Below the pieces are notes generated by a model that saw only the letters and a program-made list of their open reading frames with translations, did no database searches and was not told the origin of the DNA. The position numbers and the translations under genes were made by a program. This document shows positions 1 to 64,000 of a DNA stretch of 64,000 bases, piece after piece. Positions within the stretch are counted from its first letter, which is position 1, and every line of letters starts with the position of its first letter. Source of the DNA: a virus. The DNA is taken from positions 1 to 64,000 of IMG/VR virus record IMGVR_UViG_3300009509_000014, one strand, 5' to 3'.

Positions 1-19
1 GTCGGCCAGTTTCGATTGA

Positions 20-36
20 GCCTAATGCTATTAGGC
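20..36. repeat. Short inverted repeat abutting the tRNA-Ser 3' end
   Basis: A perfect 7-bp inverted repeat (GCCTAAT, loop GCT, ATTAGGC) ends at the discriminator position of tRNA-Ser on the minus strand. No T-tract follows on either strand. It is more likely an RNA processing or stability hairpin after the tRNA than a classical terminator. Confidence 0.45.
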
Positions 37-124
37 AGAGGGAGAGGGATTCGAACCCCCGAACCCCTTGCGGGGCTTGCGGTTTTCAAGACCGCCGCGA
101 TCAGCCAGACTCCGCCATCCCCCT
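36..124 (-). tRNA. tRNA-Ser (anticodon UGA)
   Basis: The minus strand folds as a type II tRNA. It has a fully paired 7-bp acceptor (AGGGGGA with TCCCTCT), D-stem GCG, an anticodon stem around loop CTTGAAA with anticodon TGA, a long variable arm closed by CCCC/GGGG, and T-loop TTCGAAT. The discriminator is G and no CCA is encoded. The 5' 24 nt also encode the last residues and the TGA stop of the upstream sulfotransferase-like gene. Confidence 0.95.
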
Positions 125-787
125 AAATATATTCTTGAATTGATCCTCAAGATATGCGCTTGCGAGTGATAGATTGTCCTCCAATTCCCAATGCGCGAGA
201 CTTGGCTTTACTGCACTGTAAGCCTCCTGTTTTGGAGTCACTCCCAAGAAGCTCGCTACAGAGTCAACCACTTCATTTGTTTTAGAAATAAGGTCAATAT
301 ATCTTATCGACATCACATTCTCAAGGTTAACCGTATTTTCTATCATCTTTGCGAGATACCTAATAGTTATCATAAAGGCGATCTCAAATGGTATTTTGTT
401 TCTTTTTGCTAAAGATTTTGCCGAATTGAATGGGTCACGATAAATCGTAATCGTCTTCATGTCTGGAGCCGCCTTTATTAAAAGGGGGAGGCAATAACAC
501 AACCTTGGGTCTTTTATCGCCCATAAATCCTTCCAGACAAACGGGCCTAGTAAAACTTTGTACTCCGCGAGATATTTATCTGCCTGATTCATAGACGGGA
601 GTCTCCAATTGCCACCAATAACCTTGTCGTGGAAATCAACAATCTTCTTTTCTTCGTAATACCCTTCTGGATTGTGCTTGCTAGGTGGCAGAAGATTATC
701 CCCCATGTATGCACCCAATCCATGCACAACTTTCGCAAGTGCAGATGTACCCCCTCTGTGAACTCCAACAACCGCGACTCCGCTCAT
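101..787 (-). CDS. Sulfotransferase-like P-loop protein
   Basis: A 228-residue protein. The N-terminus VAVVGVHRGGTSALAKV matches the 5'-PSB loop of PAPS-dependent sulfotransferases (usual form R-S/G-G-T-S), followed by LGAYMGDN. The N-terminal half resembles the first domain of the fusion protein at 40035, including YMGD, a Y-E-E-x-x-I-x-DFH block and a W-x-x-KDP block, so the two are paralogues. It probably transfers sulfate to a carbohydrate or other acceptor. The acceptor is unknown. The start is ATG 787, which overlaps the TGA of the preceding gene (ATGA). A TTG 18 nt upstream is less likely. The stop codon lies inside tRNA-Ser. Confidence 0.75.
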   Translation of the reverse strand: MSGVAVVGVHRGGTSALAKVVHGLGAYMGDNLLPPSKHNPEGYYEEKKIVDFHDKVIGGNWRLPSMNQADKYLAEYKVLLGPFVWKDLWAIKDPRLCYCLPLLIKAAPDMKTITIYRDPFNSAKSLAKRNKIPFEIAFMITIRYLAKMIENTVNLENVMSIRYIDLISKTNEVVDSVASFLGVTPKQEAYSAVKPSLAHWELEDNLSLASAYLEDQFKNIFRGMAESG

Positions 788-1029
788 TTGCCAGCTCCAG
801 TCCAATTCTTTATATAGGCTATTGCCTTATCTACAACCTCTCCCTTGAAGGAGCCGTAAAAATATAGACCCACTTTTTCGCCCTCATCGTCTATAACGAT
901 TCCCCAATAAGTTCCGTTAAACTTAAAATAAATCTTCCCGTTACTGTATTTTACACTAATATAGTCTGGGAAACTAATGTTTCTAACAGCCTCTATTTTA
1001 TCAATCAATTCTTCTGTAAGGTGAATCAT
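784..1029 (-). CDS. Hypothetical protein, 81 aa
   Basis: A small protein with no recognised family. It contains alternating beta-type segments (YISVKYSNGKIYFKFNG, then YWGIVIDDEG) and ends in a helix. A good AAGGAG site precedes ATG 1029. It is co-transcribed between tRNA-Gly and the sulfotransferase-like gene, with a 4-nt stop/start overlap with the latter that implies translational coupling. Confidence 0.7.
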   Translation of the reverse strand: MIHLTEELIDKIEAVRNISFPDYISVKYSNGKIYFKFNGTYWGIVIDDEGEKVGLYFYGSFKGEVVDKAIAYIKNWTGAGK

Positions 1030-1044
1030 TGTATGTCTCCTTTA

Positions 1045-1118
1045 AGCGGGTTGCGGGATTCGAACCCGCGACACGAAGCTTGGAAGGCTACTGCTCTACC
1101 AGTCTGAGCTAAACCCGC
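1045..1118 (-). tRNA. tRNA-Gly (anticodon UCC)
   Basis: The acceptor GCGGGTT/AACCCGC is perfectly paired. The anticodon loop CTTCCAA has anticodon TCC and the T-loop is TTCGAAT. The discriminator is U, as expected for bacterial glycine tRNA. CCA is not encoded. The gene lies 4 nt from tRNA-Asn. Confidence 0.96.
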
Positions 1119-1122
1119 ACTA

Positions 1123-1195
1123 CTCGGACGGGTGGAGTTGAACCACCACACTTCGCATTAACAGTGCGATGCTCTGCCAATTGAGCTACGTCCGA
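1123..1195 (-). tRNA. tRNA-Asn (anticodon GUU)
   Basis: The acceptor TCGGACG/CGTCCGA, anticodon loop CTGTTAA with GTT, T-loop TTCAACT and discriminator G fit tRNA-Asn. The first 10 nt are also the 3' end of the upstream CDS, whose TAG stop is formed by tRNA positions 8-10. Confidence 0.95.
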
Positions 1196-1416
1196 CTGAA
1201 TTCCATCTTTCCCCATGTTAAAGGCCATGCGATAAGCTTGATATTCTGTCTGTGGCCGATATGGCAAATAGCGGTAACTTCCATCGTGTAACCGTTCCGC
1301 AGTTTTGCCATTTCCGTCATTGTTATTGGTATGAACATTGTCCCATCGTCACAATGCCCACAACTTACCGCATTCACTCCAGGGCTTACAACAACACGTT
1401 CTCTCTTTTTAGGCAT
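1186..1416 (-). CDS. Small putative metal-binding protein
   Basis: A 76-residue basic protein beginning MPKKRERVVVSPG. It contains a CGHC pair near residue 20 and a C-H-x-x-H group near residue 50, which could form one zinc site. The family is not recognised. The start is ATG 1416 after a GGAGG site. It overlaps the stop of the preceding gene. The stop TAG is embedded in tRNA-Asn. Confidence 0.65.
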   Translation of the reverse strand: MPKKRERVVVSPGVNAVSCGHCDDGTMFIPITMTEMAKLRNGYTMEVTAICHIGHRQNIKLIAWPLTWGKMEFSRT

Positions 1417-1831
1417 TCCCGCCTCCATCATACACTTTAATTGCAATCATGTTTTGCCTTGCGTCGAATGTATACAGTCCATAAAATCCGCCGTTTTTCT
1501 TGTCAACGGTCACAGTACCAACAATTATTGCCCCAAGGAGATCTAGAAGGTGCCGCTGTGTCATCCTGAACTCCTTGCGTCCATCATCAACATCTTCAAA
1601 CAAGACACTACCAGACTCACTTGCAGAAGCCCACGCATAAGGAACCAATGTTGCAGTAAATGTGAAATTTGGCACAACCTTGCAAGGCGATCCGAATACG
1701 TCTTCGTAAAATGCTTCTAGTTCAGGGACGGACATTTCTCCTGCCTTGCTAAATGGTACATTCCAAATGTGACCGTCTTCGGAAAAACCTATTAGTATAT
1801 TTGAAGCCTCATTTCTACCTATAATTTGCAT
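1409..1831 (-). CDS. Hypothetical protein, 140 aa
   Basis: A soluble protein of 140 residues without a recognised domain. It has an N-terminal beta-rich part (ILIGFSEDGHIWNVPF) and a C-terminal repeat of beta strands (GFYGLYTFD, MIAIKVYDGG). ATG 1831 was chosen because a GGAGGA site lies directly upstream. An in-frame extension would run backwards into tRNA-Pro. It overlaps the next gene by 8 nt. Confidence 0.68.
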   Translation of the reverse strand: MQIIGRNEASNILIGFSEDGHIWNVPFSKAGEMSVPELEAFYEDVFGSPCKVVPNFTFTATLVPYAWASASESGSVLFEDVDDGRKEFRMTQRHLLDLLGAIIVGTVTVDKKNGGFYGLYTFDARQNMIAIKVYDGGGNA

Positions 1832-1844
1832 ATCGTCCTCCAGG

Positions 1845-1917
1845 TCGGGGGTCGTGGATTTGAACCACGGCTGCACGGTCCCAAACCGCGCGTTCTACCT
1901 GACTAGACTAACCCCCG
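1845..1917 (-). tRNA. tRNA-Pro (anticodon UGG)
   Basis: Acceptor CGGGGGT/ACCCCCG, anticodon stem CGCGG/CCGTG around loop TTTGGGA (anticodon TGG), T-loop TTCAAAT and discriminator A. No encoded CCA. Confidence 0.95.
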
Positions 1918-1925
1918 ATAAAGAT

Positions 1926-2010
1926 CGGCTACGTTCATCCACGGCAGGAATCGAACCTGTTCCAATTACAGGATGAGTATAATTGGTTACGCCAGTTATC
2001 CGACATAGCC
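1926..2010 (-). tRNA. Aberrant tRNA-like gene, anticodon CAU (Met or Ile2)
   Basis: The 7-bp acceptor GGCTATG/CGTAGCC extends by GATC outside to 11 bp. The anticodon loop CTCATCC (anticodon CAT) sits on an unusually long stem of about 9 bp (CCAATTATA with TGTAATTGG). The T-arm is CAGG-TTCGATT-CCTG. The D region has the GG of a D-loop but no good stem. About 10 nt (CGTGGATGAA) lie between the T-stem and the 3' acceptor strand, where no nucleotides are normally found. It could be a processed unusual tRNA, a decaying tRNA, or a tRNA-like regulatory RNA. Confidence 0.5.
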
Positions 2011-2016
2011 GATCAG

Positions 2017-2096
2017 AACGGGTGATTGGGATCGAACCAATGTCGCCGTGAAACCCTTCACGAAGGGGGCGACCTATCCTCTATTTTAGCACCCGT
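2017..2096 (-). tRNA. Aberrant tRNA-like gene, possible Glu (UUC) with extra hairpin
   Basis: The acceptor ACGGGTG/CACCCGT and T-arm ATTGG-TTCGATC-CCAAT are sound. The D-loop TAGAGG and the block TTTCACGGCG are typical of tRNA-Glu. In the Glu reading, stem TCGCC/GGCGA encloses a 20-nt loop in which about 13 nt (CCTTCGTGAAGGG) interrupt the normal CTTTCAC loop after position 32. An alternative fold uses the perfect hairpin CGTGAA-GGGT-TTCACG as a long variable arm and reads anticodon CGU. The discriminator U is unusual for Glu. Confidence 0.5.
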
Positions 2097-2099
2097 TGG

Positions 2100-2192
2100 A
2101 GGCCCTGGTACGAGCAGGGCCTTTGGTTGAACAATAAGCGTTATTTGTGTGATGGCGGAGACAGCGCTTCTCCTACTTATTCCTCAACCTAA
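2100..2192. other. Spacer between tRNA-like genes with a GC-rich hairpin
   Basis: About 90 nt without a gene. It contains the inverted repeat GGCCCT/AGGGCC (2101-2121, 9-nt loop) followed on the plus strand by TTTGG. No promoter or ORF was seen. It is probably part of the tRNA precursor and may guide processing. Confidence 0.4.
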
Positions 2193-2276
2193 AAGTGGGT
2201 GGTGGAATTGAACCACCGAAGAGATTGCTCTCCCTAGGTTATCCCCTAGTGCCTTTGTCCTCTAGGCTACCCCACT
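2193..2276 (-). tRNA. Type II tRNA-like gene with 6-nt anticodon loop (GAU-like)
   Basis: The acceptor AGTGGGG pairs with ACCCACT except at the innermost position. The D-stem GCCT/AGGC, a long variable arm (GGAGA/TCTCT) and T-arm GGTGG-TTCAATT-CCACC are good. The anticodon stem CTAGG/CCTAG closes a loop of only 6 nt, GGATAA, with no U33. Alignment to the neighbouring type II tRNA at 2333 puts GAU in the anticodon place. It is probably either defective or a non-decoding RNA. Confidence 0.5.
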
Positions 2277-2332
2277 TCGGTAAGGTTATTCGCTTCTCGA
2301 AGCTGCTTGGGCTTAGAATCACCTTTACCTAA

Positions 2333-2417
2333 TAGCGGGAGGCGGATTTGAACCGCCGAAGGGATTTCTCCCGCAAGGTTATGAGCCTTGTGCCGTTAAC
2401 CACTAGGCAATCCCGCT
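2333..2417 (-). tRNA. Type II tRNA with anticodon CAU
   Basis: All stems pair: acceptor AGCGGGA/TCCCGCT, D-stem GCC/GGC, anticodon stem CAAGG/CCTTG with loop CTCATAA (anticodon CAT), variable arm GGGA-GAAA-TCCC, T-arm GGCGG-TTCAAAT-CCGCC. The discriminator is A. Long variable arms normally belong to Leu, Ser and bacterial Tyr tRNAs, so a CAU anticodon here is unexpected. Charging identity (Met, Ile2 or another) cannot be inferred safely. Confidence 0.8.
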
Positions 2418-2620
2418 TAATACTTGTCAGGCCACTTCAAGATAGTGTCAACTGTCCATTCAACTCCGCTACAAGTGGGTGCATGAACAGTCTTGCACAC
2501 CTTCGGCGTACATACGCCGTTTTCGTGACACCATTGTTTGCAACAGACAATTTCGTATTCACCTGCACACGCACTTATCAGAAACGCGATAAGTAACAAT
2601 ACAATAACCCACTTTTTCAT
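2417..2620 (-). CDS. Small cysteine-rich lipoprotein
   Basis: A 67-residue protein starting MKKWVIVLLLIAFLISACAG. It has a signal peptide with lipobox I-S-A-C, so the mature form would be lipid-anchored outside the cytoplasmic membrane. Seven further cysteines follow, which suits disulfides in an exported protein. ATG 2620 follows a GGAGGTG site, and an upstream in-frame ATG lacks the signal-peptide geometry. Similar phage lipoproteins can block superinfection, but that role is inference. Confidence 0.7.
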   Translation of the reverse strand: MKKWVIVLLLIAFLISACAGEYEIVCCKQWCHENGVCTPKVCKTVHAPTCSGVEWTVDTILKWPDKY

Positions 2621-2621
2621 A

Positions 2622-2984
2622 TCACACCTCCGGTTCGTCAATTGGCATCACAGAAAGATATATGTTATTTTTTGCATACGGCGAATCAGGCGATAACATC
2701 CAACGTGTCTCTGCCTCTATAACTGTGCTTTTAACATATCCAAAATGAAGGTGTGTCCACTCCTGTCCGTCAATTTTCTGCGTTGTCGTTCTAAGGTATT
2801 GGCATTTGAGGCCAGGGCCACCAGAGAACCCCCACATAAGAGTTTCTACCCATTGTCCAGGAACAAGTGTAAAGTTTACATCGTTCCACGCATTAAAAAC
2901 CTCAGCAATCTCTGGATGAAACACCTTTACCCATTCCAACAAGTTGTCTGGATAATATCCACCTGACCAATTATCGTCACTCAT
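2622..2984 (-). CDS. Hypothetical protein, 120 aa
   Basis: A tryptophan-rich acidic protein without recognised motifs or membrane segments. AAGGAGGT precedes ATG 2984 with good spacing. Its stop lies 1 nt before the start of the lipoprotein gene, so the two are probably translated together. Confidence 0.68.
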   Translation of the reverse strand: MSDDNWSGGYYPDNLLEWVKVFHPEIAEVFNAWNDVNFTLVPGQWVETLMWGFSGGPGLKCQYLRTTTQKIDGQEWTHLHFGYVKSTVIEAETRWMLSPDSPYAKNNIYLSVMPIDEPEV

Positions 2985-3010
2985 TGTACACCTCCTTAAT
3001 TGTGTGTGTG

Positions 3011-3083
3011 CGGAGGCTACGGGAATCGAACCCGTGGCTCCTGCTCGACAGGCAGGTATGTTGGACCACTACACCAAGCCTCC
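3011..3083 (-). tRNA. tRNA-Asp (anticodon GUC)
   Basis: Acceptor GGAGGCT/AGCCTCC, anticodon stem CCTGC/GCAGG with loop CTGTCGA (GTC), T-loop TTCGATT, discriminator G. No encoded CCA. Confidence 0.96.
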
Positions 3084-3091
3084 ATTACTAT

Positions 3092-3451
3092 TTACCAATT
3101 AACACAGCTAAGAACTGGATATTGATTGCACCTGATAAATACACACTCCACAATACGCAGGCCAGATTTGTAACGTGTCCTCCTTGCACTACAATCAAGT
3201 GTTGGATTGCTTATACTCTCCCATGTGACATTTTCTGTGGCTTCTCTTGCCGCTGCCCTATACAGCTTTGCCATTTCAGCGTCAGTGTTATATCCTGAGT
3301 AATCGTATTCGACTATCTCTCCAACTGGCATTGGTGTTTGTTCAACCACTGTCTCTTGTGGCGTCCCACAACCAGAAAGCACGATGATTATAAGGATGGT
3401 TATAACAAACCACATTAGGAACCCAAATCCTTTTATTTCAAAGTCTCTCAT
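3092..3451 (-). CDS. Putative lipoprotein (paralogue of the next gene)
   Basis: A 119-residue protein with an N-terminal membrane segment (about residues 10-25) ending in lipobox L-S-G-C, then a proline-rich linker and a globular part with four spaced cysteines. The C-terminal pattern (D-C, C-V-F-I-R-C-x-Q-Y, S-C) recurs in the adjacent lipoprotein at 3464, which suggests duplication. An AGGAGG site precedes ATG 3451. Function unknown. It is exported and anchored at the cell surface. Confidence 0.68.
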   Translation of the reverse strand: MRDFEIKGFGFLMWFVITILIIIVLSGCGTPQETVVEQTPMPVGEIVEYDYSGYNTDAEMAKLYRAAAREATENVTWESISNPTLDCSARRTRYKSGLRIVECVFIRCNQYPVLSCVNW

Positions 3452-3463
3452 GTTAGCCTCCTG

Positions 3464-3733
3464 TTACTTACAACTACTTGTTGAATACTGCCCACAGTCT
3501 ACAAGGAAACAGTTCGCGTAACTGTCTCCGCATTTAAGTGTGTATGTGGTACAACCTGGCAGTTGAAGATAGCTATTTGTTGCTTGCCATGCACAGTCTT
3601 CTGTTATCCGTGACGTGTTGTTGTACTCTTCCGGTAGCGGTCCGCAGCCATTCAATAGAAAAACAAACACGACTGACACCACGATAATTATAATTGTGAT
3701 TGGTATGTATCTAGTCACTTTCTTTATTGTCAT
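3464..3733 (-). CDS. Putative lipoprotein (paralogue of the previous gene)
   Basis: An 89-residue protein with a long hydrophobic stretch (about residues 9-28) and lipobox L-N-G-C. The mature part has the same cysteine spacing as the protein at 3092 (D-C, C-F-L-V-D-C-x-Q-Y, S-C). The start chosen is ATG 3733 after GGAGGG. A much earlier in-frame ATG would add an arginine-rich stretch that is antisense-like overlap with the next gene. Confidence 0.65.
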   Translation of the reverse strand: MTIKKVTRYIPITIIIIVVSVVFVFLLNGCGPLPEEYNNTSRITEDCAWQATNSYLQLPGCTTYTLKCGDSYANCFLVDCGQYSTSSCK

Positions 3734-4001
3734 TGTCACCCTCCTCCAAAGGCACTTCCCACGGCAGGACGACTTCCTCCTCCCAAGGCAATTGCCTTTC
3801 AAAAAATGCTTCAAATAGCTCAAGTGCTATATGGTATACTACCAAATCGCCAACCATCCTACATTCAGAATGGTGCATATGTTCAGGGCAATCATCTAAC
3901 TTGGCAAACTCTACAGCTTCGTCTAAGATTTGATTGTACAACTCAGCTATATCCTGCCCTCTTGCGTCTATGGCCCTGTGTACAGCTTCTCTTATGTCCA
4001 T
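3711..4001 (-). CDS. Hypothetical protein, paralogue of the gene at 4207
   Basis: A 96-residue acidic helical protein. It shares with the protein at 4207 the order I-R/L-R start, E-L/A-L-Y motif, a C-x-x-M/V-G-D-L-I/V-x-H core and a following F-x-x-F-x-x-Q segment, so the pair arose by duplication. It is not a recognised family. ATG 4001 has an AGGGGG site; the longer TTG start is less likely. It overlaps the lipoprotein gene by 23 nt. Confidence 0.62.
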   Translation of the reverse strand: MDIREAVHRAIDARGQDIAELYNQILDEAVEFAKLDDCPEHMHHSECRMVGDLVVYHIALELFEAFFERQLPWEEEVVLPWEVPLEEGDNDNKESD

Positions 4002-4009
4002 ATAACCCC

Positions 4010-4204
4010 CTATAGGAAAATTATCCAAATCCAAAACGGAAGTGTCGTTATAAGCAGCACAATTATTGCCACAGCTAGCAACATTAAGACAACAATGCTT
4101 CCAACAGTGTAAATCACAAACAAGAATATGTTTATGATAAAACCTATAATACCTCCGTTTTGGACAAATGGATAACTACCCCACCTGCCCCAAAACCAAA
4201 TCAT
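4010..4204 (-). CDS. Small membrane protein, 64 aa
   Basis: Nearly the whole protein after residue 15 is hydrophobic, in two possible membrane segments (about residues 20-38 and 42-62), ending in tryptophan-rich PFWIWIIFL. It lies between the two paralogous helical proteins and starts 2 nt after the stop of the upstream gene, so it is probably expressed with them. No family recognised. Confidence 0.6.
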   Translation of the reverse strand: MIWFWGRWGSYPFVQNGGIIGFIINIFLFVIYTVGSIVVLMLLAVAIIVLLITTLPFWIWIIFL

Positions 4205-4206
4205 CT

Positions 4207-4443
4207 TTATTCCTTCCAGTCAAACTGCCAGTTAAACCAGTCCAAGAAGACCTCCATCATAAAGTGATGGATAATAAGGTCTCCGATTTGCATACACTCT
4301 TGAGACGAACGCGACTCTATGCACGGATTGTCCTCTTCTCCAAGCTTTTCAATCACGTATTGCATTATCTCTCCATACAGAGCTTCAACGGCTGGCCCAT
4401 ATGCGCTGACTGCTTCGATTACGGGTGTCCTCAAGTCTTTCAT
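4207..4443 (-). CDS. Hypothetical protein, paralogue of the gene at 3711
   Basis: 78 residues, helical, with the G-D-L-I-I-H-H core and a tryptophan-rich end (DWFNWQFDW). It matches the protein at 3711 in layout. AAGGAGG precedes ATG 4443. Function unknown. The repeated gene-TM-gene arrangement suggests a small surface or membrane-associated module. Confidence 0.65.
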   Translation of the reverse strand: MKDLRTPVIEAVSAYGPAVEALYGEIMQYVIEKLGEEDNPCIESRSSQECMQIGDLIIHHFMMEVFLDWFNWQFDWKE

Positions 4444-4456
4444 GTTCGCCTCCTTG

Positions 4457-4529
4457 TCCGCGCAGCAGGAATTGAACCTGCGACTCGCGGATTAAAAGTC
4501 CGCTACTCTTCCAACTGAGTTATGCGCGG
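4457..4529 (-). tRNA. tRNA-Lys (anticodon UUU)
   Basis: Acceptor CCGCGCA/TGCGCGG, anticodon stem GCGGA/TCCGC with loop CTTTTAA (TTT), T-loop TTCAATT, discriminator A. The 5' 27 nt double as the C-terminal codons and TAG stop of the upstream gene. Confidence 0.96.
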
Positions 4530-4826
4530 CTGTTCTTGATCTTCCGCCTCTTTTGCAGCTATGGCCGCTTTGGCCTTTTCTAGCTTGTCAAGTGCAAATC
4601 TAATTGTCTTTTCGACAAAGGCGTCGTCTTCTGACATAAAATAGACTCCGATTAGGAACATTACATGCGATGGTACAAAAGCTTCGTCGTCATCGCCGTC
4701 CGGAAGCGCCAGTTTTGCCGCATCTGGCGCTAAGACTAGAGCAGCCTCATTAGGAAGCAGCTCAATCGTTGTAACTTCTTGCGTGTCTAACAAAACTCCA
4801 CCCTCTAAGTCTTTTGTTGCCGACAT
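4503..4826 (-). CDS. Hypothetical protein ending inside tRNA-Lys
   Basis: A 107-residue acidic protein with a run of Asp/Glu near residue 45 and a C-terminal helix rich in Ala, Lys and Glu. Its last eight residues (PRITQLEE) and stop are encoded by the tRNA-Lys sequence. ATG 4826 follows GGAGAAG. The longer in-frame start overlaps the upstream gene and was not used. No family recognised. Confidence 0.62.
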   Translation of the reverse strand: MSATKDLEGGVLLDTQEVTTIELLPNEAALVLAPDAAKLALPDGDDDEAFVPSHVMFLIGVYFMSEDDAFVEKTIRFALDKLEKAKAAIAAKEAEDQEQPRITQLEE

Positions 4827-4827
4827 T

Positions 4828-5016
4828 TTACTTCTCCAAATAAACTTGGACAAGGTACTCTTCAAAGCACCCAAGCCCATAATATACGACAAAGGTTCTG
4901 CCGCCAGAAATCTTTACATGCGAATAATTAAAGTCGTGAAACCGATTGCACTTTGCACAATACAAATTCCTTACAGGAACTTGATCTTTAACTCTTACCA
5001 TCTGCCTTTTGTCCAT
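4828..5016 (-). CDS. Small zinc-ribbon-like protein
   Basis: A 62-residue basic protein with a C-A-K-C pair at about residue 20, a following histidine and a lone cysteine near residue 50, consistent with one zinc knuckle. AAGGAG precedes ATG 5016. It ends 1 nt before the next start. Function unknown; it may be a nucleic-acid-binding accessory factor. Confidence 0.6.
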   Translation of the reverse strand: MDKRQMVRVKDQVPVRNLYCAKCNRFHDFNYSHVKISGGRTFVVYYGLGCFEEYLVQVYLEK

Positions 5017-5029
5017 AATATACTCCTTA

Positions 5030-5103
5030 TGGGTGCGGGAGGATTCGAACCTCCACTATGTCGGACTTGACGCGACTGCCTCTGCCGATTGCGCTACGCA
5101 CCC
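5030..5103 (-). tRNA. tRNA-Leu-type (anticodon CAA) with short variable loop
   Basis: Acceptor GGGTGCG/CGCACCC, T-arm GGAGG-TTCGAAT-CCTCC, discriminator A. The only loop with U33 gives anticodon CAA (GTCAAGT). The anticodon stem has a C-C mismatch at its top and the D-stem has one mismatch. The variable region is only about 5 nt, although bacterial Leu tRNAs are type II. It is clearly related to the tRNAs at 5631 and 24931. The first 10 nt overlap the upstream CDS stop. Confidence 0.78.
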
Positions 5104-5597
5104 TTTTTGTGAAGCTCTTTATTCCAATCTGCCAAAGCATCAAGTACCCCTTTCCTGACCTCTACCATAATTGCCGTAGCGGCGTCTCCGGTACAACCGT
5201 TGAACTTTTCCATAAAATTGTCAGCAAACTCTATTTTCGTAGTAACGGTTGTATACGGACCATCTGGATTCGGCTCTATCGTTACCTTGATCTTCGACTG
5301 CAATTTCATTTTGCCTGCCGCCTTGTCATTATTTACACTGTATACATGAAATGGACTATTATCTGGAGTCCAGCCAAACGACGACGACGACGACGAAGAT
5401 GCTTCGTGTGAATATGTCCAAGACTCGGCTCCAACACCAGTAGTCCAATATTTGATTGGAGGAACCTTTATCTCATAAAACACTGGCGCTTCATGGTTTT
5501 GCTTATTAACATACTCTTCCATAGTCTTTTTGGCCGTCTCAAGTGCCTCATCAAAGGCTGCAGAACTTCCAGAGATTTTCATATTCATTTTCACCAT
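5094..5597 (-). CDS. Hypothetical protein with poly-serine tract
   Basis: 167 residues. A run of seven serines near residue 70 is encoded by a GAC/GAT-type repeat on the complementary strand. The N-terminal half is helical (DEALETAKKTMEEYVNKQ) and the rest is predicted beta-rich. No family recognised. ATG 5597 follows AAGGAA; the longer start runs into tRNA sequence. The TAG stop is inside the downstream tRNA. Confidence 0.65.
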   Translation of the reverse strand: MVKMNMKISGSSAAFDEALETAKKTMEEYVNKQNHEAPVFYEIKVPPIKYWTTGVGAESWTYSHEASSSSSSSFGWTPDNSPFHVYSVNNDKAAGKMKLQSKIKVTIEPNPDGPYTTVTTKIEFADNFMEKFNGCTGDAATAIMVEVRKGVLDALADWNKELHKKGA

Positions 5598-5630
5598 AGC
5601 ATATTCCTTGATGCGTGATTGCCAAACAGG

Positions 5631-5705
5631 TAGGAGCAGGAGGATTCGAACCTCCACTGTTCAGGGTCTAAACCTGTTGCCTCTGCCAAGTTGGGCTACA
5701 CTCCC
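5631..5705 (-). tRNA. tRNA-Leu-type (anticodon UAG) with short variable loop
   Basis: The acceptor GGGAGTG/TGCTCCT pairs with several G-U pairs. D-stem GCC/GGC, anticodon loop TTTAGAC (TAG), T-arm GGAGG-TTCGAAT-CCTCC, discriminator A followed by CC. The variable region is 4-5 nt. The anticodon reads CUA leucine codons, yet the body is class I. Confidence 0.85.
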
Positions 5706-5708
5706 GTA

Positions 5709-6005
5709 CTATACAATTCTCCATCTATATTCCCCCGCCTCCCTTTTGACTTGGTACAGCGGGAAACATTCTAGGGTTGAATAAATATAAACCCACCCTT
5801 CGTAATGGTTGCCTTTTCTGATGTCAACATAGGTCCAAAAGGTTCCATCGGATACACGCTCCAAAACCACGTCTCTTGTTTCAAAGCCGCCTTGTCTTGA
5901 TACCCAAGGGGTAGATTCGACAAACCTGAATTCGTATCCGGCAGTAACACCCTCATGAATGCACGTTTGGAACTGCACATCGTTTTTTACTATTATCTTA
6001 TTCAT
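5709..6005 (-). CDS. Hypothetical protein, 98 aa
   Basis: A beta-rich protein with no recognised family and no membrane segment. The second of two consecutive ATGs (6005) is preferred because it lies at a normal distance from AAGGAGG. Its stop is 3 nt from the 5' end of the downstream tRNA, part of the tight gene-tRNA packing here. Confidence 0.64.
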   Translation of the reverse strand: MNKIIVKNDVQFQTCIHEGVTAGYEFRFVESTPWVSRQGGFETRDVVLERVSDGTFWTYVDIRKGNHYEGWVYIYSTLECFPLYQVKREAGEYRWRIV

Positions 6006-6020
6006 CATTACCTCCTTTAG

Positions 6021-6111
6021 TGGGCGGGGCAGGAGTCGAACCTGCGATGTTTACCCTGCGGGATCGGTTTTACAGACCGACGCTACACAACCAACAGTAG
6101 ACCTCCCGCCC
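6021..6111 (-). tRNA. tRNA-Tyr (anticodon GUA)
   Basis: A 91-nt type II tRNA. Acceptor GGGCGGG/CCCGCCC, D-stem CTAC/GTAG, anticodon stem TCGGT/ACCGA with loop CTGTAAA (GTA), a long variable arm and T-loop TTCGACT. Discriminator A. Confidence 0.95.
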
Positions 6112-6336
6112 TTAATCTTCAGCGCGGACATTCCACAATGTTAATGCCTCACTTATGCTAAGGCGTGACGGACCCTCTGCTCCACACGTACTGCAATACA
6201 CACTATACACATACGGTATGTTTTTTGTGGAACCGTACCTGTTTAGCTCGAAGTCAATCTCCCCGCAAAACGGACAGACGCGAAGCTCAATTTTCCTATG
6301 CGCGGCTGGTATGTCTACAATCTTTGTACGCTCCAT
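6112..6336 (-). CDS. Lar-like restriction alleviation zinc-ribbon protein
   Basis: 74 residues. Two C-x-x-C pairs (CPFCG at about 21 and CSTCGAEGP at about 48) followed by S-E-A-L-T-L-W-N-x-R match the layout of Lar-family proteins (CPFCG, CxxCG-A-x-GP, A-x-x-x-WN-x-R). Lac prophage Lar modulates type I restriction and favours methylation; many phage members are only assigned by motif. ATG 6336 is better spaced from GAGGAG than ATG 6342. The stop abuts tRNA-Tyr. Confidence 0.75.
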   Translation of the reverse strand: MERTKIVDIPAAHRKIELRVCPFCGEIDFELNRYGSTKNIPYVYSVYCSTCGAEGPSRLSISEALTLWNVRAED

Positions 6337-6342
6337 AACCAT

Positions 6343-6643
6343 ACTCCTCTCATTACGCTCTAGGTTGGACGCTACCCCAACTCCAGGCTTGGCAGTCAGA
6401 AGAGGCCGCTACTCTCCCCCCTAGTAACACCACGCTACTTATCATGAATTTTCGCGTGATGCCGAGTGACGTTCACCTGGGCTAAGACTATATCCATGTG
6501 TCTGCGACTTTCCACATCGCTAGAGATTTTTACATTCCCGCCCGATGGGGGACAGCGGGATTGGTTCCCCGCCATCCCCCATCTTCGTGCGTTCTCCAGT
6601 TAAGCAGAGCCTAACTTAAAGTACCCCTATTCGGAAGGGGAGG
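6343..6643 (-). ncRNA. Structured non-coding stretch downstream of tRNA-Trp
   Basis: About 300 nt with no credible ORF, transcribed from the promoter at 6735-6763 through tRNA-Trp. Visible structures are CCCCT/AGGGG right after the tRNA (6624-6640), the nested hairpin GATGGGGGA/TCCCCCATC (6544-6583) with inner GCGGG/CCCGC, and GTTGG/CCAAC near 6363-6380. Neither strand shows a T-tract after the large hairpin. It may be a long 5' leader of the Lar-like gene or an independent RNA. No known family could be assigned. Confidence 0.5.
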
Positions 6644-6715
6644 CAGGGGTATGAGGACTCGAACCCCAATTCGCGGTGTTGGAGACCGCTGTCCTTCCAA
6701 TTGGACGATACCCCT
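6644..6715 (-). tRNA. tRNA-Trp (anticodon CCA)
   Basis: Acceptor AGGGGTA/TACCCCT, D-stem GTCC/GGAC, anticodon stem GCGGT/ACCGC with loop CTCCAAC (CCA), T-loop TTCGAGT, discriminator G. First gene after the 6.75-kb promoter. Confidence 0.96.
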
Positions 6716-6734
6716 AATCGTCATTATCTCCTAT

Positions 6735-6763
6735 ATTATACTGGAAATAATGACCATTGTTGA
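6735..6763 (-). promoter_or_regulatory. Promoter of the shared phage family (tRNA array)
   Basis: On the minus strand TCAACA, 17 nt, TATAAT, with the extra conserved TTCCAG directly before the -10. It lies just beyond the 3' end of the gene at 6767 and points at tRNA-Trp and the left-edge array. Confidence 0.8.
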
Positions 6764-6766
6764 GAA

Positions 6767-6988
6767 TTATTCGGACAATATCAACGCTCTGATTTTATGC
6801 AGCTTGTCAGAAGCGGTGGTGTTGTATTCCCGAATGATGTCTTCTATAAGAGCCAGCGTACCTAAGTTTACCGTTTCGGTAAAGCTGTCTATTAGACCTT
6901 GTGCCTCATATTCATCAAGTTCCATTGGCCAACTTGGCACCTTCCCGTTCGGTAAAGATGTTTGTCTTTTTGATATTGATCGCTTCAT
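6767..6988 (-). CDS. Hypothetical protein, 73 aa
   Basis: A helical acidic protein after a basic N-terminal 18 residues. It overlaps the 3' end of the CCA-adding enzyme gene. The start at 6988 has an AGGAG 9 nt upstream; ATG 6925 would give 52 residues without a clear ribosome site. No family recognised. Confidence 0.55.
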   Translation of the reverse strand: MKRSISKRQTSLPNGKVPSWPMELDEYEAQGLIDSFTETVNLGTLALIEDIIREYNTTASDKLHKIRALILSE

Positions 6989-8363
6989 TTAACAGTACTC
7001 CTGACTTGTTTTCGATCTTTCCTTCTATCACTCCGTGCAGTAATACATTTAGTATTTCGCCAACTTCCTTGCCCTCTTCAATCGCAAGGGCCTCCATTAT
7101 GTCGTGTCCGTTAACTGCCAGGTCTGTAACCCTGAATACGGATTTCGCGTCAATCTCTGCATTTACAAGATTGAGTGCATAATTTTCTATCTTGAGAAGT
7201 TCTTTGCTTTGATCCTTGCCGTTAACGCCAAGGTCCTTCTTTACATCGGCAAAGCGTGTTAGAAAGACAAATGCCATACGTCTCTTAAGCTCTTCCGTTG
7301 AGTTATTCCCGCCGAGATCAATCTTGCTCAAAAACCTACGTGCGGCTGCTGGAGAATCAACTGTATACATATGATACCTAACCGAAAGCCAGATAAGCCT
7401 ACGAATATCCTCTGGCAATCGCAGCCGACTGGTGATTATTTCCGAAATATCAGCACCAGCCTGCTCATGCTGGTAAAAGGTAGCCCCGTATTCGCGGCTT
7501 TTGTACTGCCTAACAACTGGCTTCCCAATATCATGCAGTAAAACTGCAAGTTTATTGTTGGCCTTGTAGCCCAACTCATCAGCTTTCGCCATACACCTTA
7601 GAGTGTGCATCCACACGTCTTCAAAGTCGTGGTGTACATTCTGAGTTACGCCATTTAGTGCATATACTTCTGGCAAGATTACCTCTAGAAGCCCAAGGTG
7701 CTTTAGTGTCAGTATATACTTCATTGATATAGGAGACTCAAGCCCCTTCATAAACTCCTTACCAATTGCATCCCAGGACTCCCTTGCGATAAGGATTCTA
7801 TACTTGGTAATAGCTTCGATCAGATCGGGTTCGATAGTATACATGCTGTCGAGAGACGTGGCGAATCTTACATATCTCATCATTCTAATTGGGTGAGCCT
7901 TGATTCTCTTTACCGGATCGCCGATTGCACGGATTCTTCGCTTTGCAATATCATTACGACCTTCAAATGGATCAATTATGTTTCCATCATGATCCATAGC
8001 TATTGCATTTATAGTCATATCTCTCCTTGCCAAGTCTTCTGTTAGGTCGCTTGTAAAGCTAAACTTTACAGGCTTCCCGTCAACATAATCGGCGTCAGAT
8101 TCCTGTCTCATTGTGACGACTTCTACAAAGTCACCCTTCTCTATCGAAGGAACGTTAACTGACACAGAGAATGCAGCACTTATGATCGAAGAGCCGTCAA
8201 ACAAGTCGAGAATCTCTTTAGGAGTAGCACTTGTTACAACGTCGTAATCCTTGATCGGAAGCCCAAGATACGCATCCCTAACAGCGCCTCCAACAAGATA
8301 CGCCTGATGTCCAGCGTCAATCAGCTTCTTCATTATATCCCTGTACGACAAACCTTCGCCCAT
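6915..8363 (-). CDS. cca: CCA-adding tRNA nucleotidyltransferase with HD domain
   Basis: 482 residues. The N-terminus has the class II polymerase-beta nucleotidyltransferase signature GGAVRD (about 24-29) and K-D-Y-D (about 38-41), then R-R-D-x-T-I-N-A (about 114-121) and the poly(A) polymerase RNA-binding region. The C-terminal part has an HD phosphohydrolase motif (L-L-H-D-I-G-K near 276). It adds CCA to tRNA 3' ends. This fits the local tRNAs, only one of which encodes a full CCA. ATG 8363 after AGAGG was preferred over ATG 8378. A promoter lies at 8390-8418. Confidence 0.93.
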   Translation of the reverse strand: MGEGLSYRDIMKKLIDAGHQAYLVGGAVRDAYLGLPIKDYDVVTSATPKEILDLFDGSSIISAAFSVSVNVPSIEKGDFVEVVTMRQESDADYVDGKPVKFSFTSDLTEDLARRDMTINAIAMDHDGNIIDPFEGRNDIAKRRIRAIGDPVKRIKAHPIRMMRYVRFATSLDSMYTIEPDLIEAITKYRILIARESWDAIGKEFMKGLESPISMKYILTLKHLGLLEVILPEVYALNGVTQNVHHDFEDVWMHTLRCMAKADELGYKANNKLAVLLHDIGKPVVRQYKSREYGATFYQHEQAGADISEIITSRLRLPEDIRRLIWLSVRYHMYTVDSPAAARRFLSKIDLGGNNSTEELKRRMAFVFLTRFADVKKDLGVNGKDQSKELLKIENYALNLVNAEIDAKSVFRVTDLAVNGHDIMEALAIEEGKEVGEILNVLLHGVIEGKIENKSGVLLNEAINIKKTNIFTEREGAKLANGT

Positions 8364-8389
8364 AAGATTACCTCTCATTCTTTGGTATT

Positions 8390-8418
8390 ATCATACGACA
8401 TAAATTACTGCGTCGTAA
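8390..8418 (-). promoter_or_regulatory. Putative promoter of the CCA-adding enzyme
   Basis: On the minus strand TTACGA, 17 nt, TATGAT, between the terminator of the upstream unit and the enzyme start. It lacks the TTCCAG extension of the main family. Confidence 0.5.
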
Positions 8419-8445
8419 CCTTTGGTAACGTTCTTACATGTCTCC

Positions 8446-8472
8446 AAAAAAACAAGCGGGGTAATTCCCCGC
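8446..8472 (-). terminator. Rho-independent terminator
   Basis: On the minus strand stem GCGGGG/CCCCGC with a 5-nt loop, followed by TTG and seven T. It terminates the single-gene unit at 8507. Confidence 0.85.
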
Positions 8473-8506
8473 CTGTCGCTTGCACTAGATTATTTACGTT
8501 CAGATT

Positions 8507-8704
8507 TTACTCTGATTCCTCTGGCGGAGATTCCACTTTTTTCCTTACCTTCGTCAATCTATATTCGCCAGACGCTAGTGCGTGAAGCACGACAAACGCG
8601 GACTGATTGATTCCGAGCGATTCGTCGTTATAGATACTGCGACCCAACTTCTGAATCTCTTGGGCCTCAGACATTATCATCTGCACTGTAATACTATGAG
8701 CCAT
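8507..8704 (-). CDS. Hypothetical protein, 65 aa, own transcription unit
   Basis: A small protein with a central helix and a charged C-terminus. AGGAGG precedes ATG 8704. It has its own promoter (8742-8770) and terminator (8446-8472), which is unusual in this compact arm and suggests separate control, perhaps as a regulator. No recognised DNA-binding motif. Confidence 0.68.
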   Translation of the reverse strand: MAHSITVQMIMSEAQEIQKLGRSIYNDESLGINQSAFVVLHALASGEYRLTKVRKKVESPPEESE

Positions 8705-8741
8705 AATTTCCTCCTGTAATATAGCGTACTAATACAGGAGC

Positions 8742-8770
8742 ATTATAGCACAAAAGCTGCTAGTTTGCAA
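8742..8770 (-). promoter_or_regulatory. Promoter of the gene at 8507
   Basis: On the minus strand TTGCAA, 17 nt, TATAAT. The -35 overlaps the last codons of the upstream cassette gene. Confidence 0.65.
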
Positions 8771-10178
8771 GTAACATACCAATATCTCCAGTGAATTTAT
8801 ATATCGTCGTGTTCACTGGCAATACAACCTTCGTGTCTGTCACTATTCCACCATGTACAGAACCAGAGTACGACAGTGTTTTTATGTCAGTGTTCGAGAC
8901 AACAGTTTCTCCCCTTATAGTGCATAGATATGGAGGTTTATAGTCTATGTCACTCTTTATTTGAACAAATATACCTTCCGGACTGACCTTGAATTCGCTA
9001 GCGACTTCTTCTAGGCTACTGCCGTGGCTCTTTACCCTGAACGCACGGAACTTGTTTGTTTTTGCACCAATGCCAACACGTAAGGAAGGCCATGTTGGGT
9101 CAACTTTCAACATCATATCTTTTAGTCGGTAATTGTCAAAGCTGTAAATCAATTCTTGCGAATTGGCATACCCAAGTTTCCATTCAAGTCGTCTAATGGC
9201 TTGCAGTGCCTGTGAACCAAAGCGCATAAACTTGACTTTTACATTCACGCCAACTGCAAGATAATTATTCATGAAGGTTATAAAGTCATAAATCCCATCC
9301 ATGTGTGCAGTTATATACATCGTTACCGTAAATCCTGCAGGATACTCATCTTTGAGCATGTCGAAGAGGTACATTATTGGCGAGTAAGCTAGTGTATAAT
9401 CCTCATTTTTTGGAATTGGGTACAACTGTTTTGCTGTTGACTTCATCAATTCACTTGGCGAATATTCTGTCATGCCAGATGGCCCATGCAAGAAAATCCT
9501 TGAATTGCCAGGGACACTATCGAGCCATCCCTTCCACGCATCTTTGTTCGCGAGTAATGTACGCCCCGCGTACTTCCTGTAATGTGGCGTGTCGGCTATA
9601 ATTATTATATGTGGCATGGCCTTTTGTACACCTTGCAATTCTGACACCATGACACTTGTCCGTTCGCCAGAACTGGCCTTTGCTGGAACTTTATATATCA
9701 TAGCCTCTTCGTTCAGGCGATATATATTCCAGTTGCCGACAGGTAGCAGCTTCCTGATCTTCGCTTCAACGCTAACCTTTTTGCGGCTAACGCTTTTACG
9801 CCCAACTGCCCAATAAGCTTCGCTGTCAGCGGTAATAACTCCAACAACTATCTCTCTTGCTGATTCCAGGAGCTTCCTTTGCCATTCAAGAGATGCAGCT
9901 AGCTTTTCGGTAACAATGTCGGCATAATTAACAGCGGTCCCAACCTCCTTTGCGAAAACCTCTGGCCGAGCGTCTTCTAGGAGCTTTAGACTTTGTATCA
10001 CAAGGTCAAGATATACCACTGCACTGCATGTTGCAATAATCCCTTTAGACGCAGGGTTCTTTACAAGGACTCCCTTCGTGGGGGCAAACACTGTGGATTT
10101 GTCACTTGAATACGAAAAGTAGGACGAAGGACTTATCCAACCTAGATCATACAGCAGTGGCTTCTGTGTCGTTTCCAT
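8760..10178 (-). CDS. Unknown protein of the E1-like cassette, 472 aa
   Basis: A large soluble protein without recognised motifs. A central segment PHIIIIADTPHYRKYAGR (about residue 195) followed by GNSRIFLHGPSG looks like alternating strand and helix of a Rossmann-like alpha/beta fold; the C-terminal third is beta-rich. METTQK at 10178 was chosen because GGAGG lies 8 nt upstream. The gene overlaps the stop of the peptidase-like gene by 32 nt and is the last gene of the cassette, so it is probably co-expressed and functionally tied to it. Function not inferable. Confidence 0.75.
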   Translation of the reverse strand: METTQKPLLYDLGWISPSSYFSYSSDKSTVFAPTKGVLVKNPASKGIIATCSAVVYLDLVIQSLKLLEDARPEVFAKEVGTAVNYADIVTEKLAASLEWQRKLLESAREIVVGVITADSEAYWAVGRKSVSRKKVSVEAKIRKLLPVGNWNIYRLNEEAMIYKVPAKASSGERTSVMVSELQGVQKAMPHIIIIADTPHYRKYAGRTLLANKDAWKGWLDSVPGNSRIFLHGPSGMTEYSPSELMKSTAKQLYPIPKNEDYTLAYSPIMYLFDMLKDEYPAGFTVTMYITAHMDGIYDFITFMNNYLAVGVNVKVKFMRFGSQALQAIRRLEWKLGYANSQELIYSFDNYRLKDMMLKVDPTWPSLRVGIGAKTNKFRAFRVKSHGSSLEEVASEFKVSPEGIFVQIKSDIDYKPPYLCTIRGETVVSNTDIKTLSYSGSVHGGIVTDTKVVLPVNTTIYKFTGDIGMLLAN

Positions 10179-11751
10179 CACCATCACCTCCAGTGTCTAT
10201 TTCTTCGGCTATTGCATTGTCGGCCCCATTGTCTTTTCCAGCCGCCTGTGTATCCGCAGGTTTCTTGCCGTCATTAAACTCCCTGATCTGTGTTATTAAT
10301 CCCTTTGGGTGAGTCTCTTCATTTTTAACGTATGTCAAAAGTTCCCGCCTTTGCACAAATAAACATTCGGGACACACATAATTATACCCCCCTCCCGCTT
10401 GATAGAAGTACAAGGGGACATTGTGCTTGGAACAGATAAAATACGTTGACTCTACGTGCAGCCTTGCATTGAACCCGCATGAGCTATCAATACATATTCC
10501 ATTGGCTAGAGCCGAGTAACACATTGGGCAAACTTCCGAAATGCCTGCCTGTACTTCTTCTTCAACCTCAAACCAATCGCAGGCCAAACAATATGCTGTT
10601 CCGTCAAGCTCTACAACCATGCCTCCGCACTTCCCACAGGCGGTGGATCTCCTTACCGCAGTAGACGTACTTTTTGAACTTTGGACAGTGGTGGCCGGAG
10701 TAACTTCTTGCCTATGAACGGCGCTGGTCGCAGCATTCTTGGCCGTCCTTCTTGCATTGTCCCAGGCATTCAGCGTTTTACCTCCAACACGCGATGACCA
10801 GATAGAGAATTTCCTTTGGACAGAACTTGTTTCTTTCGACTCTCCTGGGAATGCCACTTTTGCGTTTGAGTATCTGTTAATAGACACCCCATTTACTTCA
10901 TTGTATTCAGCTAGAGGTCCAAGCTGAAACGCAATCTTCCAGTTTTTAGGAACTGAGTCTCTTGGACCAATAAAGTCTGCATGGCCCACTCCACTTGTCG
11001 TTGAAGACCATTGACCCTTTACTGTAGTCCCACCAGATTTTTTCACCTGGGCAGAACTTGACATCATAACTACGCATGGGACCATTGGTGGTTCGTCAAC
11101 AAACTCAAACCGGAGAGTGTCACGAATCATCTTCGCTTCTGGACCGTTTGGATCAAAACCCATAGCGTCTATGAAGTCATCATTCGATGCGCCGTAAGTT
11201 TGCAGTGCCAGTGGATTTATTCCCAATGCTTGTGCAAATTCCTTTAGCTGATCTCCAAGAGTTGACATCTTTGGAACATAAACCTTGGTAATTCCCTTGC
11301 CCCAAGGGACTGCAAGCCCGTGAGCGACAGCCAGAACATTTGCCTTGTTAACTCCATCAGAGTTCACCCTTGGGTGCTGCTCAAACCAATACTTGTCTCC
11401 AGGGGTGAGTGTCCCAAGGCCAAGTGCCTCCAGGTACTTTTTCGTGGCGTCATATACACAACTATTCACATGATAATGATATGTTGTTGACGTAAACCCA
11501 TCTCCCCCTGGATCGACCTTCCATACCGGAAGCTTCTTGTCTCCGGTTGTCATTTCTGGCTCTACGTTCCCAAGAAGGGATTCGGCGGCAAATTCACTAA
11601 TTTCGTGCATTGTGCCATTATTGTCGATCAGGTAACCTCCTGGCTCTTTTTTGACCGTGCCAGCAGTTGCTTTGAAAAATTGTTTTGCCACAACCGGAAC
11701 AAGTCCGGTTTGCCCCTTGCCATCACCTTTACTTGTCGGAATTAGGGACAT
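10147..11751 (-). CDS. Possible papain-fold peptidase with zinc ribbons
   Basis: 534 residues. An N-terminal region has Cys98 at the start of a helix (H-V-N-S-C-V-Y-D-A), His257 in V-G-H-A-D-F-I-G and Asn270 in P-K-N-W, the order and local context of a papain-like Cys-His-Asn triad. A linker follows, then several C-x-x-C ribbons (about 365-480, including CGKCGG, CLAC, CPMC, CPEC). The peptidase call is my inference from spacing only. Beside an E1-like enzyme, a deconjugating peptidase would make sense. ATG 11751 has GGAGG 6 nt upstream. It overlaps the E1-like gene by 23 nt. Confidence 0.6.
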   Translation of the reverse strand: MSLIPTSKGDGKGQTGLVPVVAKQFFKATAGTVKKEPGGYLIDNNGTMHEISEFAAESLLGNVEPEMTTGDKKLPVWKVDPGGDGFTSTTYHYHVNSCVYDATKKYLEALGLGTLTPGDKYWFEQHPRVNSDGVNKANVLAVAHGLAVPWGKGITKVYVPKMSTLGDQLKEFAQALGINPLALQTYGASNDDFIDAMGFDPNGPEAKMIRDTLRFEFVDEPPMVPCVVMMSSSAQVKKSGGTTVKGQWSSTTSGVGHADFIGPRDSVPKNWKIAFQLGPLAEYNEVNGVSINRYSNAKVAFPGESKETSSVQRKFSIWSSRVGGKTLNAWDNARRTAKNAATSAVHRQEVTPATTVQSSKSTSTAVRRSTACGKCGGMVVELDGTAYCLACDWFEVEEEVQAGISEVCPMCYSALANGICIDSSCGFNARLHVESTYFICSKHNVPLYFYQAGGGYNYVCPECLFVQRRELLTYVKNEETHPKGLITQIREFNDGKKPADTQAAGKDNGADNAIAEEIDTGGDGDGNDTEATAV

Positions 11752-12469
11752 CAGAAACCTCCTTCTGGCCACTTGTTCCTGTTATGCACCGTGCCGTTGT
11801 ATTGATTCTGCCGTCGCCAATACCAACTACCCAATTCACCATGTCTCCGTTCTCGGCAACCCTTCCGCGATCTTGATAGACGATTCCGACAGGATCGTGA
11901 CCACTGATATAGATGAAGATTGATATTGCAGCACATTCTGTCACCAAGGCAGAAAACACCCGCGTTGCAACAAGCGCACAGGCAGGTTCCTTTTCCTCAG
12001 ACACCTTGTAGTCCTTCGCGATTCCTGTAAATGGCATGGTTACAACGTCTCCGTGCGACCACGACACAACCCCTCCAACCTGTGATAGACCAAGGTCGAT
12101 GTATGGAATGCCATATTCTTGCGACGCCTGTAGGAGTAGCTGCCTTGATGGAACATTGTCAAGCGCACCAACAATCAGCGTATGACCCTTCACGATCCAC
12201 AGGTTCTTCTCTGTGATTCTCACTCTCTGGACCTTGACATTAAGACCAGCGGCTTCATAGACAGGCGCAAGGATGTCAGCCTTGTTCTTGCCGATGCTCG
12301 CGGGAACTCCGAGATTCCCTGGCGAGTTCCGTTTCTCAACCTTGTCAAAGTCAACAAGGGTTACTCCAAACGGAACATCGAGAGAGGTCGAGAAAGCGCA
12401 TAGAGGGCTAGCGATCATGGAGCCTAACAATCCAGCGCCTACTATCAAAATGTTGTTCCCATTTACCAT
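11729..12469 (-). CDS. E1/ThiF/MoeB-like adenylating enzyme
   Basis: 246 residues. The Rossmann nucleotide loop G-A-G-L-L-G-S (11-17), the acidic L-V-D-F-D-K-V-E (38-45), R-N-S-P-G-N (47-52), G-K-N-K-A (60-64) and L-D-N-x-x-S-R (103-109) are hallmarks of the ThiF/E1 superfamily, which adenylates the C-terminus of a ubiquitin-like protein. Cys164 in E-P-A-C-A-L is a candidate thiol acceptor. It is a minimal form without a separate catalytic-cysteine domain. A GGAGGATGAT site precedes ATG 12469. It lies in the middle of a four-gene cassette. Confidence 0.85.
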   Translation of the reverse strand: MVNGNNILIVGAGLLGSMIASPLCAFSTSLDVPFGVTLVDFDKVEKRNSPGNLGVPASIGKNKADILAPVYEAAGLNVKVQRVRITEKNLWIVKGHTLIVGALDNVPSRQLLLQASQEYGIPYIDLGLSQVGGVVSWSHGDVVTMPFTGIAKDYKVSEEKEPACALVATRVFSALVTECAAISIFIYISGHDPVGIVYQDRGRVAENGDMVNWVVGIGDGRINTTARCITGTSGQKEVSDVPNSDK

Positions 12470-12470
12470 A

Positions 12471-13661
12471 TCATCCTCCTATCGTAATTGGCGGGTATAG
12501 TTGGCCAATCTGTTTAGACTTCGACCCAGGACTGACGCCATGAACCAGTGCGTACATTTGCTTCTTGTGGAGCGACACACCCATCGTCTGATATTTTGGA
12601 GATTCGCAAGTGCATCCATAGACCGAATATGGGCAGTACGGATCGCCACATTCGCATACATTTTGAACGGACTTTCCACATTTCACGCACATATTTTTCC
12701 CCGCTATGTCGTATGTAGAATTTGTACTACTGCACTTTGCGACAGGACACTTCCCGTATGGCTCATTTAGCATCATACCACACTTCGCACAGTACAGGCC
12801 AATCATCCCATACGGAGTTACTCCGGAAATAGCATTGGCCATAGCTGTTAGAATTGGTACGGATGCAAGCGGGTTAGAACTTTTCTTTTCTGGCTTGAAT
12901 ATCTGTCCAAAATCTCCAAAAACGTCTTTGCCTTGCCGCTTTAGCCAGAACAGCCTCAGTGAAGTCGTTGCCCATGTTCCTACAGTTTGGCCTTGTGTCA
13001 TGGATGCAATTCGGATATCCTTGTTATTGTACGAACCGTACCCTTCGCGCTGGCACCAATACGAACAGACAAATCCAGTTGGATAAGGGAATTCCTTTGG
13101 AATCTTCCGATATCTTGTATGGAAGCCATCCCACATTGGCTTCGTTAGCCAGTGAACAACATTATACCCTGGGTATAATGGATCAAGTCCCTTGATATCG
13201 AATACGGTTGCAACCACAAGCCCCTTGTAGACAAGTGGCTTTCTGAACATTGCGCCGATGGCGTCTGCAGTGTTTTCCATACGACCGTCAGACAGGTAAT
13301 AAATGTACCGAATTGAGTTACCCCTGATAGTAACGGCGTTGCCGAAATAGCGTTGCAGATCTCGCAGGACCATTCGCCGCTCAGCCGATTCGTCCCAAAA
13401 TTCCTGTGGCTTGATCACTGGTTTCACCCAGGTATTGTCGTGGTTAACATGGCCAGTTCTAGACCTCATTTCCCTCATAATTCTTAACTGGAGATCTTTA
13501 TCATACGTCACAAACTTTTGCGAAGCATCGCCAGTATTAGGGTCGTATACATGAAGCCTTAGTCCATGACGCCCCCCAAAAACGGTTACGTTATCAAGCA
13601 CCTTGTTTTTCTCTGTATCGTAAAGCCTTGTTGTTGGCCCATCATTCAATGTGACAAGCAT
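12471..13661 (-). CDS. Cysteine-rich cassette protein, possible E2-like domain
   Basis: 396 residues. The C-terminal third carries repeated C-x-x-C pairs (YCAKCG, KCPVAKC, MCVKCG, CECG and others, about 288-360), a multi-zinc region. The middle part (about 98-200) has helix-strands, Y-P-G-Y (163-166), a loop with His181, and G-F-V-C199, an order reminiscent of ubiquitin-conjugating E2 folds. The resemblance is weak and is offered as a hypothesis. AGGAGGT precedes ATG 13661. It directly follows the terminator of the GC-rich gene and is the first gene of the E1-like cassette. Confidence 0.65.
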   Translation of the reverse strand: MLVTLNDGPTTRLYDTEKNKVLDNVTVFGGRHGLRLHVYDPNTGDASQKFVTYDKDLQLRIMREMRSRTGHVNHDNTWVKPVIKPQEFWDESAERRMVLRDLQRYFGNAVTIRGNSIRYIYYLSDGRMENTADAIGAMFRKPLVYKGLVVATVFDIKGLDPLYPGYNVVHWLTKPMWDGFHTRYRKIPKEFPYPTGFVCSYWCQREGYGSYNNKDIRIASMTQGQTVGTWATTSLRLFWLKRQGKDVFGDFGQIFKPEKKSSNPLASVPILTAMANAISGVTPYGMIGLYCAKCGMMLNEPYGKCPVAKCSSTNSTYDIAGKNMCVKCGKSVQNVCECGDPYCPYSVYGCTCESPKYQTMGVSLHKKQMYALVHGVSPGSKSKQIGQLYPPITIGG

Positions 13662-13682
13662 ATCTTACCTCCTGGATAGAAT

Positions 13683-13716
13683 AAAAAAGGCCGAGAGTGG
13701 CAGTCCACTCTCGGCC
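13683..13716 (-). terminator. Strong rho-independent terminator
   Basis: On the minus strand a 12-bp perfect stem GGCCGAGAGTGG/CCACTCTCGGCC with a 4-nt loop, then TTTTTTAT. It follows the GC-rich gene and precedes the cassette start by only about 20 nt, so it should make the cassette a read-through product at lower level. Confidence 0.92.
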
Positions 13717-13757
13717 CTTGTGCTGTGTGTTCTGCCGCAGGCTCAGGTCAACTGCGT

Positions 13758-14216
13758 CTAGCCAAACGGCGCAGCGGCCAGCACATGCCATTCCACCCCG
13801 TCGTTCGGGATCACCACCATCTGCGGAGTGAGGTCGCCAGCCGCGATGTAGAAGTGGTCTGTCCCAGGGTCCTGATCGCTGATCACGAAGCTGTGTTCCT
13901 TCACCAAGTAGTTGCAGGTCGCGTCCACGATCCGCTGAGGGAGCGGCTTCGAGCTTGATGCCAGAAGATCGGCGGTGAGCTTCCCCATCGCTGCCTGCAG
14001 CTTCGCCGCGTTACCAGCCGCGCCGAGAGCTTTCAGTTCGTCAAAGTTTGGCGGAGCAACGTCTGCGACCTTCTCGCCATACTTGTCCAGGAACTCTGCC
14101 AACCCGCCGCGATAGTCAACCTGCCGTGTTGCGCGGCCTCCAGCACTCGTTGTCTTCGCGCCCGAAATAATAACCGAAATCTGATCGGACGCTCCTACTG
14201 TCAATTCTTTTGCCAT
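13758..14216 (-). CDS. GC-rich, probably abundant small protein
   Basis: 152 residues, soluble, with an N-terminal strand-like part, a helix-rich middle (FDELKALGAAGNAAKLQAAMG) and a beta-rich C-terminus ending APFG. The gene is visibly richer in G+C and uses C/G-ending codons, unlike its neighbours. It has a family promoter, a 5' hairpin leader, GGGAGG site and its own strong terminator, all features of high expression. No family recognised. It could be the abundant substrate or modifier for the E1-like cassette, a DNA-binding protein, or a virion component. Confidence 0.75.
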   Translation of the reverse strand: MAKELTVGASDQISVIISGAKTTSAGGRATRQVDYRGGLAEFLDKYGEKVADVAPPNFDELKALGAAGNAAKLQAAMGKLTADLLASSSKPLPQRIVDATCNYLVKEHSFVISDQDPGTDHFYIAAGDLTPQMVVIPNDGVEWHVLAAAPFG

Positions 14217-14243
14217 GTTGTACCTCCCGTATACAGGAATTTT

Positions 14244-14282
14244 TGACGGGCCGAATCACAAAATGTCTGTGACCCGCCCGAC
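14244..14282 (-). promoter_or_regulatory. 5' leader hairpin of the GC-rich gene
   Basis: The transcript start region can fold with CGGGC outer and TCACA/TGTGA inner pairing. Such 5' hairpins often stabilise mRNAs; here it is inference. Confidence 0.45.
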
Positions 14283-14287
14283 TGTAT

Positions 14288-14316
14288 ATTATACTGGAAT
14301 TGTCTAACTTTGTTGA
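14288..14316 (-). promoter_or_regulatory. Promoter of the shared phage family (GC-rich gene and cassette)
   Basis: On the minus strand TCAACA, 17 nt, TATAAT with TTCCAG before the -10 and AAGTT after the -35 hexamer. It overlaps the end of the RecU-like gene. Confidence 0.85.
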
Positions 14317-14843
14317 GAATTACTGCGGATCACCTTGTAAAAGATTGGATGATCTTTTCCAACATACCACCTGTAAGTACTCCCCAATTTGCCATAATCC
14401 ATTATATATTCTGGATAAGACTCTGTAAGTCTTTTATAGGAAATTGTGCCTTCTGTGGTGTTGATCCTTTTACATAATTCCCACGGTACAAGGTAAGCTT
14501 CCGCACTCATACGCCCCATTATTTTTTGTCTATTCCAGTCTAATTTCATACTTGGCATGTCAAGAAATCCTATAGCTACCCATGAAGACATTGGAGCTAG
14601 ATTTTCTACAAAATCTAATGCGCGAATTTGATGATCTCTAAATACAGACATTGGCATTGTCCATCCAGAAGCCTTTTTAGCTTCTATGGCGACAAACCTG
14701 AGAATTTTCCCGCCATTTACAGTAAGCGGAATTCCAACCACGTAGTCGAATGGCTTTAGCGATCTCCCGCAGTCTGGTATTTTTATAGAGAACCCAAGTT
14801 TCCTGAAAGCTAGCTTGCGTTCAAACTTGCTCTTAACGCTCAC
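14304..14843 (-). CDS. RecU-like Holliday junction resolvase / PD-(D/E)xK nuclease
   Basis: 179 residues. K-P-F-D-Y-V-V-G (about 30-37), F-V-A-I-E-A-K-K-A-S-G (about 50-60) and F-R-D-H-Q-I-R-A-L (about 68-76) follow the RecU order (D, ExK, then HQ). RecU cleaves four-way junctions during recombination, fitting the RecA and SSB genes upstream in the same operon. GTG 14843 overlaps the stop of the adenine methylase gene (GTGA). Confidence 0.72.
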   Translation of the reverse strand: MSVKSKFERKLAFRKLGFSIKIPDCGRSLKPFDYVVGIPLTVNGGKILRFVAIEAKKASGWTMPMSVFRDHQIRALDFVENLAPMSSWVAIGFLDMPSMKLDWNRQKIMGRMSAEAYLVPWELCKRINTTEGTISYKRLTESYPEYIMDYGKLGSTYRWYVGKDHPIFYKVIRSNSQQS

Positions 14844-15334
14844 ACTATAATACGACCTTTCTTATCGACGGAATATACAAGAGCGCCATCCTGTCTGCCA
14901 CCGCCGCTAAAAAACACCACTATAGACGGAAATGGTGCTTGATCTTTCTCGCCAACAAATCTTAACCTTCCCTTTATTATAAGTATTGCGAAAGCATGTT
15001 TCAATATTATGTCATGAAACCATCTGGTATCTGTTCTGGCAGGAAGAAGCATACAAACAAACGATCCATGTTTCACAGATTCGTGATACCCCTTCTTTAC
15101 CCATTTAGGAGTAATGTACTTCCCATACGGAGGATTAACCCATACGGTTCCTTTCCAGTCTTGGGAAAGTGCATCGTCCTCTTTTGTGTAAAACACTTCA
15201 CACTTTGCGTTCTTTGGTGTTGCTGCCGCATCTAGTGTAAAATGGAACATTTCGTTAAATGTGTCAAAAAGGTCTTGTGGAGTTTCGTACTCATCTTTTT
15301 TGGAGGACATCATAGCCCCCTTCATGTCAACCAC
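14840..15334 (-). CDS. Phage-type DNA N6-adenine methyltransferase
   Basis: 164 residues. It has the start of the phage Dam-like family (Y-E-T-P-Q-D-L-F-D), F-T-L-D-A-A-A-T-P-x-N-A-K-C, and the catalytic N-P-P-Y at about residue 68. It transfers a methyl group from SAM to adenine N6, probably to shield phage DNA. GTG 15334 is 5 nt after AGGAG; internal ATGs are possible starts. Confidence 0.88.
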   Translation of the reverse strand: MVDMKGAMMSSKKDEYETPQDLFDTFNEMFHFTLDAAATPKNAKCEVFYTKEDDALSQDWKGTVWVNPPYGKYITPKWVKKGYHESVKHGSFVCMLLPARTDTRWFHDIILKHAFAILIIKGRLRFVGEKDQAPFPSIVVFFSGGGRQDGALVYSVDKKGRIIV

Positions 15335-15342
15335 TCTGTCTC

Positions 15343-16443
15343 CTAGCCAGCGAAATACATTGGCATAATGCCATACTTATAATTATCAGAGTCGCTTAAA
15401 ACAATTAGTGCAGTTGGTGCATTTACGCTGAATGTAATTATGTCACTTTTTAGTTTTATCAATGCGTCTTTTAGGTATTTGATTGACGCCCCGAACCTTT
15501 TTGGAGGCCCATTAAATTGAAGACAATCAAGGTCACTTGTATGCTTGCCAGAACTTGACGATGCAGAAATCTCAACCTTACCATCATCGTTTACAGAAAT
15601 CACTACAAGGTTTTCAGAATCAAGGGCATCTGTTGTTGCTAAAGAGATAGCTTCGGCTAGCTCGTCGCGACTCACACTGAATGTTGTCTCAAACTCCGTT
15701 GGCATAAGCGACTTGTAATCAGGGAAGCTGTGATTGATAACAAGTGTTGCGATCACTCCGTCTTGCCAGCTAACTATAAATTTCCCGCCAACCCTATACA
15801 CGTAAATCTCTTCAAGCCCGTCAATGGCCTTTGCAATCTTGGCAAGGGAAACTGCTGGAACAAGAGTCTCTTCTTCTACAAGCTTTTCAGTGTTGTATAT
15901 TGATAACCTAGCTCCGTCAGCAGACACAACATCTGTGCCATTCATGAAGATTCCCTCTAGGGCAGGGAATGGGCTTTTAGGATCGGCAGCGGCCATAGTC
16001 ATTCTAATGGCTGTTACAAGTTCTTTCCCGTCTATCTTTTTTGCTACCTTGTCGGAGTCAACCATAAATGATCTGTCCAACGTGGGGAATAGGATTGTAT
16101 CAACTGTCGCAAGTTTAGAAGTATGGTTACCTGACTTGATTGTTACAAAATTCCCAAATGTCATAGACAGTTCCCCTGACGCCTTCGCTAGTATCTGCAA
16201 TTTAGGGAGTAGTCTGTCTGCAGGAATGCAGACATTAAAGCTTCCTTCTACCCCACTGGCGTCAATGTACATGGAAATGTCCGTTGTTCCACTGTCTATC
16301 GCCGACAGTTCTAAAACACCTTCTTTAAGAGAGAATTTTATACACTGAAGGGCTTGTACAGGGCTTTTCCTAGTAACCCACATAGAAACCTTGGATACAA
16401 CGTCAAGAATCTTCTCCGTCTGGAACGTCATCTTTATTGCCAC
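15343..16443 (-). CDS. dnaN: DNA polymerase III beta subunit-like sliding clamp
   Basis: 366 residues, the usual length of a bacterial clamp. Features include the N-terminal repeat layout, S-A-D-G-A-R-L at the middle of domain 2 and the C-terminal I-M-P-M-Y-F motif near the partner-binding pocket (usually MPM). It would encircle DNA and tether the replicase. No polymerase gene is seen in this window, so it serves a host or distant phage polymerase. GTG 16443 is preferred over ATG 16431. It overlaps recA by 41 nt. Confidence 0.9.
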   Translation of the reverse strand: MAIKMTFQTEKILDVVSKVSMWVTRKSPVQALQCIKFSLKEGVLELSAIDSGTTDISMYIDASGVEGSFNVCIPADRLLPKLQILAKASGELSMTFGNFVTIKSGNHTSKLATVDTILFPTLDRSFMVDSDKVAKKIDGKELVTAIRMTMAAADPKSPFPALEGIFMNGTDVVSADGARLSIYNTEKLVEEETLVPAVSLAKIAKAIDGLEEIYVYRVGGKFIVSWQDGVIATLVINHSFPDYKSLMPTEFETTFSVSRDELAEAISLATTDALDSENLVVISVNDDGKVEISASSSSGKHTSDLDCLQFNGPPKRFGASIKYLKDALIKLKSDIITFSVNAPTALIVLSDSDNYKYGIMPMYFAG

Positions 16444-17416
16444 TTGTCAGTATTCCTTTCGCCTTATCATACATGGCCGAAAGCACTTCGTCTTTACTTA
16501 TGTATTCATATAGATTTGTGCGACCATGAAACTTCTCCCCGTCTACCTCAAACCACGAACCACTTTGACTTATCAGCCCAAGTGAAATTCCAGCGTCGAT
16601 AACGCTTTCTACCTTGTCAAAGCCAACACCAAAGTTCAATCGCAGATCGGCACTCCTGAATGGAGTAGCTAGGGAGTTTTTCTTTATTGTAACCCTTACA
16701 ATTTGTCCGGTTGGATCTCCGCCAGATGTTGTTAATGTTTTTATCCTTCTCATGTCTATACGGAGTGATGCGTTATGCCGAAGCGCCCAACCTCCAGGTT
16801 GTGTTTGTTGTGGCCCCATAGCCAAACTCCCCATGCCGCCAATCTTTGAGCGTATTTGGTTCACAAAAATAACAGTTGCGTCATTTGCCTTCATAGAGTG
16901 AACCATTTGTCTTAGGTTTTGCGACAAGATTCTAGCTAGTAGTCCAACAAATTGATCTCCGGTAACACCCTCCCATTCTGCCTTTGGGACAAGGGACGGA
17001 ACGCTATCTATTACAACTAGCCTCACTCCGCCTTTTATTAGTGCGTGGCAGACATTTAGTGCGGCTTCCCCATACGGCGGTTGTGTAAAATACATTCTGT
17101 CAAGATCGACCCCAAGCGTTTCCGCCCATACAGGATCGATACGATGTTCCATATCAATGTACGCAGTCTCCAATCCGTGACGCTGAGCCTGCGCTATAAG
17201 CTGCAAGCATAGCGTTGTTTTCCCGACACCTTCCGGTGAGTAAACTTCTACAAAATACCCAAGCGGAATTCCACCAATTCCTATTGCAAGGTCTAGTTGC
17301 AGTAGGCCAGTGGGGATATAAGGCACTTGGGCGACTTCATTATCACCCAAATGCCCTATAAAGATGTCGTATTTCTTGGCAAGTTCGCTTGCCACGGCAT
17401 CTATCCCTTTTGCCAT
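16403..17416 (-). CDS. recA: RecA-like recombinase
   Basis: 337 residues. Walker A S-P-E-G-V-G-K-T-T (about 60-68), Walker B L-V-V-I-D-S-V (about 132-138), the F-V-N-Q-I-R (about 188) segment and G-G-x-A-L-R-H are RecA signatures. It promotes strand exchange in repair and recombination-dependent replication. It is shorter than bacterial RecA at the C-terminus. It lies between SSB and clamp genes in a replication operon. Confidence 0.92.
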   Translation of the reverse strand: MAKGIDAVASELAKKYDIFIGHLGDNEVAQVPYIPTGLLQLDLAIGIGGIPLGYFVEVYSPEGVGKTTLCLQLIAQAQRHGLETAYIDMEHRIDPVWAETLGVDLDRMYFTQPPYGEAALNVCHALIKGGVRLVVIDSVPSLVPKAEWEGVTGDQFVGLLARILSQNLRQMVHSMKANDATVIFVNQIRSKIGGMGSLAMGPQQTQPGGWALRHNASLRIDMRRIKTLTTSGGDPTGQIVRVTIKKNSLATPFRSADLRLNFGVGFDKVESVIDAGISLGLISQSGSWFEVDGEKFHGRTNLYEYISKDEVLSAMYDKAKGILTSGNKDDVPDGEDS

Positions 17417-17427
17417 TTACCTATCCT

Positions 17428-17814
17428 TTACAGAGGAAAATCGTCGTCTTCAAAAACATCCGTGCTTGAACTTACAAGACTTTCATCCACTGATGATTCA
17501 GAACTGCTACCTTTTGGATCAAGGAAGATAACGCTATTAGCAATAATCTTTAGAGTTGTTCTGCGCTTCCCATCATCGCCAACCCAGTCATCCTGATCGA
17601 TGCGTCCGGTAACAGCGACGCGAGAACCTTTCTTTGTGTACTTGTTTACTAATTCTGCCAACTTGCCCCAAACAGAAACGTCAAACCACAATGTCTTCTC
17701 TGGTGCAACTTGTACAGCAAATCGAAAAGACGTTACCGCACTTTCATTAGACAGAAACTTCATTGACGGATCGACTCCCAACCGTCCGGTAAAACTAACT
17801 GCATTTAAGTCCAT
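17428..17814 (-). CDS. ssb: Single-stranded DNA-binding protein
   Basis: 128 residues. An OB fold beginning with V-S-F-T-G-R-L-G-x-D-P, central W-F-D-V-x-V-W-G-K-L-A, G-x-x-V-x-V-x-G-R, a serine-rich linker, and an acidic tip E-D-D-D-F-P-L like the bacterial D-D-D-I-P-F tail that recruits partners. Acts in replication and with RecA. Start overlaps the preceding gene by 10 nt. Confidence 0.94.
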   Translation of the reverse strand: MDLNAVSFTGRLGVDPSMKFLSNESAVTSFRFAVQVAPEKTLWFDVSVWGKLAELVNKYTKKGSRVAVTGRIDQDDWVGDDGKRRTTLKIIANSVIFLDPKGSSSESSVDESLVSSSTDVFEDDDFPL

Positions 17815-18044
17815 TCTATGTCTCCATTTATAATTGTTAATCTTAAATCTATCATATCTATTGAAGCCTTTGAGTAGAACAATGGCGACTGCCCTGCTGG
17901 CTTCTCGGCACGACAGTTGCTATAATACTTACATGGAATTATACTATTATATCTTCTGCATGTCAAACATGACTTTGCTGAGATTGCTTCCGCTATGCTG
18001 CTGTAGGCCACAATTGGCCTGCCATTTAGATATCCAAGGCGCAT
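17805..18044 (-). CDS. Hypothetical cysteine-containing protein, 79 aa
   Basis: Contains C-L-T-C and a later C-x5-C pair, possibly one zinc site, and a basic middle. GGAGAGG precedes ATG 18044, overlapping the HNH gene stop by 19 nt. Co-transcribed with SSB and HNH. Not a recognised family. Confidence 0.6.
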   Translation of the reverse strand: MRLGYLNGRPIVAYSSIAEAISAKSCLTCRRYNSIIPCKYYSNCRAEKPAGQSPLFYSKASIDMIDLRLTIINGDIEWT

Positions 18045-18331
18045 TTTGCCTCTCCGTCGTATTCATATCCATACATTTTTTGTAATTTTGAAAGCAGTTC
18101 TTTCCGGCCAGCATCGTTATGTACTTCCCCGTGGCACTTTCTGCACAGGCATACCCTATTTTTGATTGCGAATAGCTCTAACCGTCGCAGTGGCCCAAAG
18201 TGAGACTTAGGAATTATCTCATGAACGTCATCCGCGAGTCTACTGCACCGAACGCACCGGACTTTACCTTCAAGGTCGGTGTCTCTTGCTATTACCAGAT
18301 AATAAGTCGCTGCATCTTCTGGCTCTCTCAC
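18026..18331 (-). CDS. HNH endonuclease
   Basis: 101 residues with the full HNH layout: C-V-R-C (26-29), D-V-H-E-I-I-P, then N-R-V-C-L-C-R-K-C-H-x-x-V-H. A metal-dependent nuclease, possibly for packaging-site nicking, recombination or homing. GTG 18331 overlaps the upstream stop (GTGA), typical of coupled genes. Confidence 0.85.
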   Translation of the reverse strand: MREPEDAATYYLVIARDTDLEGKVRCVRCSRLADDVHEIIPKSHFGPLRRLELFAIKNRVCLCRKCHGEVHNDAGRKELLSKLQKMYGYEYDGEAKCALDI

Positions 18332-18618
18332 AAATATTCGCTCTCTATGCCAAACCTGCCAATTACTTCTCTTGCCCTTGCGGCAGGATGAAGTTTCTCC
18401 GATCTGTCAAGCATTTTATATAATAACGCACATGATTCAAGATGCTCACATTCAACACAGAATGTGCTACCTATAAACTCTTTCGTAGAAATTCCTAGCC
18501 AGCAATTCAAGAGGCGTATATTGGCAACTGCTATCTTCCTTGCCGCCTCTTGCTCTGCAATCGGTAATAAGAGTTGTTTATTTTCATCATCCACATTTAC
18601 TGTATCCGCAGATTGCAC
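18328..18618 (-). CDS. Hypothetical protein, 96 aa
   Basis: A helical protein with C-V-E-C and a further C at about residue 63. It is not recognised. GTG 18618 (with GGGAGG about 10 nt upstream) overlaps the ribonucleotide reductase 3' end by 32 nt; a later GTG is also possible. Conserved operon position between reductase and HNH. Confidence 0.58.
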   Translation of the reverse strand: MQSADTVNVDDENKQLLLPIAEQEAARKIAVANIRLLNCWLGISTKEFIGSTFCVECEHLESCALLYKMLDRSEKLHPAARAREVIGRFGIESEYL

Positions 18619-20629
18619 AAGTAGAACATCCTCCCTGATAGTTTAGCTCTCCACTGCACTCTGGACACTTTGCTGCTGTTGTTTCGTACCTGCTAAGTGT
18701 TTGCGCTATAAGCGCGGGAATGCTAGTGACCGATTGCCCCTCAATCTTTCTCAGTTGTTCGATTATCTTTTCCAGTGGCGCACCAACACGCAGGGCCAAA
18801 CTGGAGAGCCTTGTGACTGCTGTAACCAATTGCAATTCTTTTAGCGACCTTATATAAGGAGTGTTTACAAATACTTCCCACGGTCGCTTGCCATCTATTG
18901 TATTTACAGTTATGTACAAATTTGTACTTTCACCTTCAATATTGCCAACTACCTTGTATGTATCGCCAGATAGAACCGCAGGTCTTGCTAACAACTCTGC
19001 CTCTTCAACGCGGGATGTGTATTCGGACGACAAAACTTGCCGAGTCCTAGAACCGTCTCTGTACACAGTACATCCATTACACCCCTTATCGTAAGCATAA
19101 AACAGTACATTAAGAACATCTTCTACCGTTGCGTTGTTTGGCAAATTAACCGTGTAAGATATACTGGTATCGACGTATTCAGAAAATGCGGCAACCGTGT
19201 CAATAACTGCTGACCAGGGAAGATCGTATAGTGTTACAAATCCATCTGCTCCAGCAAGATTGTGTAAGATTGTGTATTCGCCTGTCCTATCACTCCGCTT
19301 TGTTATTGCACTAAAGATTGGTTCTATGCCAGCCGAACAACCGGCTAGAAGGCTAATCGTGCCAGTTGGAGCAATTGATAACAAGGCATTATTTCTCCTA
19401 CCGTTAAAGTCTCCATGTGTTCCCGATCCCTTTTCCATCATTAGGGTTTTGCTTTCGTCTTCTGCGACTTTCATCAGCAGTTGCGCGATCCAGCCAGCCT
19501 TCGCTACGGCCTCAACAGAACCATACTTGTGTCCCATCTTAATAAGAGCATCAGCGAATCCCATAATGCCTAGCCCTATTGACCTGTTCCTGTACGACCA
19601 AGCCGCCGTTGCCGATGTCGGGAATTCGTTTAATGTAATCATGTTGTCAAGAAATCTAACTGCTACCCTTATAACTCTCTTAAACTCTTCAATGTCAATA
19701 TATCCTAGCTCATCGACGAATTCCGATATATTTATGCTCCCAAGACAGCAACTCCCGTTTGGTGGAAGTGGTTGCTCACCACACGGATTCGTGGCCTGAA
19801 TCAATGACGGATCATATTTTGTGCGCCTGCGAATCGTGTCAATAAACAGAACACCAGGCTCTCCATTCTCCCACGCCCCGTTTGCAATAGCTGTTAGAGT
19901 TTCCCGTTCTTTAGTGTCTATATGTGAAGCATTTTGCATAAACTCGTCAGAAGCCAACACGCTCATGTTAAAGTTTGACAGATATGTCTCCGATGCGGCT
20001 AGGATTGCACGGTCCTGCAGTAGTTGTTCGGCAACACCTTTTGGGTTGTCTGTAATCCTATTGAGATTTAGTAATTCGATTACGGAGTTTACTGGGGACT
20101 TTGCGGTAATGAAATCCACAATATCTTTATGGGAAGCATCCATAGTTGCCATACAGGCAGCGTCACGGAATCCACCCTGCGTCATCGTAAGCATGTCGTA
20201 TGAAAATGTCTTCCAGAATCCAACAGGCCCTCCAGCGATACCGTGGGTTGAACCGCGGACTGGAGATCCAGCAGGCCGAAGGTTTGAAAGGCCAATGCCC
20301 CAACCCCCTCCAGATTTCGTGATTGCCATAGCGGTAGCCTTGGCCTCTGCGATTGAATCCAGGTTATCTTCTAGTCCTATAACAAAACACGCGAACAAAC
20401 CCCCTCCGTGTCCAGCGTTTACAAGGCATGGGCTATTCGGCAGAAATTTACCAGACGCCATTACTTCGCGGAATATTAGCTTCCAGTCAGAACGTAGTCC
20501 ATCCTCTTCTGTCTCTGCGGAAGCTATAAATGACGACACTCTATCAAGGAGTTCGTCTGGTGTGCTTTCGCCATTACGGTAATATCTTTTTGCAAGAATG
20601 CTCTTTGCCATTTCTGTTTCAGCGAACAT
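18587..20629 (-). CDS. nrdJ: Adenosylcobalamin-dependent (class II) ribonucleotide reductase
   Basis: 680 residues. N-S-P-C near residue 66, the catalytic block N-P-C-G-E-Q-P-L-P-P (about 282-291) followed by G-S-C-C-L-G-S-I-N, A-P-T-G-T-I-S-L-L-A-G-C-S-A-G-I-E-P, and a C-terminal zinc ribbon C-P-E-C...C-A-I-C-G-Y-S-K-C-G identify a class II enzyme. It reduces ribonucleotides with B12 as radical source, oxygen-independently. Partner of the dUTPase upstream in nucleotide supply. Stop/start TAATG overlap with dUTPase. Confidence 0.95.
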   Translation of the reverse strand: MFAETEMAKSILAKRYYRNGESTPDELLDRVSSFIASAETEEDGLRSDWKLIFREVMASGKFLPNSPCLVNAGHGGGLFACFVIGLEDNLDSIAEAKATAMAITKSGGGWGIGLSNLRPAGSPVRGSTHGIAGGPVGFWKTFSYDMLTMTQGGFRDAACMATMDASHKDIVDFITAKSPVNSVIELLNLNRITDNPKGVAEQLLQDRAILAASETYLSNFNMSVLASDEFMQNASHIDTKERETLTAIANGAWENGEPGVLFIDTIRRRTKYDPSLIQATNPCGEQPLPPNGSCCLGSINISEFVDELGYIDIEEFKRVIRVAVRFLDNMITLNEFPTSATAAWSYRNRSIGLGIMGFADALIKMGHKYGSVEAVAKAGWIAQLLMKVAEDESKTLMMEKGSGTHGDFNGRRNNALLSIAPTGTISLLAGCSAGIEPIFSAITKRSDRTGEYTILHNLAGADGFVTLYDLPWSAVIDTVAAFSEYVDTSISYTVNLPNNATVEDVLNVLFYAYDKGCNGCTVYRDGSRTRQVLSSEYTSRVEEAELLARPAVLSGDTYKVVGNIEGESTNLYITVNTIDGKRPWEVFVNTPYIRSLKELQLVTAVTRLSSLALRVGAPLEKIIEQLRKIEGQSVTSIPALIAQTLSRYETTAAKCPECSGELNYQGGCSTCAICGYSKCG

Positions 20630-21087
20630 TACCTGTTAATCCCTCCTGATGTTCCGCGATCGGTGTTAAGGTTGACCTGGGTTATTTTCGTCAGTGGAAT
20701 ATTGAGGGCGAGAACAGGAACCATTTGGGCTATCATATCACCAGCGTTAAATAGGAGGATTTCATCTGTGGGGTTGTATACTTTTATCTTTACTTCGCCA
20801 CGGTACTCTACATCAATAACGCCTGCCAAAATTGCATGTTCACTTCGGCCCTTTGGCCACACCAATGTTCCAACTCCGGTAACATCTATACCAAATAGCA
20901 ATCTCCAAATAAATCTTTGGAGCTTTGTAAATTGCGGAAACTCAAATGAGAGTCCAGTGTTGATTGTTTTAACATCTCCAGGCTTAATTATATGGACGCC
21001 ACATGCAGGCATGTCTATTCCAAGGTCTGACTCACGACCCCTTTCGGGGTTATATTCGATTGTACTAAACTTAATCTCTTTAGCCAT
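20629..21087 (-). CDS. dut: dUTP diphosphatase
   Basis: 152 residues. Motif 1 S-D-L-G-I-D (20-25), motif 3 G-V-I-D-V-E-Y-R-G-E-V (about 91-101), motif 4 G-D-M-I-A-Q-M (about 115-121) and motif 5 R-G-T-S-G-G near the end are all present, so a trimeric dUTPase. It hydrolyses dUTP to dUMP, preventing uracil incorporation and feeding dTMP. Overlaps the upstream gene by 8 nt. Confidence 0.94.
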   Translation of the reverse strand: MAKEIKFSTIEYNPERGRESDLGIDMPACGVHIIKPGDVKTINTGLSFEFPQFTKLQRFIWRLLFGIDVTGVGTLVWPKGRSEHAILAGVIDVEYRGEVKIKVYNPTDEILLFNAGDMIAQMVPVLALNIPLTKITQVNLNTDRGTSGGINR

Positions 21088-21616
21088 TAGTTATGCCAAC
21101 GCACCCCTTATATTTATCAACTGTGATTCCAACGTCTATCGCATTATCGGAACCGTCAACGGTATCAAACAACACAGTTCCGTTATAGATTATAGTTACT
21201 GCTACTGGACCTCTCATGTTATGCCGCACGGCAGTTTTATAGTCTACATCAATAACTCTATTCTTGTCAAGCCCAATACTGTAATGCTTTTTGGAGACAA
21301 CATCTATGGCTATATATGGGCCATCAATTGTTCCGTCAGGCCACAAGATATGAACATCTTTACCTTTGTCGCCCAACCTATATACTGCAACAGCACCGAT
21401 ATACCCTGCCCCTTCAAGCCACGCAGAGTAGTCACTTTTAGAATCTATATATCCTAATATAGTAGCCGTAGTCTCCATTCTTCCTTTTGAATAAAAAGCA
21501 GCACACCCACTCATTGACATAGCAGACGATTCTTCCTCCCACGGAATATATCCCGTGTGAGAAAATGGCACGGCAATATTAACAATTATCAAAATTACGT
21601 GAAATATCCACCACAT
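21080..21616 (-). CDS. Exported protein, possible double-psi beta-barrel (RlpA-like)
   Basis: 178 residues. An N-terminal hydrophobic segment (1-20) resembles a signal anchor. The block with V-H-I-L-W-P-D-G, G-P-Y-I-A-I-D-V-V and R-V-I-D-V-D-Y-K-T-A-V resembles the RlpA/double-psi beta-barrel arrangement, a fold found in wall-active proteins. The match is by eye. ATG 21616 has a very strong AAGGAGG site that can pair perfectly with an upstream leader element, so translation may be regulated. Confidence 0.62.
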   Translation of the reverse strand: MWWIFHVILIIVNIAVPFSHTGYIPWEEESSAMSMSGCAAFYSKGRMETTATILGYIDSKSDYSAWLEGAGYIGAVAVYRLGDKGKDVHILWPDGTIDGPYIAIDVVSKKHYSIGLDKNRVIDVDYKTAVRHNMRGPVAVTIIYNGTVLFDTVDGSDNAIDVGITVDKYKGCVGITNG

Positions 21617-21891
21617 AAAAATACCTCCTTAGAGAACAGAACTAGCCCTGTTTCCAGGGCTAATGCTGTTTGATATGCGTCCTATCCAGAGCGTCATATC
21701 TCTTCGGTCAGGTTGCAACGGAGTTCACCGTAATCGTTGCCACTAAAACAGCTTCACCACTCCTTCGGCGTAAGAGGTTGGTCCGTGCAGGCCAATCGTT
21801 GCCTGCACGGACCGAGTACCACACCAAAAAGGAGGTAAGTTGCGAAGACACCGAAGCACCCCGAAGCTCAACCCTATGCTATCGCTGTCGT
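21617..21891 (-). ncRNA. Structured leader RNA with anti-Shine-Dalgarno element
   Basis: About 270 nt from the 21.9-kb promoter to the exported-protein gene, without an ORF. Elements: two CTTCGG and two CCGAAG boxes that can pair in alternatives; a 13-bp perfect hairpin (21780-21813); two copies of GGCAACGATT; an 8-bp hairpin with GAAA tetraloop (21643-21662); and TACCTCCTT (21837-21829), complementary over 9 nt to the ribosome site AAGGAGGTA (21630-21622). A switch or attenuator for the replication operon is likely. No known riboswitch recognised. Confidence 0.62.
21780..21813 (-). repeat. 13-bp perfect hairpin in the leader RNA
   Basis: GGTCCGTGCAGGC pairs with GCCTGCACGGACC around an 8-nt loop AACGATTG. 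No T-tract on either side, so it is a structural element rather than a simple terminator. Confidence 0.85.
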
Positions 21892-21897
21892 CTAGCT

Positions 21898-21926
21898 ATT
21901 ATACTGGAAGATGTTAACTTTGTCAA
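21898..21926 (-). promoter_or_regulatory. Promoter of the shared phage family (replication operon)
   Basis: On the minus strand TTGACA, 17 nt, TATAAT with TTCCAG before the -10. The best consensus of the family. Drives the leader RNA, exported protein, dut, nrdJ, ssb, recA and clamp genes. Confidence 0.88.
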
Positions 21927-21946
21927 TAAATCTTCAAAAGATTGTA

Positions 21947-23089
21947 CTATGTGCTGAATGTTAATTGCTCTGCCATTCCGTCATCTATTGCCGAAGCTTT
22001 TAGAATCTCATCCACGTCATTCCCATACTTATTTGCCATTTGCATCCACCACTCGGCCCTATTCCTGCCAGCGTTAGCATATTCGTGTGTTTTTTCAACA
22101 CTGACGATATGTTCCCAACCAGCCAGAATCGCACCTATTGATTCGCTCATAACTCCACCGAATGGCACAAGAAGTCTTCTTGGGCTGTACACGCCAGGCG
22201 GAAGCAGGAGCTTCGCAAGCCACACATTTAGGGAAATAGGTTTTATGGTTGGGTGGTTTATTCCGCCCAATTCTATCTCTCTCTCTGGCCCTAACGACTT
22301 CTTATTGTAATAAAGATTTACACCCTCTAAAAAGTCTGGCCCCCAAGAAAATGTTGGGAAGTACGCATTGTCGAAATTCCCATTATGAAGATTACACGTT
22401 GGGTGGCATTTTGCCTTTGTACAAAGTGGGTGGTGAGAGATAACGACATTCGTGGGCCACTTGCCTCCTTCGTACTTGCAAGCTTCTATATGTAATGCTC
22501 CAGAACCATACTCTCTTATTGAGTCAACCTTTTTACCTTCGTATGGTTTCTGGAAAAGGATGATCGGCTCAACGGCAGGTCTCAATGCCTGTATTCCATA
22601 CCTATACTCCCACCATGCGAGAGCCTCTTTCGATGCTGGCCTGGTCACAAAATGATCTTTGTTCCAACGCTCTCCAGATCGTTGATACCCATAAGTTGCA
22701 GTACTCTTTTCAAGTACCTCTCGTTCGTCGTACACACCTTTTTCTTTATCAATAGCTGTATCAATTCTCGCCGCTTTGTGCAATCCGGTTGCATAGGCCC
22801 AACAGAATATTGAAGGGTGAATTATAAAGCCTGCATCTTCAATTGCGGTTGCGATCCTGTGCCAAGTTCTAGCGCCGCCGTATGTCATTCCAAACGCGCC
22901 AGGAAGGAGATGTTTCCCAAGTGCGGCCCATGTATCGGGCAAAAAGCTAACTCCAGACGAATCCCAAGACTTTCCCATGAATCCGTACTCGTATGGGCAG
23001 TCTGTGAAAAGTGCGTGAAAAGGTGGTCCGCTGTATTCTTTACTCCATTTGTTTATATCTTCGTTGTAAATTTCTAAGGTAGTTTCCAT
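21947..23089 (-). CDS. Site-specific DNA methyltransferase, beta class
   Basis: 380 residues. The catalytic motif is T-D-C-P-Y (a D-P-P-Y variant) near residue 29, and near the C-terminus H-P-T-I-K-P...L-L-L-P-P-G...L-V-P-F-G-G, the SAM-binding loop. This motif order (IV before I) is typical of beta-class N4-cytosine or N6-adenine enzymes. No partner restriction gene is evident, so an orphan protective methylase. ATG 23089 limits overlap with the upstream nuclease; ATG 23143 is an alternative. Neither has a clear ribosome site. Confidence 0.85.
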   Translation of the reverse strand: METTLEIYNEDINKWSKEYSGPPFHALFTDCPYEYGFMGKSWDSSGVSFLPDTWAALGKHLLPGAFGMTYGGARTWHRIATAIEDAGFIIHPSIFCWAYATGLHKAARIDTAIDKEKGVYDEREVLEKSTATYGYQRSGERWNKDHFVTRPASKEALAWWEYRYGIQALRPAVEPIILFQKPYEGKKVDSIREYGSGALHIEACKYEGGKWPTNVVISHHPLCTKAKCHPTCNLHNGNFDNAYFPTFSWGPDFLEGVNLYYNKKSLGPEREIELGGINHPTIKPISLNVWLAKLLLPPGVYSPRRLLVPFGGVMSESIGAILAGWEHIVSVEKTHEYANAGRNRAEWWMQMANKYGNDVDEILKASAIDDGMAEQLTFST

Positions 23090-23844
23090 TTTGCCGATGT
23101 CGGACTCCAATCGTTTTTCCAACGCCAGATTACTAAGCAGCATTTGAATATATCAAACAGCCCTTTTATGTTGTCTGCGACTTCAATCTCAACAGTGTTG
23201 CCGTCCTTCGGTATGCGAATAACAGCAACTTTGGTAATGTCTATGCCAAGCTCTTCCTCAAGGGCCTTTGCATATGCAGCACTCTGAACAAGGTATTCAG
23301 GATAAATCCCCTTGCTAGTCTTAAAATCAGCGGCGACGATATTCCCATTTATCTCTATTACAATGTCAACTGTACCAGAATACATATATCTTTTGGAAAA
23401 CAGTTTGCGTTCACTGTAATGATATTTAATGTCTGTATATCGTTTCTCCCAATCAATGTATGACATAACTGCTGCAAGCACCGGAGGATATTCTGGCAAG
23501 TCTGGCGCTGGAGTAGATAATATCTGAGCCTTAATGTATCTTTCCAGCCAGTCATGGGCCTCAGAACCTATATTCAACGCCTTTTTTGACTGCCTAAATC
23601 TTGCATCTTTTGAATCGCGCAAGATGAAATCAAGTTGCTCTTGTGTATATAACGTTCCAGGCTTTAATGTTTTTCTAAGATTATCGACGGTTTCGTTTAC
23701 CGCCCAAGGAATCAGGGCAGGTTTGTCTATAACCCCAAGGATACGTGTAACACTTGGAACAATTACACCGTCAACGGAATACAAATGCTCTGTTTCGTTG
23801 AATAGAAGCTCAACCTCCCCATTATAAAGTTTTCGTGTTGCCAC
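23074..23844 (-). CDS. PD-(D/E)xK exonuclease (RecB/Cas4-like)
   Basis: 256 residues. G-T-V-D-I-V-I-E-I (about 155-163), A-A-D-F-K-T-S-K (about 171-178) and Q-S-A-A-Y-A-K-A (about 187-194) form the D, DxK and QxxY motifs of RecB-type nucleases. It has an upstream helical region with H at the expected GxxxH place (I-G-S-E-A-H). Probably a 5'-3' exonuclease acting with RecA and SSB in recombination. Confidence 0.82.
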   Translation of the reverse strand: MATRKLYNGEVELLFNETEHLYSVDGVIVPSVTRILGVIDKPALIPWAVNETVDNLRKTLKPGTLYTQEQLDFILRDSKDARFRQSKKALNIGSEAHDWLERYIKAQILSTPAPDLPEYPPVLAAVMSYIDWEKRYTDIKYHYSERKLFSKRYMYSGTVDIVIEINGNIVAADFKTSKGIYPEYLVQSAAYAKALEEELGIDITKVAVIRIPKDGNTVEIEVADNIKGLFDIFKCCLVIWRWKNDWSPTSAKWKLP

Positions 23845-23852
23845 AGTGTCTC

Positions 23853-24146
23853 CTATTCGAATGTTGCGTATGGGTCTGCAACGGCAATATCTATAAGCTT
23901 CCTCAAGATAGCTTTAAGTTCTTCGGCCTTAAACATTGGCCCTAGTAAAAATTCGGCTACACTTTCAATATCGGCAAGCCTATAAAGATCGACCAACATA
24001 TACCCAAGCGCAGCATCACGTAATTCCGTGGCCGAAAATCCATCCAGGGTGTTGTCTTTGTCTTCTAAAACTTTTACCAGTTCTAGCACTTTGTCTTCTG
24101 GTCCAAATAACATTACTTCGCCAACGCTTTTTGCAATATGTTCCAT
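23853..24146 (-). CDS. Hypothetical helical protein, 97 aa
   Basis: An acidic, mostly helical protein without recognised motifs. ATG 24146 follows GGAGAT; an ATG 12 nt upstream is possible. Located between the adenine methylase and exonuclease genes in the same direction. Confidence 0.62.
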   Translation of the reverse strand: MEHIAKSVGEVMLFGPEDKVLELVKVLEDKDNTLDGFSATELRDAALGYMLVDLYRLADIESVAEFLLGPMFKAEELKAILRKLIDIAVADPYATFE

Positions 24147-24160
24147 TTTTATCTCCAATA

Positions 24161-24904
24161 CTAAAATAACTCTAGTTGTTTTATTCGTTCATTTACTGGT
24201 GCCAATGAGAATAACCTCTCAAGCCTGCTGTCCTTGCCTTCGGTTGTGTGTAAGTCTGTTTTTGTGCCAATCTCAAGGACTTTCTTAAAATCGTGTGGGG
24301 CTTTATATTCTGACACCACTACGTTGTGTCCAAGAGACTCCAATTCTCTAACCCTATTCCAAAATACACCAGTATCAAATGATGGCGTATTCCCGTAATC
24401 TGTTGTTCCAGCATACGGAGGATCGCAATAGATTAGCATTTTAGGTTCGGGGGGAGGTTCTGTTAAAAAATCGGCAGTAAAAAATCTTACACCAGAAAGG
24501 TATTTTACCTTCCGCAAGATACTCCTTGATCCCTCTCTCGCATAGTTTCGTGACGGATTGGCGTTTCTTGCATACCCGCCAAACCACTTACCTCCAAACG
24601 ATGTAGCAAACCCAACAAATGAAACAAGGCTTGGGGGATATTCATCAATGTTGTCTTTTATTTTATTGTAATCATCTTCTGTGATTGTCTCTGGTGGTAT
24701 CCAGCCGTTCACAGCCGCTTTCCACATTTCTATAAGATATGGGTTAATGTCGCTGGCATACTTCCTGCCACCACACCGTATCTTTACAAGAACCCATGCC
24801 GCTCCAACGAACGGCTCCCAATATGACTGTTTAGGTTTTATTATAGCATTTATATAGCTGGATATGTCTCCAGCAGTCCGATACTTCCCGCCTAAATACT
24901 TCAC
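24161..24904 (-). CDS. dam: DNA adenine methylase, D12/Dam class
   Basis: 247 residues. K-Y-L-G-G-K (2-7), E-P-F-V-G-A-A (29-35), S-D-I-N-P-Y-L (51-57) and C-D-P-P-Y-A-G-T (about 159-166) are the alpha-class Dam motifs. Methylates adenine N6, commonly in GATC. Third DNA methylase of the phage. GTG 24904 is the start, 8 nt after AAGGGA. Confidence 0.93.
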   Translation of the reverse strand: MKYLGGKYRTAGDISSYINAIIKPKQSYWEPFVGAAWVLVKIRCGGRKYASDINPYLIEMWKAAVNGWIPPETITEDDYNKIKDNIDEYPPSLVSFVGFATSFGGKWFGGYARNANPSRNYAREGSRSILRKVKYLSGVRFFTADFLTEPPPEPKMLIYCDPPYAGTTDYGNTPSFDTGVFWNRVRELESLGHNVVVSEYKAPHDFKKVLEIGTKTDLHTTEGKDSRLERLFSLAPVNERIKQLELF

Positions 24905-24930
24905 ATATTCTATCCCTTCGTTTAGTCTAA

Positions 24931-25004
24931 TCCCCCTGGATGGATTCGAACCATCACTTATACGGGCTTAAGCCGTATGCCTCTGCCAGTTGGGCCACAG
25001 GGGG
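24931..25004 (-). tRNA. tRNA-Leu-type (anticodon UAA) with short variable loop
   Basis: All arms pair: acceptor CCCCCTG/CAGGGGG, D-stem GCC/GGC, anticodon stem TACGG/CCGTA with loop CTTAAGC (TAA), T-arm GATGG-TTCGAAT-CCATC. The variable region is 4-5 nt, so class I although the anticodon is leucine. Discriminator A. Isolated from the main array. Confidence 0.92.
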
Positions 25005-25010
25005 AGATCT

Positions 25011-25229
25011 TTAAGTTAAACCACCATCCTTGATCTCTTCGGCGTGTACGTGCTTAAGTTCCGAATTGACATTCCAGGTACTGCTAAACCCATTCATCTT
25101 TTTCAGGTCTCTGACTAACTCAAAGATACTTCTTGTTACAAGATCGTTTAACACATTCTCGTTTAGTGCAGTATTCAATATCCATGAGTCTCCATCAAGC
25201 GTGAAATTTGTTGTTATTCTTATTTTCAT
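25011..25229 (-). CDS. Hypothetical protein, 72 aa
   Basis: A small protein with an N-terminal strand pair and a helix. No family. TAATG overlap with the HAD-like gene upstream implies coupled translation. tRNA-Leu follows 6 nt after its stop. Confidence 0.62.
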   Translation of the reverse strand: MKIRITTNFTLDGDSWILNTALNENVLNDLVTRSIFELVRDLKKMNGFSSTWNVNSELKHVHAEEIKDGGLT

Positions 25230-25681
25230 TAACCAATACCCCTTGGGTCTAATCCTTCCAGTATAGCTATTGCCCTATCGGCGTTTATAGTATGTAATCC
25301 GTGCCTGAAATTTGTTCTTACGCCAAACATTCCAGACGGAAATGCTTCTCGCTCGTCATCTATAACTACAAAGGTGTTATTCATGTCTTGGTAAAATGTA
25401 CTATCTGAGAGCCACCCCATAATCTCCCAACGTCGCTCGTATCCCTTCCAGTCTGGAGTTATATCTATCACATCTCCAGTAACTCCCCACTGTTTCAATA
25501 TGAGTGTTATTTTTGGCAACCCGTAATGTTTCCAGGATGATGAAACGACAATCTTTGCACCTGTCCTGTCCGTAATCCTATTCAGTTGTTCAACACAGGC
25601 TGGATCGGCCATATTAGTGTTTGCGTATTTCTCATTTATCAATACGCCGTCAATGTCAAGAAAGACTACTCTGTCTACCAT
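25229..25681 (-). CDS. HAD-like phosphatase
   Basis: 150 residues. F-L-D-I-D-G-V-L (7-14) is HAD motif I (DxD), S-S-S-W (motif II region) and V-V-I-D-D-E-R (motif IV) follow. The layout fits HAD domains found next to or within nucleic acid repair proteins. Could dephosphorylate nucleotides or DNA/RNA ends. ATG 25681 lies inside the end of the upstream gene. Confidence 0.8.
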   Translation of the reverse strand: MVDRVVFLDIDGVLINEKYANTNMADPACVEQLNRITDRTGAKIVVSSSWKHYGLPKITLILKQWGVTGDVIDITPDWKGYERRWEIMGWLSDSTFYQDMNNTFVVIDDEREAFPSGMFGVRTNFRHGLHTINADRAIAILEGLDPRGIG

Positions 25682-25865
25682 TTTGTTCTAGTAACCTGTT
25701 TGTTACATCGCTTAGTTTCTTTATGGCTTGAAGCACGTCGGTAAATGCCTCTGCAACCTCTGGCCTGAGATTCGGCCCAATATCTGCCGTGTCCATCTTT
25801 ATATCTGTGATAAGTGTATGGCACAGCATGTTCATCCTAAAGTCTCCGCGTGGAAAATCTGCCAT
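25656..25865 (-). CDS. Hypothetical helical protein
   Basis: About 69 residues from ATG 25865, mostly helical, with no recognised motif. A longer version from ATG 25922 (88 residues) would overlap the DUF3310 gene by 43 nt. Neither start has a strong ribosome site. Confidence 0.55.
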   Translation of the reverse strand: MADFPRGDFRMNMLCHTLITDIKMDTADIGPNLRPEVAEAFTDVLQAIKKLSDVTNRLLEQNGRQSSLS

Positions 25866-25879
25866 CTCTATTCCATGTT

Positions 25880-26143
25880 CTAGCTCTTTTTGAGCCTCTC
25901 CCTTTCTCTTTCTATATACCATATAGCCTTTGCCAAGTCCTCATCTGCGCTAACTTTTGGTTTCAAGCCAACGCGCCAGATATATTTCATGGCAGCCCCT
26001 ATATTATAAGGCATATGTTCTATAATGTCAATACATTCAACTCCGGAAGGATGTTTACCATAATGTTCCGGATGATTTATATACTCGTATTCTTGTTGGC
26101 CTTTATTAAAGTGTTCCTCAAAGTGTTCTGTCAATAAAGCCAT
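25880..26143 (-). CDS. DUF3310 (SaV-like) phage protein
   Basis: 87 residues. I-N-H-P-E-H-Y (about 22-28), E-C-I-D-I-I-E-H, and Y-I-W-R-V-G...E-D-L-A-K-A-I-W-Y-I-E-R match the DUF3310 family, widespread in phage nucleotide-metabolism regions, sometimes labelled nucleotide kinase-like without proof. GGAGAGG precedes ATG 26143. Confidence 0.85.
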   Translation of the reverse strand: MALLTEHFEEHFNKGQQEYEYINHPEHYGKHPSGVECIDIIEHMPYNIGAAMKYIWRVGLKPKVSADEDLAKAIWYIERERERLKKS

Positions 26144-26630
26144 CTATATCCTCTCCTGGCCCATGAAGTTGTGACTGTGGTAGTAGAAATGCTTCACCCC
26201 AGCCAAGATCTCCAAGATTCTTTCCGTTTATGATCTCTGCGGCAGTTGCCCAACCAACATATTTATATTGCGGGAACTTGCCAATAATGAGAACATACAC
26301 GTCTGTTCCTGTATCAAATTTGTTTTTTCCAACCAGAAGTTGGCCTGTTGGATAGTGGGTCGTCTTTACGTCGATTGTTACTCCGGAATGGGTTACGCAA
26401 TCGTATCCCCCCTTCCTAGCCCCAACCGACAGGTCAGGCCATAGATTCATAATGGCGCAGAATGCAAACTCACCCCCAATCCCCTCCAGGTCAGTTAATT
26501 CATTAGATTGTGGACCTTTTTTGGCGTTCACAACCCCCGCTTCCCGCGCAGTCTTGAATCTTGCCCTTGCCAACATACGCGCAACTTTCTGAGTGCTTCC
26601 GTCAAGGGTTATAGTATATTTATCGTTCAT
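26118..26630 (-). CDS. PD-(D/E)xK endonuclease-like protein
   Basis: 170 residues. G-G-E-F-A-F (about 52), Y-D-C (about 77), I-D-V-K-T-T (about 86-91) followed by strand V-Y-V-L-I-I-G and V-G-W-A-T-A follow the restriction-like nuclease core. Probably degrades or trims DNA. Its ATG (26630) shares the final A of the CCA-end of tRNA-Ala; the longer start lies inside the tRNA and is not real. Confidence 0.72.
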   Translation of the reverse strand: MNDKYTITLDGSTQKVARMLARARFKTAREAGVVNAKKGPQSNELTDLEGIGGEFAFCAIMNLWPDLSVGARKGGYDCVTHSGVTIDVKTTHYPTGQLLVGKNKFDTGTDVYVLIIGKFPQYKYVGWATAAEIINGKNLGDLGWGEAFLLPQSQLHGPGEDIDGFIDRTL

Positions 26631-26706
26631 GGTGGAGCCAGAGAGACTCGAACTCTCGACCTCCACAGTGCAAGTGTGGCGCTCTCCCAAACTGAGCTAC
26701 GGCCCC
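26630..26706 (-). tRNA. tRNA-Ala (anticodon UGC), CCA encoded
   Basis: Acceptor GGGGCCG/TGGCTCC, anticodon stem CACA/TGTG with loop CTTGCAC (TGC), T-loop TTCGAGT, discriminator A. It is the only tRNA here with the full CCA. That CCA runs directly into the ATG of the nuclease gene. Confidence 0.96.
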
Positions 26707-27153
26707 TTTTTATAGTCCAGCTTCGCTATGCAACTTGCGTTGCATGGATTCTGGTATGTATCTACGCCTTGGGTCAAAATTGATCCTACTCCCCCCTGTC
26801 CCAAAGGAACAGAGAGGAGTTTTGCAAGGCACCTGCCGAAAAAGCAGGGCGATCCAGGTCGTTACGTGGGCGGGTGAATCCCACTAATTTACTCTACCTT
26901 GCAACTCCCAGCAAAAGCTAACGGACGGGATATGTTGTTCTTGTTTTATATCTAACAAGATTAACTCTGGATTTTTACCCTTCTAAATTGATATCGTTGC
27001 TTAGATCAACGTCAGTTTATAGTTGGGTCAACTGACTCCGAGTTTACGGCAACCTCTACGCACTACATGTGCTGCCTGGGACTTATGGCATAATAATACT
27101 ATATTTGACATTCCAACTGTTTGTCATTGTAAGTGGTGTTTTATATTCTATTG
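26707..27153 (-). ncRNA. Large structured non-coding RNA upstream of tRNA-Ala
   Basis: About 450 nt between the 27.17-kb promoter and tRNA-Ala with no credible ORF. Structures on the minus strand: a 12-bp long-range stem with one 2-nt bulge (26897-26908 with 26816-26829), CCTGC/GCAGG inside it, CTGTTCC/GGGACAG (about 26795-26813), CTTGTT/AACAAG (about 26940-26960), GTCAGTT/AACTGAC (about 27008-27035), and ATGCAAC-GCAA-GTTGCAT with a GNRA loop (26728-26745). Its size, dense helices and tRNA neighbour recall the GOLLD and ROOL classes of phage RNAs, but identity is unproven. Confidence 0.6.
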
Positions 27154-27159
27154 TTGTCT

Positions 27160-27188
27160 ATACTACTGGAAGAAACTTACTTTGTTGA
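27160..27188 (-). promoter_or_regulatory. Promoter of the shared phage family (ncRNA and tRNA-Ala)
   Basis: On the minus strand TCAACA, 17 nt, TAGTAT with TTCCAG before the -10 and AACAAAGT at the -35. It is placed directly upstream of the non-coding region. Confidence 0.75.
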
Positions 27189-27233
27189 GAACTCTTTTTT
27201 ACATTTCAATCCTGGTTGTTGCGATTCGGAATT

Positions 27234-27620
27234 CTACCGAGAAGAGTTTAGCGGAAACCACACAGCCTTGCCTTCTCTTTTTGCTGCCATAACCACAGGG
27301 TCTCCTTCGTCAAAGGCCATTACGCCATCTGCGTTGCTTATCATATACTTCATGTACTCTGGTTTAGTGGTCGATGTTATTGTTATCCCGCTTACAATGT
27401 CTAATGCCCTTGGTTGAATATTAAGGTCTGGAGCGTACATATGCACCGTTAAGCCAATCTCTGCTGCTATTGATGCAATCTTAACTCCAATAATTGTATA
27501 TCCCACAATAACAAGGAGTCCGTCTTTGTACTTATTTTTTGCGGCGATAAGTCCCTTCCTAACAGCGTTATGGTACTCTGGATTCCATTTTATCGCGGTG
27601 ATAGCTATTTTTCTCTGCAT
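27234..27620 (-). CDS. SLOG/YspA-like Rossmann protein
   Basis: 128 residues. Alternating strands and helices with G-L-L-V-I-V-G-Y (about 35-42), V-H-M-Y-A-P-D (about 59-65) and N-A-D-G-V-M-A-F-D-E-G-D-P...A-K-R-E-G-K-A-V, close in layout to SLOG-superfamily (YspA/DprA-like) nucleotide-binding proteins. First gene of the left arm, transcribed from a strong promoter with a leader of about 20 nt. Such proteins can sense nucleotide signals; role here unknown. Confidence 0.62.
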   Translation of the reverse strand: MQRKIAITAIKWNPEYHNAVRKGLIAAKNKYKDGLLVIVGYTIIGVKIASIAAEIGLTVHMYAPDLNIQPRALDIVSGITITSTTKPEYMKYMISNADGVMAFDEGDPVVMAAKREGKAVWFPLNSSR

Positions 27621-27647
27621 AGTATATTATCCAATATCCCTTTGTAT

Positions 27648-27676
27648 ATTATACTAGAACATGGGTACTTTGTCAA
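27648..27676 (-). promoter_or_regulatory. Strong leftward promoter of the control region
   Basis: On the minus strand TTGACA, 17 nt, TATAAT, preceded by TTCTAG, a near copy of the family TTCCAG. Divergent from the late promoter 24 nt away. Confidence 0.88.
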
Positions 27677-27699
27677 CAGTTGATTGATGAAAATGTGAC

Positions 27700-27728
27700 T
27701 TGACAGTTTTTACAATAATTGTTATAAT
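27700..27728 (+). promoter_or_regulatory. Strong rightward promoter of the terminase operon
   Basis: Perfect TTGACA and TATAAT with a 17-nt spacer. The expected start point is 1-3 nt before the terminase ATG at 27738, so the mRNA would be leaderless or nearly so. Confidence 0.9.
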
Positions 27729-27737
27729 AATCACATA

Positions 27738-28448
27738 ATGACAGATAGCTTAGAACTTGTACAGATCGGCGACGAAGAGCGTCTGCCGTCTGAGTTGTTG
27801 ATAGATTGGGTTTCTTTAACCGATGGGCTTCCTGACGCATGGGGTGATTGGATGCCTTTCCTTGCATTCGGTGTTCCATATAACCAGATTGCTAAGATTT
27901 TTGGCATTGACAGGAGTACGATCACTCATGCGTTAAATGGAAACAAGGATTTTGCAAGGCGAGTATCTCAAGTCAAGAAGATGATTAAGCGTCAACTGCA
28001 TTATGTTTGGCTTGATCAGAAAGCGGTGACGGCTTGGAAAAATGTTGACTATTTTCTTTCGCTTGACCCTCTTGCAAAAGATGAGGAAGACAAGTATATT
28101 ATCAAAAATGAAACAACTCGTAGGATGATGTTCCAGGAAAAGGCCAAAATGACTCGGTTTGTATTGCAGCAGCTTGGGCTTCATGTCCAGCGCCACGAAG
28201 TGGTCCACCATACGCCACAGCCTATGTTCATGGGTGACGAAACTCTTGCCGCTTATGTTGTAGAGCGCGTCAGGAATGTTATGGAGTCTGGCGAAGAACG
28301 TGATGTTGAAGTTATTGCTGCAAAGTATAAGTATATCGAAGGATATAGTGAGCAGGAGACTTTACCTATGGAGCCTATAGGTGAGGAATTAGACACTGAG
28401 GCTCCGTATGACAAGACCAATAGCGGAAGGCAATTGCGTGTCGAATAA
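27738..28448 (+). CDS. terS: Terminase small subunit (HTH protein)
   Basis: 236 residues. A helix-turn-helix lies at about residues 50-72 (Y-N-Q-I-A-K-I-F-G-I-D-R-S-T-I-T-H-A-L), the DNA-recognition domain expected of small terminases. A long charged helical part follows. Position directly before the large subunit supports the call. No ribosome site precedes the ATG, matching a leaderless mRNA. Confidence 0.75.
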   Translation: MTDSLELVQIGDEERLPSELLIDWVSLTDGLPDAWGDWMPFLAFGVPYNQIAKIFGIDRSTITHALNGNKDFARRVSQVKKMIKRQLHYVWLDQKAVTAWKNVDYFLSLDPLAKDEEDKYIIKNETTRRMMFQEKAKMTRFVLQQLGLHVQRHEVVHHTPQPMFMGDETLAAYVVERVRNVMESGEERDVEVIAAKYKYIEGYSEQETLPMEPIGEELDTEAPYDKTNSGRQLRVE

Positions 28449-30162
28449 TAACGACCTGTCGTTTGCAAGGAATATAGCCGAGATTTCGGAGAAGTCGCCG
28501 TTTGTTTGGGCTGTTAGTTATATAGCCCTCCCGAAGGGTGTTACTTGGACATTTGAAGATAGAAAGTGGCAGATTGACATTCTTGACGATTTGCATCCAA
28601 GGCAGGTAGGCAGGAAGCCTACTCAGATTGGATGGACAACTCTAGGGACTGCGAAGGCGCTGTGGTTTGTTTCGATGAAAAAGTCAAGGGCTATGTATAC
28701 ACTTCCAAGGCGCGATGATGTTACCGACTACGTTGCCACTACACTTGACCCAATGATAGAGAATAGTGATTATTTGTCTGGCAGGATGGGACGTACTAAC
28801 AATGCAAGAATGAAACGCATTGGGGATTCATTTTACCATGTTATGGAAGCGTCTGTTACTCCGCGTATGCTCCCAGTAGACATATTAATTAATGATGAAG
28901 TTGATATGTCTGACCAGGATAATATGGAGCAATTTATTGCTAGGTTGGACGCATCTAAGTATAAGTATCACTATCAGTTTTCAACACCTACGGTCGCTGG
29001 ATTCGGGATTGATGCAGCATATGAACGTTCTGATATGCGTATATGGATTGTAACCTGCAGTCGTTGCAATACAGATCAAGAGCTTGATTGGGAAGATCAG
29101 CTTGTTAATACTGGAGATGGAGTGTACCTTGCTTGTCGCGGATGTCGCCAGGAGCTTCGTTCTGAGGATATTGTAAGCGGGAAGTGGGTTGTAACTAATC
29201 CGAAGTCTGAGGTTCACGGCTACCATGTATCTCACCTTATGCTGCCATATACAAGACCTCTTGACACATTGTACCAGGAATCTAAGGTTATGGATAAAAA
29301 GACATTCTTTAATCTTAGGCTTGGCAGGCCGTGGAGACCAACCGGAGGTTCGATGCCAATGTCGCTGTTTCGGGATCACGCATTTTCAACTGGTCACAAT
29401 CATCAATCCCACAGAGAGAAAGGATATAGGTATTATATGGGGGCTGACCAGGGAAACGAAGTGCATACTATGGTCGGGAGAGTCCCTATAGGCGGCGACA
29501 GGATTGAAGTTGTGTACGCGGAGCATATCAAGCCATCCCCTGGTGAAGATCAATTCGAAAGACTCGGTGCAATTGCAAGAATGTTTGATATAGACTTTGG
29601 GCTATGTGATGCGAATCCAAACAGGCAAAGCATTTATAATCTTTGTAAGGATTTTCACGGCAAGCTTGGGGCGGCAGATATTGGCGCATACACATACCCG
29701 TTTAAGTGGAGTGGTTTCCACGGCGCATCTGCCTATAAACTTACATGCAGTAGGACAGATATGCTTGATGGGATTCGTGACGATTTGGCGAATGAACGTA
29801 TTCAATTGTGGGGTAGTTGGGATAATCGCACGCAGATAATAAGAGAGATTATATCACAGTGTGGGAGTCTAAAACGTGACACCACAAAGAAAAAGTTACA
29901 AGGTGGCGGCGAGACGGTTGTAGGCGTTTGGAGAAAAACTGGCGCAGACCACTTCGCGTTTGCCCTTGCGCTTTTACGGCTTGCCGTAATCATATCGCCC
30001 AACAGTATGAATTTTGACTTTGTTGTCGTTGGTGACGATATGCAGCAGTTGATCGATGGCGACAAGGGCGCGAAGATAGAAAAAAGCAAGATTTGGGAGG
30101 ACACATATTATAATGTTGAAGAGGATGGTACAAAAGTACCTCTTGGAACTCGTTTCTTCTAG
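28438..30162 (+). CDS. terL: Terminase large subunit (GpA-like)
   Basis: 574 residues. ATPase half: a degenerate Walker A G-R-K-P-T-Q-I-G-W-T-T (about 57-67) and Walker B I-L-I-N-D-E-V-D. A C-x-x-C...C-x-x-C zinc finger lies near residue 205. Nuclease half: Y-M-G-A-D-Q-G-N, L-C-D-A-N and G-A-D-H-F-A-F-A. It packages DNA into proheads. GTG 28438 has GGAAGG 7 nt upstream and gives an 11-nt overlap with the small subunit; the ATG at 28408 has no such site. Confidence 0.92.
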   Translation: MSNNNDLSFARNIAEISEKSPFVWAVSYIALPKGVTWTFEDRKWQIDILDDLHPRQVGRKPTQIGWTTLGTAKALWFVSMKKSRAMYTLPRRDDVTDYVATTLDPMIENSDYLSGRMGRTNNARMKRIGDSFYHVMEASVTPRMLPVDILINDEVDMSDQDNMEQFIARLDASKYKYHYQFSTPTVAGFGIDAAYERSDMRIWIVTCSRCNTDQELDWEDQLVNTGDGVYLACRGCRQELRSEDIVSGKWVVTNPKSEVHGYHVSHLMLPYTRPLDTLYQESKVMDKKTFFNLRLGRPWRPTGGSMPMSLFRDHAFSTGHNHQSHREKGYRYYMGADQGNEVHTMVGRVPIGGDRIEVVYAEHIKPSPGEDQFERLGAIARMFDIDFGLCDANPNRQSIYNLCKDFHGKLGAADIGAYTYPFKWSGFHGASAYKLTCSRTDMLDGIRDDLANERIQLWGSWDNRTQIIREIISQCGSLKRDTTKKKLQGGGETVVGVWRKTGADHFAFALALLRLAVIISPNSMNFDFVVVGDDMQQLIDGDKGAKIEKSKIWEDTYYNVEEDGTKVPLGTRFF

Positions 30163-30469
30163 TGAGGTTCTTGAGAGGGTTGCTGTTGGGCTTATTGGCA
30201 CAGAAGCTATATATAGCCTTATCAGTGACGAAGTTAGATCTGCCCTTGCAAGTAGTCGTATAAAGGCACTTGTAGCAGACGCCGTTAAGGAGGCTGTGAA
30301 GGACGAAATGGGAAGGGTTGTTATTGTTGTAGATGACAATGATATGCTTGTTATTCCAAGCAGCGGAATCTCTAGTCAGGAATTTGATAAGTTGTCGTCA
30401 ATGATCCCCGCGAATCGCCGCGTTGGGGTTATTGCTGCCGATAATGTTAGAATCTTAAAGTTGTCGTAA
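30113..30469 (+). CDS. Hypothetical protein, 118 aa
   Basis: N-terminal helical half and a beta-type segment (G-R-V-V-I-V-V-D-D-N-D-M-L-V-I). It overlaps the terminase end by 50 nt; ATG 30125 is an alternative. Lies between terminase and a glycosyltransferase. No family recognised. Confidence 0.6.
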   Translation: MLKRMVQKYLLELVSSSEVLERVAVGLIGTEAIYSLISDEVRSALASSRIKALVADAVKEAVKDEMGRVVIVVDDNDMLVIPSSGISSQEFDKLSSMIPANRRVGVIAADNVRILKLS

Positions 30470-30470
30470 C

Positions 30471-31205
30471 ATGGCAGAGATTAGCTTGTGTATGATAACG
30501 TATAACAAATATCCATTTTTACGGAGAACGATTGCTGCGATTTTGGATAGTGTCGATGAATCTAAAGATACTGAGCTATTGATATATAACAACGGAAGTA
30601 CAGATTATACTACTAAATATCTTCCGATGCTCGAACATGCTTGTCCGGAATACATTAAATGCAAGGTCTTTTACGGAGACGAAAACATTGGGCTAAACGC
30701 ATATGGAGTAATTGTTCCGGAGGCTACTGGAGATATTATCGTTACAATAGACGATGACATTTTTGACATTCAGCCGCGTGGATGGGAGAAAATCTTCCGA
30801 AAGGCTTTGCATACAAGGTTTGATGGCAGGCGGTTTGGATATGTTAGCACGGATACAATGAATAAGGATGGAGGCAGATTGCCAGATCAAGCGATAGGGC
30901 TTGCTTCGATAGGTGGGTTAAATATAGAGGTTGGGCCTGCTGGTGGCTGGTTTGCGGCGACTACAAGGGAAGTTGTTGACCTTGTTGGTGGATTCCACAC
31001 AGGGAAAGGCAAGATGCACCTTGAGGATTTGGATTTCCAGCGTCGCGTGTGGGAGAAAGGGTTGCTTGTTGGGACTGTGCTAAATATAGAAGTATTTCAT
31101 GCAAGATCGCCAGAGGTCTATAAGCGATTTGGCAGGGAAGACACTTACCTAGAAAAAATGAGACTAGCACAACTTGAAGGGATCACTTTAGAGCCACTCG
31201 CTTGA
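30471..31205 (+). CDS. Family 2 glycosyltransferase
   Basis: 244 residues. L-C-M-I-T-Y-N-K (6-13), N-N-G-S-T-D-Y (41-47), I-V-T-I-D-D-D-I-F (the DxD metal site, about 89-97) and the late H-L-E-D-L-D-F-Q-R-R (ED acceptor motif) define a GT-A fold inverting enzyme. It would transfer a sugar from a nucleotide sugar. Placed between terminase and portal, so probably modifies a virion protein or phage-related glycan. Confidence 0.88.
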   Translation: MAEISLCMITYNKYPFLRRTIAAILDSVDESKDTELLIYNNGSTDYTTKYLPMLEHACPEYIKCKVFYGDENIGLNAYGVIVPEATGDIIVTIDDDIFDIQPRGWEKIFRKALHTRFDGRRFGYVSTDTMNKDGGRLPDQAIGLASIGGLNIEVGPAGGWFAATTREVVDLVGGFHTGKGKMHLEDLDFQRRVWEKGLLVGTVLNIEVFHARSPEVYKRFGREDTYLEKMRLAQLEGITLEPLA

Positions 31206-31230
31206 CAGAATAGTACAAAAGAGGTAGAAT
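31202..31230 (+). promoter_or_regulatory. Promoter of the portal operon
   Basis: TTGACA, 17 nt, TAGAAT. The portal ATG at 31237 is 7 nt after the -10, exactly where transcription should start, so a leaderless portal mRNA is predicted. Confidence 0.78.
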
Positions 31231-31236
31231 GCTAGT

Positions 31237-32814
31237 ATGAGTGTGAGAATTTTTATTAACGACGGAACTGTTAGGGACAAGGCGAGTGTGACGCAGGTCA
31301 CTTCGCGTTTGCCCAGGACAGCTATTGGGAGAAGTTCAAGGGAAGAAGAAATCCTTGACTTAATGGATGCTGTCGCTGTTGTTCCATTCCTAAGTGCCTC
31401 TGGCGCAGTGGTTGGTCGCGGAGTTGTCGGGCCTGGTTTCGACATTGTTGAGGCTGAGCTAGACGGCGGAGGATCGGAGAGGAAAAGGCGAAGAATTCTT
31501 GACTTCTTTAACTATATTAGCCCTATGCAAGCCAACGTGAAGGATGTTTTTAGCCCTCTGGCGAAGATATACACAACTGCATTTTCTTTTAGGATATTCG
31601 GTCATGCGGCCTGGGAGATTGTGCGAGATAGGGGGACTGGAGCGCCGTTGGGCTTTGATGTTATTCCAGGGGTTGTAAAACCTAACATTGAGGCTGATGG
31701 TACATTCAAAAGACCTGCCTATGTGCAGTACCTGAGAGTTGGTGGAGTAGAATCCAAGTCTGAGTTTAATAGTCCAGAAGATGTGATCTTTTTTGCGGTT
31801 CCTGATTATTCTGGTGGGGTCTATATGGCAGAGTTGTTGGCTCTGACTGAATATACACTCCCAAGTGAGATATATGCTGCGATAGCATATAGGTCACTGC
31901 ATGAAAACAGGGACGCCCCTTATTCTGGATTCTGGTACACTCCAAACGACATTGACGATGACACTTTCAATCGTTTTGTCGCTATGGTAAATTCCAGATA
32001 TACAGGCTCTAAGAACTACGGACGCAATCCTATAATTATGAAGGGGGAGGGTGGATTTAAGGCAGTCGCGTCTGTTAAGGATGATGCTCCATATGTCGAA
32101 GGTAGGGAGCTAAATAGAAGTGAGATATCAGCGTCAACGGGTGTTCCAGGTGCAAAGTATGGGATAGAAACCAATACTGACATGCGGGAACTCCGCAGGG
32201 AGTTTTACGAATCGACTCTAAGGCCAATGATGTCGCTGCTGGAAGAGTCGATATATACTAATGTTTGTATAAGGCTGTTCAATGCTCCGGAATGGAAGTT
32301 CCGGTTTAAGCGTCCAGATTTTACAACTGCAATTGAGGATGCTTCGATTGAGTTGCGCCGTATTCAATGGGGTCAGTGGTCGCCAAATGAAGCAAGGGCT
32401 TCTCGCGGAGAGGCTCCAAGAGATAACGGAGATTATTACCTTATCCCGAAAAATATGGACATGGTTGGACCTGACGGGAAACCTGGCCGTCCAGAAAACG
32501 AACCGATCAATGATGATGAGGGTGACATGGCTCCGTCTGACGAAGACAAGGTTCCTGGAACTCAGCCTCCGGTGCAACCAGATGTTGAAGAGTCTGTGCT
32601 GGTAGACGAGATCAGAAAATGGCGGAAGTTTGCTCTTAGAGTTGCTGGTGGTAAAAGGTTCAAGAGAGACTTTGTTCCTTCTGCCATTGACGAATCTCTT
32701 AGCGGGTATATTTTTAATGTACTAGACGAATTGGGTGACTCTGTAGAAGATATTGCAGAGTTTTTTGACTGGTTGATAGAGGAGGTGGAGAATGTGCGAA
32801 TGTTACCAGGGTAG
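31237..32814 (+). CDS. Portal protein
   Basis: 525 residues, a usual length for HK97-type portals. Recognisable features are the F-G-H-A-A-W-E-I-V-R region, the T-G-V-P-G-A-K-Y segment and the late G-Q-W-S-P-N-E-A-R-A-S-R-G-E motif, shared with DUF935/HK97-type portals. The C-terminal part is acidic and helical. It forms the dodecameric ring for DNA entry. No Shine-Dalgarno site at the ATG. Confidence 0.85.
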   Translation: MSVRIFINDGTVRDKASVTQVTSRLPRTAIGRSSREEEILDLMDAVAVVPFLSASGAVVGRGVVGPGFDIVEAELDGGGSERKRRRILDFFNYISPMQANVKDVFSPLAKIYTTAFSFRIFGHAAWEIVRDRGTGAPLGFDVIPGVVKPNIEADGTFKRPAYVQYLRVGGVESKSEFNSPEDVIFFAVPDYSGGVYMAELLALTEYTLPSEIYAAIAYRSLHENRDAPYSGFWYTPNDIDDDTFNRFVAMVNSRYTGSKNYGRNPIIMKGEGGFKAVASVKDDAPYVEGRELNRSEISASTGVPGAKYGIETNTDMRELRREFYESTLRPMMSLLEESIYTNVCIRLFNAPEWKFRFKRPDFTTAIEDASIELRRIQWGQWSPNEARASRGEAPRDNGDYYLIPKNMDMVGPDGKPGRPENEPINDDEGDMAPSDEDKVPGTQPPVQPDVEESVLVDEIRKWRKFALRVAGGKRFKRDFVPSAIDESLSGYIFNVLDELGDSVEDIAEFFDWLIEEVENVRMLPG

Positions 32815-33154
32815 TTGGTTATACCTGGCGGCAATTCTCATTTCTGTATCAACTCTTGGAATTTTAATTTGGGCAAGAATAAAATTTAAGAGATTGGGTG
32901 CTGGAATGTGCGGTGTCGCCATGCTAGTTTTTCATATACTGGTGTTTTCTACTGTTAGGATAGTTGGAAAGATGTTAAATATAGATATTGTTGGGAATAT
33001 TGCTTCAATGTTTCCATACGATATTGTCAAGTACGTAATTTCATATACAACATGGTGCGCTGCTATTATGATCCAGACACTAATAGAAGTGTTATTGATG
33101 ACACTTTTGGTTGTTAGGAGGCAGCGATGGACGAGAAGCTTATTGACTTCATAA
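32792..33154 (+). CDS. Membrane protein, 120 aa
   Basis: Three predicted membrane segments (about 8-28, 37-58, 76-108). GGAGGTGGAG lies just before the ATG. Overlaps the portal gene by 23 nt and the next gene by 28 nt. Possibly holin-like; function unproven. Confidence 0.66.
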   Translation: MCECYQGSWLYLAAILISVSTLGILIWARIKFKRLGAGMCGVAMLVFHILVFSTVRIVGKMLNIDIVGNIASMFPYDIVKYVISYTTWCAAIMIQTLIEVLLMTLLVVRRQRWTRSLLTS

Positions 33155-33567
33155 CAACCGCTGCTCCAATAATAGTCGCATTTGTCATGTCGATTCCTGG
33201 GCTGCTAAACTATTTTAGGACAAAAAGAAGGGACAAGGTAGAGGGCGTTGCCGTTATAAAAGCGTCAGAGAAGTCAGAGGCCGATGCGACTGGAGTAATT
33301 GTTACTGCGGCGACTTCTTTAATTGAGCCTTACATTGAACGTGTTAAGTTATTAGAAGCTAGAGATAGTATGAGGGCAAAGGATTTAGACATATTGACAG
33401 TTAGGGTTTCTATAATAGAGAGGAATAACTATATACTTTGCGATGGCGTCAGAAGGTTAATAATGCAAATAATGTCGCTGGGCGCTACTCCGGTATTTGA
33501 GATTGACGAAAGTCTTTGTAACGAAATGGCAAATGGTGGTAGCGTTGATGGAATCCAAGAAAATTAA
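33127..33567 (+). CDS. Membrane-anchored coiled-coil protein
   Basis: 146 residues with one N-terminal membrane segment (about 10-28) and a long charged helical region (about 60-105) suited to a coiled coil. AGGAGG precedes the ATG. The TM plus coiled-coil layout is seen in phage spanins and other envelope proteins; assignment is only suggestive. Confidence 0.64.
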   Translation: MDEKLIDFITTAAPIIVAFVMSIPGLLNYFRTKRRDKVEGVAVIKASEKSEADATGVIVTAATSLIEPYIERVKLLEARDSMRAKDLDILTVRVSIIERNNYILCDGVRRLIMQIMSLGATPVFEIDESLCNEMANGGSVDGIQEN

Positions 33568-33571
33568 CGTT

Positions 33572-33593
33572 GATCAGTTGACATAGGCTGATC
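33572..33593 (+). promoter_or_regulatory. Inverted repeat over a -35 box (possible operator)
   Basis: GATCAG and CTGATC are separated by 10 nt and enclose the TTGACA at 33578. Such placement would let a dimeric repressor or a methylation-sensitive factor (two GATC sites) control the promoter. Confidence 0.5.
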
Positions 33594-33607
33594 TGATGTG
33601 GTATAAA
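33578..33607 (+). promoter_or_regulatory. Promoter of the protease-capsid operon
   Basis: TTGACA, 18 nt, TATAAA, upstream of the gene at 33624 and then the head genes. Confidence 0.68.
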
Positions 33608-33623
33608 TAGGAGGCGTAAGGTA

Positions 33624-33929
33624 ATGTTTGATTGGTCTAGCGGGAAGGCATATTACAGAACAGGTATCTTCCCTGACGATTCATCTGCGATAGACTTTGT
33701 GCTTGACACAAATGTTGTAAAGAGAATCTATGATGCGTGGGATGAATCTGTATATGGTGAATTAGTTGACTACGGTGGCGGGGTTAAAGCAATCACAACA
33801 AGAATGCTTCATCTTGCTGGCGAAGAGTTTTTGACTGGGATTAAGAACATAGGTGCAGTTAGGGCAGAGCAAATCTTGAAAGAGGTTGAGCTTGCTCTTG
33901 GTGAGGTTCCTTATGGCAGTGGTGTATAG
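33624..33929 (+). CDS. Small helix-hairpin-helix-like protein
   Basis: 101 residues. F-L-T-G-I-K-N-I-G-A-V-R-A-E-Q-I-L (about 71-87) has the hydrophobic-x-G-x-G-x-x-x-A spacing of a helix-hairpin-helix DNA-binding motif. AGGAGGCGTAAGGTA precedes ATG. First gene after its promoter in the head region, so possibly a DNA-binding regulator or packaging factor. Confidence 0.64.
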   Translation: MFDWSSGKAYYRTGIFPDDSSAIDFVLDTNVVKRIYDAWDESVYGELVDYGGGVKAITTRMLHLAGEEFLTGIKNIGAVRAEQILKEVELALGEVPYGSGV

Positions 33930-34095
33930 GCACATAGAAGATCGTGGTAGTAAGTACCTTGTGCGTTCTAGGTGCCTGCGGTGTGGAGAGTTGATTATAA
34001 GTATCGCGATGCACGATTTCTGTTTGGACTGCTCGCTAAAGATGAGAGAGAATGCCAGAGACGACGGAGAATTACCACAGAATCCCTGTAAGTAG
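33913..34095 (+). CDS. Small zinc-ribbon protein
   Basis: 60 residues from ATG 33913, which follows GTGAGG. C-L-R-C-G and C-L-D-C-S form one four-cysteine zinc site. Overlaps both neighbours. A longer in-frame start at 33886 lacks a ribosome site. Role unknown. Confidence 0.62.
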   Translation: MAVVYRHIEDRGSKYLVRSRCLRCGELIISIAMHDFCLDCSLKMRENARDDGELPQNPCK

Positions 34096-35548
34096 TGGAC
34101 ATAGTGGACATGAAATAAAAACAATAACCGTTAGTGAGTCAAAAGGCATTAAGGCTTTGTACTGCACCGACTGCAAGGAGATAATGACTTATCTCTTTGA
34201 CGTTGATAAGTGGACTATGGACGAAGCCAAGGAATGGGTTGAAAGCCATAAGTCTTATAATGGAGATGTTATGGATAAAAGATTAGATATGCGCTCGAAA
34301 GAGATAATTAACTCTAGGGTGCGATTCAAGTCTTATGGGACATTTTTGCCAAAGGGTGCAGGTGAAAGTGATACCGACGAAATGATGGTGCGTGGCTTTT
34401 TCACAAGCGACAAGATGGATGAGGTCGGTGACATTATCACTAAGGAGGCCACAGTTGGGGCTGTAGAAAAATGGCGTCAGTGGGGCAATATCAGAACCAT
34501 GCACAATAATCCGTCTGGTCGTATCGAAAAGATTGGTGAGGCTGACGGACTTGCGTGGAATGAAGTAATAACTGTACCTGTTGAGCAGAATACTAAAGAG
34601 CTTATTAAGGGTGGTGTTTTGAAGGCTTACTCCGTTGGCATTATACCAAGGGAGTACGAACTAAACCAGTCAGCCCTTGAGGCGATGGGCGATGACGCCG
34701 ATCCGTGGTTCTTCCCGCTGATAATCCACTCGTATGACATGGTGGAAATTTCTTACGTAGACCATCCAGCAAATTACGCTGCTACAATTCAAGAAATTGG
34801 AAGCGAGAAGTTCAGTAAAGGTATGTCCCATAGGAATGTGATTTTCAAAAATAGTGAAATTATGGGAGATATTGAAAATATGGACAAAGAAATTGAAGGC
34901 GCTGTCTCTGACGTAGAGGAAGAGGTAGCCGAAGAGGAAGTTATTGACAGCGCGGAGCAGGCCGTAGAGTCCAACGAAACTCCTGTTGAAAAAGAGGAGG
35001 AAGCTGGCAGCGCCTCTGATGTAGTTGCCGAAGAAGAAAAGGCAGATGATGCGTCAGAGGAAGAGACGGTAGAAAAGGCTGAAGAGGAAGATGTTGTTGA
35101 GAAAGAAGAAGAGGAGACCTTTGATGTCGCTTTGGCCGTAAGCGAAGTAAAGGACGCCCTTGGGAATCTTGAGGCTCGCGTATCTGGCCTAGCCGAATCA
35201 CTCGATCTGCTTGTAGACCGTGTTGTTGAAAGAATGCTTGATGCGATGTCCGCCAATTCGCCTGAGCCAGACGGCGAAGTAAGTGAAGAGGCGGTTGAAG
35301 GTGAAAAAGTTGGCAAGTTGTTTGACGAAGAAGAATTTGTCGAAAGGGTTGCCAATAAGGTTCTTGCTGGTCTAGTTGATGCACTTGTTCCGACCGCTGT
35401 ACGCTCTGCGAGAGTTATCGTAGATGAACCAGAAGATGAGGCTGTAAGTGTTGCAGACAAGACAAAGCAGTATATGGAAATGACGCCGCAAGAGCGTCGT
35501 GCAAGGATGAAAGAAGTTCTTGCTGAAAGTTTAACTAAGAATAAATAA
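34052..35548 (+). CDS. Prohead protease fused to scaffold
   Basis: 498 residues. N-terminal H-x-x-H and C-T-D-C could bind zinc. The protease domain (about 75-255) has M-V-R-G-F-F-T-S-D-K-M-D-E-V-G-D, M-H-N-N (likely active His) and G-V-L-K-A-Y-S-V-G-I (active Ser), then S-Y-D-M-V-E-I-S-Y-V-D-H-P-A, the HK97 protease layout. The rest is a long acidic Glu-rich region and coiled coil typical of scaffolds, removed on maturation. It replaces separate protease and scaffold genes. Confidence 0.88.
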   Translation: MPETTENYHRIPVSSGHSGHEIKTITVSESKGIKALYCTDCKEIMTYLFDVDKWTMDEAKEWVESHKSYNGDVMDKRLDMRSKEIINSRVRFKSYGTFLPKGAGESDTDEMMVRGFFTSDKMDEVGDIITKEATVGAVEKWRQWGNIRTMHNNPSGRIEKIGEADGLAWNEVITVPVEQNTKELIKGGVLKAYSVGIIPREYELNQSALEAMGDDADPWFFPLIIHSYDMVEISYVDHPANYAATIQEIGSEKFSKGMSHRNVIFKNSEIMGDIENMDKEIEGAVSDVEEEVAEEEVIDSAEQAVESNETPVEKEEEAGSASDVVAEEEKADDASEEETVEKAEEEDVVEKEEEETFDVALAVSEVKDALGNLEARVSGLAESLDLLVDRVVERMLDAMSANSPEPDGEVSEEAVEGEKVGKLFDEEEFVERVANKVLAGLVDALVPTAVRSARVIVDEPEDEAVSVADKTKQYMEMTPQERRARMKEVLAESLTKNK

Positions 35549-35562
35549 ACAGGTGGTGTATA

Positions 35563-36900
35563 ATGGATTATAAATCTGAACTGAAAAAGGCACTTACCGC
35601 AAGTTCTGCTAGCGGTACTGCGCTTATACCAGAAGACCTCGAACCTATGATCCGTGCCAACCTTCTAGAGCTTTCGCCATTGACGCGCATGGTTCCAGTT
35701 GTACGCGCAGACGGGAATATCCACAGGGTAGTTCGCCGTACAGCAAATAACACTGGCGCATGGTTTGAAGGTGAAATGACTGATGCTGGATATAACCAAA
35801 GCACTTATGCACGTAGATCAGTCGAAGTAAAGATTCTGCGCACACATGGGCAGGCATCTGACTTCGCAGTATCTGCTGCACGGTCATTTACGGATGTAAT
35901 GGCTGACGAAATTGAGTCAGCCACCGAAGGTCTGGCGGACCTATTCGAGTTCTCAACAATTTGGGGTCATAGTGATGATCTCAGCTTTACCGGAGACGCA
36001 TATCAGTACACTGGTCTTTACGGCTGGCTATTGAATGATTCTCCGACCAATAACGTCGTTGACGCAGATGGCACGATTACGCTGTCCGACCTTGACGACC
36101 TGCTTGATGTAACCATGCACAAGTACAGAAATGTACGTGATATGCAGTGGTTGTTCCTGATGTCTCCTCAAATGAATAGTAAGGTCACTGGACTGCAAAC
36201 ATTGATTCGCAGAGCAGTGCCGACTATCGGATTTGAGGGTGGTTTTGAGATGGAAACCTATCGTGGTGTTCCTATCCTCAAGAGTGGGTTTGTTCGCCCG
36301 TTGGGTACGACAACTTCGCCTGCTGTGACGGCAGCGGTTGCTGGTACTGGTGGTGGATTCGCCCTTGCTGACGGTCTGTATAGATACAAGATCGCCAGTA
36401 TCACACTTTACGGTGAGCAGGTGGCGGGAACCGCAGATAGCGACACCGTAACAACTGCAACGCACGATACTGTTGATTTGACATGGACTGCAGATGCAAC
36501 TGCAAAGCTGTATGCGGTTTATAGAACGCTTGCTGGCGAAGCGGATTCAGACGCAAACTATGACTTGATTGACGTTATCGCTGCAAAAACATATAACTCG
36601 GACGGTTCGGTAAATACAAATGTTGCCGCATATAGCGACACTGGGCTTACCGGATTGTCAAATATTCACCCGATGGCATCTGGCGACGAGACAATCTTCC
36701 TGGTTGGGCTTGGTCAACGTCAAGGGCTTTCACGCCCCGTGTTGATGCCAGAAGTCGGAGAGCCAATGGACTCGCTGGTGAATTATGTAACTCTGTCAGA
36801 GACGACAGATAGCCTGCAATTCAGGCTCAAGTCATATCATACTGTGCAGGTTCCGTGGGGTGAGCTTCACGGGGCAATTCGCCGTGTGACTGTAGCATAA
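35563..36900 (+). CDS. Major capsid protein, HK97 fold with inserted domain
   Basis: 445 residues. The layout fits HK97-fold capsids: N-terminal L-I-P-E-D-L-E-P-M-I, an E-loop region, a spine helix, and late Q-F-R-L-K-S-Y-H-T-V-Q-V-P-W. Between about 250 and 375 lies an extra beta-rich segment (Y-R-Y-K-I-A-S...A-K-L-Y-A-V-Y-R-T) like an Ig or fibronectin type III insertion, probably surface exposed. AGGTGG precedes the ATG and a strong terminator follows, consistent with high expression. Confidence 0.87.
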   Translation: MDYKSELKKALTASSASGTALIPEDLEPMIRANLLELSPLTRMVPVVRADGNIHRVVRRTANNTGAWFEGEMTDAGYNQSTYARRSVEVKILRTHGQASDFAVSAARSFTDVMADEIESATEGLADLFEFSTIWGHSDDLSFTGDAYQYTGLYGWLLNDSPTNNVVDADGTITLSDLDDLLDVTMHKYRNVRDMQWLFLMSPQMNSKVTGLQTLIRRAVPTIGFEGGFEMETYRGVPILKSGFVRPLGTTTSPAVTAAVAGTGGGFALADGLYRYKIASITLYGEQVAGTADSDTVTTATHDTVDLTWTADATAKLYAVYRTLAGEADSDANYDLIDVIAAKTYNSDGSVNTNVAAYSDTGLTGLSNIHPMASGDETIFLVGLGQRQGLSRPVLMPEVGEPMDSLVNYVTLSETTDSLQFRLKSYHTVQVPWGELHGAIRRVTVA

Positions 36901-36933
36901 TAGTTGTTTGTTGTGCCTCCTATCCTAGAAAGC

Positions 36934-36966
36934 GCCCACCCACCTGCAGGTGGGTGGGCCTTTTGG
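36934..36966 (+). terminator. Strong terminator after the capsid gene
   Basis: A perfect GCCCACCCACC-TGCA-centred palindrome (36934-36959) followed by CTTTTGG. It separates the capsid unit from the lysin. Confidence 0.8.
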
Positions 36967-37000
36967 GTTATGGCGGCTACTAGAAGGGGATAGGAACAAT

Positions 37001-39196
37001 ATGAGTAAACTTGTTGTGAATTTCCAATCAATCCCTGGATTTGGTGAATCGCTTGTCGGAAACTCTGGCATGGAATATGCCTTTGTTATTGACCCGCCAG
37101 AAACGCCAGTATTCCCAGGTGCAAAAGTAATTGGAAGGACATATATGCCAGACAATGAGGCGAATGCCCTTGTGGCTCAAGGAGCAACTGGCGCGGAACA
37201 ATGGTTTAATAGATGGCTGCCTGTATATGAATCAAGATCGTATGTATACGCATGGGAGTCGCCAAATGAACCTCATCCAATGTGGGAGTCATCATTCAGG
37301 GTTGCCTTAAAGGAATTCCTTATAAGGTGGAGTGAGCTAATGCACTCGCGGGGATGGAAAACTGTTGGTGGATGCTTCAGTGTTGGGTGGCCCAATGTTG
37401 GGGATGCGAAAGACATTGGCTCTGGACTAGCAGCGTGTGATTTCTGGTCGGTTCATGAATATAGTGCGCCTGCCATGTGGGATAGTCAAACGTGGCTGTG
37501 CCTAAGATATCGCAGAACTGTTGCTGAGTTGATTGCTGCTGGATTCCCAGTTAGGCCATTGATTATAACAGAGTGCGGAATAGATGGCGGTGTAATTAGC
37601 CAAGAGTTTGCAAGAACTGGGTATAAAACATTTACCGTTGGCAATCAAGATGAAAAAGAGACACAGTATATGGAACAGTTGGCATGGTATGACGGCGAAC
37701 TGATGAAAGACGATTATGTAATGGCGGCGGCAATCTTTGTCGCAGGTCCAAATATGGACTGGATGGATTTTGAAGTTACAGAGACGTTGGGAGACAAGTT
37801 GACAGCTTATAGGCTTAGCCATGAAAACCCTGAGCCAGAGCCAGGGCCAGAAGTCAATAAGGCAAATGGCGTAGATGTAAGCCGATGGCAGGGAGACATC
37901 AATTGGGACAAGGTGAAGGCTGCAGGTTATTCTTTTGCCATTATCAGGGCTTCTGGTCCCAATGATGACAAGACTGCAGTTGTTACTGATCCGTACTTTG
38001 TTGCAAATTATGAACATGCAAGGTCCGCTGGACTTCTTATTGGCGCATATCATGGGCTGCAGGATGGATTCGCTGGACAGGCGTTGCTGTTTGTGAACTC
38101 TGTCGGAGATAGACCTCTTGATCTTGGATACTTTGCAGACCTTGAGGTTAGCACGTTGACAGATGAGAAATGTTTACAGCACGTTAACGCCGTTGACGCT
38201 AGATTGATAGAACGATTTGGGTGGGCAGAAGGTAAGTATTGTAATATATACACAAGTCCAGGATTTATGTCTGGAAGGGATACAGCGTTTGCCGAAGGCA
38301 GAGGATTATGGCTTGCCCATTGGACGGAAGATGAAAGTGATATAATCATCCCTGAGCCTTGGGACAATTGGGAATTTTGGCAATACAAGGTTGGGGATGC
38401 TGGAACTGTTGACGGTATTAGTACAAGAATTGACTTGGACTATTTTAACGGAACTGAGGAAGAACTTTATGATAAATATAGGCCAGATGATAATAATGGA
38501 GGCACAGATATGGAGTTGAAGATATGGGGGTTGGCCGAAGACGGCGTAACCTATGTTGAAAAGGATTGGGATTGGGTCGCTACCCGTTATGGAGTGAAGA
38601 TGGTTAGTGCCGATCCTCCAAAAGGGGAAACGGTCTTTCGTTTAACAGAGATTCGTCAAAAGGTTGGCCCTGCTGGATTTACAATTAAGGTTGTAGATGA
38701 AGCTGGACAGCCGATGAAGGGTGTTGCCGTTATCCAGGGATGGAAGGATGGTAATCTATTGGCTCCGCAAGATGCACCTAGAATAAGTGCAACTGTATGG
38801 GGGCAGCCGTTTGGACTGCCAAATAATGGTGGCGGCGGAATGACTGACGTTAATGGAGTTTACGGTTGGGGTTGGGGGTCTGGCGAACAATACGACCCTA
38901 CCGGAGAATGGGGTGAGGACAAGAAGGTTGGCCCTCACTGGTATTGGGTTCTCCCAGGCGGGAATGAGGTTTACAGTGATGTATTCGCGTTTATCGGATG
39001 GTTACTTGGAACAGATCACGATACCGTGACACTGACTTATACATGTACGATTGCCGACGATGGTGGAGATCCTGTTGATCCAGAGGAGCCAACAGATGGC
39101 GATCTTGGGGAAGTAGTCGCAGAGCTAAAGCGAATTGCCGCCGCCCTTGAAGGCATAGCTGGCAAATTCCCAAAATGGGATGTGTCTTATGATTAA
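37001..39196 (+). CDS. Bifunctional lysin: glycoside hydrolase-like plus GH25 muramidase
   Basis: 731 residues. The N-terminal part (1-280) looks like a TIM-barrel glycosidase with W-E-S-P-N-E-P (acid/base Glu) and I-I-T-E-C-G-I-D-G-G (nucleophile Glu). Residues about 290-500 are GH25: G-V-D-V-S-R-W-Q-G-D-I-N-W, A-I-I-R-A-S, F-A-D-L-E-V, Y-T-S-P and R-I-D-L-D-Y-F-N-G. The C-terminal part has Ig/carboxypeptidase-regulatory-like strands and an end helix. It would cut peptidoglycan sugar bonds. ATG 37001 follows AGGAACA. Confidence 0.87.
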   Translation: MSKLVVNFQSIPGFGESLVGNSGMEYAFVIDPPETPVFPGAKVIGRTYMPDNEANALVAQGATGAEQWFNRWLPVYESRSYVYAWESPNEPHPMWESSFRVALKEFLIRWSELMHSRGWKTVGGCFSVGWPNVGDAKDIGSGLAACDFWSVHEYSAPAMWDSQTWLCLRYRRTVAELIAAGFPVRPLIITECGIDGGVISQEFARTGYKTFTVGNQDEKETQYMEQLAWYDGELMKDDYVMAAAIFVAGPNMDWMDFEVTETLGDKLTAYRLSHENPEPEPGPEVNKANGVDVSRWQGDINWDKVKAAGYSFAIIRASGPNDDKTAVVTDPYFVANYEHARSAGLLIGAYHGLQDGFAGQALLFVNSVGDRPLDLGYFADLEVSTLTDEKCLQHVNAVDARLIERFGWAEGKYCNIYTSPGFMSGRDTAFAEGRGLWLAHWTEDESDIIIPEPWDNWEFWQYKVGDAGTVDGISTRIDLDYFNGTEEELYDKYRPDDNNGGTDMELKIWGLAEDGVTYVEKDWDWVATRYGVKMVSADPPKGETVFRLTEIRQKVGPAGFTIKVVDEAGQPMKGVAVIQGWKDGNLLAPQDAPRISATVWGQPFGLPNNGGGGMTDVNGVYGWGWGSGEQYDPTGEWGEDKKVGPHWYWVLPGGNEVYSDVFAFIGWLLGTDHDTVTLTYTCTIADDGGDPVDPEEPTDGDLGEVVAELKRIAAALEGIAGKFPKWDVSYD

Positions 39197-39377
39197 GAAA
39201 TTAGTAATTGTTGTTCTGGTGTTTTTGATTTTGTTTGTCGCTGTTACCCCCGTCCTTGCTGGCGGAGACAAGGTACATGGTGACAAGGCCAAGGGACCTG
39301 CGTCACAGAATGGCGATTGCCCATTTGGGCATGAAGATGCTAATATGTTCCATGCAGGTGATGGGCCACATAATTAA
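39189..39377 (+). CDS. Small secreted protein
   Basis: 62 residues beginning MIKKLVIVVLVFLILFVAV with a signal-peptide cleavage site at V-L-A-G-G. The mature part is short, Gly/His/Asp-rich, with one Cys. ATG 39189 overlaps the lysin stop by 8 nt, so it is coupled to lysin expression and may aid lysis. No family. Confidence 0.62.
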   Translation: MIKKLVIVVLVFLILFVAVTPVLAGGDKVHGDKAKGPASQNGDCPFGHEDANMFHAGDGPHN

Positions 39378-39387
39378 TAATATGGGT

Positions 39388-39416
39388 TTGACCGAATTGC
39401 CCATATGTGGTAATAT
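39388..39416 (+). promoter_or_regulatory. Putative promoter of the gene at 39472
   Basis: TTGACC, 17 nt, TAATAT in the 94-nt gap after the secreted-protein gene. The predicted mRNA would have a leader of about 50 nt with GGAGG. Confidence 0.5.
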
Positions 39417-39471
39417 ATAAAAAGAATCACTATCTCTAGGTCAGGGATTTGTGAATAACGGAGGAATCTAA

Positions 39472-39957
39472 ATGGCTGCAACTGTAACGATTAGAGTAAA
39501 TACAGGAGCTAGCGCAGGCACGCAGTCGGGTGCGGTTAGTGGTATTGACCTTATTAGTGCTGATAATGCAACTAATTCGACAACCAATAGACAAACATAT
39601 CCGATTACTGCAGGCGGGAAATCATACGAAAAGTGGATTACGGCAAGGGTTGATGTCGCTCCAGATAACTATGTGAACAACTTTGAGTTGTGGGGAGATG
39701 GTGCGGTTCAGTCGTCAACGGCATTGTATGTCGGAAAGACTGCTTCCGGTGTAACGCCTACTAATTCAGACAGCACGGTTGCCACGAACGCTTGGACTGG
39801 TTATCTAACTGGATCGAGATTCGCATGGCACGCAACGAATATGACTGGAATTGGTAGCGTGACTGACTTTGCGGTATTCCAGCTTGACGTGAACGCAGAT
39901 GCTGCTGCTGGTAACTGGACTCAGGAAACTATTAACTATAGTTTCGATGAGGCTTAA
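39472..39957 (+). CDS. Probable virion decoration or structural protein
   Basis: 161 residues, Thr/Ser/Ala-rich beta protein without membrane segments, lacking charge clusters, with an acidic end. The composition resembles phage head-decoration or fibre proteins. GGAGGAATCTAA precedes ATG. It has its own putative promoter. Family not recognised. Confidence 0.66.
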   Translation: MAATVTIRVNTGASAGTQSGAVSGIDLISADNATNSTTNRQTYPITAGGKSYEKWITARVDVAPDNYVNNFELWGDGAVQSSTALYVGKTASGVTPTNSDSTVATNAWTGYLTGSRFAWHATNMTGIGSVTDFAVFQLDVNADAAAGNWTQETINYSFDEA

Positions 39958-40034
39958 GTGTAGTGTGCGGGGGAGAGGATATACCCTCTCCTCTGCCAAT
40001 GTTATAAAAATATAGGATAGGATATGGAGGCATG

Positions 40035-41492
40035 ATGGGCAAGGCTGTTTTTGTTGTAGGTACTGGAAGGTCTGGCACGTCTATGCTTGCTGGTATGCTC
40101 CACAAGCTAGGTGTGTATATGGGCGACGAATTTGCAAAGGCAGAGCAAACGTGGCTTCATAAGGACTTTTTTGGGACGTATGAAGAAAGAGAGATTTTCG
40201 ACTTCCATAGATCGATGAAGCCTTGGGACGATCTTGGCGAATGGATCGATGGATATATTGCAAAAAGAAGTGAGGGTCACGATCTGTGGGGTGTGAAAGA
40301 CCCTGTGCTGGTAAGGTCATTCCCGTACTTTACAGAGCGAGTTGACGGAGATGTTAAAGTCATTGTCGCAAGGCGGAATAAAATCCCAACAATTAGCTCA
40401 TATGTATATGCGTATCATTCCAAGCTTGGCGACGCACAAGATTGGTACAAAAGGGAAACTGGCTATCTTAAAGAATCGCTAGAGAAGTATGATGGCACAA
40501 TTCTGTATGTTGATTACGACGATCTTTTTGAGAATCCAAGAAGAGAGTTGTCTAGGGTTATAGAGTATGTGTTTGACGGAGAGAGCGTAGATCAGGGACT
40601 TGTAGAATATGCAATCTCTCACGTAAATGTAAAGGGTCGAAGATTTGACCGTGACGGAAAATGGCTTGGGGGTATTAGCAAGCCAGTTGACGGATGGGGA
40701 AATGTTGCCATAGGCGTTAGGGTCGCAAAGTATCCTGAGTATCATTTCTTTAACAGTTGGACAAAGCTATTAACCGGAGGCGTTCGTGGTGGAGATACTG
40801 TTTTAATGCCTGCTGGCTGGATGCCTGCCCATTGGGCTTCAAACGCCTTGGCTAGAGACTTTCTTAGAACAAACAAAGATAGTCTCCTGATGATTGACGA
40901 CGACATGGTATTTGAACAAGATGACCTGGAAAGGTTGAGGACAAATATCAAGAATTACGACTACGATGTTATATCTGGCTTTTGCACTCATAGAAGATGG
41001 CCACCAAAGCCTATCGTTATGAGGGAAATGGAAGTGCAACCAGAGGAGCCATATTCCCTGTATGGCAGATCATACGAATATGTACACGATGAGATCAAGG
41101 ATGGAGACATTGTTGATGTTGACGCAACAGGTCTTGCGTTTACGCTTATCAAGCGTTATGTTTTAGAGTCTATGACCGAAGAGTATGGGCCTATGTTTAC
41201 ATCATATTTCTCATACGGCAAAGGTGTAGAATCTGATGATATACCATTTGCTCAGAAGGTAAAAGAGCTAGGTTTTAAGATTGGGATAGATACGTCTGTG
41301 AAGATTGGGCATATCGGGCAGGCTGTGTTTGGATGGGGTGATTATAAGCAGTGGATGCGCGAACATAACTCACCCAATGTTGTAGAATTTAACGCTGGAG
41401 ATCTTGTTCCGATCCTTGAGGAGGCGATCCCTCTTCTTGGCAAGAATAAAAATGCAGCCCAAAATGTATTAAAGTGGATAGGCGGCGAATAG
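40035..41492 (+). CDS. Sulfotransferase-glycosyltransferase fusion
   Basis: 485 residues. Domain 1 (1-200) is sulfotransferase-like: V-F-V-V-G-T-G-R-S-G-T-S-M-L (4-17) is the 5'-PSB loop, with later V-A-R-R-N-K and Y-V-D-Y-D-D-L. It is paralogous to the protein at 101. Domain 2 (220-485) is GT-A-like with L-L-M-I-D-D-D-M-V (DxD) and H-x-G-x-A near the end. The fusion would attach a sugar and a sulfate. ATG 40035 is better spaced from GGAGG than ATG 40032. It lies between structural genes. Confidence 0.82.
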   Translation: MGKAVFVVGTGRSGTSMLAGMLHKLGVYMGDEFAKAEQTWLHKDFFGTYEEREIFDFHRSMKPWDDLGEWIDGYIAKRSEGHDLWGVKDPVLVRSFPYFTERVDGDVKVIVARRNKIPTISSYVYAYHSKLGDAQDWYKRETGYLKESLEKYDGTILYVDYDDLFENPRRELSRVIEYVFDGESVDQGLVEYAISHVNVKGRRFDRDGKWLGGISKPVDGWGNVAIGVRVAKYPEYHFFNSWTKLLTGGVRGGDTVLMPAGWMPAHWASNALARDFLRTNKDSLLMIDDDMVFEQDDLERLRTNIKNYDYDVISGFCTHRRWPPKPIVMREMEVQPEEPYSLYGRSYEYVHDEIKDGDIVDVDATGLAFTLIKRYVLESMTEEYGPMFTSYFSYGKGVESDDIPFAQKVKELGFKIGIDTSVKIGHIGQAVFGWGDYKQWMREHNSPNVVEFNAGDLVPILEEAIPLLGKNKNAAQNVLKWIGGE

Positions 41493-41917
41493 TGACAACA
41501 CCGGAGTTTTTGTACAAAATTATACTAATAGAAGATGGAGTTACCAGTGCTGTTATAGATTGGGGAAACGAACCTGGGTGGATTGACAAATATAAGGCCG
41601 AGCTTGAACGCGCAACTAGAATTTGGCTTGTGCCAAAGGCTAACGGGTCGCCACTAAGAAGTGTTTCGGTCAAGCTTGACAATGACAAAAGGTGGATTCT
41701 TTTTAGTCGTGTGTATGGGAAAAGCGATCTTGGCTTTGGGCATCTGGTAAGAATATATGCCCTTGGTTGGCAAGACACGCGAGATAAAATTAACAGAAAG
41801 AGCATGATGTGGATTTATCCAAGTGGTGAGGTTGAGATAGCAGAAGAACCTTCATTTGGCCCGTTACTTTTGAATATTGCAGACGGGATAATAAAGTCTC
41901 ACAGCAGGAGTGGTTAA
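41492..41917 (+). CDS. Hypothetical protein, 141 aa
   Basis: A mixed alpha/beta soluble protein with no recognised family. GTG 41492 shares one nt with the stop of the fusion gene (TAGTG). It probably acts with it or is structural. Confidence 0.6.
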   Translation: MTTPEFLYKIILIEDGVTSAVIDWGNEPGWIDKYKAELERATRIWLVPKANGSPLRSVSVKLDNDKRWILFSRVYGKSDLGFGHLVRIYALGWQDTRDKINRKSMMWIYPSGEVEIAEEPSFGPLLLNIADGIIKSHSRSG

Positions 41918-42210
41918 TGTATGACGATAGATGCTTCGGTCCTGGTGAGCGATTTGCTTTCACACTCTTTATGGGGGTTTTTGGGGTTGCCATTAGCCTT
42001 CTGGTTGACGTGGATCATATCGTCGCAATTATTGAACATTGTGGCTGGCCGCTTACAATTTTCAAGCTCTTGGCCTGCACGTCGGGTAGGCCGTATCATT
42101 GGCCTTCTGTCATTATCAGTGGCGGTGTTCTTGGTATTGCTATTACACTCTTTGCAGGATTTTTATTGGGGGCCGTTGTTTCACGTTACCGTAGTAATAA
42201 AGTAAGTTAA
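41917..42210 (+). CDS. Small membrane protein, 97 aa
   Basis: Two membrane segments (about 14-32 and 66-88) separated by V-D-V-D-H. AGGAG lies 6 nt before ATG 41917, and TAATG couples it to the upstream gene. A second ORF with two membrane segments in another frame (41921-42205) overlaps it completely. The first frame has the better ribosome spacing. Possible holin or envelope protein. Confidence 0.58.
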   Translation: MYDDRCFGPGERFAFTLFMGVFGVAISLLVDVDHIVAIIEHCGWPLTIFKLLACTSGRPYHWPSVIISGGVLGIAITLFAGFLLGAVVSRYRSNKVS

Positions 42211-42287
42211 TAAAAATATAACCGCCGCAATTCAATGCTGGCTCTCCGTATCCCTCAATACAATGAATAGGGATATCGTTGCATACA

Positions 42288-42319
42288 CAGCCAGGGTTGA
42301 CTCCTGGCTGTTTTATTTT
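42288..42319 (+). terminator. Rho-independent terminator
   Basis: CAGCCAGG/CCTGGCTG with a 7-nt loop followed by TTTTATTTT. The 119-nt gap holding it also has TATCCCT/AGGGATA upstream (about 42249-42275). Confidence 0.9.
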
Positions 42320-42329
42320 ATGGAGAATT

Positions 42330-42662
42330 ATGGCACAGACACTTACGCTTCAATTTGCATCGTTTGGTGATGGACAGGTTGTTATTGAATATGACATACG
42401 CGATAACAATTGGACCGTCACGCAGTTGCGCTGCATAAACAATAGTCAATACCCCGCCATTGGCAGTATATACGAGGCGGGAGAACTTGTGTTCACCGCT
42501 GTAGCACCTCCAAATCAGACTACAAGCTGGAACATGGTTGGTATTCAACTTAGCTGGCAACCTGACTATTGGAATGATATTACTGAAACATGGGAGCCTA
42601 GTGGGATTGAGATGGGCGACTATGTATTCGTGGCTACATGGCCCTGGACATCGGAGACATAG
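42330..42662 (+). CDS. Probable structural protein, 110 aa
   Basis: Beta-rich, aromatic, with no membrane part. ATG 42330 follows GGAG. It is directly followed by the repeat-protein genes, and its tryptophan-rich strands look like a small virion-surface domain. No family recognised. Confidence 0.64.
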   Translation: MAQTLTLQFASFGDGQVVIEYDIRDNNWTVTQLRCINNSQYPAIGSIYEAGELVFTAVAPPNQTTSWNMVGIQLSWQPDYWNDITETWEPSGIEMGDYVFVATWPWTSET

Positions 42663-42665
42663 CGC

Positions 42666-44480
42666 ATGGCGATAACAATAACTCCCTGGGGAACGGCAAA
42701 CGATTATAAGTCAAGCTCATATCTCACTTCTGGAAGTACAATCTTGTGGAGTAGCTTTGAGGTTGGCGATGTCATTGTTGTTGCGCTGGCCGACGATCAG
42801 TTAACTGCGTCAAGCGCTGTACAATGTTCGCGAGACAACACAAATTGGGATAGTGCTGGCAATCCAAGTGTAATTTCGACCGCAAGCAACACTGGTAATG
42901 TTATTTGTTCTATTGGTTATGTAGTAATAAACCAAACAGCTTATGACAATATAGAAGCGGGGTCTTCTGGAACAAATCTATACATTAGACAGTTAAACAA
43001 CAGTGCAACGGCAAGCGCAGTTGCGTTTTATCACATCAAGGGACTAGAGTCCTCCCCACATGACAAGTCTGGAAATACCACAGGTTCAGGAACTACGCAC
43101 TCTGCTGGATATACAGGAACTTTGTCGCGGTATACCCAAATCGTTATTGCCGCTATTGGTTCAGAACATAAAATAACAGAGCTTGCTGGAAGCTGGACTT
43201 CTGGAGGTCCATATGTTTCTGGGAACGAGCTAAGTGACGGAACCAATGCCAATGGTTCTACGGCAAACCAAACGATAAGAACTGCTGCCAAGACTGTAAC
43301 CTGGCTCACCGGAATGTATGGTGAGATAACCAGTGAGGGTTCCTCTGATTACGCTGGTTGTATTGCGTCATTTAAGGCTGAACTTGCAACAACGGAGTCA
43401 TCGGTAACGGCAGATGCATATATATCCACTGGCGGAACAACAGAGGATTCGGTTACAGCCGATGCTATTATTGAGAAATCTATAAGTCAGTCTGTTAATG
43501 CAAAGGCGGTAGTGGAAAAGTCTATTCCGCAATCTGTGATCGCAGACGCCTTAATAGTCAAGACTACAAGTGATTCCATTACTGCCAGTGCGGTCATATT
43601 TAAGACGACTGAGCAGTCAATTACTGCTGATTCTGTTGTACAAAAAAGCATATCACAGTCCATATCTGCCGATGCGTCAATTGTGTCTACCGTAGAAGAT
43701 TCTTTTGTCATCGACGCGACAATATTTAAGTCTACGCAACAGGCTGTTAGCGCAGACGCTATTGTAAAAAAGGCTTTGTCGGGTTCTTTTAGCGCAGACG
43801 CCTCTATCTCAAATTATATAGAACAAGACTTTACCGCCGATGCAACAATAAAGAGGTCCACGGAGTCATCATTTACCGCAGGAGCGACTGTTACAAGGTC
43901 TATAGAGTCTTCTATAAGTGTTGATGCCATTGTTGCAAAGGCTTTTGAGGATTCCATACTTGCCGACGCGACAATTTTCAAGGCTTCGTCTGGCTCTGTA
44001 GCCGCAGATGCAATAGTATTGGCAAGTAACAGTGGCTCTATAACTGCCAACGCAACGATTGTAATTACAAACCCTGGAAGTATTACTGCTGATGCCGTTG
44101 TGGAAAAGTACACAACTGGTTCTGTCGCTGTAGACGCTACAATTGTTGAGGTAGGGAATCCAGTGTGGGTGTCTCCAGCCGACACTGTTCCAATTAGCTC
44201 TACGCCTATATTGGTATTCCAGATGCCAGAGTCTACAGGTAATATGCATTTTCACATGCAACTTGACACGGCGAATACATTTGATACTGGTGACTTGCGT
44301 GAGTATAAAACCAGCGAGAGTCAAACGAATTGGGAGTACTGGAATGGAAGTGATTGGGTTGCTGTTCCGTCTGGAGGAGTATCTAATGTGTACTCTGGAA
44401 ATAACTGTCGCTATACTGTAACAACTCCTTTATCGGCTACTACATGGTATAGGCGTGTTAGGGGAGGGTTGGTGCCATGA
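42666..44480 (+). CDS. Fibre-like protein with 14-residue TADA repeats (1)
   Basis: 604 residues. The N-terminal domain (1-240) is beta-rich and jelly-roll-like by composition. Residues about 245-500 consist of about 18 tandem units of 14 residues with consensus S-V/I-T-A-D-A-x-I-x-K-S-x-x-Q, each with two strand-like halves, suggesting a beta-solenoid or stacked fibre. The C-terminal domain (about 500-604, V-W-V-S-P-x-D...M-H-F...G-V-S-N-V-Y-S-G-N-x-C-R-Y-T-V) is shared with the protein at 44800. Likely a tail or head fibre. Confidence 0.8.
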   Translation: MAITITPWGTANDYKSSSYLTSGSTILWSSFEVGDVIVVALADDQLTASSAVQCSRDNTNWDSAGNPSVISTASNTGNVICSIGYVVINQTAYDNIEAGSSGTNLYIRQLNNSATASAVAFYHIKGLESSPHDKSGNTTGSGTTHSAGYTGTLSRYTQIVIAAIGSEHKITELAGSWTSGGPYVSGNELSDGTNANGSTANQTIRTAAKTVTWLTGMYGEITSEGSSDYAGCIASFKAELATTESSVTADAYISTGGTTEDSVTADAIIEKSISQSVNAKAVVEKSIPQSVIADALIVKTTSDSITASAVIFKTTEQSITADSVVQKSISQSISADASIVSTVEDSFVIDATIFKSTQQAVSADAIVKKALSGSFSADASISNYIEQDFTADATIKRSTESSFTAGATVTRSIESSISVDAIVAKAFEDSILADATIFKASSGSVAADAIVLASNSGSITANATIVITNPGSITADAVVEKYTTGSVAVDATIVEVGNPVWVSPADTVPISSTPILVFQMPESTGNMHFHMQLDTANTFDTGDLREYKTSESQTNWEYWNGSDWVAVPSGGVSNVYSGNNCRYTVTTPLSATTWYRRVRGGLVP

Positions 44481-44800
44481 CAGAATTAACCATTCATGGT
44501 ATTACATTTATACGCAGTGGTTCTTGTAATCGGTGTGGTGCTTGCGGTTGTGAGAAGATGGACTGTCCACATTTTTCATATGCTGGCAGATACGCCACAT
44601 GTGATGTTTATGACACGCGGAACGATATGTGTGAACAGTGCGGAATTAGTCACGACAATTGTGTTGGCTTTCCAGACAATCCCTGGGTACGTGTTGTACG
44701 TGAAGGCATTTGTGGGTATACATTTAACAGAAAAGACGGTGGTAGTATGGATGACCTACCATTCCTGAATGGCGAATCATGGTTTAGGGGCAGAGGATAA
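44477..44800 (+). CDS. Cysteine-rich protein (ferredoxin or zinc-like)
   Basis: 107 residues. A dense cluster C-N-R-C-G-A-C-G-C-E-K-M-D-C-P (about 17-31) followed by C, C-E-Q-C and C, twelve cysteines in all. The C-x-x-C-x-x-C...C-P run resembles iron-sulfur ligation but could equally bind zinc. It sits between two fibre-like genes with stop/start overlaps on both sides, so it is tied to them, perhaps as a metal-binding tip or assembly factor. Confidence 0.62.
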   Translation: MTELTIHGITFIRSGSCNRCGACGCEKMDCPHFSYAGRYATCDVYDTRNDMCEQCGISHDNCVGFPDNPWVRVVREGICGYTFNRKDGGSMDDLPFLNGESWFRGRG

Positions 44801-46995
44801 TGGCGATAACCCTTGGGAATACAACTTCATCTGGCACTCAAATAAATGCCAATACGTCATTTTCATTCTCGCACACAACACACGCAGACACAGACCTCCT
44901 TAACATTACGATTGTAGCACAGGACACCGTTACGTCAGATCGTAACGTAACAGGGGTTACGTTTAACGGCGTAGCTGCAACAGAGGTTGTTGCCATTGAA
45001 ACAGGCTCAACGAATATGACCGTTGAGATATGGCGTCTAACAGAAACATCTTACGGCACTAATCTTGGTGGAGTAACCGCAAACGTTCAGGTTACATTTG
45101 CTGGGAAGACAAGTACTTCTGTTGCCTGGAGTACAGATCTTATAGGTGTAAATCAAACAACGCCTGTACAAAATTCTAATACGGCATACGGAACAAGCAG
45201 TACACCGTCTGTAACAGTTTCCGGTGCTGTTGCTGGCAGTATGACAATAGGCGGCCTTGGCACAGCACAGGGTGATTCAACGCTTGTTAGTGTTACGACA
45301 GGAACACAACTTGCAGAAGAAGACGCTGGTCCAGTTGTGTTTGCCGCAGCATATAATTCTGGCAATGGTACATTAGCGTGGTATATAACAAGTAGTTTTC
45401 AGTGGCACATTGCCGCCGCAAATTATAATGAGGCTGCTACTGGCGGGAGTGGTAGTGTTACCGCAGACGCAATTATCGAAAAGTCTATATCGCAAAGTGT
45501 TAGCTCTGACTCCGTTATAGAGAAAAGCGTACAGCAGTCTGTTTCATCTGACGCAATAGTCATGGTATCGGAGTCTGGATTGGTGAGCGCAGACTCTACT
45601 ATTAAGTCACAGCAGCAGCAGTCAGTATCGGCTGACTCTGCCATTTTGAGATCTTTTTCACAGTCTGTAACCGTTGATGCAGTTGTAGAGTCTAGAGTAG
45701 AGGCGAGTTTCACAGCCGACGCATATATTTACGCAGAGGCAGTTACGTGGTATTACTGGAGCGAGATTTGGAGTAACCCTGTATCGACAGCGTACTCGGT
45801 CACAGCAGACGCAGTAATTCTAAGACAGGTATCTGACAGTATAATTGCTGACGCAATTGTTAAAAAGACCATATCTGGTTCTGTTACTGCAGATTCTACT
45901 ATAAAGAAGGCGGTAGAGCAATCTATCGCTGGCGATGCGGTTGTCAAGAAGTCAAATTCGCAGTCGGCTACTGTAGATGCGACTATCCGCGTTTTAACAG
46001 AGCAGTCAGTAGTCGCAGACGCGACGATTGAAAGCTCTGTTACCCAAAGCGTAAATGCAGACGCAATTGTTTTACGTGCAATATCGCAGAGCATGATCGC
46101 AGACTCTATTGTAAAGAGTAGTGCTGAACAGTCAGTAAGTGCCGACGCATATATTCTTTCACAGGCAACAGAAGACTCTATAACGGCTGACGCCATAATC
46201 AAAACTTCTGTATCGCAAAGTATAAGCGCAAACGCATACATTTTTGGTACAACGGTTCAGGATATAACCGCTGATGCTGTAATCAAGAAGGGTGCTAGCC
46301 AGTCTGTAACCGCAGATGCCGTTGTAGAAAGTGCGGTGTCGCAATCTATAAGTGCTGATGCCGTAATTCAAGCAACGGTCGAACAATCTATAAGTGCCGA
46401 TGCTGTAATTGAGAAATCTATATCTCAAAGCATTTCCGCTGATGCGACCATACTTGTATATAACGAGCAGAGCGTAGTCGCAGATGCTGTTGTAGAACGG
46501 TCTGTAGATTCGTCAGTGACCGCAGATGCCATTGTAGAAAGTACAGTATCTCAAAGCATAACTTCTAACGCCGTTGTTGAAACGACAGTTGAAAGCTCTA
46601 TAGCGGTAGACGCCGTTATTGAACGTTCGTGGCAACAGTCTGTAACGCTAGACGCGACAATTGTATGTGTTGGTACTCCAGTATGGGTTTCGCCGCCAGA
46701 TACTTCTGCGAGTGGCACGTTGCCAGTGTTTGTATTTGAGATTCCAGAGTCGGTAGGCGGTATGCACTTTAAGCTAGAACTTGACAAAGTGAATACCTTT
46801 GACGGTCCAGATTATAGGTTGATCGAAACTTGGATAAGTACAACTGGTTGGGAATACCATGACGGTGTTGGGTGGCAACCATTCCCGTCAAGCGGTGTCT
46901 CAAATGTATACTCAGGGAATGAGTGTAGGTATACGGTGCAGGTAGAATTGACAAGTGGCGTCTGGTATAGGAAGATCACAGGAGGTGTTGCATAA
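44800..46995 (+). CDS. Fibre-like protein with 14-residue TADA repeats (2)
   Basis: 731 residues. N-terminal beta domain (1-215), then about 28 units of the 14-residue repeat (about 218-625), interrupted once by a tryptophan-rich insertion (about 310-330, W-Y-Y-W-S-E-I-W). The C-terminal domain is homologous to that at 42666. The units differ from one another at DNA level, so the array is old or under selection. TAATG coupling on both sides. Confidence 0.8.
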   Translation: MAITLGNTTSSGTQINANTSFSFSHTTHADTDLLNITIVAQDTVTSDRNVTGVTFNGVAATEVVAIETGSTNMTVEIWRLTETSYGTNLGGVTANVQVTFAGKTSTSVAWSTDLIGVNQTTPVQNSNTAYGTSSTPSVTVSGAVAGSMTIGGLGTAQGDSTLVSVTTGTQLAEEDAGPVVFAAAYNSGNGTLAWYITSSFQWHIAAANYNEAATGGSGSVTADAIIEKSISQSVSSDSVIEKSVQQSVSSDAIVMVSESGLVSADSTIKSQQQQSVSADSAILRSFSQSVTVDAVVESRVEASFTADAYIYAEAVTWYYWSEIWSNPVSTAYSVTADAVILRQVSDSIIADAIVKKTISGSVTADSTIKKAVEQSIAGDAVVKKSNSQSATVDATIRVLTEQSVVADATIESSVTQSVNADAIVLRAISQSMIADSIVKSSAEQSVSADAYILSQATEDSITADAIIKTSVSQSISANAYIFGTTVQDITADAVIKKGASQSVTADAVVESAVSQSISADAVIQATVEQSISADAVIEKSISQSISADATILVYNEQSVVADAVVERSVDSSVTADAIVESTVSQSITSNAVVETTVESSIAVDAVIERSWQQSVTLDATIVCVGTPVWVSPPDTSASGTLPVFVFEIPESVGGMHFKLELDKVNTFDGPDYRLIETWISTTGWEYHDGVGWQPFPSSGVSNVYSGNECRYTVQVELTSGVWYRKITGGVA

Positions 46996-49259
46996 TGCCT
47001 AGTTACGCAAGACCTTCAAGTGATATTGCAGTAAGTACGTGGTATAAGTCAACTGGTCCTTCGCAAACTGACATTTATTTAGACATAGCCGAAGTGACAC
47101 GCGATGACAACGACTATATTTACTCTACTCCAGATGGCACTGTAGATTCAGCGCCGTGTGAAATAGGGTTGTCGTCACTGACCGATCCTCTCAGTTCTAG
47201 TGGTCATATCGTTCGCTATACATACAGACGTACAAAGACGAACAAAGACCTTACACTGGTTGTAAGGTTAAGGCAAGGATCGTCTACAACAATTGCTTCG
47301 TGGACACACACGAATCCGTCTGACGTTCTTGCACTTGCAGAACAAACGCTTACAAGTGGTCAAGCAGACAGTATAAGTGATTATACAGACCTTCGCTTGC
47401 AGTTTGAAGTAACCGTAAACGCTGGCGGAGGTGGTCACGCAGAGGTTACTTGGGCCGAGTTTGAAGTGCCTGGTGCTACGAGTGTTTCTGATTCTGTCAC
47501 GGCAGACTCTACAATAAAAAGGTCTGTAAGTCAAAGCGTAAACGCAGACGCAATTGTGCTATGGGCTGGAATGGCTGGAGACTTAACCGCCGACGCCATT
47601 GTAAAGAAGGGCGTTTCCAGTTCGGTTACAGCAGATTCCACGATACTGAGTACAAATTCTGACAGTGTTGTTGCAGATGCCGTTGTAGAAGTTTCTGTAG
47701 ATCAATCTGTGAGTGCTGATGCATACATTCAAACTGGTGGGCCTGTTCAGGACAGCATAACAGCAGATGCAACTGTACTGGTTGGACGTAGCGACTCCGT
47801 ACTTGCTGATGCCATTGTTGAAAGATCGGTTAGCCAATCTGTCATCGTAGATTCTACAATTGAGAAAACCGTAGAGCAAAGTATTTCGGTAAACGCTATT
47901 ATTTATGGTGTTGGTGCAGGTTCTATTGTTGCCGATGCCGTTGTTAAATCAAGCGTGTCTAATTCTGTACTTGTAGATGCTGTGATTGAACAATCTGTTA
48001 GCCAGTCTATCACAGTAAATTCTGTTATAGAGAAGTTAATAGAACAAAGTGTAACCGCAGGTGCCATGATCTCTGCTGGTGGCACTGGACTTATCACGGC
48101 AGACGCAACAGTTAAGGCTTCTAATGTTGGTTCTGTAACAGTGGACGCCCGTATTGCAGGGAGTGTATCAAGCTCGCTAACCGCAGATGCGGTCATTGAT
48201 CCTCCATGTTTTGGATACCCAAGTAGTATATGGAGTATCAATGTAACAGAGGCGCTGTATATTACAGCAGATGCCGCAATTAAAAAGAGCATCGCTTCAA
48301 GCATAGCCGCCGACGCCATAATTGAAAAGTCGATAAGTCAGGATATATCAGCAGACGCAATTGTAAAACACTCTATTTTAGAAAGTGTTACAGTTAATGC
48401 CGTTGTTGAAAAGGCTGTGTCTGGTAGTATAACTGCAGATGCTTATATAAGCAAGGTTGTTAGCGGATCAATAACCGCAGACTCCGTAATAGAAAAGGCA
48501 ATAGATCAATCTGTAACGGCTGATGCATTTATTTCTGTAACTGGCGCGGATATTATCCTTGCTGATGCTATTATCAAGAAGGCGCAGTCTCAGTCTATAA
48601 CCGCTGATGCGTGGATTGTAGAAACAATCAGTGATTCTGTTACACTTGACGCTGTAATAGAAAGATCTGTTTCTCAGGGTGTGTTGCTTGACGCTATTAT
48701 CAAGACTAGAGTTGAGAGCAGTATAGCTGTAGATGCTATTATATACTCAAGCCAATCTGATTCCGTTGTCGTTGACGCCATAATAGAATCGTCGTCAACT
48801 GGTGCAATAAGTGTAGACGCAGTTATTATCACAACAATAACGGATTCGTTTGTTGTAGACTCCATTATAAAGTCAACGGCGCTGAATTCCATCACAACTG
48901 ATGCTATAGTGAAGGGCGCTGTTAGCAATTCTATATTTGCAGATGCTGTTGTTGAGAAGAACCTGCCTCAGTCCGTGACAGCAGATGCACGGATTGTTAT
49001 TGCAGGTGCAGACAATTTCTCTGCCGATGCGTGGATTGTTATTGCAAGGGTTGGGAGTCTAACGATAGATGCTATAATAAGACTGGCTCCTTGCCCCGAT
49101 GTAACCGTGAATGTTATAGCCGATGCTATATTGTATAATACAGAAGATGATGAAGTATCTGTCAATCAGTCTTTTTACAATATCACTTGCAATATTTTGA
49201 GAAGTAGTGTAGAATGTGACTGTATAGTTGACAGTATTACATTTAATGAGAGATGCTGA
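46995..49259 (+). CDS. Fibre-like protein with 14-residue TADA repeats (3)
   Basis: 754 residues. A different N-terminal beta domain (1-160) precedes about 36 repeat units (about 163-690) with one insertion (about 405-425, C-F-G-Y-P-S-S-I-W-S) resembling that of protein 2. The C-terminus differs from the other two: a short cysteine-containing strand set (C-N-I-L...C-D-C-I-V). The longest of the family and likely a different receptor-binding or structural arm. Confidence 0.8.
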   Translation: MPSYARPSSDIAVSTWYKSTGPSQTDIYLDIAEVTRDDNDYIYSTPDGTVDSAPCEIGLSSLTDPLSSSGHIVRYTYRRTKTNKDLTLVVRLRQGSSTTIASWTHTNPSDVLALAEQTLTSGQADSISDYTDLRLQFEVTVNAGGGGHAEVTWAEFEVPGATSVSDSVTADSTIKRSVSQSVNADAIVLWAGMAGDLTADAIVKKGVSSSVTADSTILSTNSDSVVADAVVEVSVDQSVSADAYIQTGGPVQDSITADATVLVGRSDSVLADAIVERSVSQSVIVDSTIEKTVEQSISVNAIIYGVGAGSIVADAVVKSSVSNSVLVDAVIEQSVSQSITVNSVIEKLIEQSVTAGAMISAGGTGLITADATVKASNVGSVTVDARIAGSVSSSLTADAVIDPPCFGYPSSIWSINVTEALYITADAAIKKSIASSIAADAIIEKSISQDISADAIVKHSILESVTVNAVVEKAVSGSITADAYISKVVSGSITADSVIEKAIDQSVTADAFISVTGADIILADAIIKKAQSQSITADAWIVETISDSVTLDAVIERSVSQGVLLDAIIKTRVESSIAVDAIIYSSQSDSVVVDAIIESSSTGAISVDAVIITTITDSFVVDSIIKSTALNSITTDAIVKGAVSNSIFADAVVEKNLPQSVTADARIVIAGADNFSADAWIVIARVGSLTIDAIIRLAPCPDVTVNVIADAILYNTEDDEVSVNQSFYNITCNILRSSVECDCIVDSITFNERC

Positions 49260-49606
49260 TGGGGAAAACAATTGTTGGGATTATAGACGATTTCTTTGCT
49301 GGTGAAACTGTAGAGATAACTGTGCTGTGCAAAAAAGAAGGTGTTGCACAAGACATTACCTCCGACACTGTTACTTTGACGATTAAAGAGAACAAGTCTG
49401 ACGCAGATGCTGCGGCAGTTTTGCAAGACGATGCAGACGTTGTAACGTATGGAGTTACTGGAACAGCGTACTGGAATCTTACGCCAGCGCAGACGGACAT
49501 AGATTCTGGAACATATTACGTTGATATAGTCTGGTACGATGGCGCAAAAGAACACGTTGTTTATGATGGAACAATAACAATCATGGAAAGAGTAAGTGAC
49601 GTATAG
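49259..49606 (+). CDS. BppU-like Ig-type baseplate domain protein
   Basis: 115 residues. The pattern F-A-G-E-T-V-E-I-T-V, D-I-T-S-D-T-V-T-L-T-I-K, then S-G-T-Y-Y-V-D-I-V-W, matches the small beta-sandwich at the N-terminus of baseplate upper proteins. ATG 49259 overlaps the stop of the repeat gene. A structural connector for the fibres is likely. Confidence 0.64.
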   Translation: MGKTIVGIIDDFFAGETVEITVLCKKEGVAQDITSDTVTLTIKENKSDADAAAVLQDDADVVTYGVTGTAYWNLTPAQTDIDSGTYYVDIVWYDGAKEHVVYDGTITIMERVSDV

Positions 49607-49615
49607 GAGGATATA

Positions 49616-49927
49616 ATGTCAGAGCTTACGACAGCACAGGGATTCCTTGTGTGGCTTACATCAACCGCAGGTCTTGGGGTTGGTGTCACATTCATTGTTG
49701 GTCTAATTAAGAAAGTGTGGCCAGCACTTGAAGGATGGGTTGCGATGGCGGTTACTATTGGAGTCGCCATCCTTTTAGGAGCCGGTGGCACACTGGTTCT
49801 TGAACTTGGCCTATTCAAATACATTGAGCCTTATTGGGGAGTCATTATAGCAATTGCTACTGTCGTTGGAGGATTTGGTACATCGCAGATATTGTACCAC
49901 AAGGCTCCAGTTAGTAGCAATCGGTAA
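49616..49927 (+). CDS. Holin-like membrane protein
   Basis: 103 residues with three hydrophobic segments (about 16-32, 42-62, 70-92) and a charged C-terminus, as in class I holins. AGGAGG precedes the ATG. It lies after the fibre genes rather than next to the lysin, so the holin label is tentative. Confidence 0.66.
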   Translation: MSELTTAQGFLVWLTSTAGLGVGVTFIVGLIKKVWPALEGWVAMAVTIGVAILLGAGGTLVLELGLFKYIEPYWGVIIAIATVVGGFGTSQILYHKAPVSSNR

Positions 49928-49950
49928 TTATTAGGGTGGGAGGCACCATA

Positions 49951-50646
49951 ATGAATATCGAATTTATAGAACGTGTGTATCCGGATAGAGATATGCGCGA
50001 TGCCCTTCTCCACGCCAGGGAAGCTTTTGTTCTCATGGTAGATGGAGGCGCTGGTGACAGTGAGGAGTTAGTTAGCGAGATTAGTTATATATATCCCAAA
50101 CTGCGATTTGCGTGGCTTAGTATGCAAAGGTATGAATTTGCGGCAAGATATTTGCGGGATGATGATTTCGTTTTAGACGCTCCGTGCGGAACTGGATTTG
50201 GGTCTGCAATTTTAGCAAGGAATGGGAATAAGGTATTGGGGATTGACATTGATGGCGATTCTATTGCTTATGCGTCCGATATGTATAGATACCCGAATGT
50301 ACAATTTGAAGTTGCCGATATGATGGTTGACAACCTTCCAGGTGTTGACTTTATTACCTGCCTTGACGGGTTGGAACACGTTACACCAGGGCATGTCTTA
50401 ATAGAAAGATTTGTTAGTTCGTTAAGCGACAGGGGGATTCTTGTTGTTAGCGTTCCGATAAACGAATTAAAAATAACTGGCGGGGAACGCAATCCGTACC
50501 ATAAAGAGGATTACGATCCAGAAAGTCTTTACGATTTACTGTCTCCATACTTCAAATGTGTTTCGATGTATGGGCATGACCTTAGTGGGTCGATCTCTGG
50601 AATTGGGAATGCGTTTGATGGAATTACCGCTGTGTGTGAGGTCTAA
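49951..50646 (+). CDS. SAM-dependent methyltransferase (class I)
   Basis: 231 residues. V-L-D-A-P-C-G-T-G-F-G (about 69-79) is the SAM-binding motif I, with G-I-D-I-D-G (motif II), D-F-I-T-C-L-D-G-L-E-H-V (motif IV/V). The fold is like ubiquinone or glycan methyltransferases and not a DNA methylase (no D/N-P-P-Y). Probably methylates a sugar or small molecule. ATG 49951 follows GGGAGG. Confidence 0.83.
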   Translation: MNIEFIERVYPDRDMRDALLHAREAFVLMVDGGAGDSEELVSEISYIYPKLRFAWLSMQRYEFAARYLRDDDFVLDAPCGTGFGSAILARNGNKVLGIDIDGDSIAYASDMYRYPNVQFEVADMMVDNLPGVDFITCLDGLEHVTPGHVLIERFVSSLSDRGILVVSVPINELKITGGERNPYHKEDYDPESLYDLLSPYFKCVSMYGHDLSGSISGIGNAFDGITAVCEV

Positions 50647-51249
50647 ATGTGGAAGTATTGTACAAAAAGTGAGGTTGCTGGATTTTCTGGTTTAGCGGAA
50701 TCGACATTCGCCGACGCATGGAGCCAGATGGTAGAAGAGTATATAGATGAATACACTGGTGAAAGTTACTCTGGAGCTGCGACATATACAGAATCGGTTG
50801 ATGGCGATGGAATAAATGACACTATTATTTTGTCACACACTCCAATAATTTCCGTAACGTCAGTTTCAATTGACGGAGTTGCTCTTCAGTCAACTGATTA
50901 TAAGGTTTATAACAGCGGTTATATAAAGCTAGTAAGTTCTGTTGGGAGCGCAATTGACAGGGCAACGGGTACTGCCGGAGCGGCATTTCCAGAGGGACAG
51001 CAAAATGTGGTTATTGTATACTCTGGTGGAGTTGTATCAGTGCCAGCGTATGTAAAACTGGCTGCCATGTTATGCCTTGCGGAAATTAGTGTGTATAGTG
51101 AAAAGGCTGGAGCGAATGCTTCTCTTGCGGTTTCAAGGGCCTCACAAAGAGCAGGCGATGGAGCTAATTATGCCACATCAGCAGCGCTTGCAACTAAACT
51201 TAGGTCGATTATCCGGAATACAATAGGACAAAAGTGGAGATTTAAGTAG
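50647..51249 (+). CDS. Head-tail connector protein
   Basis: 200 residues. The N-terminal K-S-E-V-A-G-F-S-G helix, central beta segments and C-terminal helix, and the position first in the neck-tail gene order, fit gp6-type adaptor proteins that bind the portal. It starts directly after the stop of the methyltransferase. Confidence 0.68.
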   Translation: MWKYCTKSEVAGFSGLAESTFADAWSQMVEEYIDEYTGESYSGAATYTESVDGDGINDTIILSHTPIISVTSVSIDGVALQSTDYKVYNSGYIKLVSSVGSAIDRATGTAGAAFPEGQQNVVIVYSGGVVSVPAYVKLAAMLCLAEISVYSEKAGANASLAVSRASQRAGDGANYATSAALATKLRSIIRNTIGQKWRFK

Positions 51250-51803
51250 TGTATACAATTCGCGTTACTGGTGCAGACTGGTGGGAAAGGCGTGTGTACT
51301 ATCTATCGTCTGGTGGAATCGAAAGAGAAGGGACTTCGCCAGCCCTTAAGAAACTTGATAAAAAGTTCAGGGAAACTCTGACGGAGTTGTTTAAGCCTGG
51401 GGCTGGTGGACCTCAAGTTACATATAGACACGGTGATAAAGGAGCATATCTTCGCGGACTCCATAGTGTTGTGACTCCAGACACCTTGCAAATTATAGAA
51501 AGTAATCCAACCGGAGGCAAACAGATTCGCGAAGGCGGAAAGGTTGGTTCTTGGCACGATCTTGTTTTTTGGGCAGAGCGTAAACTGGGACTTAGTATAG
51601 AAATGTACCAGGCTCAGGAATTTGCAGATGCTATGGTAAAACGTGGGTATGTTGGCGGGAAAAACTCTCCAATACAGAGTGAGTATCCAGAAGGTGGATC
51701 GACGTTTAAGTTTCCAGAATGGATAGTAAAGTATAAGAATGCAAGGGATATAGATGACTGCTCTAGGACAATGGAAACGATGATTGTGAGGTATTTAAGT
51801 TAA
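51249..51803 (+). CDS. Head-tail joining / tail completion protein
   Basis: 184 residues, charged alpha/beta protein following the connector. Order and size resemble the HK97 gp10-type tail completion proteins. GTG 51249 overlaps the upstream stop by one nt. Sequence motifs are not decisive. Confidence 0.6.
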   Translation: MYTIRVTGADWWERRVYYLSSGGIEREGTSPALKKLDKKFRETLTELFKPGAGGPQVTYRHGDKGAYLRGLHSVVTPDTLQIIESNPTGGKQIREGGKVGSWHDLVFWAERKLGLSIEMYQAQEFADAMVKRGYVGGKNSPIQSEYPEGGSTFKFPEWIVKYKNARDIDDCSRTMETMIVRYLS

Positions 51804-52279
51804 TGGGTGTATATGATTTTGCAGGTAACATTCGCACGGTTTTGCTTGCAGATTTAGATCAACTCCAGTATGATGACGCTGGTGCGAATCTTGGGGTCGG
51901 CTACTCCGGTTGGGACTCCGCGCTATCGTATGCGAGAGCGAATGATTTAGATTACTTTGGGACAGTTATGCCTGCTATGGGCGACGACAGAGCGCCGAAG
52001 GCATTTCAGTATAGTATGTGGCAGTGGTCATTCTATATTAGGCTTCACGTGAAGTTTGAAGTTGATGCAAACCCATCTTCTGATGAGTTGGTTGCTAACC
52101 TTGCAGACGATTTATTTAGTGCGCTTATAAATCCAGATAATATTAGAACAATTACACCGACAGGGGCAGTAAAAGTAACTGCATTTAACTATATGGGCGA
52201 TCCGGAAAACATAAACGACGTTACATATTTGACGCTGGAATGCCTTGTTGCAGTTACGGCGCAAATAGATAGGACATAG
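51803..52279 (+). CDS. Tail terminator-like protein
   Basis: 158 residues. An early helix (I-R-T-V-L-L-A-D-L), mid strand W-S-F-Y-I-R-L-H-V-K-F and a long helix match the usual layout of tail terminators, which stop tube polymerisation and bind the head. Position before the tail tube gene supports it. Confidence 0.62.
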   Translation: MGVYDFAGNIRTVLLADLDQLQYDDAGANLGVGYSGWDSALSYARANDLDYFGTVMPAMGDDRAPKAFQYSMWQWSFYIRLHVKFEVDANPSSDELVANLADDLFSALINPDNIRTITPTGAVKVTAFNYMGDPENINDVTYLTLECLVAVTAQIDRT

Positions 52280-52280
52280 G

Positions 52281-52556
52281 ATGGAAGAGAAAATAGACGA
52301 TGGTTTCTTGACTTGTATGCAAGCATGTGATACAATCTCCTTGATGCTTGGAATGGACATTAACAGCTTGATCGCGAATGGCCTTGAATTTACTAAGGCA
52401 ATTGCGATAGTATTAAACACAGATATTAAGAAACTGCCAGTTGGTATGGTGAAACCTATTGCAAATGTTCAGAGTGCAATACTTGAGTTTCTGGAAGGAA
52501 ATAGAGAGAATGAAGATTTTAACAGTGGCCCCTGGGCCAAAATTCTCAACGTATGA
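52281..52556 (+). CDS. Hypothetical protein, 91 aa
   Basis: A helical protein with two hydrophobic patches but no clear membrane segment. It starts 1 nt after the terminator-like gene and overlaps the glycosyltransferase by 47 nt. Unknown. Confidence 0.55.
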   Translation: MEEKIDDGFLTCMQACDTISLMLGMDINSLIANGLEFTKAIAIVLNTDIKKLPVGMVKPIANVQSAILEFLEGNRENEDFNSGPWAKILNV

Positions 52557-53586
52557 TACATTTATGTATTATACCAGGGCATTTGCTAGTTTAGGGCATG
52601 AAGTTTCAGCATTTAACTATCACGACCATTATGCGTATCATGCAACTGCGCTGGCTTACGTTGAAGACGAAGACCCCGAAGATCAGGGGTTGCAGGCTAG
52701 GGCAATTATGCTGGCTGCCGAAGACTTAATATCTAGGATAGCCAGGAAGGGACCTGAGTTTATCTTTGTGGTTTCTGGACTTGCATTACCACCTGGGGTG
52801 TGGGACTGGCTTGATACATTTAACGGAATGTTAAAGAATCGGTTTAAGACAATGGTTCTGTTTACGGAGTCTCCGTATATAGATGAGAGCCAATACCCAA
52901 TCCTTGAAAGGGTTGATATTGCGGCTACAACTGATAAGGCAAGCCTTGACAGCTTCTTATCGGTAAACAAAAACTCTATATATGTTAGACACGCATACGA
53001 ACCGACGGTACACAAGCCGATGCCAATGTCTGAAAGGCATATGGCTGACGTGTTCATGGTTGGGACTGGATTCCCTGAGAGGATCAATCTCCTAACAAGC
53101 GTTAATTGGGACGGTATTGACTTGAGATTGTTCGGTGGGAATTGGGGCGACCTAGGCGAAGAACTGGACAAGTATTATGTACCAGAATTTTTGTCCAACG
53201 AAGAGGAAGTCCCGTATTACTACACGAACTCAAAGATAAACCTTAACATTTACAGAACGGCCAAGTGGCCTGGAAAAAATGTGACACACATTGATCCAGA
53301 ACTTGCTTATAGCGTGTCGCCGCGCTGCTATGAGATTTTAGGATGCGGCGGGTTCCTTCTAACCGACTCACGGCCAGAGTTGTTAGAACTCTTTAGGGAT
53401 GGAAGGGACTTGGTAGTTTTTGACGGGGCAGATGACCTATCAGAGAAGATAAGGTATTATCTGAACCGTCCGCGCCAGAGGGAGAGAATCTCTGCGTCTG
53501 GCATGAGAGCCGTTGCGGAGCATACATATATGAATCGTGCGGCAGAAATTTCAAAATACTTAGATAATAACTGGAGGGTGTTATAA
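52510..53586 (+). CDS. GT-B glycosyltransferase (CgeB-like)
   Basis: 358 residues. M-K-I-L-T-V-A-P-G start, a two-domain Rossmann layout, and a C-terminal S-V-S-P-R-C-Y-E-I-L-G-C-G-G-F-L-L-T-D block typical of GT-B enzymes of the CgeB/spore-maturation type. ATG 52510 is internal to the preceding gene. The gene interrupts the tail module between terminator and tube genes, so a virion protein may be its substrate. Confidence 0.8.
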   Translation: MKILTVAPGPKFSTYDTFMYYTRAFASLGHEVSAFNYHDHYAYHATALAYVEDEDPEDQGLQARAIMLAAEDLISRIARKGPEFIFVVSGLALPPGVWDWLDTFNGMLKNRFKTMVLFTESPYIDESQYPILERVDIAATTDKASLDSFLSVNKNSIYVRHAYEPTVHKPMPMSERHMADVFMVGTGFPERINLLTSVNWDGIDLRLFGGNWGDLGEELDKYYVPEFLSNEEEVPYYYTNSKINLNIYRTAKWPGKNVTHIDPELAYSVSPRCYEILGCGGFLLTDSRPELLELFRDGRDLVVFDGADDLSEKIRYYLNRPRQRERISASGMRAVAEHTYMNRAAEISKYLDNNWRVL

Positions 53587-53987
53587 TGGCAAAGGTAGTA
53601 TGTATAGACGCCCTGGTATACTTCAATGGGGATGTTTTGGCAGAGCGTTCGGACGCAACTATTAGTTGGGATACCGATATCGCCGAAGCTCGTCCATTTA
53701 AGGCTTCTGCAGCGGAAGCGTTCGCCGACAAGTCACCGACTTGGAAGAGCTGGACTGCATCCCTGGAAGGCTTTTATGATGACAGCGACGACGCGCTTGT
53801 AACTGCTGCTATTGCCAACACTCGCGGAATGTTGATTGTATATCCGACACGCGCCAATATGACGAATTATTGGTACGGATATGCCTACATCGCGAACGTT
53901 GAGCATGGCATCAATTCGGAAGACTTCTCAAGCCTCAGTGGTGAGGCCGAAGGTGACGGGACTCTTAAGTGGGTAAATAACGCATAG
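53586..53987 (+). CDS. Major tail tube protein
   Basis: 133 residues. V-V-C-I-D-A-L-V-Y-F, W-T-A-S-L-E-G-F-Y-D, and a C-terminal G-E-A-E-G-D-G-T-L-K-W follow the beta-barrel layout of tail tube subunits. TAATG coupling to the glycosyltransferase. A large hairpin follows. Expected in many copies per virion. Confidence 0.76.
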   Translation: MAKVVCIDALVYFNGDVLAERSDATISWDTDIAEARPFKASAAEAFADKSPTWKSWTASLEGFYDDSDDALVTAAIANTRGMLIVYPTRANMTNYWYGYAYIANVEHGINSEDFSSLSGEAEGDGTLKWVNNA

Positions 53988-53997
53988 ACGTAAAACC

Positions 53998-54024
53998 CTG
54001 GCGGGGAGGTTTGCGCCTCCCCGC
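53998..54024 (+). repeat. Strong hairpin after the tail tube gene
   Basis: GGCGGGGAGG and CCTCCCCGCC with a 6-nt loop, not followed by a T-tract. It could act as a weak terminator or as an mRNA end stabiliser to raise tube protein relative to chaperones. Confidence 0.7.
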
Positions 54025-54070
54025 CTAGTACAAAATTATACGAACAAATATAGGAAGGATACATAATAGC

Positions 54071-54523
54071 ATGGCGAATTACAGATGGGACGAAGAAAAT
54101 CCTCTTGTTCTCTATATCGAAGACGAAGAGGTAAATCTTGAGACTAAGGGTGTGGAGTATGCAAGGCAGTTTGGTCGGCTAACTTCATGGCTTGGTCGAT
54201 ATGCACTTCCTGCGCTTGCGAGTGCGCTGGATGCTGGAGACATTGAACAGGGCGATGATTATAGCGTTGCCTTCAACCTCTTGGCGAACTTTATGGACCT
54301 TGGGTTCTCGCCAGAGTCACTCGTAGAGCTTTCTGGAATTCTGATCAATCGCGATGATGCGTTTGTTGAAGAATACTTTGATCCAGGATGGTTTGTAGAA
54401 GCACTCCTGAGATCGTTTGATTACCGGCCTGGAGTTAAGTCTGCGTTTGTGAGTTTGTATCAACGGTTTTTTCTGGCAATACGCACCAACTCCGATGATG
54501 CAGAGGATCAAGCATCAGATTAG
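54071..54523 (+). CDS. Tail assembly chaperone (gpG-like)
   Basis: 150 residues, acidic, helical, placed between tail tube and tape measure as in nearly all siphoviruses. Near its end the codons CGG TTT TTT followed by CTG form a possible shift site. The next gene is in the +1 frame. Confidence 0.74.
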   Translation: MANYRWDEENPLVLYIEDEEVNLETKGVEYARQFGRLTSWLGRYALPALASALDAGDIEQGDDYSVAFNLLANFMDLGFSPESLVELSGILINRDDAFVEEYFDPGWFVEALLRSFDYRPGVKSAFVSLYQRFFLAIRTNSDDAEDQASD

Positions 54524-54878
54524 ACAGGCTTATGGATACACTGACGAACAGATATTAAGCCATATTCAGGAATATAGTGAGGAGTGGGCTTATGACTCTT
54601 ATCAGTTTATCATGGAAGATAAGGTAACTCATTGGCAGACATTAATGGCAGTAATGCCATTGGCCAGAACGCCATCTGATAAAAAGTTCTCAAAGTCCTT
54701 GATAAAATACACAAAGGACTTGAGAAAGTCGATAGAATTAACATTTGCGCCTTGGATGGAGCAAAAGAGAATAGAGGCTATCAAAAAGAGGTTGGCAAAA
54801 CCTCCAGAGGGTGTAATGGTAGATGAAACTGGCAAGAAGATCGACCTTAGCGATCCGGAGTGGTGGAAAAAGTTATGA
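54495..54878 (+). CDS. Tail assembly chaperone, second frame (gpT-like)
   Basis: 127 residues from its own ATG pair, overlapping the first chaperone by 29 nt with no clear ribosome site. Its frame is open only from about 54450, so a +1 shift at the TTTTTTC stretch would join the two into a gpGT-type protein. It ends in acidic-tryptophan D-P-E-W-W-K-K-L. Confidence 0.7.
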   Translation: MMQRIKHQIRQAYGYTDEQILSHIQEYSEEWAYDSYQFIMEDKVTHWQTLMAVMPLARTPSDKKFSKSLIKYTKDLRKSIELTFAPWMEQKRIEAIKKRLAKPPEGVMVDETGKKIDLSDPEWWKKL

Positions 54879-55663
54879 GTAGGGATAAGTTTATAGTCCT
54901 TGACGATAGAGTAGAAGTAAGGTGGTCGTCCAGAACGAAGACACATTATGAATCACTAGGTTATGACTACACAATGATGGGTGACTCGTTCAGGGTTGAC
55001 GTTACAGACCTTCCGCCTAAGTCAAAGATGAAGGTTCTTGTACAGTGTCCGGAATGTGGGGCTACAAGAAGGGTAGCTTGGCAATCTATCGTTGATAAGG
55101 ATGATACATATTGCCAGAAGTGCGCTTCTAAAGTTGCAAACTTTGAGGATTTGACCGGACGAACATTTGGGCGGCTATTTGTTATAGCATTAGCAGATCG
55201 CCGTGGAGCTAGAGGGCAGTATTATTATACTTGCCAGTGTGACTGTGGGAATATCACAGAAGTTGAGGGCGGGTCCCTCTCTTTCGGCGCGACTCAATCT
55301 TGCGGATGTTTACAGAAAGAGATTTCTAGTGAGCGTATGAGCCAGATGACGGGCGAGAAAAACGCGATGTGGGATGCAACGAAAAGTGACGAAGATCGGT
55401 ATAGTAGGCATACAGAAGCCGATCATAAAAGATGGCGCGATGAAGTCCTTGAACGTGATGGATATGCTTGCAGAAGATGTGGGTCTGAGAAAACCCTTCA
55501 TGCACACCACATATTCCCGTATACTGCACATCCAGAGCTTAGAACGGACATAGATAACGGAATAACTCTATGTAATAAATGTCACTCTGCGTTTCACGGC
55601 GGGTATGGCGCGAATGCAACCAATGTGGAGCTTGAGGAATTTATGGAGGAGTATATTAGTTAG
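54875..55663 (+). CDS. HNH homing-type endonuclease
   Basis: 262 residues. N-terminal DNA-binding region with C-P-E-C-G...C-Q-K-C (zinc), a middle G-R-T-F-G-R-L block, and a C-terminal HNH nuclease: C-R-R-C-G, L-H-A-H-H-I-F-P, N-G-I-T-L-C-N-K-C-H...F-H-G. It interrupts the tail module between chaperone and tape measure, the usual place for a free-standing homing gene. Stop/start overlap ATGA upstream. Confidence 0.9.
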   Translation: MSRDKFIVLDDRVEVRWSSRTKTHYESLGYDYTMMGDSFRVDVTDLPPKSKMKVLVQCPECGATRRVAWQSIVDKDDTYCQKCASKVANFEDLTGRTFGRLFVIALADRRGARGQYYYTCQCDCGNITEVEGGSLSFGATQSCGCLQKEISSERMSQMTGEKNAMWDATKSDEDRYSRHTEADHKRWRDEVLERDGYACRRCGSEKTLHAHHIFPYTAHPELRTDIDNGITLCNKCHSAFHGGYGANATNVELEEFMEEYIS

Positions 55664-58600
55664 TGGCGACTCCAGTAATCATTGAAGTAAAGGCAAACGC
55701 CTCACAAGCCAAGCGCGAACTTAATAGCATTGGCGCATCAATGAAATCATTTGGCTCCAGTATACGGTCTGTTATAGCTATGTCTTCACAGGCCGTTACT
55801 GGTGTTCGCCAGATGGCACAGGGATTGCAAAACCTTGGTTTTACCATGTCTGCCATGATTGGCTTGCCAGTCGCAGCCGCTATGAAGAATATTGCTGAGG
55901 AAGCAACATCATTCGAAAAGGCTATGGTTGAGGTTGAAAAGACCACTGGTATTGCCAAGAAAGAGATTATGGATTTGGGCGAGCAGATTCGTGATCTCGC
56001 CATGACAACGCCAACATCTGCAAGGGAACTTGCAAATCTCGCTGCAGAAGCAGGCCGCGCAGGTGTTGGACTTGGTAACACTCTTGCTGGGAATATTGAG
56101 GGTGCAAAGGCTGAGATTCTGGAGTTTGTCCGTGTTATGGACATGATGCAGGTGTCTACAACGCTTACTGGAACGGAGTCGGCTAAAGCATTTTCAAGAA
56201 TCATAACACTGTTTGACGAGATAGACACAACTAATATTGAGAATTTGGGTTCGGCAATCAACGAGCTAGGTCAGGCTACTTCCGTTTCTGAGGATGAGAT
56301 CGTTGGGGCTATGTTGCGTATTGCGCCTGCGGCTGTAACCCTTGATATGACGGCGGCGCAGGTTGCTGGCCTTGCAACTGCAATTACCCAAATGTCAGAA
56401 AGTATGTCTCGCGGTGGTACAAGTGTTCGCGTTGCCCTTGACCAGATGGCTATCAATTATGAGGAAGCAGCCAAGCTGATCGGGGTAAGTACCGAAGAGA
56501 TGAAGAGCCGCATGAATGACGAAGCGTTGCCTGTCTTCATGGAGCTTGTCTATGCTATGGGGCAAATAGACGATGCGACAACGGCAACTGCCGTTGCGGT
56601 AGATATTTTCGGTACAACTGGTGGCAAGGCTGTAAGGAGATTCGCTGAAGCCTATCCAGAGCTACTAGAATTGATGGCATTGTCAAGCTACGCATTTGAA
56701 GAAGGCACATCACTTCAAACAGAGTTTAATCGTGCGTTAACGGCAACTGCTAGTCAATTTGATATCCTCAAGAATGCAATTACAGAGGCGGGGTTAAGAT
56801 TTGCTGATGACCTGCTCCCAATCGCGCAGGAGATAATCTCTGCATTGATACCAGCCGTCCAAGAACTAGCCGATTGGGTTGGGAACCTGACAGTGGAGCA
56901 GAAAATGCTTGCCGTTGGGATTGCAGCCTTGGTAACAGTCGGGCTTCCACTTTTGGCCCTGCTAGGTTCAATAGGTTTTGGGTTCTCAATGATCATCAAC
57001 GGTGCTGTGAATTTAATAGGTGGTATCGTTGGATTAACCGCGACTGTTCTTACTTTTGGCGGGGGCCTTGCTTCGTTAAGCACAATAATAACAGCACTCG
57101 CTGCACTTGTCGGAGGAGTACTTGTAGCGAAACTCATTGATGGCGGGAAGGGATTTGATGTCATCATGGAAAAGTTGCGCGAAGTTGCAAGTGGGGCATT
57201 TGATTGGGGCGAAAATTTAATCGCTAATATTGCAGAAGGTATAGTCTCTAGTGCGGCAACTGTGCTAGTGAATGCCCTGGAGTTTGTTGGGAATATAATC
57301 TCAAGTTTCTTGGAAGGTCACTCGCCTCCAGATGTTGGACCTCTTAGCACGATTGGTGAATGGGGTGCTAGACTTATAGACACTTATCTGCGGGGGTTCT
57401 TTAACGCAGATTTTAGTGTGCTGAAAAAAGTTTCTGGCATAATATCAGATGTACTACAAACATTTGTCGATATTGGCAGAATTCAAGATATAGATTTTGG
57501 GCCAATGCTTGCAAGCGCAAGAACATTCGTTGCAGAGTTTATTAACACATTTAATAAAACTGGTGTGATATCCGAAAGCATATTAAGTAAAATCTCTAGT
57601 ATGCTTGGGGAAACTGGCGACGAAATAACTAAACTATTGCGACTGCAAATGCAATACAACCAGGCTGTAAAAGAACTTGACAGAATTCGCCAAAGCATGA
57701 CCGACATAGAAGAATCTTACAGCGCAGAAGCCAGGGCAATCGCTGCGCGTACAGACCTTACAGAAGCAGAGAAGATGGTTGCGATTCGCTCTGCAAAGAA
57801 ACGTCGCGATCTTGCCCTTACAAATGCGGCAACAGAACGCGATGTGGCCCAGGATAATGTTGATAGCCTTAAAGATGAGGTTAGTTGGCAAGAACAATAC
57901 ATTGGCGCGATGCAGGATCAGGATGATGTTCTTACGGATCACATGAAGGTTATTAACAAGCTGACAAAGGCCATAAAGAGTGTTGGGAATGCTGTAAAGT
58001 CGCTTGCAGATAAGATTCGCGACTTGATAGCTGATCTTCTAAAACAGCTTGCATTGAACGAAAGGCTCAAAGAGCTTTATGAAAGCAAGGGAATGGACAC
58101 AACTCCGCTACTTAGAGAAGAGTTGAGTCTTCGCAAAAGACTGGTTAAAGCCCTGATGGAAAAGAAGCTTATGTTCGAAGAAATGAACAAAGAGCTTCCA
58201 GAGTCAGACTGGCTTAGCCTTTCGGCAGAAGAAGAAGCTATGATTAGCACCAATCTGGATCGCATACAAGAACTTGAAAGCTATCTTGACTCTCTTTCTG
58301 GAGCAAAGTCGGTCAAGATTCCATCAATTGATACGTCGGACGCCGATAAGGCGAAGGATGCAATAGACGACACAATCTCTCAGCTTTCAAGGCTTGGGAG
58401 TACAGTGTCAAATGTTTTGGCAGAAGGTCCAAAGTTTTGGGAGGCCTTCAAGGCTGGGTTAACCGGAGGTACAATTGAGCCAATTGTAGCTGGGATTGAT
58501 CCGAAAGATGCCAAGGGTGGCCTTCAAGAGTTTGGACAGATGTTTATCCCTGAGCTTGATTCTACATCTGCCAAGTTCTATGAGTGGGGACAGAAGATAA

Positions 58601-61488
58601 AAGAAGTCATTGATAAAGTCAAGACGAAAATTGAGGAGTTGACAACAGCTTGGGAAACTGCAAAAACTAAAATAACTACAACTATTGACAATCTCAAGGG
58701 TTCGGTAGATAGAATCTTTAGCGGTGGGAAGGTTGGTGCTACCGCAGGCGACATAGTTCCTGGCATACAGGAATTTGGGCAACAGTTCATTGTGGCCGAA
58801 GATGCCACTATGGGATTTGGAGAGAAGATTAAGAAGCTGCTCCCAATCCTTGCTGCCGGTGGAGCAGCACTGTTTGTGCTTCGTGGACCGTTGCTAAAAC
58901 TGCTAGGATTGCTTGCAGGAACAGGTGTTGTTGGAAAGTTTGGTTCAGCAATAGGGGGGCTTGTTGGTCCTAATGGGCCACTTGGAAGTTTGGCAGAATG
59001 GGCAACTGAGAGCCTTGGGATATTCCCGAAGATGAAGAGTGGTTTGGGGGCATTGACTGGGGTTGCTGGTAAGGCGAAGTCTGGATTTGTTGGTATGGGA
59101 GAGGGGCTTGCCAGGATTCTCGGTGTGGCATCAAAGAAGGTTGTAACCTTCATCAACCTGTTTGGCGCTAAGGGTGGCATAAAGGGTGCCGTTGCTCAGT
59201 TCGGCGGATTGTTAAAAAGCGGTGTCGGGAAAGGTCTTACTGGAGTATTGTCTCTCGCTAAAGGTGGAATTGGGACACTTATTGGGAGTATTGCATCTTC
59301 AATCGGCCCGATTGTTGCTACAATTGTAAAATTTATTGGCGCATTTACTGCAATTGGAGGCGCTGTTATTGCGGCCATAATTGCTGTAGTCGCAACCATT
59401 AAGTATATGAAGGATCATTGGGAGGACTTTAAGGATTCCTTTATAGAAATATGGGATAACATAAAATCTGCCATTAAAGGGTTCGTTGACAGCTTTAAGA
59501 AAGCTCTTGGTATCACCGGAGAGAAAGGTATAGATTTTAAGAAAATCCTTGATGACATTTATAAAAAGGCAGAGCCTGTTGCTAAATTCTTAGCTGGCGC
59601 ATTTACAAAGGCACTCCTTGTTATTAGCGGACTCCTTAAAACAGTATTGCCTGCTGTTGGCAAGGCCATTGGTGGGATATTCAAGGGCATTACCTGGGTT
59701 GCGTCTGGAATCTTAGATGTGCTTAGTGGTATTTTCAAGTTCTTTGAGGGATTATGGCACGGAATTTCTGATGGTGATTGGTCAATGCTTACAGACGCCT
59801 GGGAAAAGATTAAAGAGGGTGCCAAAGAAATCTTCGGCGGGATTGCCGTTGCAATTGGTGGTGTCTTTTCAGGTATATATGATGTTGTTGTCGGCGTTGT
59901 AAGGAATATCATAGACAGCATTAAGAAGGCAATTAGCGGAAACAAATTCCTGTCTTCGCTGTTTGGCGGTATAGGCGAATGGTTTAATAAAGTCAAGCAG
60001 TCGTTCCAGCCTGTAATTGATACGGTTAAAAATGTAATAGCCTATGTGAAGAAGGCATACAAGATTGTTAAAAGTGCATTTAGTTTTGGTGGAGCAGTAA
60101 AAGGCTTTGCCGCCTTGGCTAATGTTATTAAGCCACTAAAGAAGGTGCTAGGGCCAGTTTTGGAAGTATTCTGGAGGCTGTGGAAGGTTGTCAGCCCACT
60201 CATTGAAGCATTTAAGTCTGGATTTGCAGAGGGTGGATTTAAGGGTGCGTTTGAGAAAATTAAAGAGATATTGCCAGAGGTACTAGGGAATTTGTGGAAA
60301 TTACTTGGCAGTCTTGTAACGATGGTTCCGAAGATGCTCTCAGGAATAGCCCAAATGCTATGGCCTTGGATTCAGAATACACTAATTCCTTGGGTAATGG
60401 GGGTTGTAAATACTGTTTGGGAATATCTAAAAACGAATGTTCCAATTTGGGTAACGGCAATCTTAGCAGCCCTTGGAGTACTTGTTGCGAAGTTATGGTT
60501 GTGGATAACAGAAACGCTAATTCCTTGGGTTACTGGCATGATTTCACAGGTTTGGACATATATAAAAGATAACGCGCCAGTTTGGCTGAAGGCAATTATG
60601 GCCGTTCTTGAAACCGCAGCCGTTGCGATGTGGGGGTGGGTTTCTGGAACATTGATTCCTTGGGTGGTAGATGTAATTAAGAAAGTTTGGGATTATCTAA
60701 AAGAGCATGGACCTGACTGGATAGCCAAATTCCTAGAGATATTGGCGACAGTAGCAGTTGCAATATGGGGCTGGATAACAGAGACACTTATTCCGTGGAT
60801 TGTAGATGTTATAAGAACAGTTGCAGATTATATAGCAACGAATGGACCAAAGTGGCTAGCAAAACTCGCAGTTGTATTAAGGAGTCTTGCCGTGAAACTT
60901 TGGAACTGGATAACTACGACAGTAGTGCCGTGGCTGAAAGATATAATTGACAAGGGTAAAGAATGGCTTGGGAAGATTGCAACAGAGTGGTGGGAAAAAG
61001 TTAAGACTGGACTTAATAAGATAAGGGAAAAGTTCAGGACTATATTTGAGTCTATAAAAACAATCATAGCGTCTGCACTCAAGACTGCGATCAACGGAAT
61101 GATTAGCGCACTTGAGAGAGGTATAAACAAGGTTGTTGATGGAATAAACGACTTTATCAAGAAAATAAACACTATCCTTACAAAGATGGGGATTGGTGAA
61201 ATTGGGCTTCTTGGCAAGATCAGTATCCCAAGACTTGCAAAGGGTGGTATTGCCATACAAGAACAATTGGCAATAGTTGGCGATGTTCCAGAGGCAATTA
61301 TACCGCTTGACAGATTGCCTGACTTTATGGGTGTAGCGAACCAGGCACAGCAGCCAGTGCATATCGAAATAAGGGACAACACCGTGCGGAGTGAGGACGA
61401 CTTGCAGCAAATAATCCGCGCCGTAGAAAGGCAGTTGGGGATTAGCCTTGGAGCAAAAAGAAGGATGCTGTCTAGGAGCTTTGGATAA
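55663..61488 (+). CDS. Tape measure protein
   Basis: 1941 residues. The N-terminus (about 60-400) is of the TP901/phage-minor-tail type (F-E-K-A-M-V-E-V-E-K-T-T-G). Several glycine-rich hydrophobic segments (about 415-500, 1060-1110, 1190-1250) and long coiled-coil regions follow. Residues about 1560-1765 hold five 45-residue repeats with the core T-L-I-P-W-V. At 1.5 angstrom per residue the tail would be about 290 nm. It sets tail length and helps DNA entry. GTG start shares one nt with the upstream stop. Confidence 0.92.
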   Translation: MATPVIIEVKANASQAKRELNSIGASMKSFGSSIRSVIAMSSQAVTGVRQMAQGLQNLGFTMSAMIGLPVAAAMKNIAEEATSFEKAMVEVEKTTGIAKKEIMDLGEQIRDLAMTTPTSARELANLAAEAGRAGVGLGNTLAGNIEGAKAEILEFVRVMDMMQVSTTLTGTESAKAFSRIITLFDEIDTTNIENLGSAINELGQATSVSEDEIVGAMLRIAPAAVTLDMTAAQVAGLATAITQMSESMSRGGTSVRVALDQMAINYEEAAKLIGVSTEEMKSRMNDEALPVFMELVYAMGQIDDATTATAVAVDIFGTTGGKAVRRFAEAYPELLELMALSSYAFEEGTSLQTEFNRALTATASQFDILKNAITEAGLRFADDLLPIAQEIISALIPAVQELADWVGNLTVEQKMLAVGIAALVTVGLPLLALLGSIGFGFSMIINGAVNLIGGIVGLTATVLTFGGGLASLSTIITALAALVGGVLVAKLIDGGKGFDVIMEKLREVASGAFDWGENLIANIAEGIVSSAATVLVNALEFVGNIISSFLEGHSPPDVGPLSTIGEWGARLIDTYLRGFFNADFSVLKKVSGIISDVLQTFVDIGRIQDIDFGPMLASARTFVAEFINTFNKTGVISESILSKISSMLGETGDEITKLLRLQMQYNQAVKELDRIRQSMTDIEESYSAEARAIAARTDLTEAEKMVAIRSAKKRRDLALTNAATERDVAQDNVDSLKDEVSWQEQYIGAMQDQDDVLTDHMKVINKLTKAIKSVGNAVKSLADKIRDLIADLLKQLALNERLKELYESKGMDTTPLLREELSLRKRLVKALMEKKLMFEEMNKELPESDWLSLSAEEEAMISTNLDRIQELESYLDSLSGAKSVKIPSIDTSDADKAKDAIDDTISQLSRLGSTVSNVLAEGPKFWEAFKAGLTGGTIEPIVAGIDPKDAKGGLQEFGQMFIPELDSTSAKFYEWGQKIKEVIDKVKTKIEELTTAWETAKTKITTTIDNLKGSVDRIFSGGKVGATAGDIVPGIQEFGQQFIVAEDATMGFGEKIKKLLPILAAGGAALFVLRGPLLKLLGLLAGTGVVGKFGSAIGGLVGPNGPLGSLAEWATESLGIFPKMKSGLGALTGVAGKAKSGFVGMGEGLARILGVASKKVVTFINLFGAKGGIKGAVAQFGGLLKSGVGKGLTGVLSLAKGGIGTLIGSIASSIGPIVATIVKFIGAFTAIGGAVIAAIIAVVATIKYMKDHWEDFKDSFIEIWDNIKSAIKGFVDSFKKALGITGEKGIDFKKILDDIYKKAEPVAKFLAGAFTKALLVISGLLKTVLPAVGKAIGGIFKGITWVASGILDVLSGIFKFFEGLWHGISDGDWSMLTDAWEKIKEGAKEIFGGIAVAIGGVFSGIYDVVVGVVRNIIDSIKKAISGNKFLSSLFGGIGEWFNKVKQSFQPVIDTVKNVIAYVKKAYKIVKSAFSFGGAVKGFAALANVIKPLKKVLGPVLEVFWRLWKVVSPLIEAFKSGFAEGGFKGAFEKIKEILPEVLGNLWKLLGSLVTMVPKMLSGIAQMLWPWIQNTLIPWVMGVVNTVWEYLKTNVPIWVTAILAALGVLVAKLWLWITETLIPWVTGMISQVWTYIKDNAPVWLKAIMAVLETAAVAMWGWVSGTLIPWVVDVIKKVWDYLKEHGPDWIAKFLEILATVAVAIWGWITETLIPWIVDVIRTVADYIATNGPKWLAKLAVVLRSLAVKLWNWITTTVVPWLKDIIDKGKEWLGKIATEWWEKVKTGLNKIREKFRTIFESIKTIIASALKTAINGMISALERGINKVVDGINDFIKKINTILTKMGIGEIGLLGKISIPRLAKGGIAIQEQLAIVGDVPEAIIPLDRLPDFMGVANQAQQPVHIEIRDNTVRSEDDLQQIIRAVERQLGISLGAKRRMLSRSFG

Positions 61489-63647
61489 TGAGTTATAAGT
61501 TAGGGATTGCAAACAACAGATATAATTTTACAACATTTGTGGAAGAAGACTACAGGGACTATATCATCCTTGATGGCAAAGGTACTGACAGAATAGTGGT
61601 CCCTACATTTAGCGGAATCACCAGTATACCTACCACGACAACCAAATCAATTGAAGGATGGTTTAGGTTTGACGGGTTTGGAGTAACTTCATCGCCCGTT
61701 ATTATGTCAAAAGGCAGCTGGAAAATTCAGATGCACCCGTCTTATTGGCAGCGGATAAGGGCAACAGCAGATTATTCTGTTACAGACTATTACGTCTACG
61801 AAGATGCAGAAACTCTTGGGTTTGCTCCTGGCGACTGGTTCCATATATACTTTACATCTGACTTTGGGTATATGAGCATGGCGGTGAATGGTGTATGGAC
61901 TGGTGGTAGTGCAGGAAGTGGTACATATACCAGCGATACCAGCGATGATTTAGTTATAGGGAATTACAAGTCGCCGTATGCTTACCCATTCAATGGGGCG
62001 ATTGGTTGGGTTAGGGCGACCAGTGGGACGGTAAGAAGGACTCCTGGAGTTCCTTTTACACCACCTTCAAGGACATCTCCGCCTGCATGGGACGCCAACA
62101 CCGCACTTCTTTTATGGCTGGATGAAGGCACTGGCACGAACATAGATGATCGCGCCACAGGCGATAATGACGGAACGCTTACTGGTGGTGCGTGGGCCAA
62201 GGAAACCGCGTATTGTATAGTTAGTGACGGAGGACTCAGGATTGATAAGCCTTCAATAAGATCGGTAGAATCCTATGGAACTGGCCGTGGAGGAACAAGT
62301 ATCAGCGAGACAAATTATGGCAAACGGAACATCTCGATTGAGTTTGAAATTATCGGTGACACATTTTCTGACATAATGCAAACTAAAGCGGAGATAGCGG
62401 CGATGATTGATTCTTGGTCCACTTCTGGATCTGCGGTAAATGTTCCAGGATCAACCCTTGTGTATTCCAACGATGGACTTGATGATTCTGTTCAGTTTGA
62501 TATATTGCGTGGGTGGGTAACACTCCCTGAAGATTTTATGTCGCTAGAGAAGCAGTCGTGGACGAAAGGAGACGGTGCCAAGACGGTGAAGGGCTGTATG
62601 CTTGATTTAGAGTGCAGGCCATTCGCAAGGGGCTTGGAGTATCAAGTGGCATCTGATAACGCAAACTTTTCTACAGATGGCTATTATGAAAACTCTATAT
62701 CCTTTAAGGCGACAAAAGGAGATGTGCAAAGCCCAGCAAGAATAAGGTTTTACTCCTACACAAGTGGGTGGGACTATGAGGAGTTGTGGGTAGGAATACG
62801 TGACACTGGCCTTGTTGACAATTTCGTATCAACTGTTGAGGCAGAGGACGGTGTATACTCTGGACACGGAGGAACACTATCATCAAAAAGCACATCATAT
62901 TCTGGAGACTCTGGTGACGCTACCGGAGGCTACCGTGTTAACTATAGTGTTACTGGCACGACTGCTAGAACATTGTTGTGGGAATCTCCCGCAAGCCCCG
63001 ATGTAGAATCTGTATATGATATTGGGCAGTACATTAGGGTAATTGCAACTGGTAGCTTCCAAGATAAGGGAGTATACCAGATGGCCGTTGACAACGCCAA
63101 TTCGTCAGAGATACAATACTTTAGGGGAGTCAGAGCGTCAGCCGCAACTGTTCCTGTTCTAGACCTTGGAACTTTGCCATGTATCCCTGGTGACGCAGTA
63201 TGGGACGATTTCGTGATCCCTCAATACTCTGAGTTGGAGCTTTACTATACACCGGATGATGCTAGCGAAACAACTACAATTAACCTAGACTGCTTTGTGT
63301 TTATACCAGTCGGGGATTATAAATACAAAAGAATCGGTGGCGATGGGTTTGAAATGTCCGGTAGTAATAATCCAGGAGCTACCCCAAGAACAGAATACAT
63401 GGAAGACGCCGTAAATGGCAGAGTTGTCATGCTTTACAACGACGTGAACATTCCATACGACGGGGAATATGACTACACAATTGCCATGAATATTGACTAT
63501 AGTGGGATGCCAATATACCTAACGCCAAACATAAACTCAAAATTGTTTATTACTGCGTATGATACAAGTGGACTTTGGGTTGCTGGGAGAACCATTGGTT
63601 TATGGATATATTCCACCCCGTACTACATAGAAATACCACAGGAGTAA
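61488..63647 (+). CDS. Distal tail protein with LamG-like domain
   Basis: 719 residues. After a short N-terminal tail-type part, residues about 50-175 have the concanavalin/LamG layout (S-I-E-G-W-F-R-F...W-F-H-I-Y-F-T...V-I-G-N-Y). The rest is beta-rich. The position right after the tape measure is that of the distal tail or hub gene. The LamG domain may bind host glycans. Confidence 0.7.
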   Translation: MSYKLGIANNRYNFTTFVEEDYRDYIILDGKGTDRIVVPTFSGITSIPTTTTKSIEGWFRFDGFGVTSSPVIMSKGSWKIQMHPSYWQRIRATADYSVTDYYVYEDAETLGFAPGDWFHIYFTSDFGYMSMAVNGVWTGGSAGSGTYTSDTSDDLVIGNYKSPYAYPFNGAIGWVRATSGTVRRTPGVPFTPPSRTSPPAWDANTALLLWLDEGTGTNIDDRATGDNDGTLTGGAWAKETAYCIVSDGGLRIDKPSIRSVESYGTGRGGTSISETNYGKRNISIEFEIIGDTFSDIMQTKAEIAAMIDSWSTSGSAVNVPGSTLVYSNDGLDDSVQFDILRGWVTLPEDFMSLEKQSWTKGDGAKTVKGCMLDLECRPFARGLEYQVASDNANFSTDGYYENSISFKATKGDVQSPARIRFYSYTSGWDYEELWVGIRDTGLVDNFVSTVEAEDGVYSGHGGTLSSKSTSYSGDSGDATGGYRVNYSVTGTTARTLLWESPASPDVESVYDIGQYIRVIATGSFQDKGVYQMAVDNANSSEIQYFRGVRASAATVPVLDLGTLPCIPGDAVWDDFVIPQYSELELYYTPDDASETTTINLDCFVFIPVGDYKYKRIGGDGFEMSGSNNPGATPRTEYMEDAVNGRVVMLYNDVNIPYDGEYDYTIAMNIDYSGMPIYLTPNINSKLFITAYDTSGLWVAGRTIGLWIYSTPYYIEIPQE

Positions 63648-63650
63648 ACA

Positions 63651-64000
63651 GTGTCTAACATTAGTGTGAAATTGTATAACTCTACAGACGGGAGCGAACC
63701 GCTATTTGCTGGAACACACTATACTGAGGACTGGTCACGAATAGTTAGTAACCTGTCATTCTCCACAAAGAACCCTGGAGGGTTTAGCGAATGTGGATTT
63801 AGCATTACAACGGCTAGCCTTGAAGCATTCTCTGAGTATGCCGACTCTCTGTATAGGTGGGTTTCTGTAGAGGATGGGCTTGGACACGTACTGTGGCGCG
63901 GAAGGATCGAAGAGGTTTCTTATGAGCCTGGTCAAGTGTCGTTTGTTTGCGCGGGATCGTGGTCGTCAGCATTTGACACATTCTATGACGACGGATCATT
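63651..64000 (+). CDS. Tail protein, truncated by window edge
   Basis: Open from GTG 63651 (AGGAG 6 nt upstream) to the end without a stop, at least 116 residues. Beta-rich with R-W-V-S-V-E-D and V-L-W-R-G-R-I-E-E-V, a pattern seen in siphovirus tail hub proteins. The 3' end is outside the window. Confidence 0.7.
   Translation, partial: MSNISVKLYNSTDGSEPLFAGTHYTEDWSRIVSNLSFSTKNPGGFSECGFSITTASLEAFSEYADSLYRWVSVEDGLGHVLWRGRIEEVSYEPGQVSFVCAGSWSSAFDTFYDDGS

Follow-up and report, generated by a model that had tools for sequence, protein, structure and literature searches.

The window analysed here is a stretch of 64,000 nucleotides from an uncultivated bacterial virus (IMGVR_UViG_3300009509_000014, positions 1 to 64,000). 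On its plus strand, a major tail protein gene (53586..53987; phrog_1407 major tail protein, E = 1.9e-10) is followed by a pair of overlapping open reading frames and, further downstream, by a tape measure gene (55663..61488). The latter encodes 1941 residues, the first 512 of which match annotated tape measure proteins (best match, 2e-29). An HNH endonuclease ORF (54860..55663, plus strand; PF01844, E = 7.7e-9; GTG start at 54860, alternative ATG at 54875) intervenes between the ORF pair and the tape measure gene and overlaps the end of the second frame of the pair. By eye, both relatives described below have a like ORF in the corresponding position. Glycosyltransferase genes are also present in the structural module (52459-53586 and 30471-31205), and both relatives have a glycosyltransferase-like ORF ahead of the major tail protein gene. 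A 754-aa ORF at 46995-49259 looks, by eye, like a series of numerous short SVxADAxI-type repeats. Of the 14 tRNA genes that ARAGORN detected in the window, 12 lie at 34-6715, adjoined by a gene with PolyA_pol/tRNA nucleotidyltransferase domains (6918-8378).

The overlapping pair is presumed to encode a tail assembly chaperone, a label based on the order of the genes and the arrangement of the frames rather than on homology. PHROG searches returned no tail family (best E values of 0.11 for ORF1 and 0.21), nor did Pfam (best E value of 0.093; no match to ORF1 at E ≤ 1), and tblastn against phages gave no match at E ≤ 1 for either half. A comparison by hhalign with the two genes located before the tape measure gene of Hardycor1 was also negative. 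The AlphaFold models were poor (mean pLDDT of 45.6 and 65.0), and a fold search with the poor model of the second half was empty at E ≤ 0.001. The match of the tape measure protein to Hardycor1 raised the possibility of an archaeal host, which was rejected owing to the presence of bacterial-type recA and DNA polymerase III beta genes in the phage; these genes point to a bacterial host.

The first frame of the pair, ORF1 (54071..54523, plus strand), extends from ATG 54071 to TAG 54521-54523 and would yield, by standard decoding, a short chaperone of 150 aa (gpG-like). The second frame is open at 54453..54878 on the same strand, and its portion from 54474 onward would form the C-terminal extension (gpT-like) of a presumed 268-aa fusion. 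Both frames are open from the putative shift site to the ORF1 stop (54474..54523). The initial annotation had described the second frame as lying +1 relative to the first, open only past a stop at about 54450, and devoid of a ribosome binding site. All three statements were borne out: the +1 frame ends at 54878; it is preceded by TGA 54450-54452 and opens 14 nt before a run of six T residues; and its earliest ATG, GTG or TTG codon, ATG 54495, showed no Shine-Dalgarno pairing (duplex energy of +1.9 kcal/mol). The corresponding value was -5.5 kcal/mol for the ORF1 start, and the reference median was -6.3 kcal/mol (n = 19 listed positions, including 52504, which is not a start codon). Weak Shine-Dalgarno pairing was also found at two of the 18 other listed starts, 27738 (+1.5 kcal/mol) and 30471 (-0.4 kcal/mol).

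Scans of viral contigs and genome contigs identified only two further contigs carrying the chaperone gene, L001 (IMGVR 3300009509_000068) and L002 (IMGVR 3300010413_000201). Their fused proteins are 77% and 70% identical to that of the window, respectively, the identity amounting to 80% and 77% for ORF1 and to 72% and 61% for the protein encoded by the +1 frame (54453..54878). In both relatives, TTTTTTC is in phase 0 of ORF1, the +1 relation of the two frames is kept, and the second ORF ends at the corresponding place; the +1 frame opens 29 nt before TTTTTTC, after TAA. The site pattern was present in 56 stretches of viral contigs; only L001 and L002 combine it with a long ORF1 that continues into a long +1 ORF. 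Neither chaperone profile matched any of five contigs that carry related terminase genes, and the site was absent from them even with 2 mismatches allowed. These misses say little since, judged from the terminase positions, the three longest (L066, L068 and L069) stop short of the tail region if they share the gene order, and the remaining two are short. L066 (IMGVR 3300010413_000032; 60,692 bases) encodes a terminase 100% identical to that of the window and has no match to the chaperone profiles; it ends about 20 kb past the terminase start, short of the expected tail genes.

The sequence TTTTTTC (54467..54473, plus strand) is read as TTT TTT C in phase 0 of ORF1 in all three genomes. Codons 133 and 134 of ORF1 are TTT TTT, followed by CTG, and the zero-frame TTT at 54470-54472 is followed by C 54473 in 3/3 genomes, as at the UUU_C site of influenza A PA-X. 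We infer that the +1 frame is entered at this position, TTT 54470-54472/C 54473. The initial annotation had proposed that tRNA-Phe slips here from UUU to UUC and had considered that relatives might lack the run of T. The opposite was found, both relatives (2/2) carrying TTTTTTC in the same phase, and the proposed slip is supported to this extent. A sequencing error in the T run is unlikely since three diverged contigs agree. A product of the -1 frame was also rejected because, counted from the beginning of the run, this frame stays open for only 9-10 codons in both relatives.

With the putative site itself left out, TTT TTT C does not occur in frame anywhere in the 40 gene stretches listed for the window. 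These stretches contain 14 Phe-Phe pairs, five of which are coded by TTT TTT, none of the five (0/5) with C as the next base. The same stretches have 24 in-frame occurrences of TTT-C, and ORF1 of L002 has one more in its early part. Thus, UUU_C alone cannot suffice as a signal, and the tandem UUU_UUU_C is the better candidate. Phe codons in these 40 stretches also avoid TTT before C: 24 of 70 Phe codons located before C are TTT, whereas TTT makes up 362 of the 499 that precede A, G or T. Tyr, Asn and Asp showed no comparable effect, and His and Cys showed it only slightly. This avoidance could be due to selection against slippery UUU_C or to neighbour bias.

Conservation around the site was evaluated in a gapped alignment (878 columns) based on three genomes only, the window, L001 and L002. 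The longest invariant block is a core of 15 nt, GGTTTTTTCTGGCAA (54465..54479, plus strand), which contains the T run; three further invariant blocks of 14 nt are located over the ORF1 start, inside ORF1, and over the ORF1 stop. Among the 150 comparable third positions of ORF1, 94 vary between the three genomes. The longest run of invariant third positions comprises eight (54466-54487) and begins at the site; the next, of seven (54505-54523), is also within the overlap, and all others are of four or fewer. Variable third positions in 54466-54487 (0/8) were compared with those just upstream (46/60; Fisher p = 4.3e-5) and with those in all of ORF1 before the site (90/130; p = 1.4e-4), a wobble test in which selection for slipping and selection on the amino acids of the second frame after the site look alike. 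Synonymous change was likewise absent from TTT TTT CTG GCA (0/4 codons) versus 34/44 upstream codons for invariant residues (p = 0.005). From the site onward, both frames are constrained. Of the 50 columns in the overlap (54474..54523), 14 are variable, with no codon position favoured; by comparison, the third position is variable in 46 of 61 ORF1 codons just upstream of the site and in 81 of 100 downstream ORF2 codons. The freeze after the T run is to be ascribed in part to the requirement of the +1 frame for those bases. The invariant 14-nt block at 54510-54523 spans the last ORF1 codons and the stop, which may mean that the C terminus of the short product is likewise under selection.

The +1 frame is also conserved ahead of any start codon of its own. 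The peptide FFWQ[YH]AP[TS], with 6 of 8 residues kept, is encoded upstream of the earliest ATG, GTG or TTG of this frame in all three genomes. For the three sequence pairs, the codon differences between the site and ATG 54498 were synonymous in 3, 1 and 2 cases and nonsynonymous in 3, 3 and 3 cases in the +1 frame, versus 1, 0 and 0 synonymous and 4, 5 and 4 nonsynonymous cases in the zero frame, all of these being few events. As judged from the conserved FFWQ[YH]AP[TS], selection acts on the second frame from the T run on, ahead of its first start codon. The locus thereby displays two features of G/GT-type chaperone genes, an overlapping second frame conserved before its first start and a conserved slippery sequence in the overlap, each in 3/3 genomes.

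These data bear on the possibility that ORF2 is translated separately, by internal initiation or by termination-reinitiation at ATG 54495 or 54498, no fusion being made. These codons are located 23-26 nt before the ORF1 stop codon, and phage operons often have overlapping stop and start regions, which would fit such a scheme. An ATG is present at the column of 54498 in 3/3 genomes, and L001 has GGAG 3 nt before this ATG (-5.4 kcal/mol), but a Shine-Dalgarno site is absent from the window and from L002. Separate translation accounts neither for the +1-frame residues kept upstream of the first start nor for codon differences that are, on few events, more synonymous in the +1 frame than in the zero frame, and it leaves the frozen TTT TTT unexplained. 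We therefore regard it as very unlikely. Together, the sequence comparisons indicate that the two halves are very probably fused by recoding at or beside TTTTTTC, this estimate covering +1 and -2 shifting of the ribosome and transcript slippage alike.

Among these routes, a programmed +1 ribosomal frameshift in the tail assembly chaperone gene is the best single account, and we consider it probable. According to this account, most ribosomes would read ORF1 to TAG and release the 150-aa product. In a minority of ribosomes, peptidyl-tRNA-Phe would be paired with UUU (54470-54472), with CUG waiting in the A site; following a +1 move, the anticodon would re-pair with UUC (54471-54473) and UGG would be read. 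The shifted ribosomes would continue to 54878, producing the 268-aa fusion (...YQRFFWQYAPTP...), and the shift, as well as the loss of one U, would give the tryptic peptide FFWQYAPTPMMQR. Slippage one codon earlier, from UUU to UUU, would result in an identical peptide. In tail assembly, by analogy to lambda gpG/gpGT, the fusion would connect the tape measure protein to the major tail protein.

Codon usage is in agreement with a forward shift, the +1 A-site codon TGG being commoner than CTG (22.1 versus 9.0 per 1000, frequencies derived from 15 genes). The program PRFect, as described, requires the +1 A-site codon to be commoner than the zero-frame codon at forward sites (PMC10885494). The favoured model for PA-X involves UUU_C slippage, tRNA-Phe binding UUC better than UUU (PMC3498833). 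A point against the +1 account is that, at RF2-type sites, UUU_U is reported to be much weaker than CUU_U (PMC5009743).

Searches for stimulators were negative. Downstream RNA structure was not supported in the three genomes versus shuffled sequence, either in 100 nt (z-scores of -0.42, 0.89 and -0.43) or in 60 nt (0.40, 0.59 and -1.38); the consensus fold contains a 6-pair stem, two pairs of which are broken in L001, and both-sided changes were found in none of the 15 fold pairs. Pairing of an upstream Shine-Dalgarno-like stimulator was not conserved (-2.2, -5.2 and -1.1 kcal/mol in the three genomes), and no stop codon was found as a stimulator at the site. The A-site codon is not rare, CTG representing 13.7% of Leu codons; CGN is preferred in the known UUU_C set. 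No tRNA-Phe or tRNA-Leu(CAG) gene that could act as a modulator was found among the 13 of 14 window tRNA genes with an anticodon readable by ARAGORN, and the 73.9-kb record, which may be incomplete, contains none outside the window. It is conceivable, although we put this forward as a tentative and rather doubtful proposal, that bare UUU_UUU_CUG shifts the bacterial ribosome by +1, the tandem UUU_UUU_C in the E and P sites acting as the sole signal without any stop codon, rare codon, internal Shine-Dalgarno sequence or RNA structure.

Backward shifts are often accompanied by downstream structure, which received no support here, and this observation weighs on the alternative of a -2 ribosomal frameshift on the same U run. 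In that case, tRNA-Phe would move from UUU 54470-54472 back to UUU 54468-54470, with UUC read next; the run of six U permits full re-pairing two bases back. The same frame would be reached with one additional Phe (YQRFFFWQY), and the tryptic peptide would be FFFWQYAPTPMMQR. This route has a documented precedent in the tail assembly gene of phage Mu, as reported (PMC5009743; PMC3498833), but -2 shifts are rare in print, and +1 slippage of one tRNA gains a better pair (UUC). A -2 shift thus appears unlikely. The six-T run would equally suit slippage of RNA polymerase, some transcripts dropping one U (or gaining two) and then being read normally; the loss of one U would lead to the same protein as the +1 shift. 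Productive slippage of bacterial RNA polymerase occurs mainly on longer runs, of about nine, which makes this explanation highly improbable. We infer that a shift occurs, that it is of +1 size and that it is made by the ribosome. For annotation, a +1 shift would make an orphan ORF of 127 aa the C-terminal half of a protein of 268 aa.

Chaperone frameshifts have been published in the -1, -2 and +1 directions (PMC5009743). With lambda gpG/gpGT, as described (PMC5009743), the locus shares a pair of overlapping ORFs ahead of the tape measure gene, together with a short product and a frame-shifted fusion, the latter being presumed here; in contrast, lambda shifts by -1 whereas the second frame here is +1, and the two halves have no significant PHROG or Pfam match. 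The same heptanucleotide, UUUUUUC, is found in the tail chaperone gene 17.5/17.5* of SPP1, where the published description is of a putative -1 shift (PMC6316719), whereas the phase UUU_UUU_C here would direct a +1 shift. If the bare site were sufficient, one heptamer would serve for -1 in SPP1, as reported, and for +1 here, its phase within the gene setting the direction. Forward sites in the SEA-PHAGES collection, mostly in chaperone genes, have the same direction and gene type, and forward sites represent 350 of the 2718 sites of the PRFect positive set, according to the published account (PMC10885494). A +1 shift described as very likely in halovirus HSTV-2 also shares direction and gene type (PMC5009743). 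Outside phages, PA-X of influenza A (UCC_UUU_CGU) has UUU_C at the shift, with tRNA-Phe re-pairing with UUC, and this +1 slippage is reported to be backed by protein data (PMC3498833); it differs in involving the eukaryotic ribosome and in having the rare CGU as A-site codon and UCC as E-site codon, in place of the common CUG and of UUU here. In the open-access literature consulted, no phage chaperone was encountered that has a +1 site of the form UUU_UUU_C. The finding is sound and ordinary in kind, and the site mildly unusual. It provides a conserved and well-bounded candidate +1 site in a type of gene in which -1 shifts are more familiar, and this short site could show what the bacterial ribosome needs for a forward slip without a stop or a rare codon. 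The locus would represent a variation on the production of short and long helper proteins from one gene, a device widespread among long-tailed phages.
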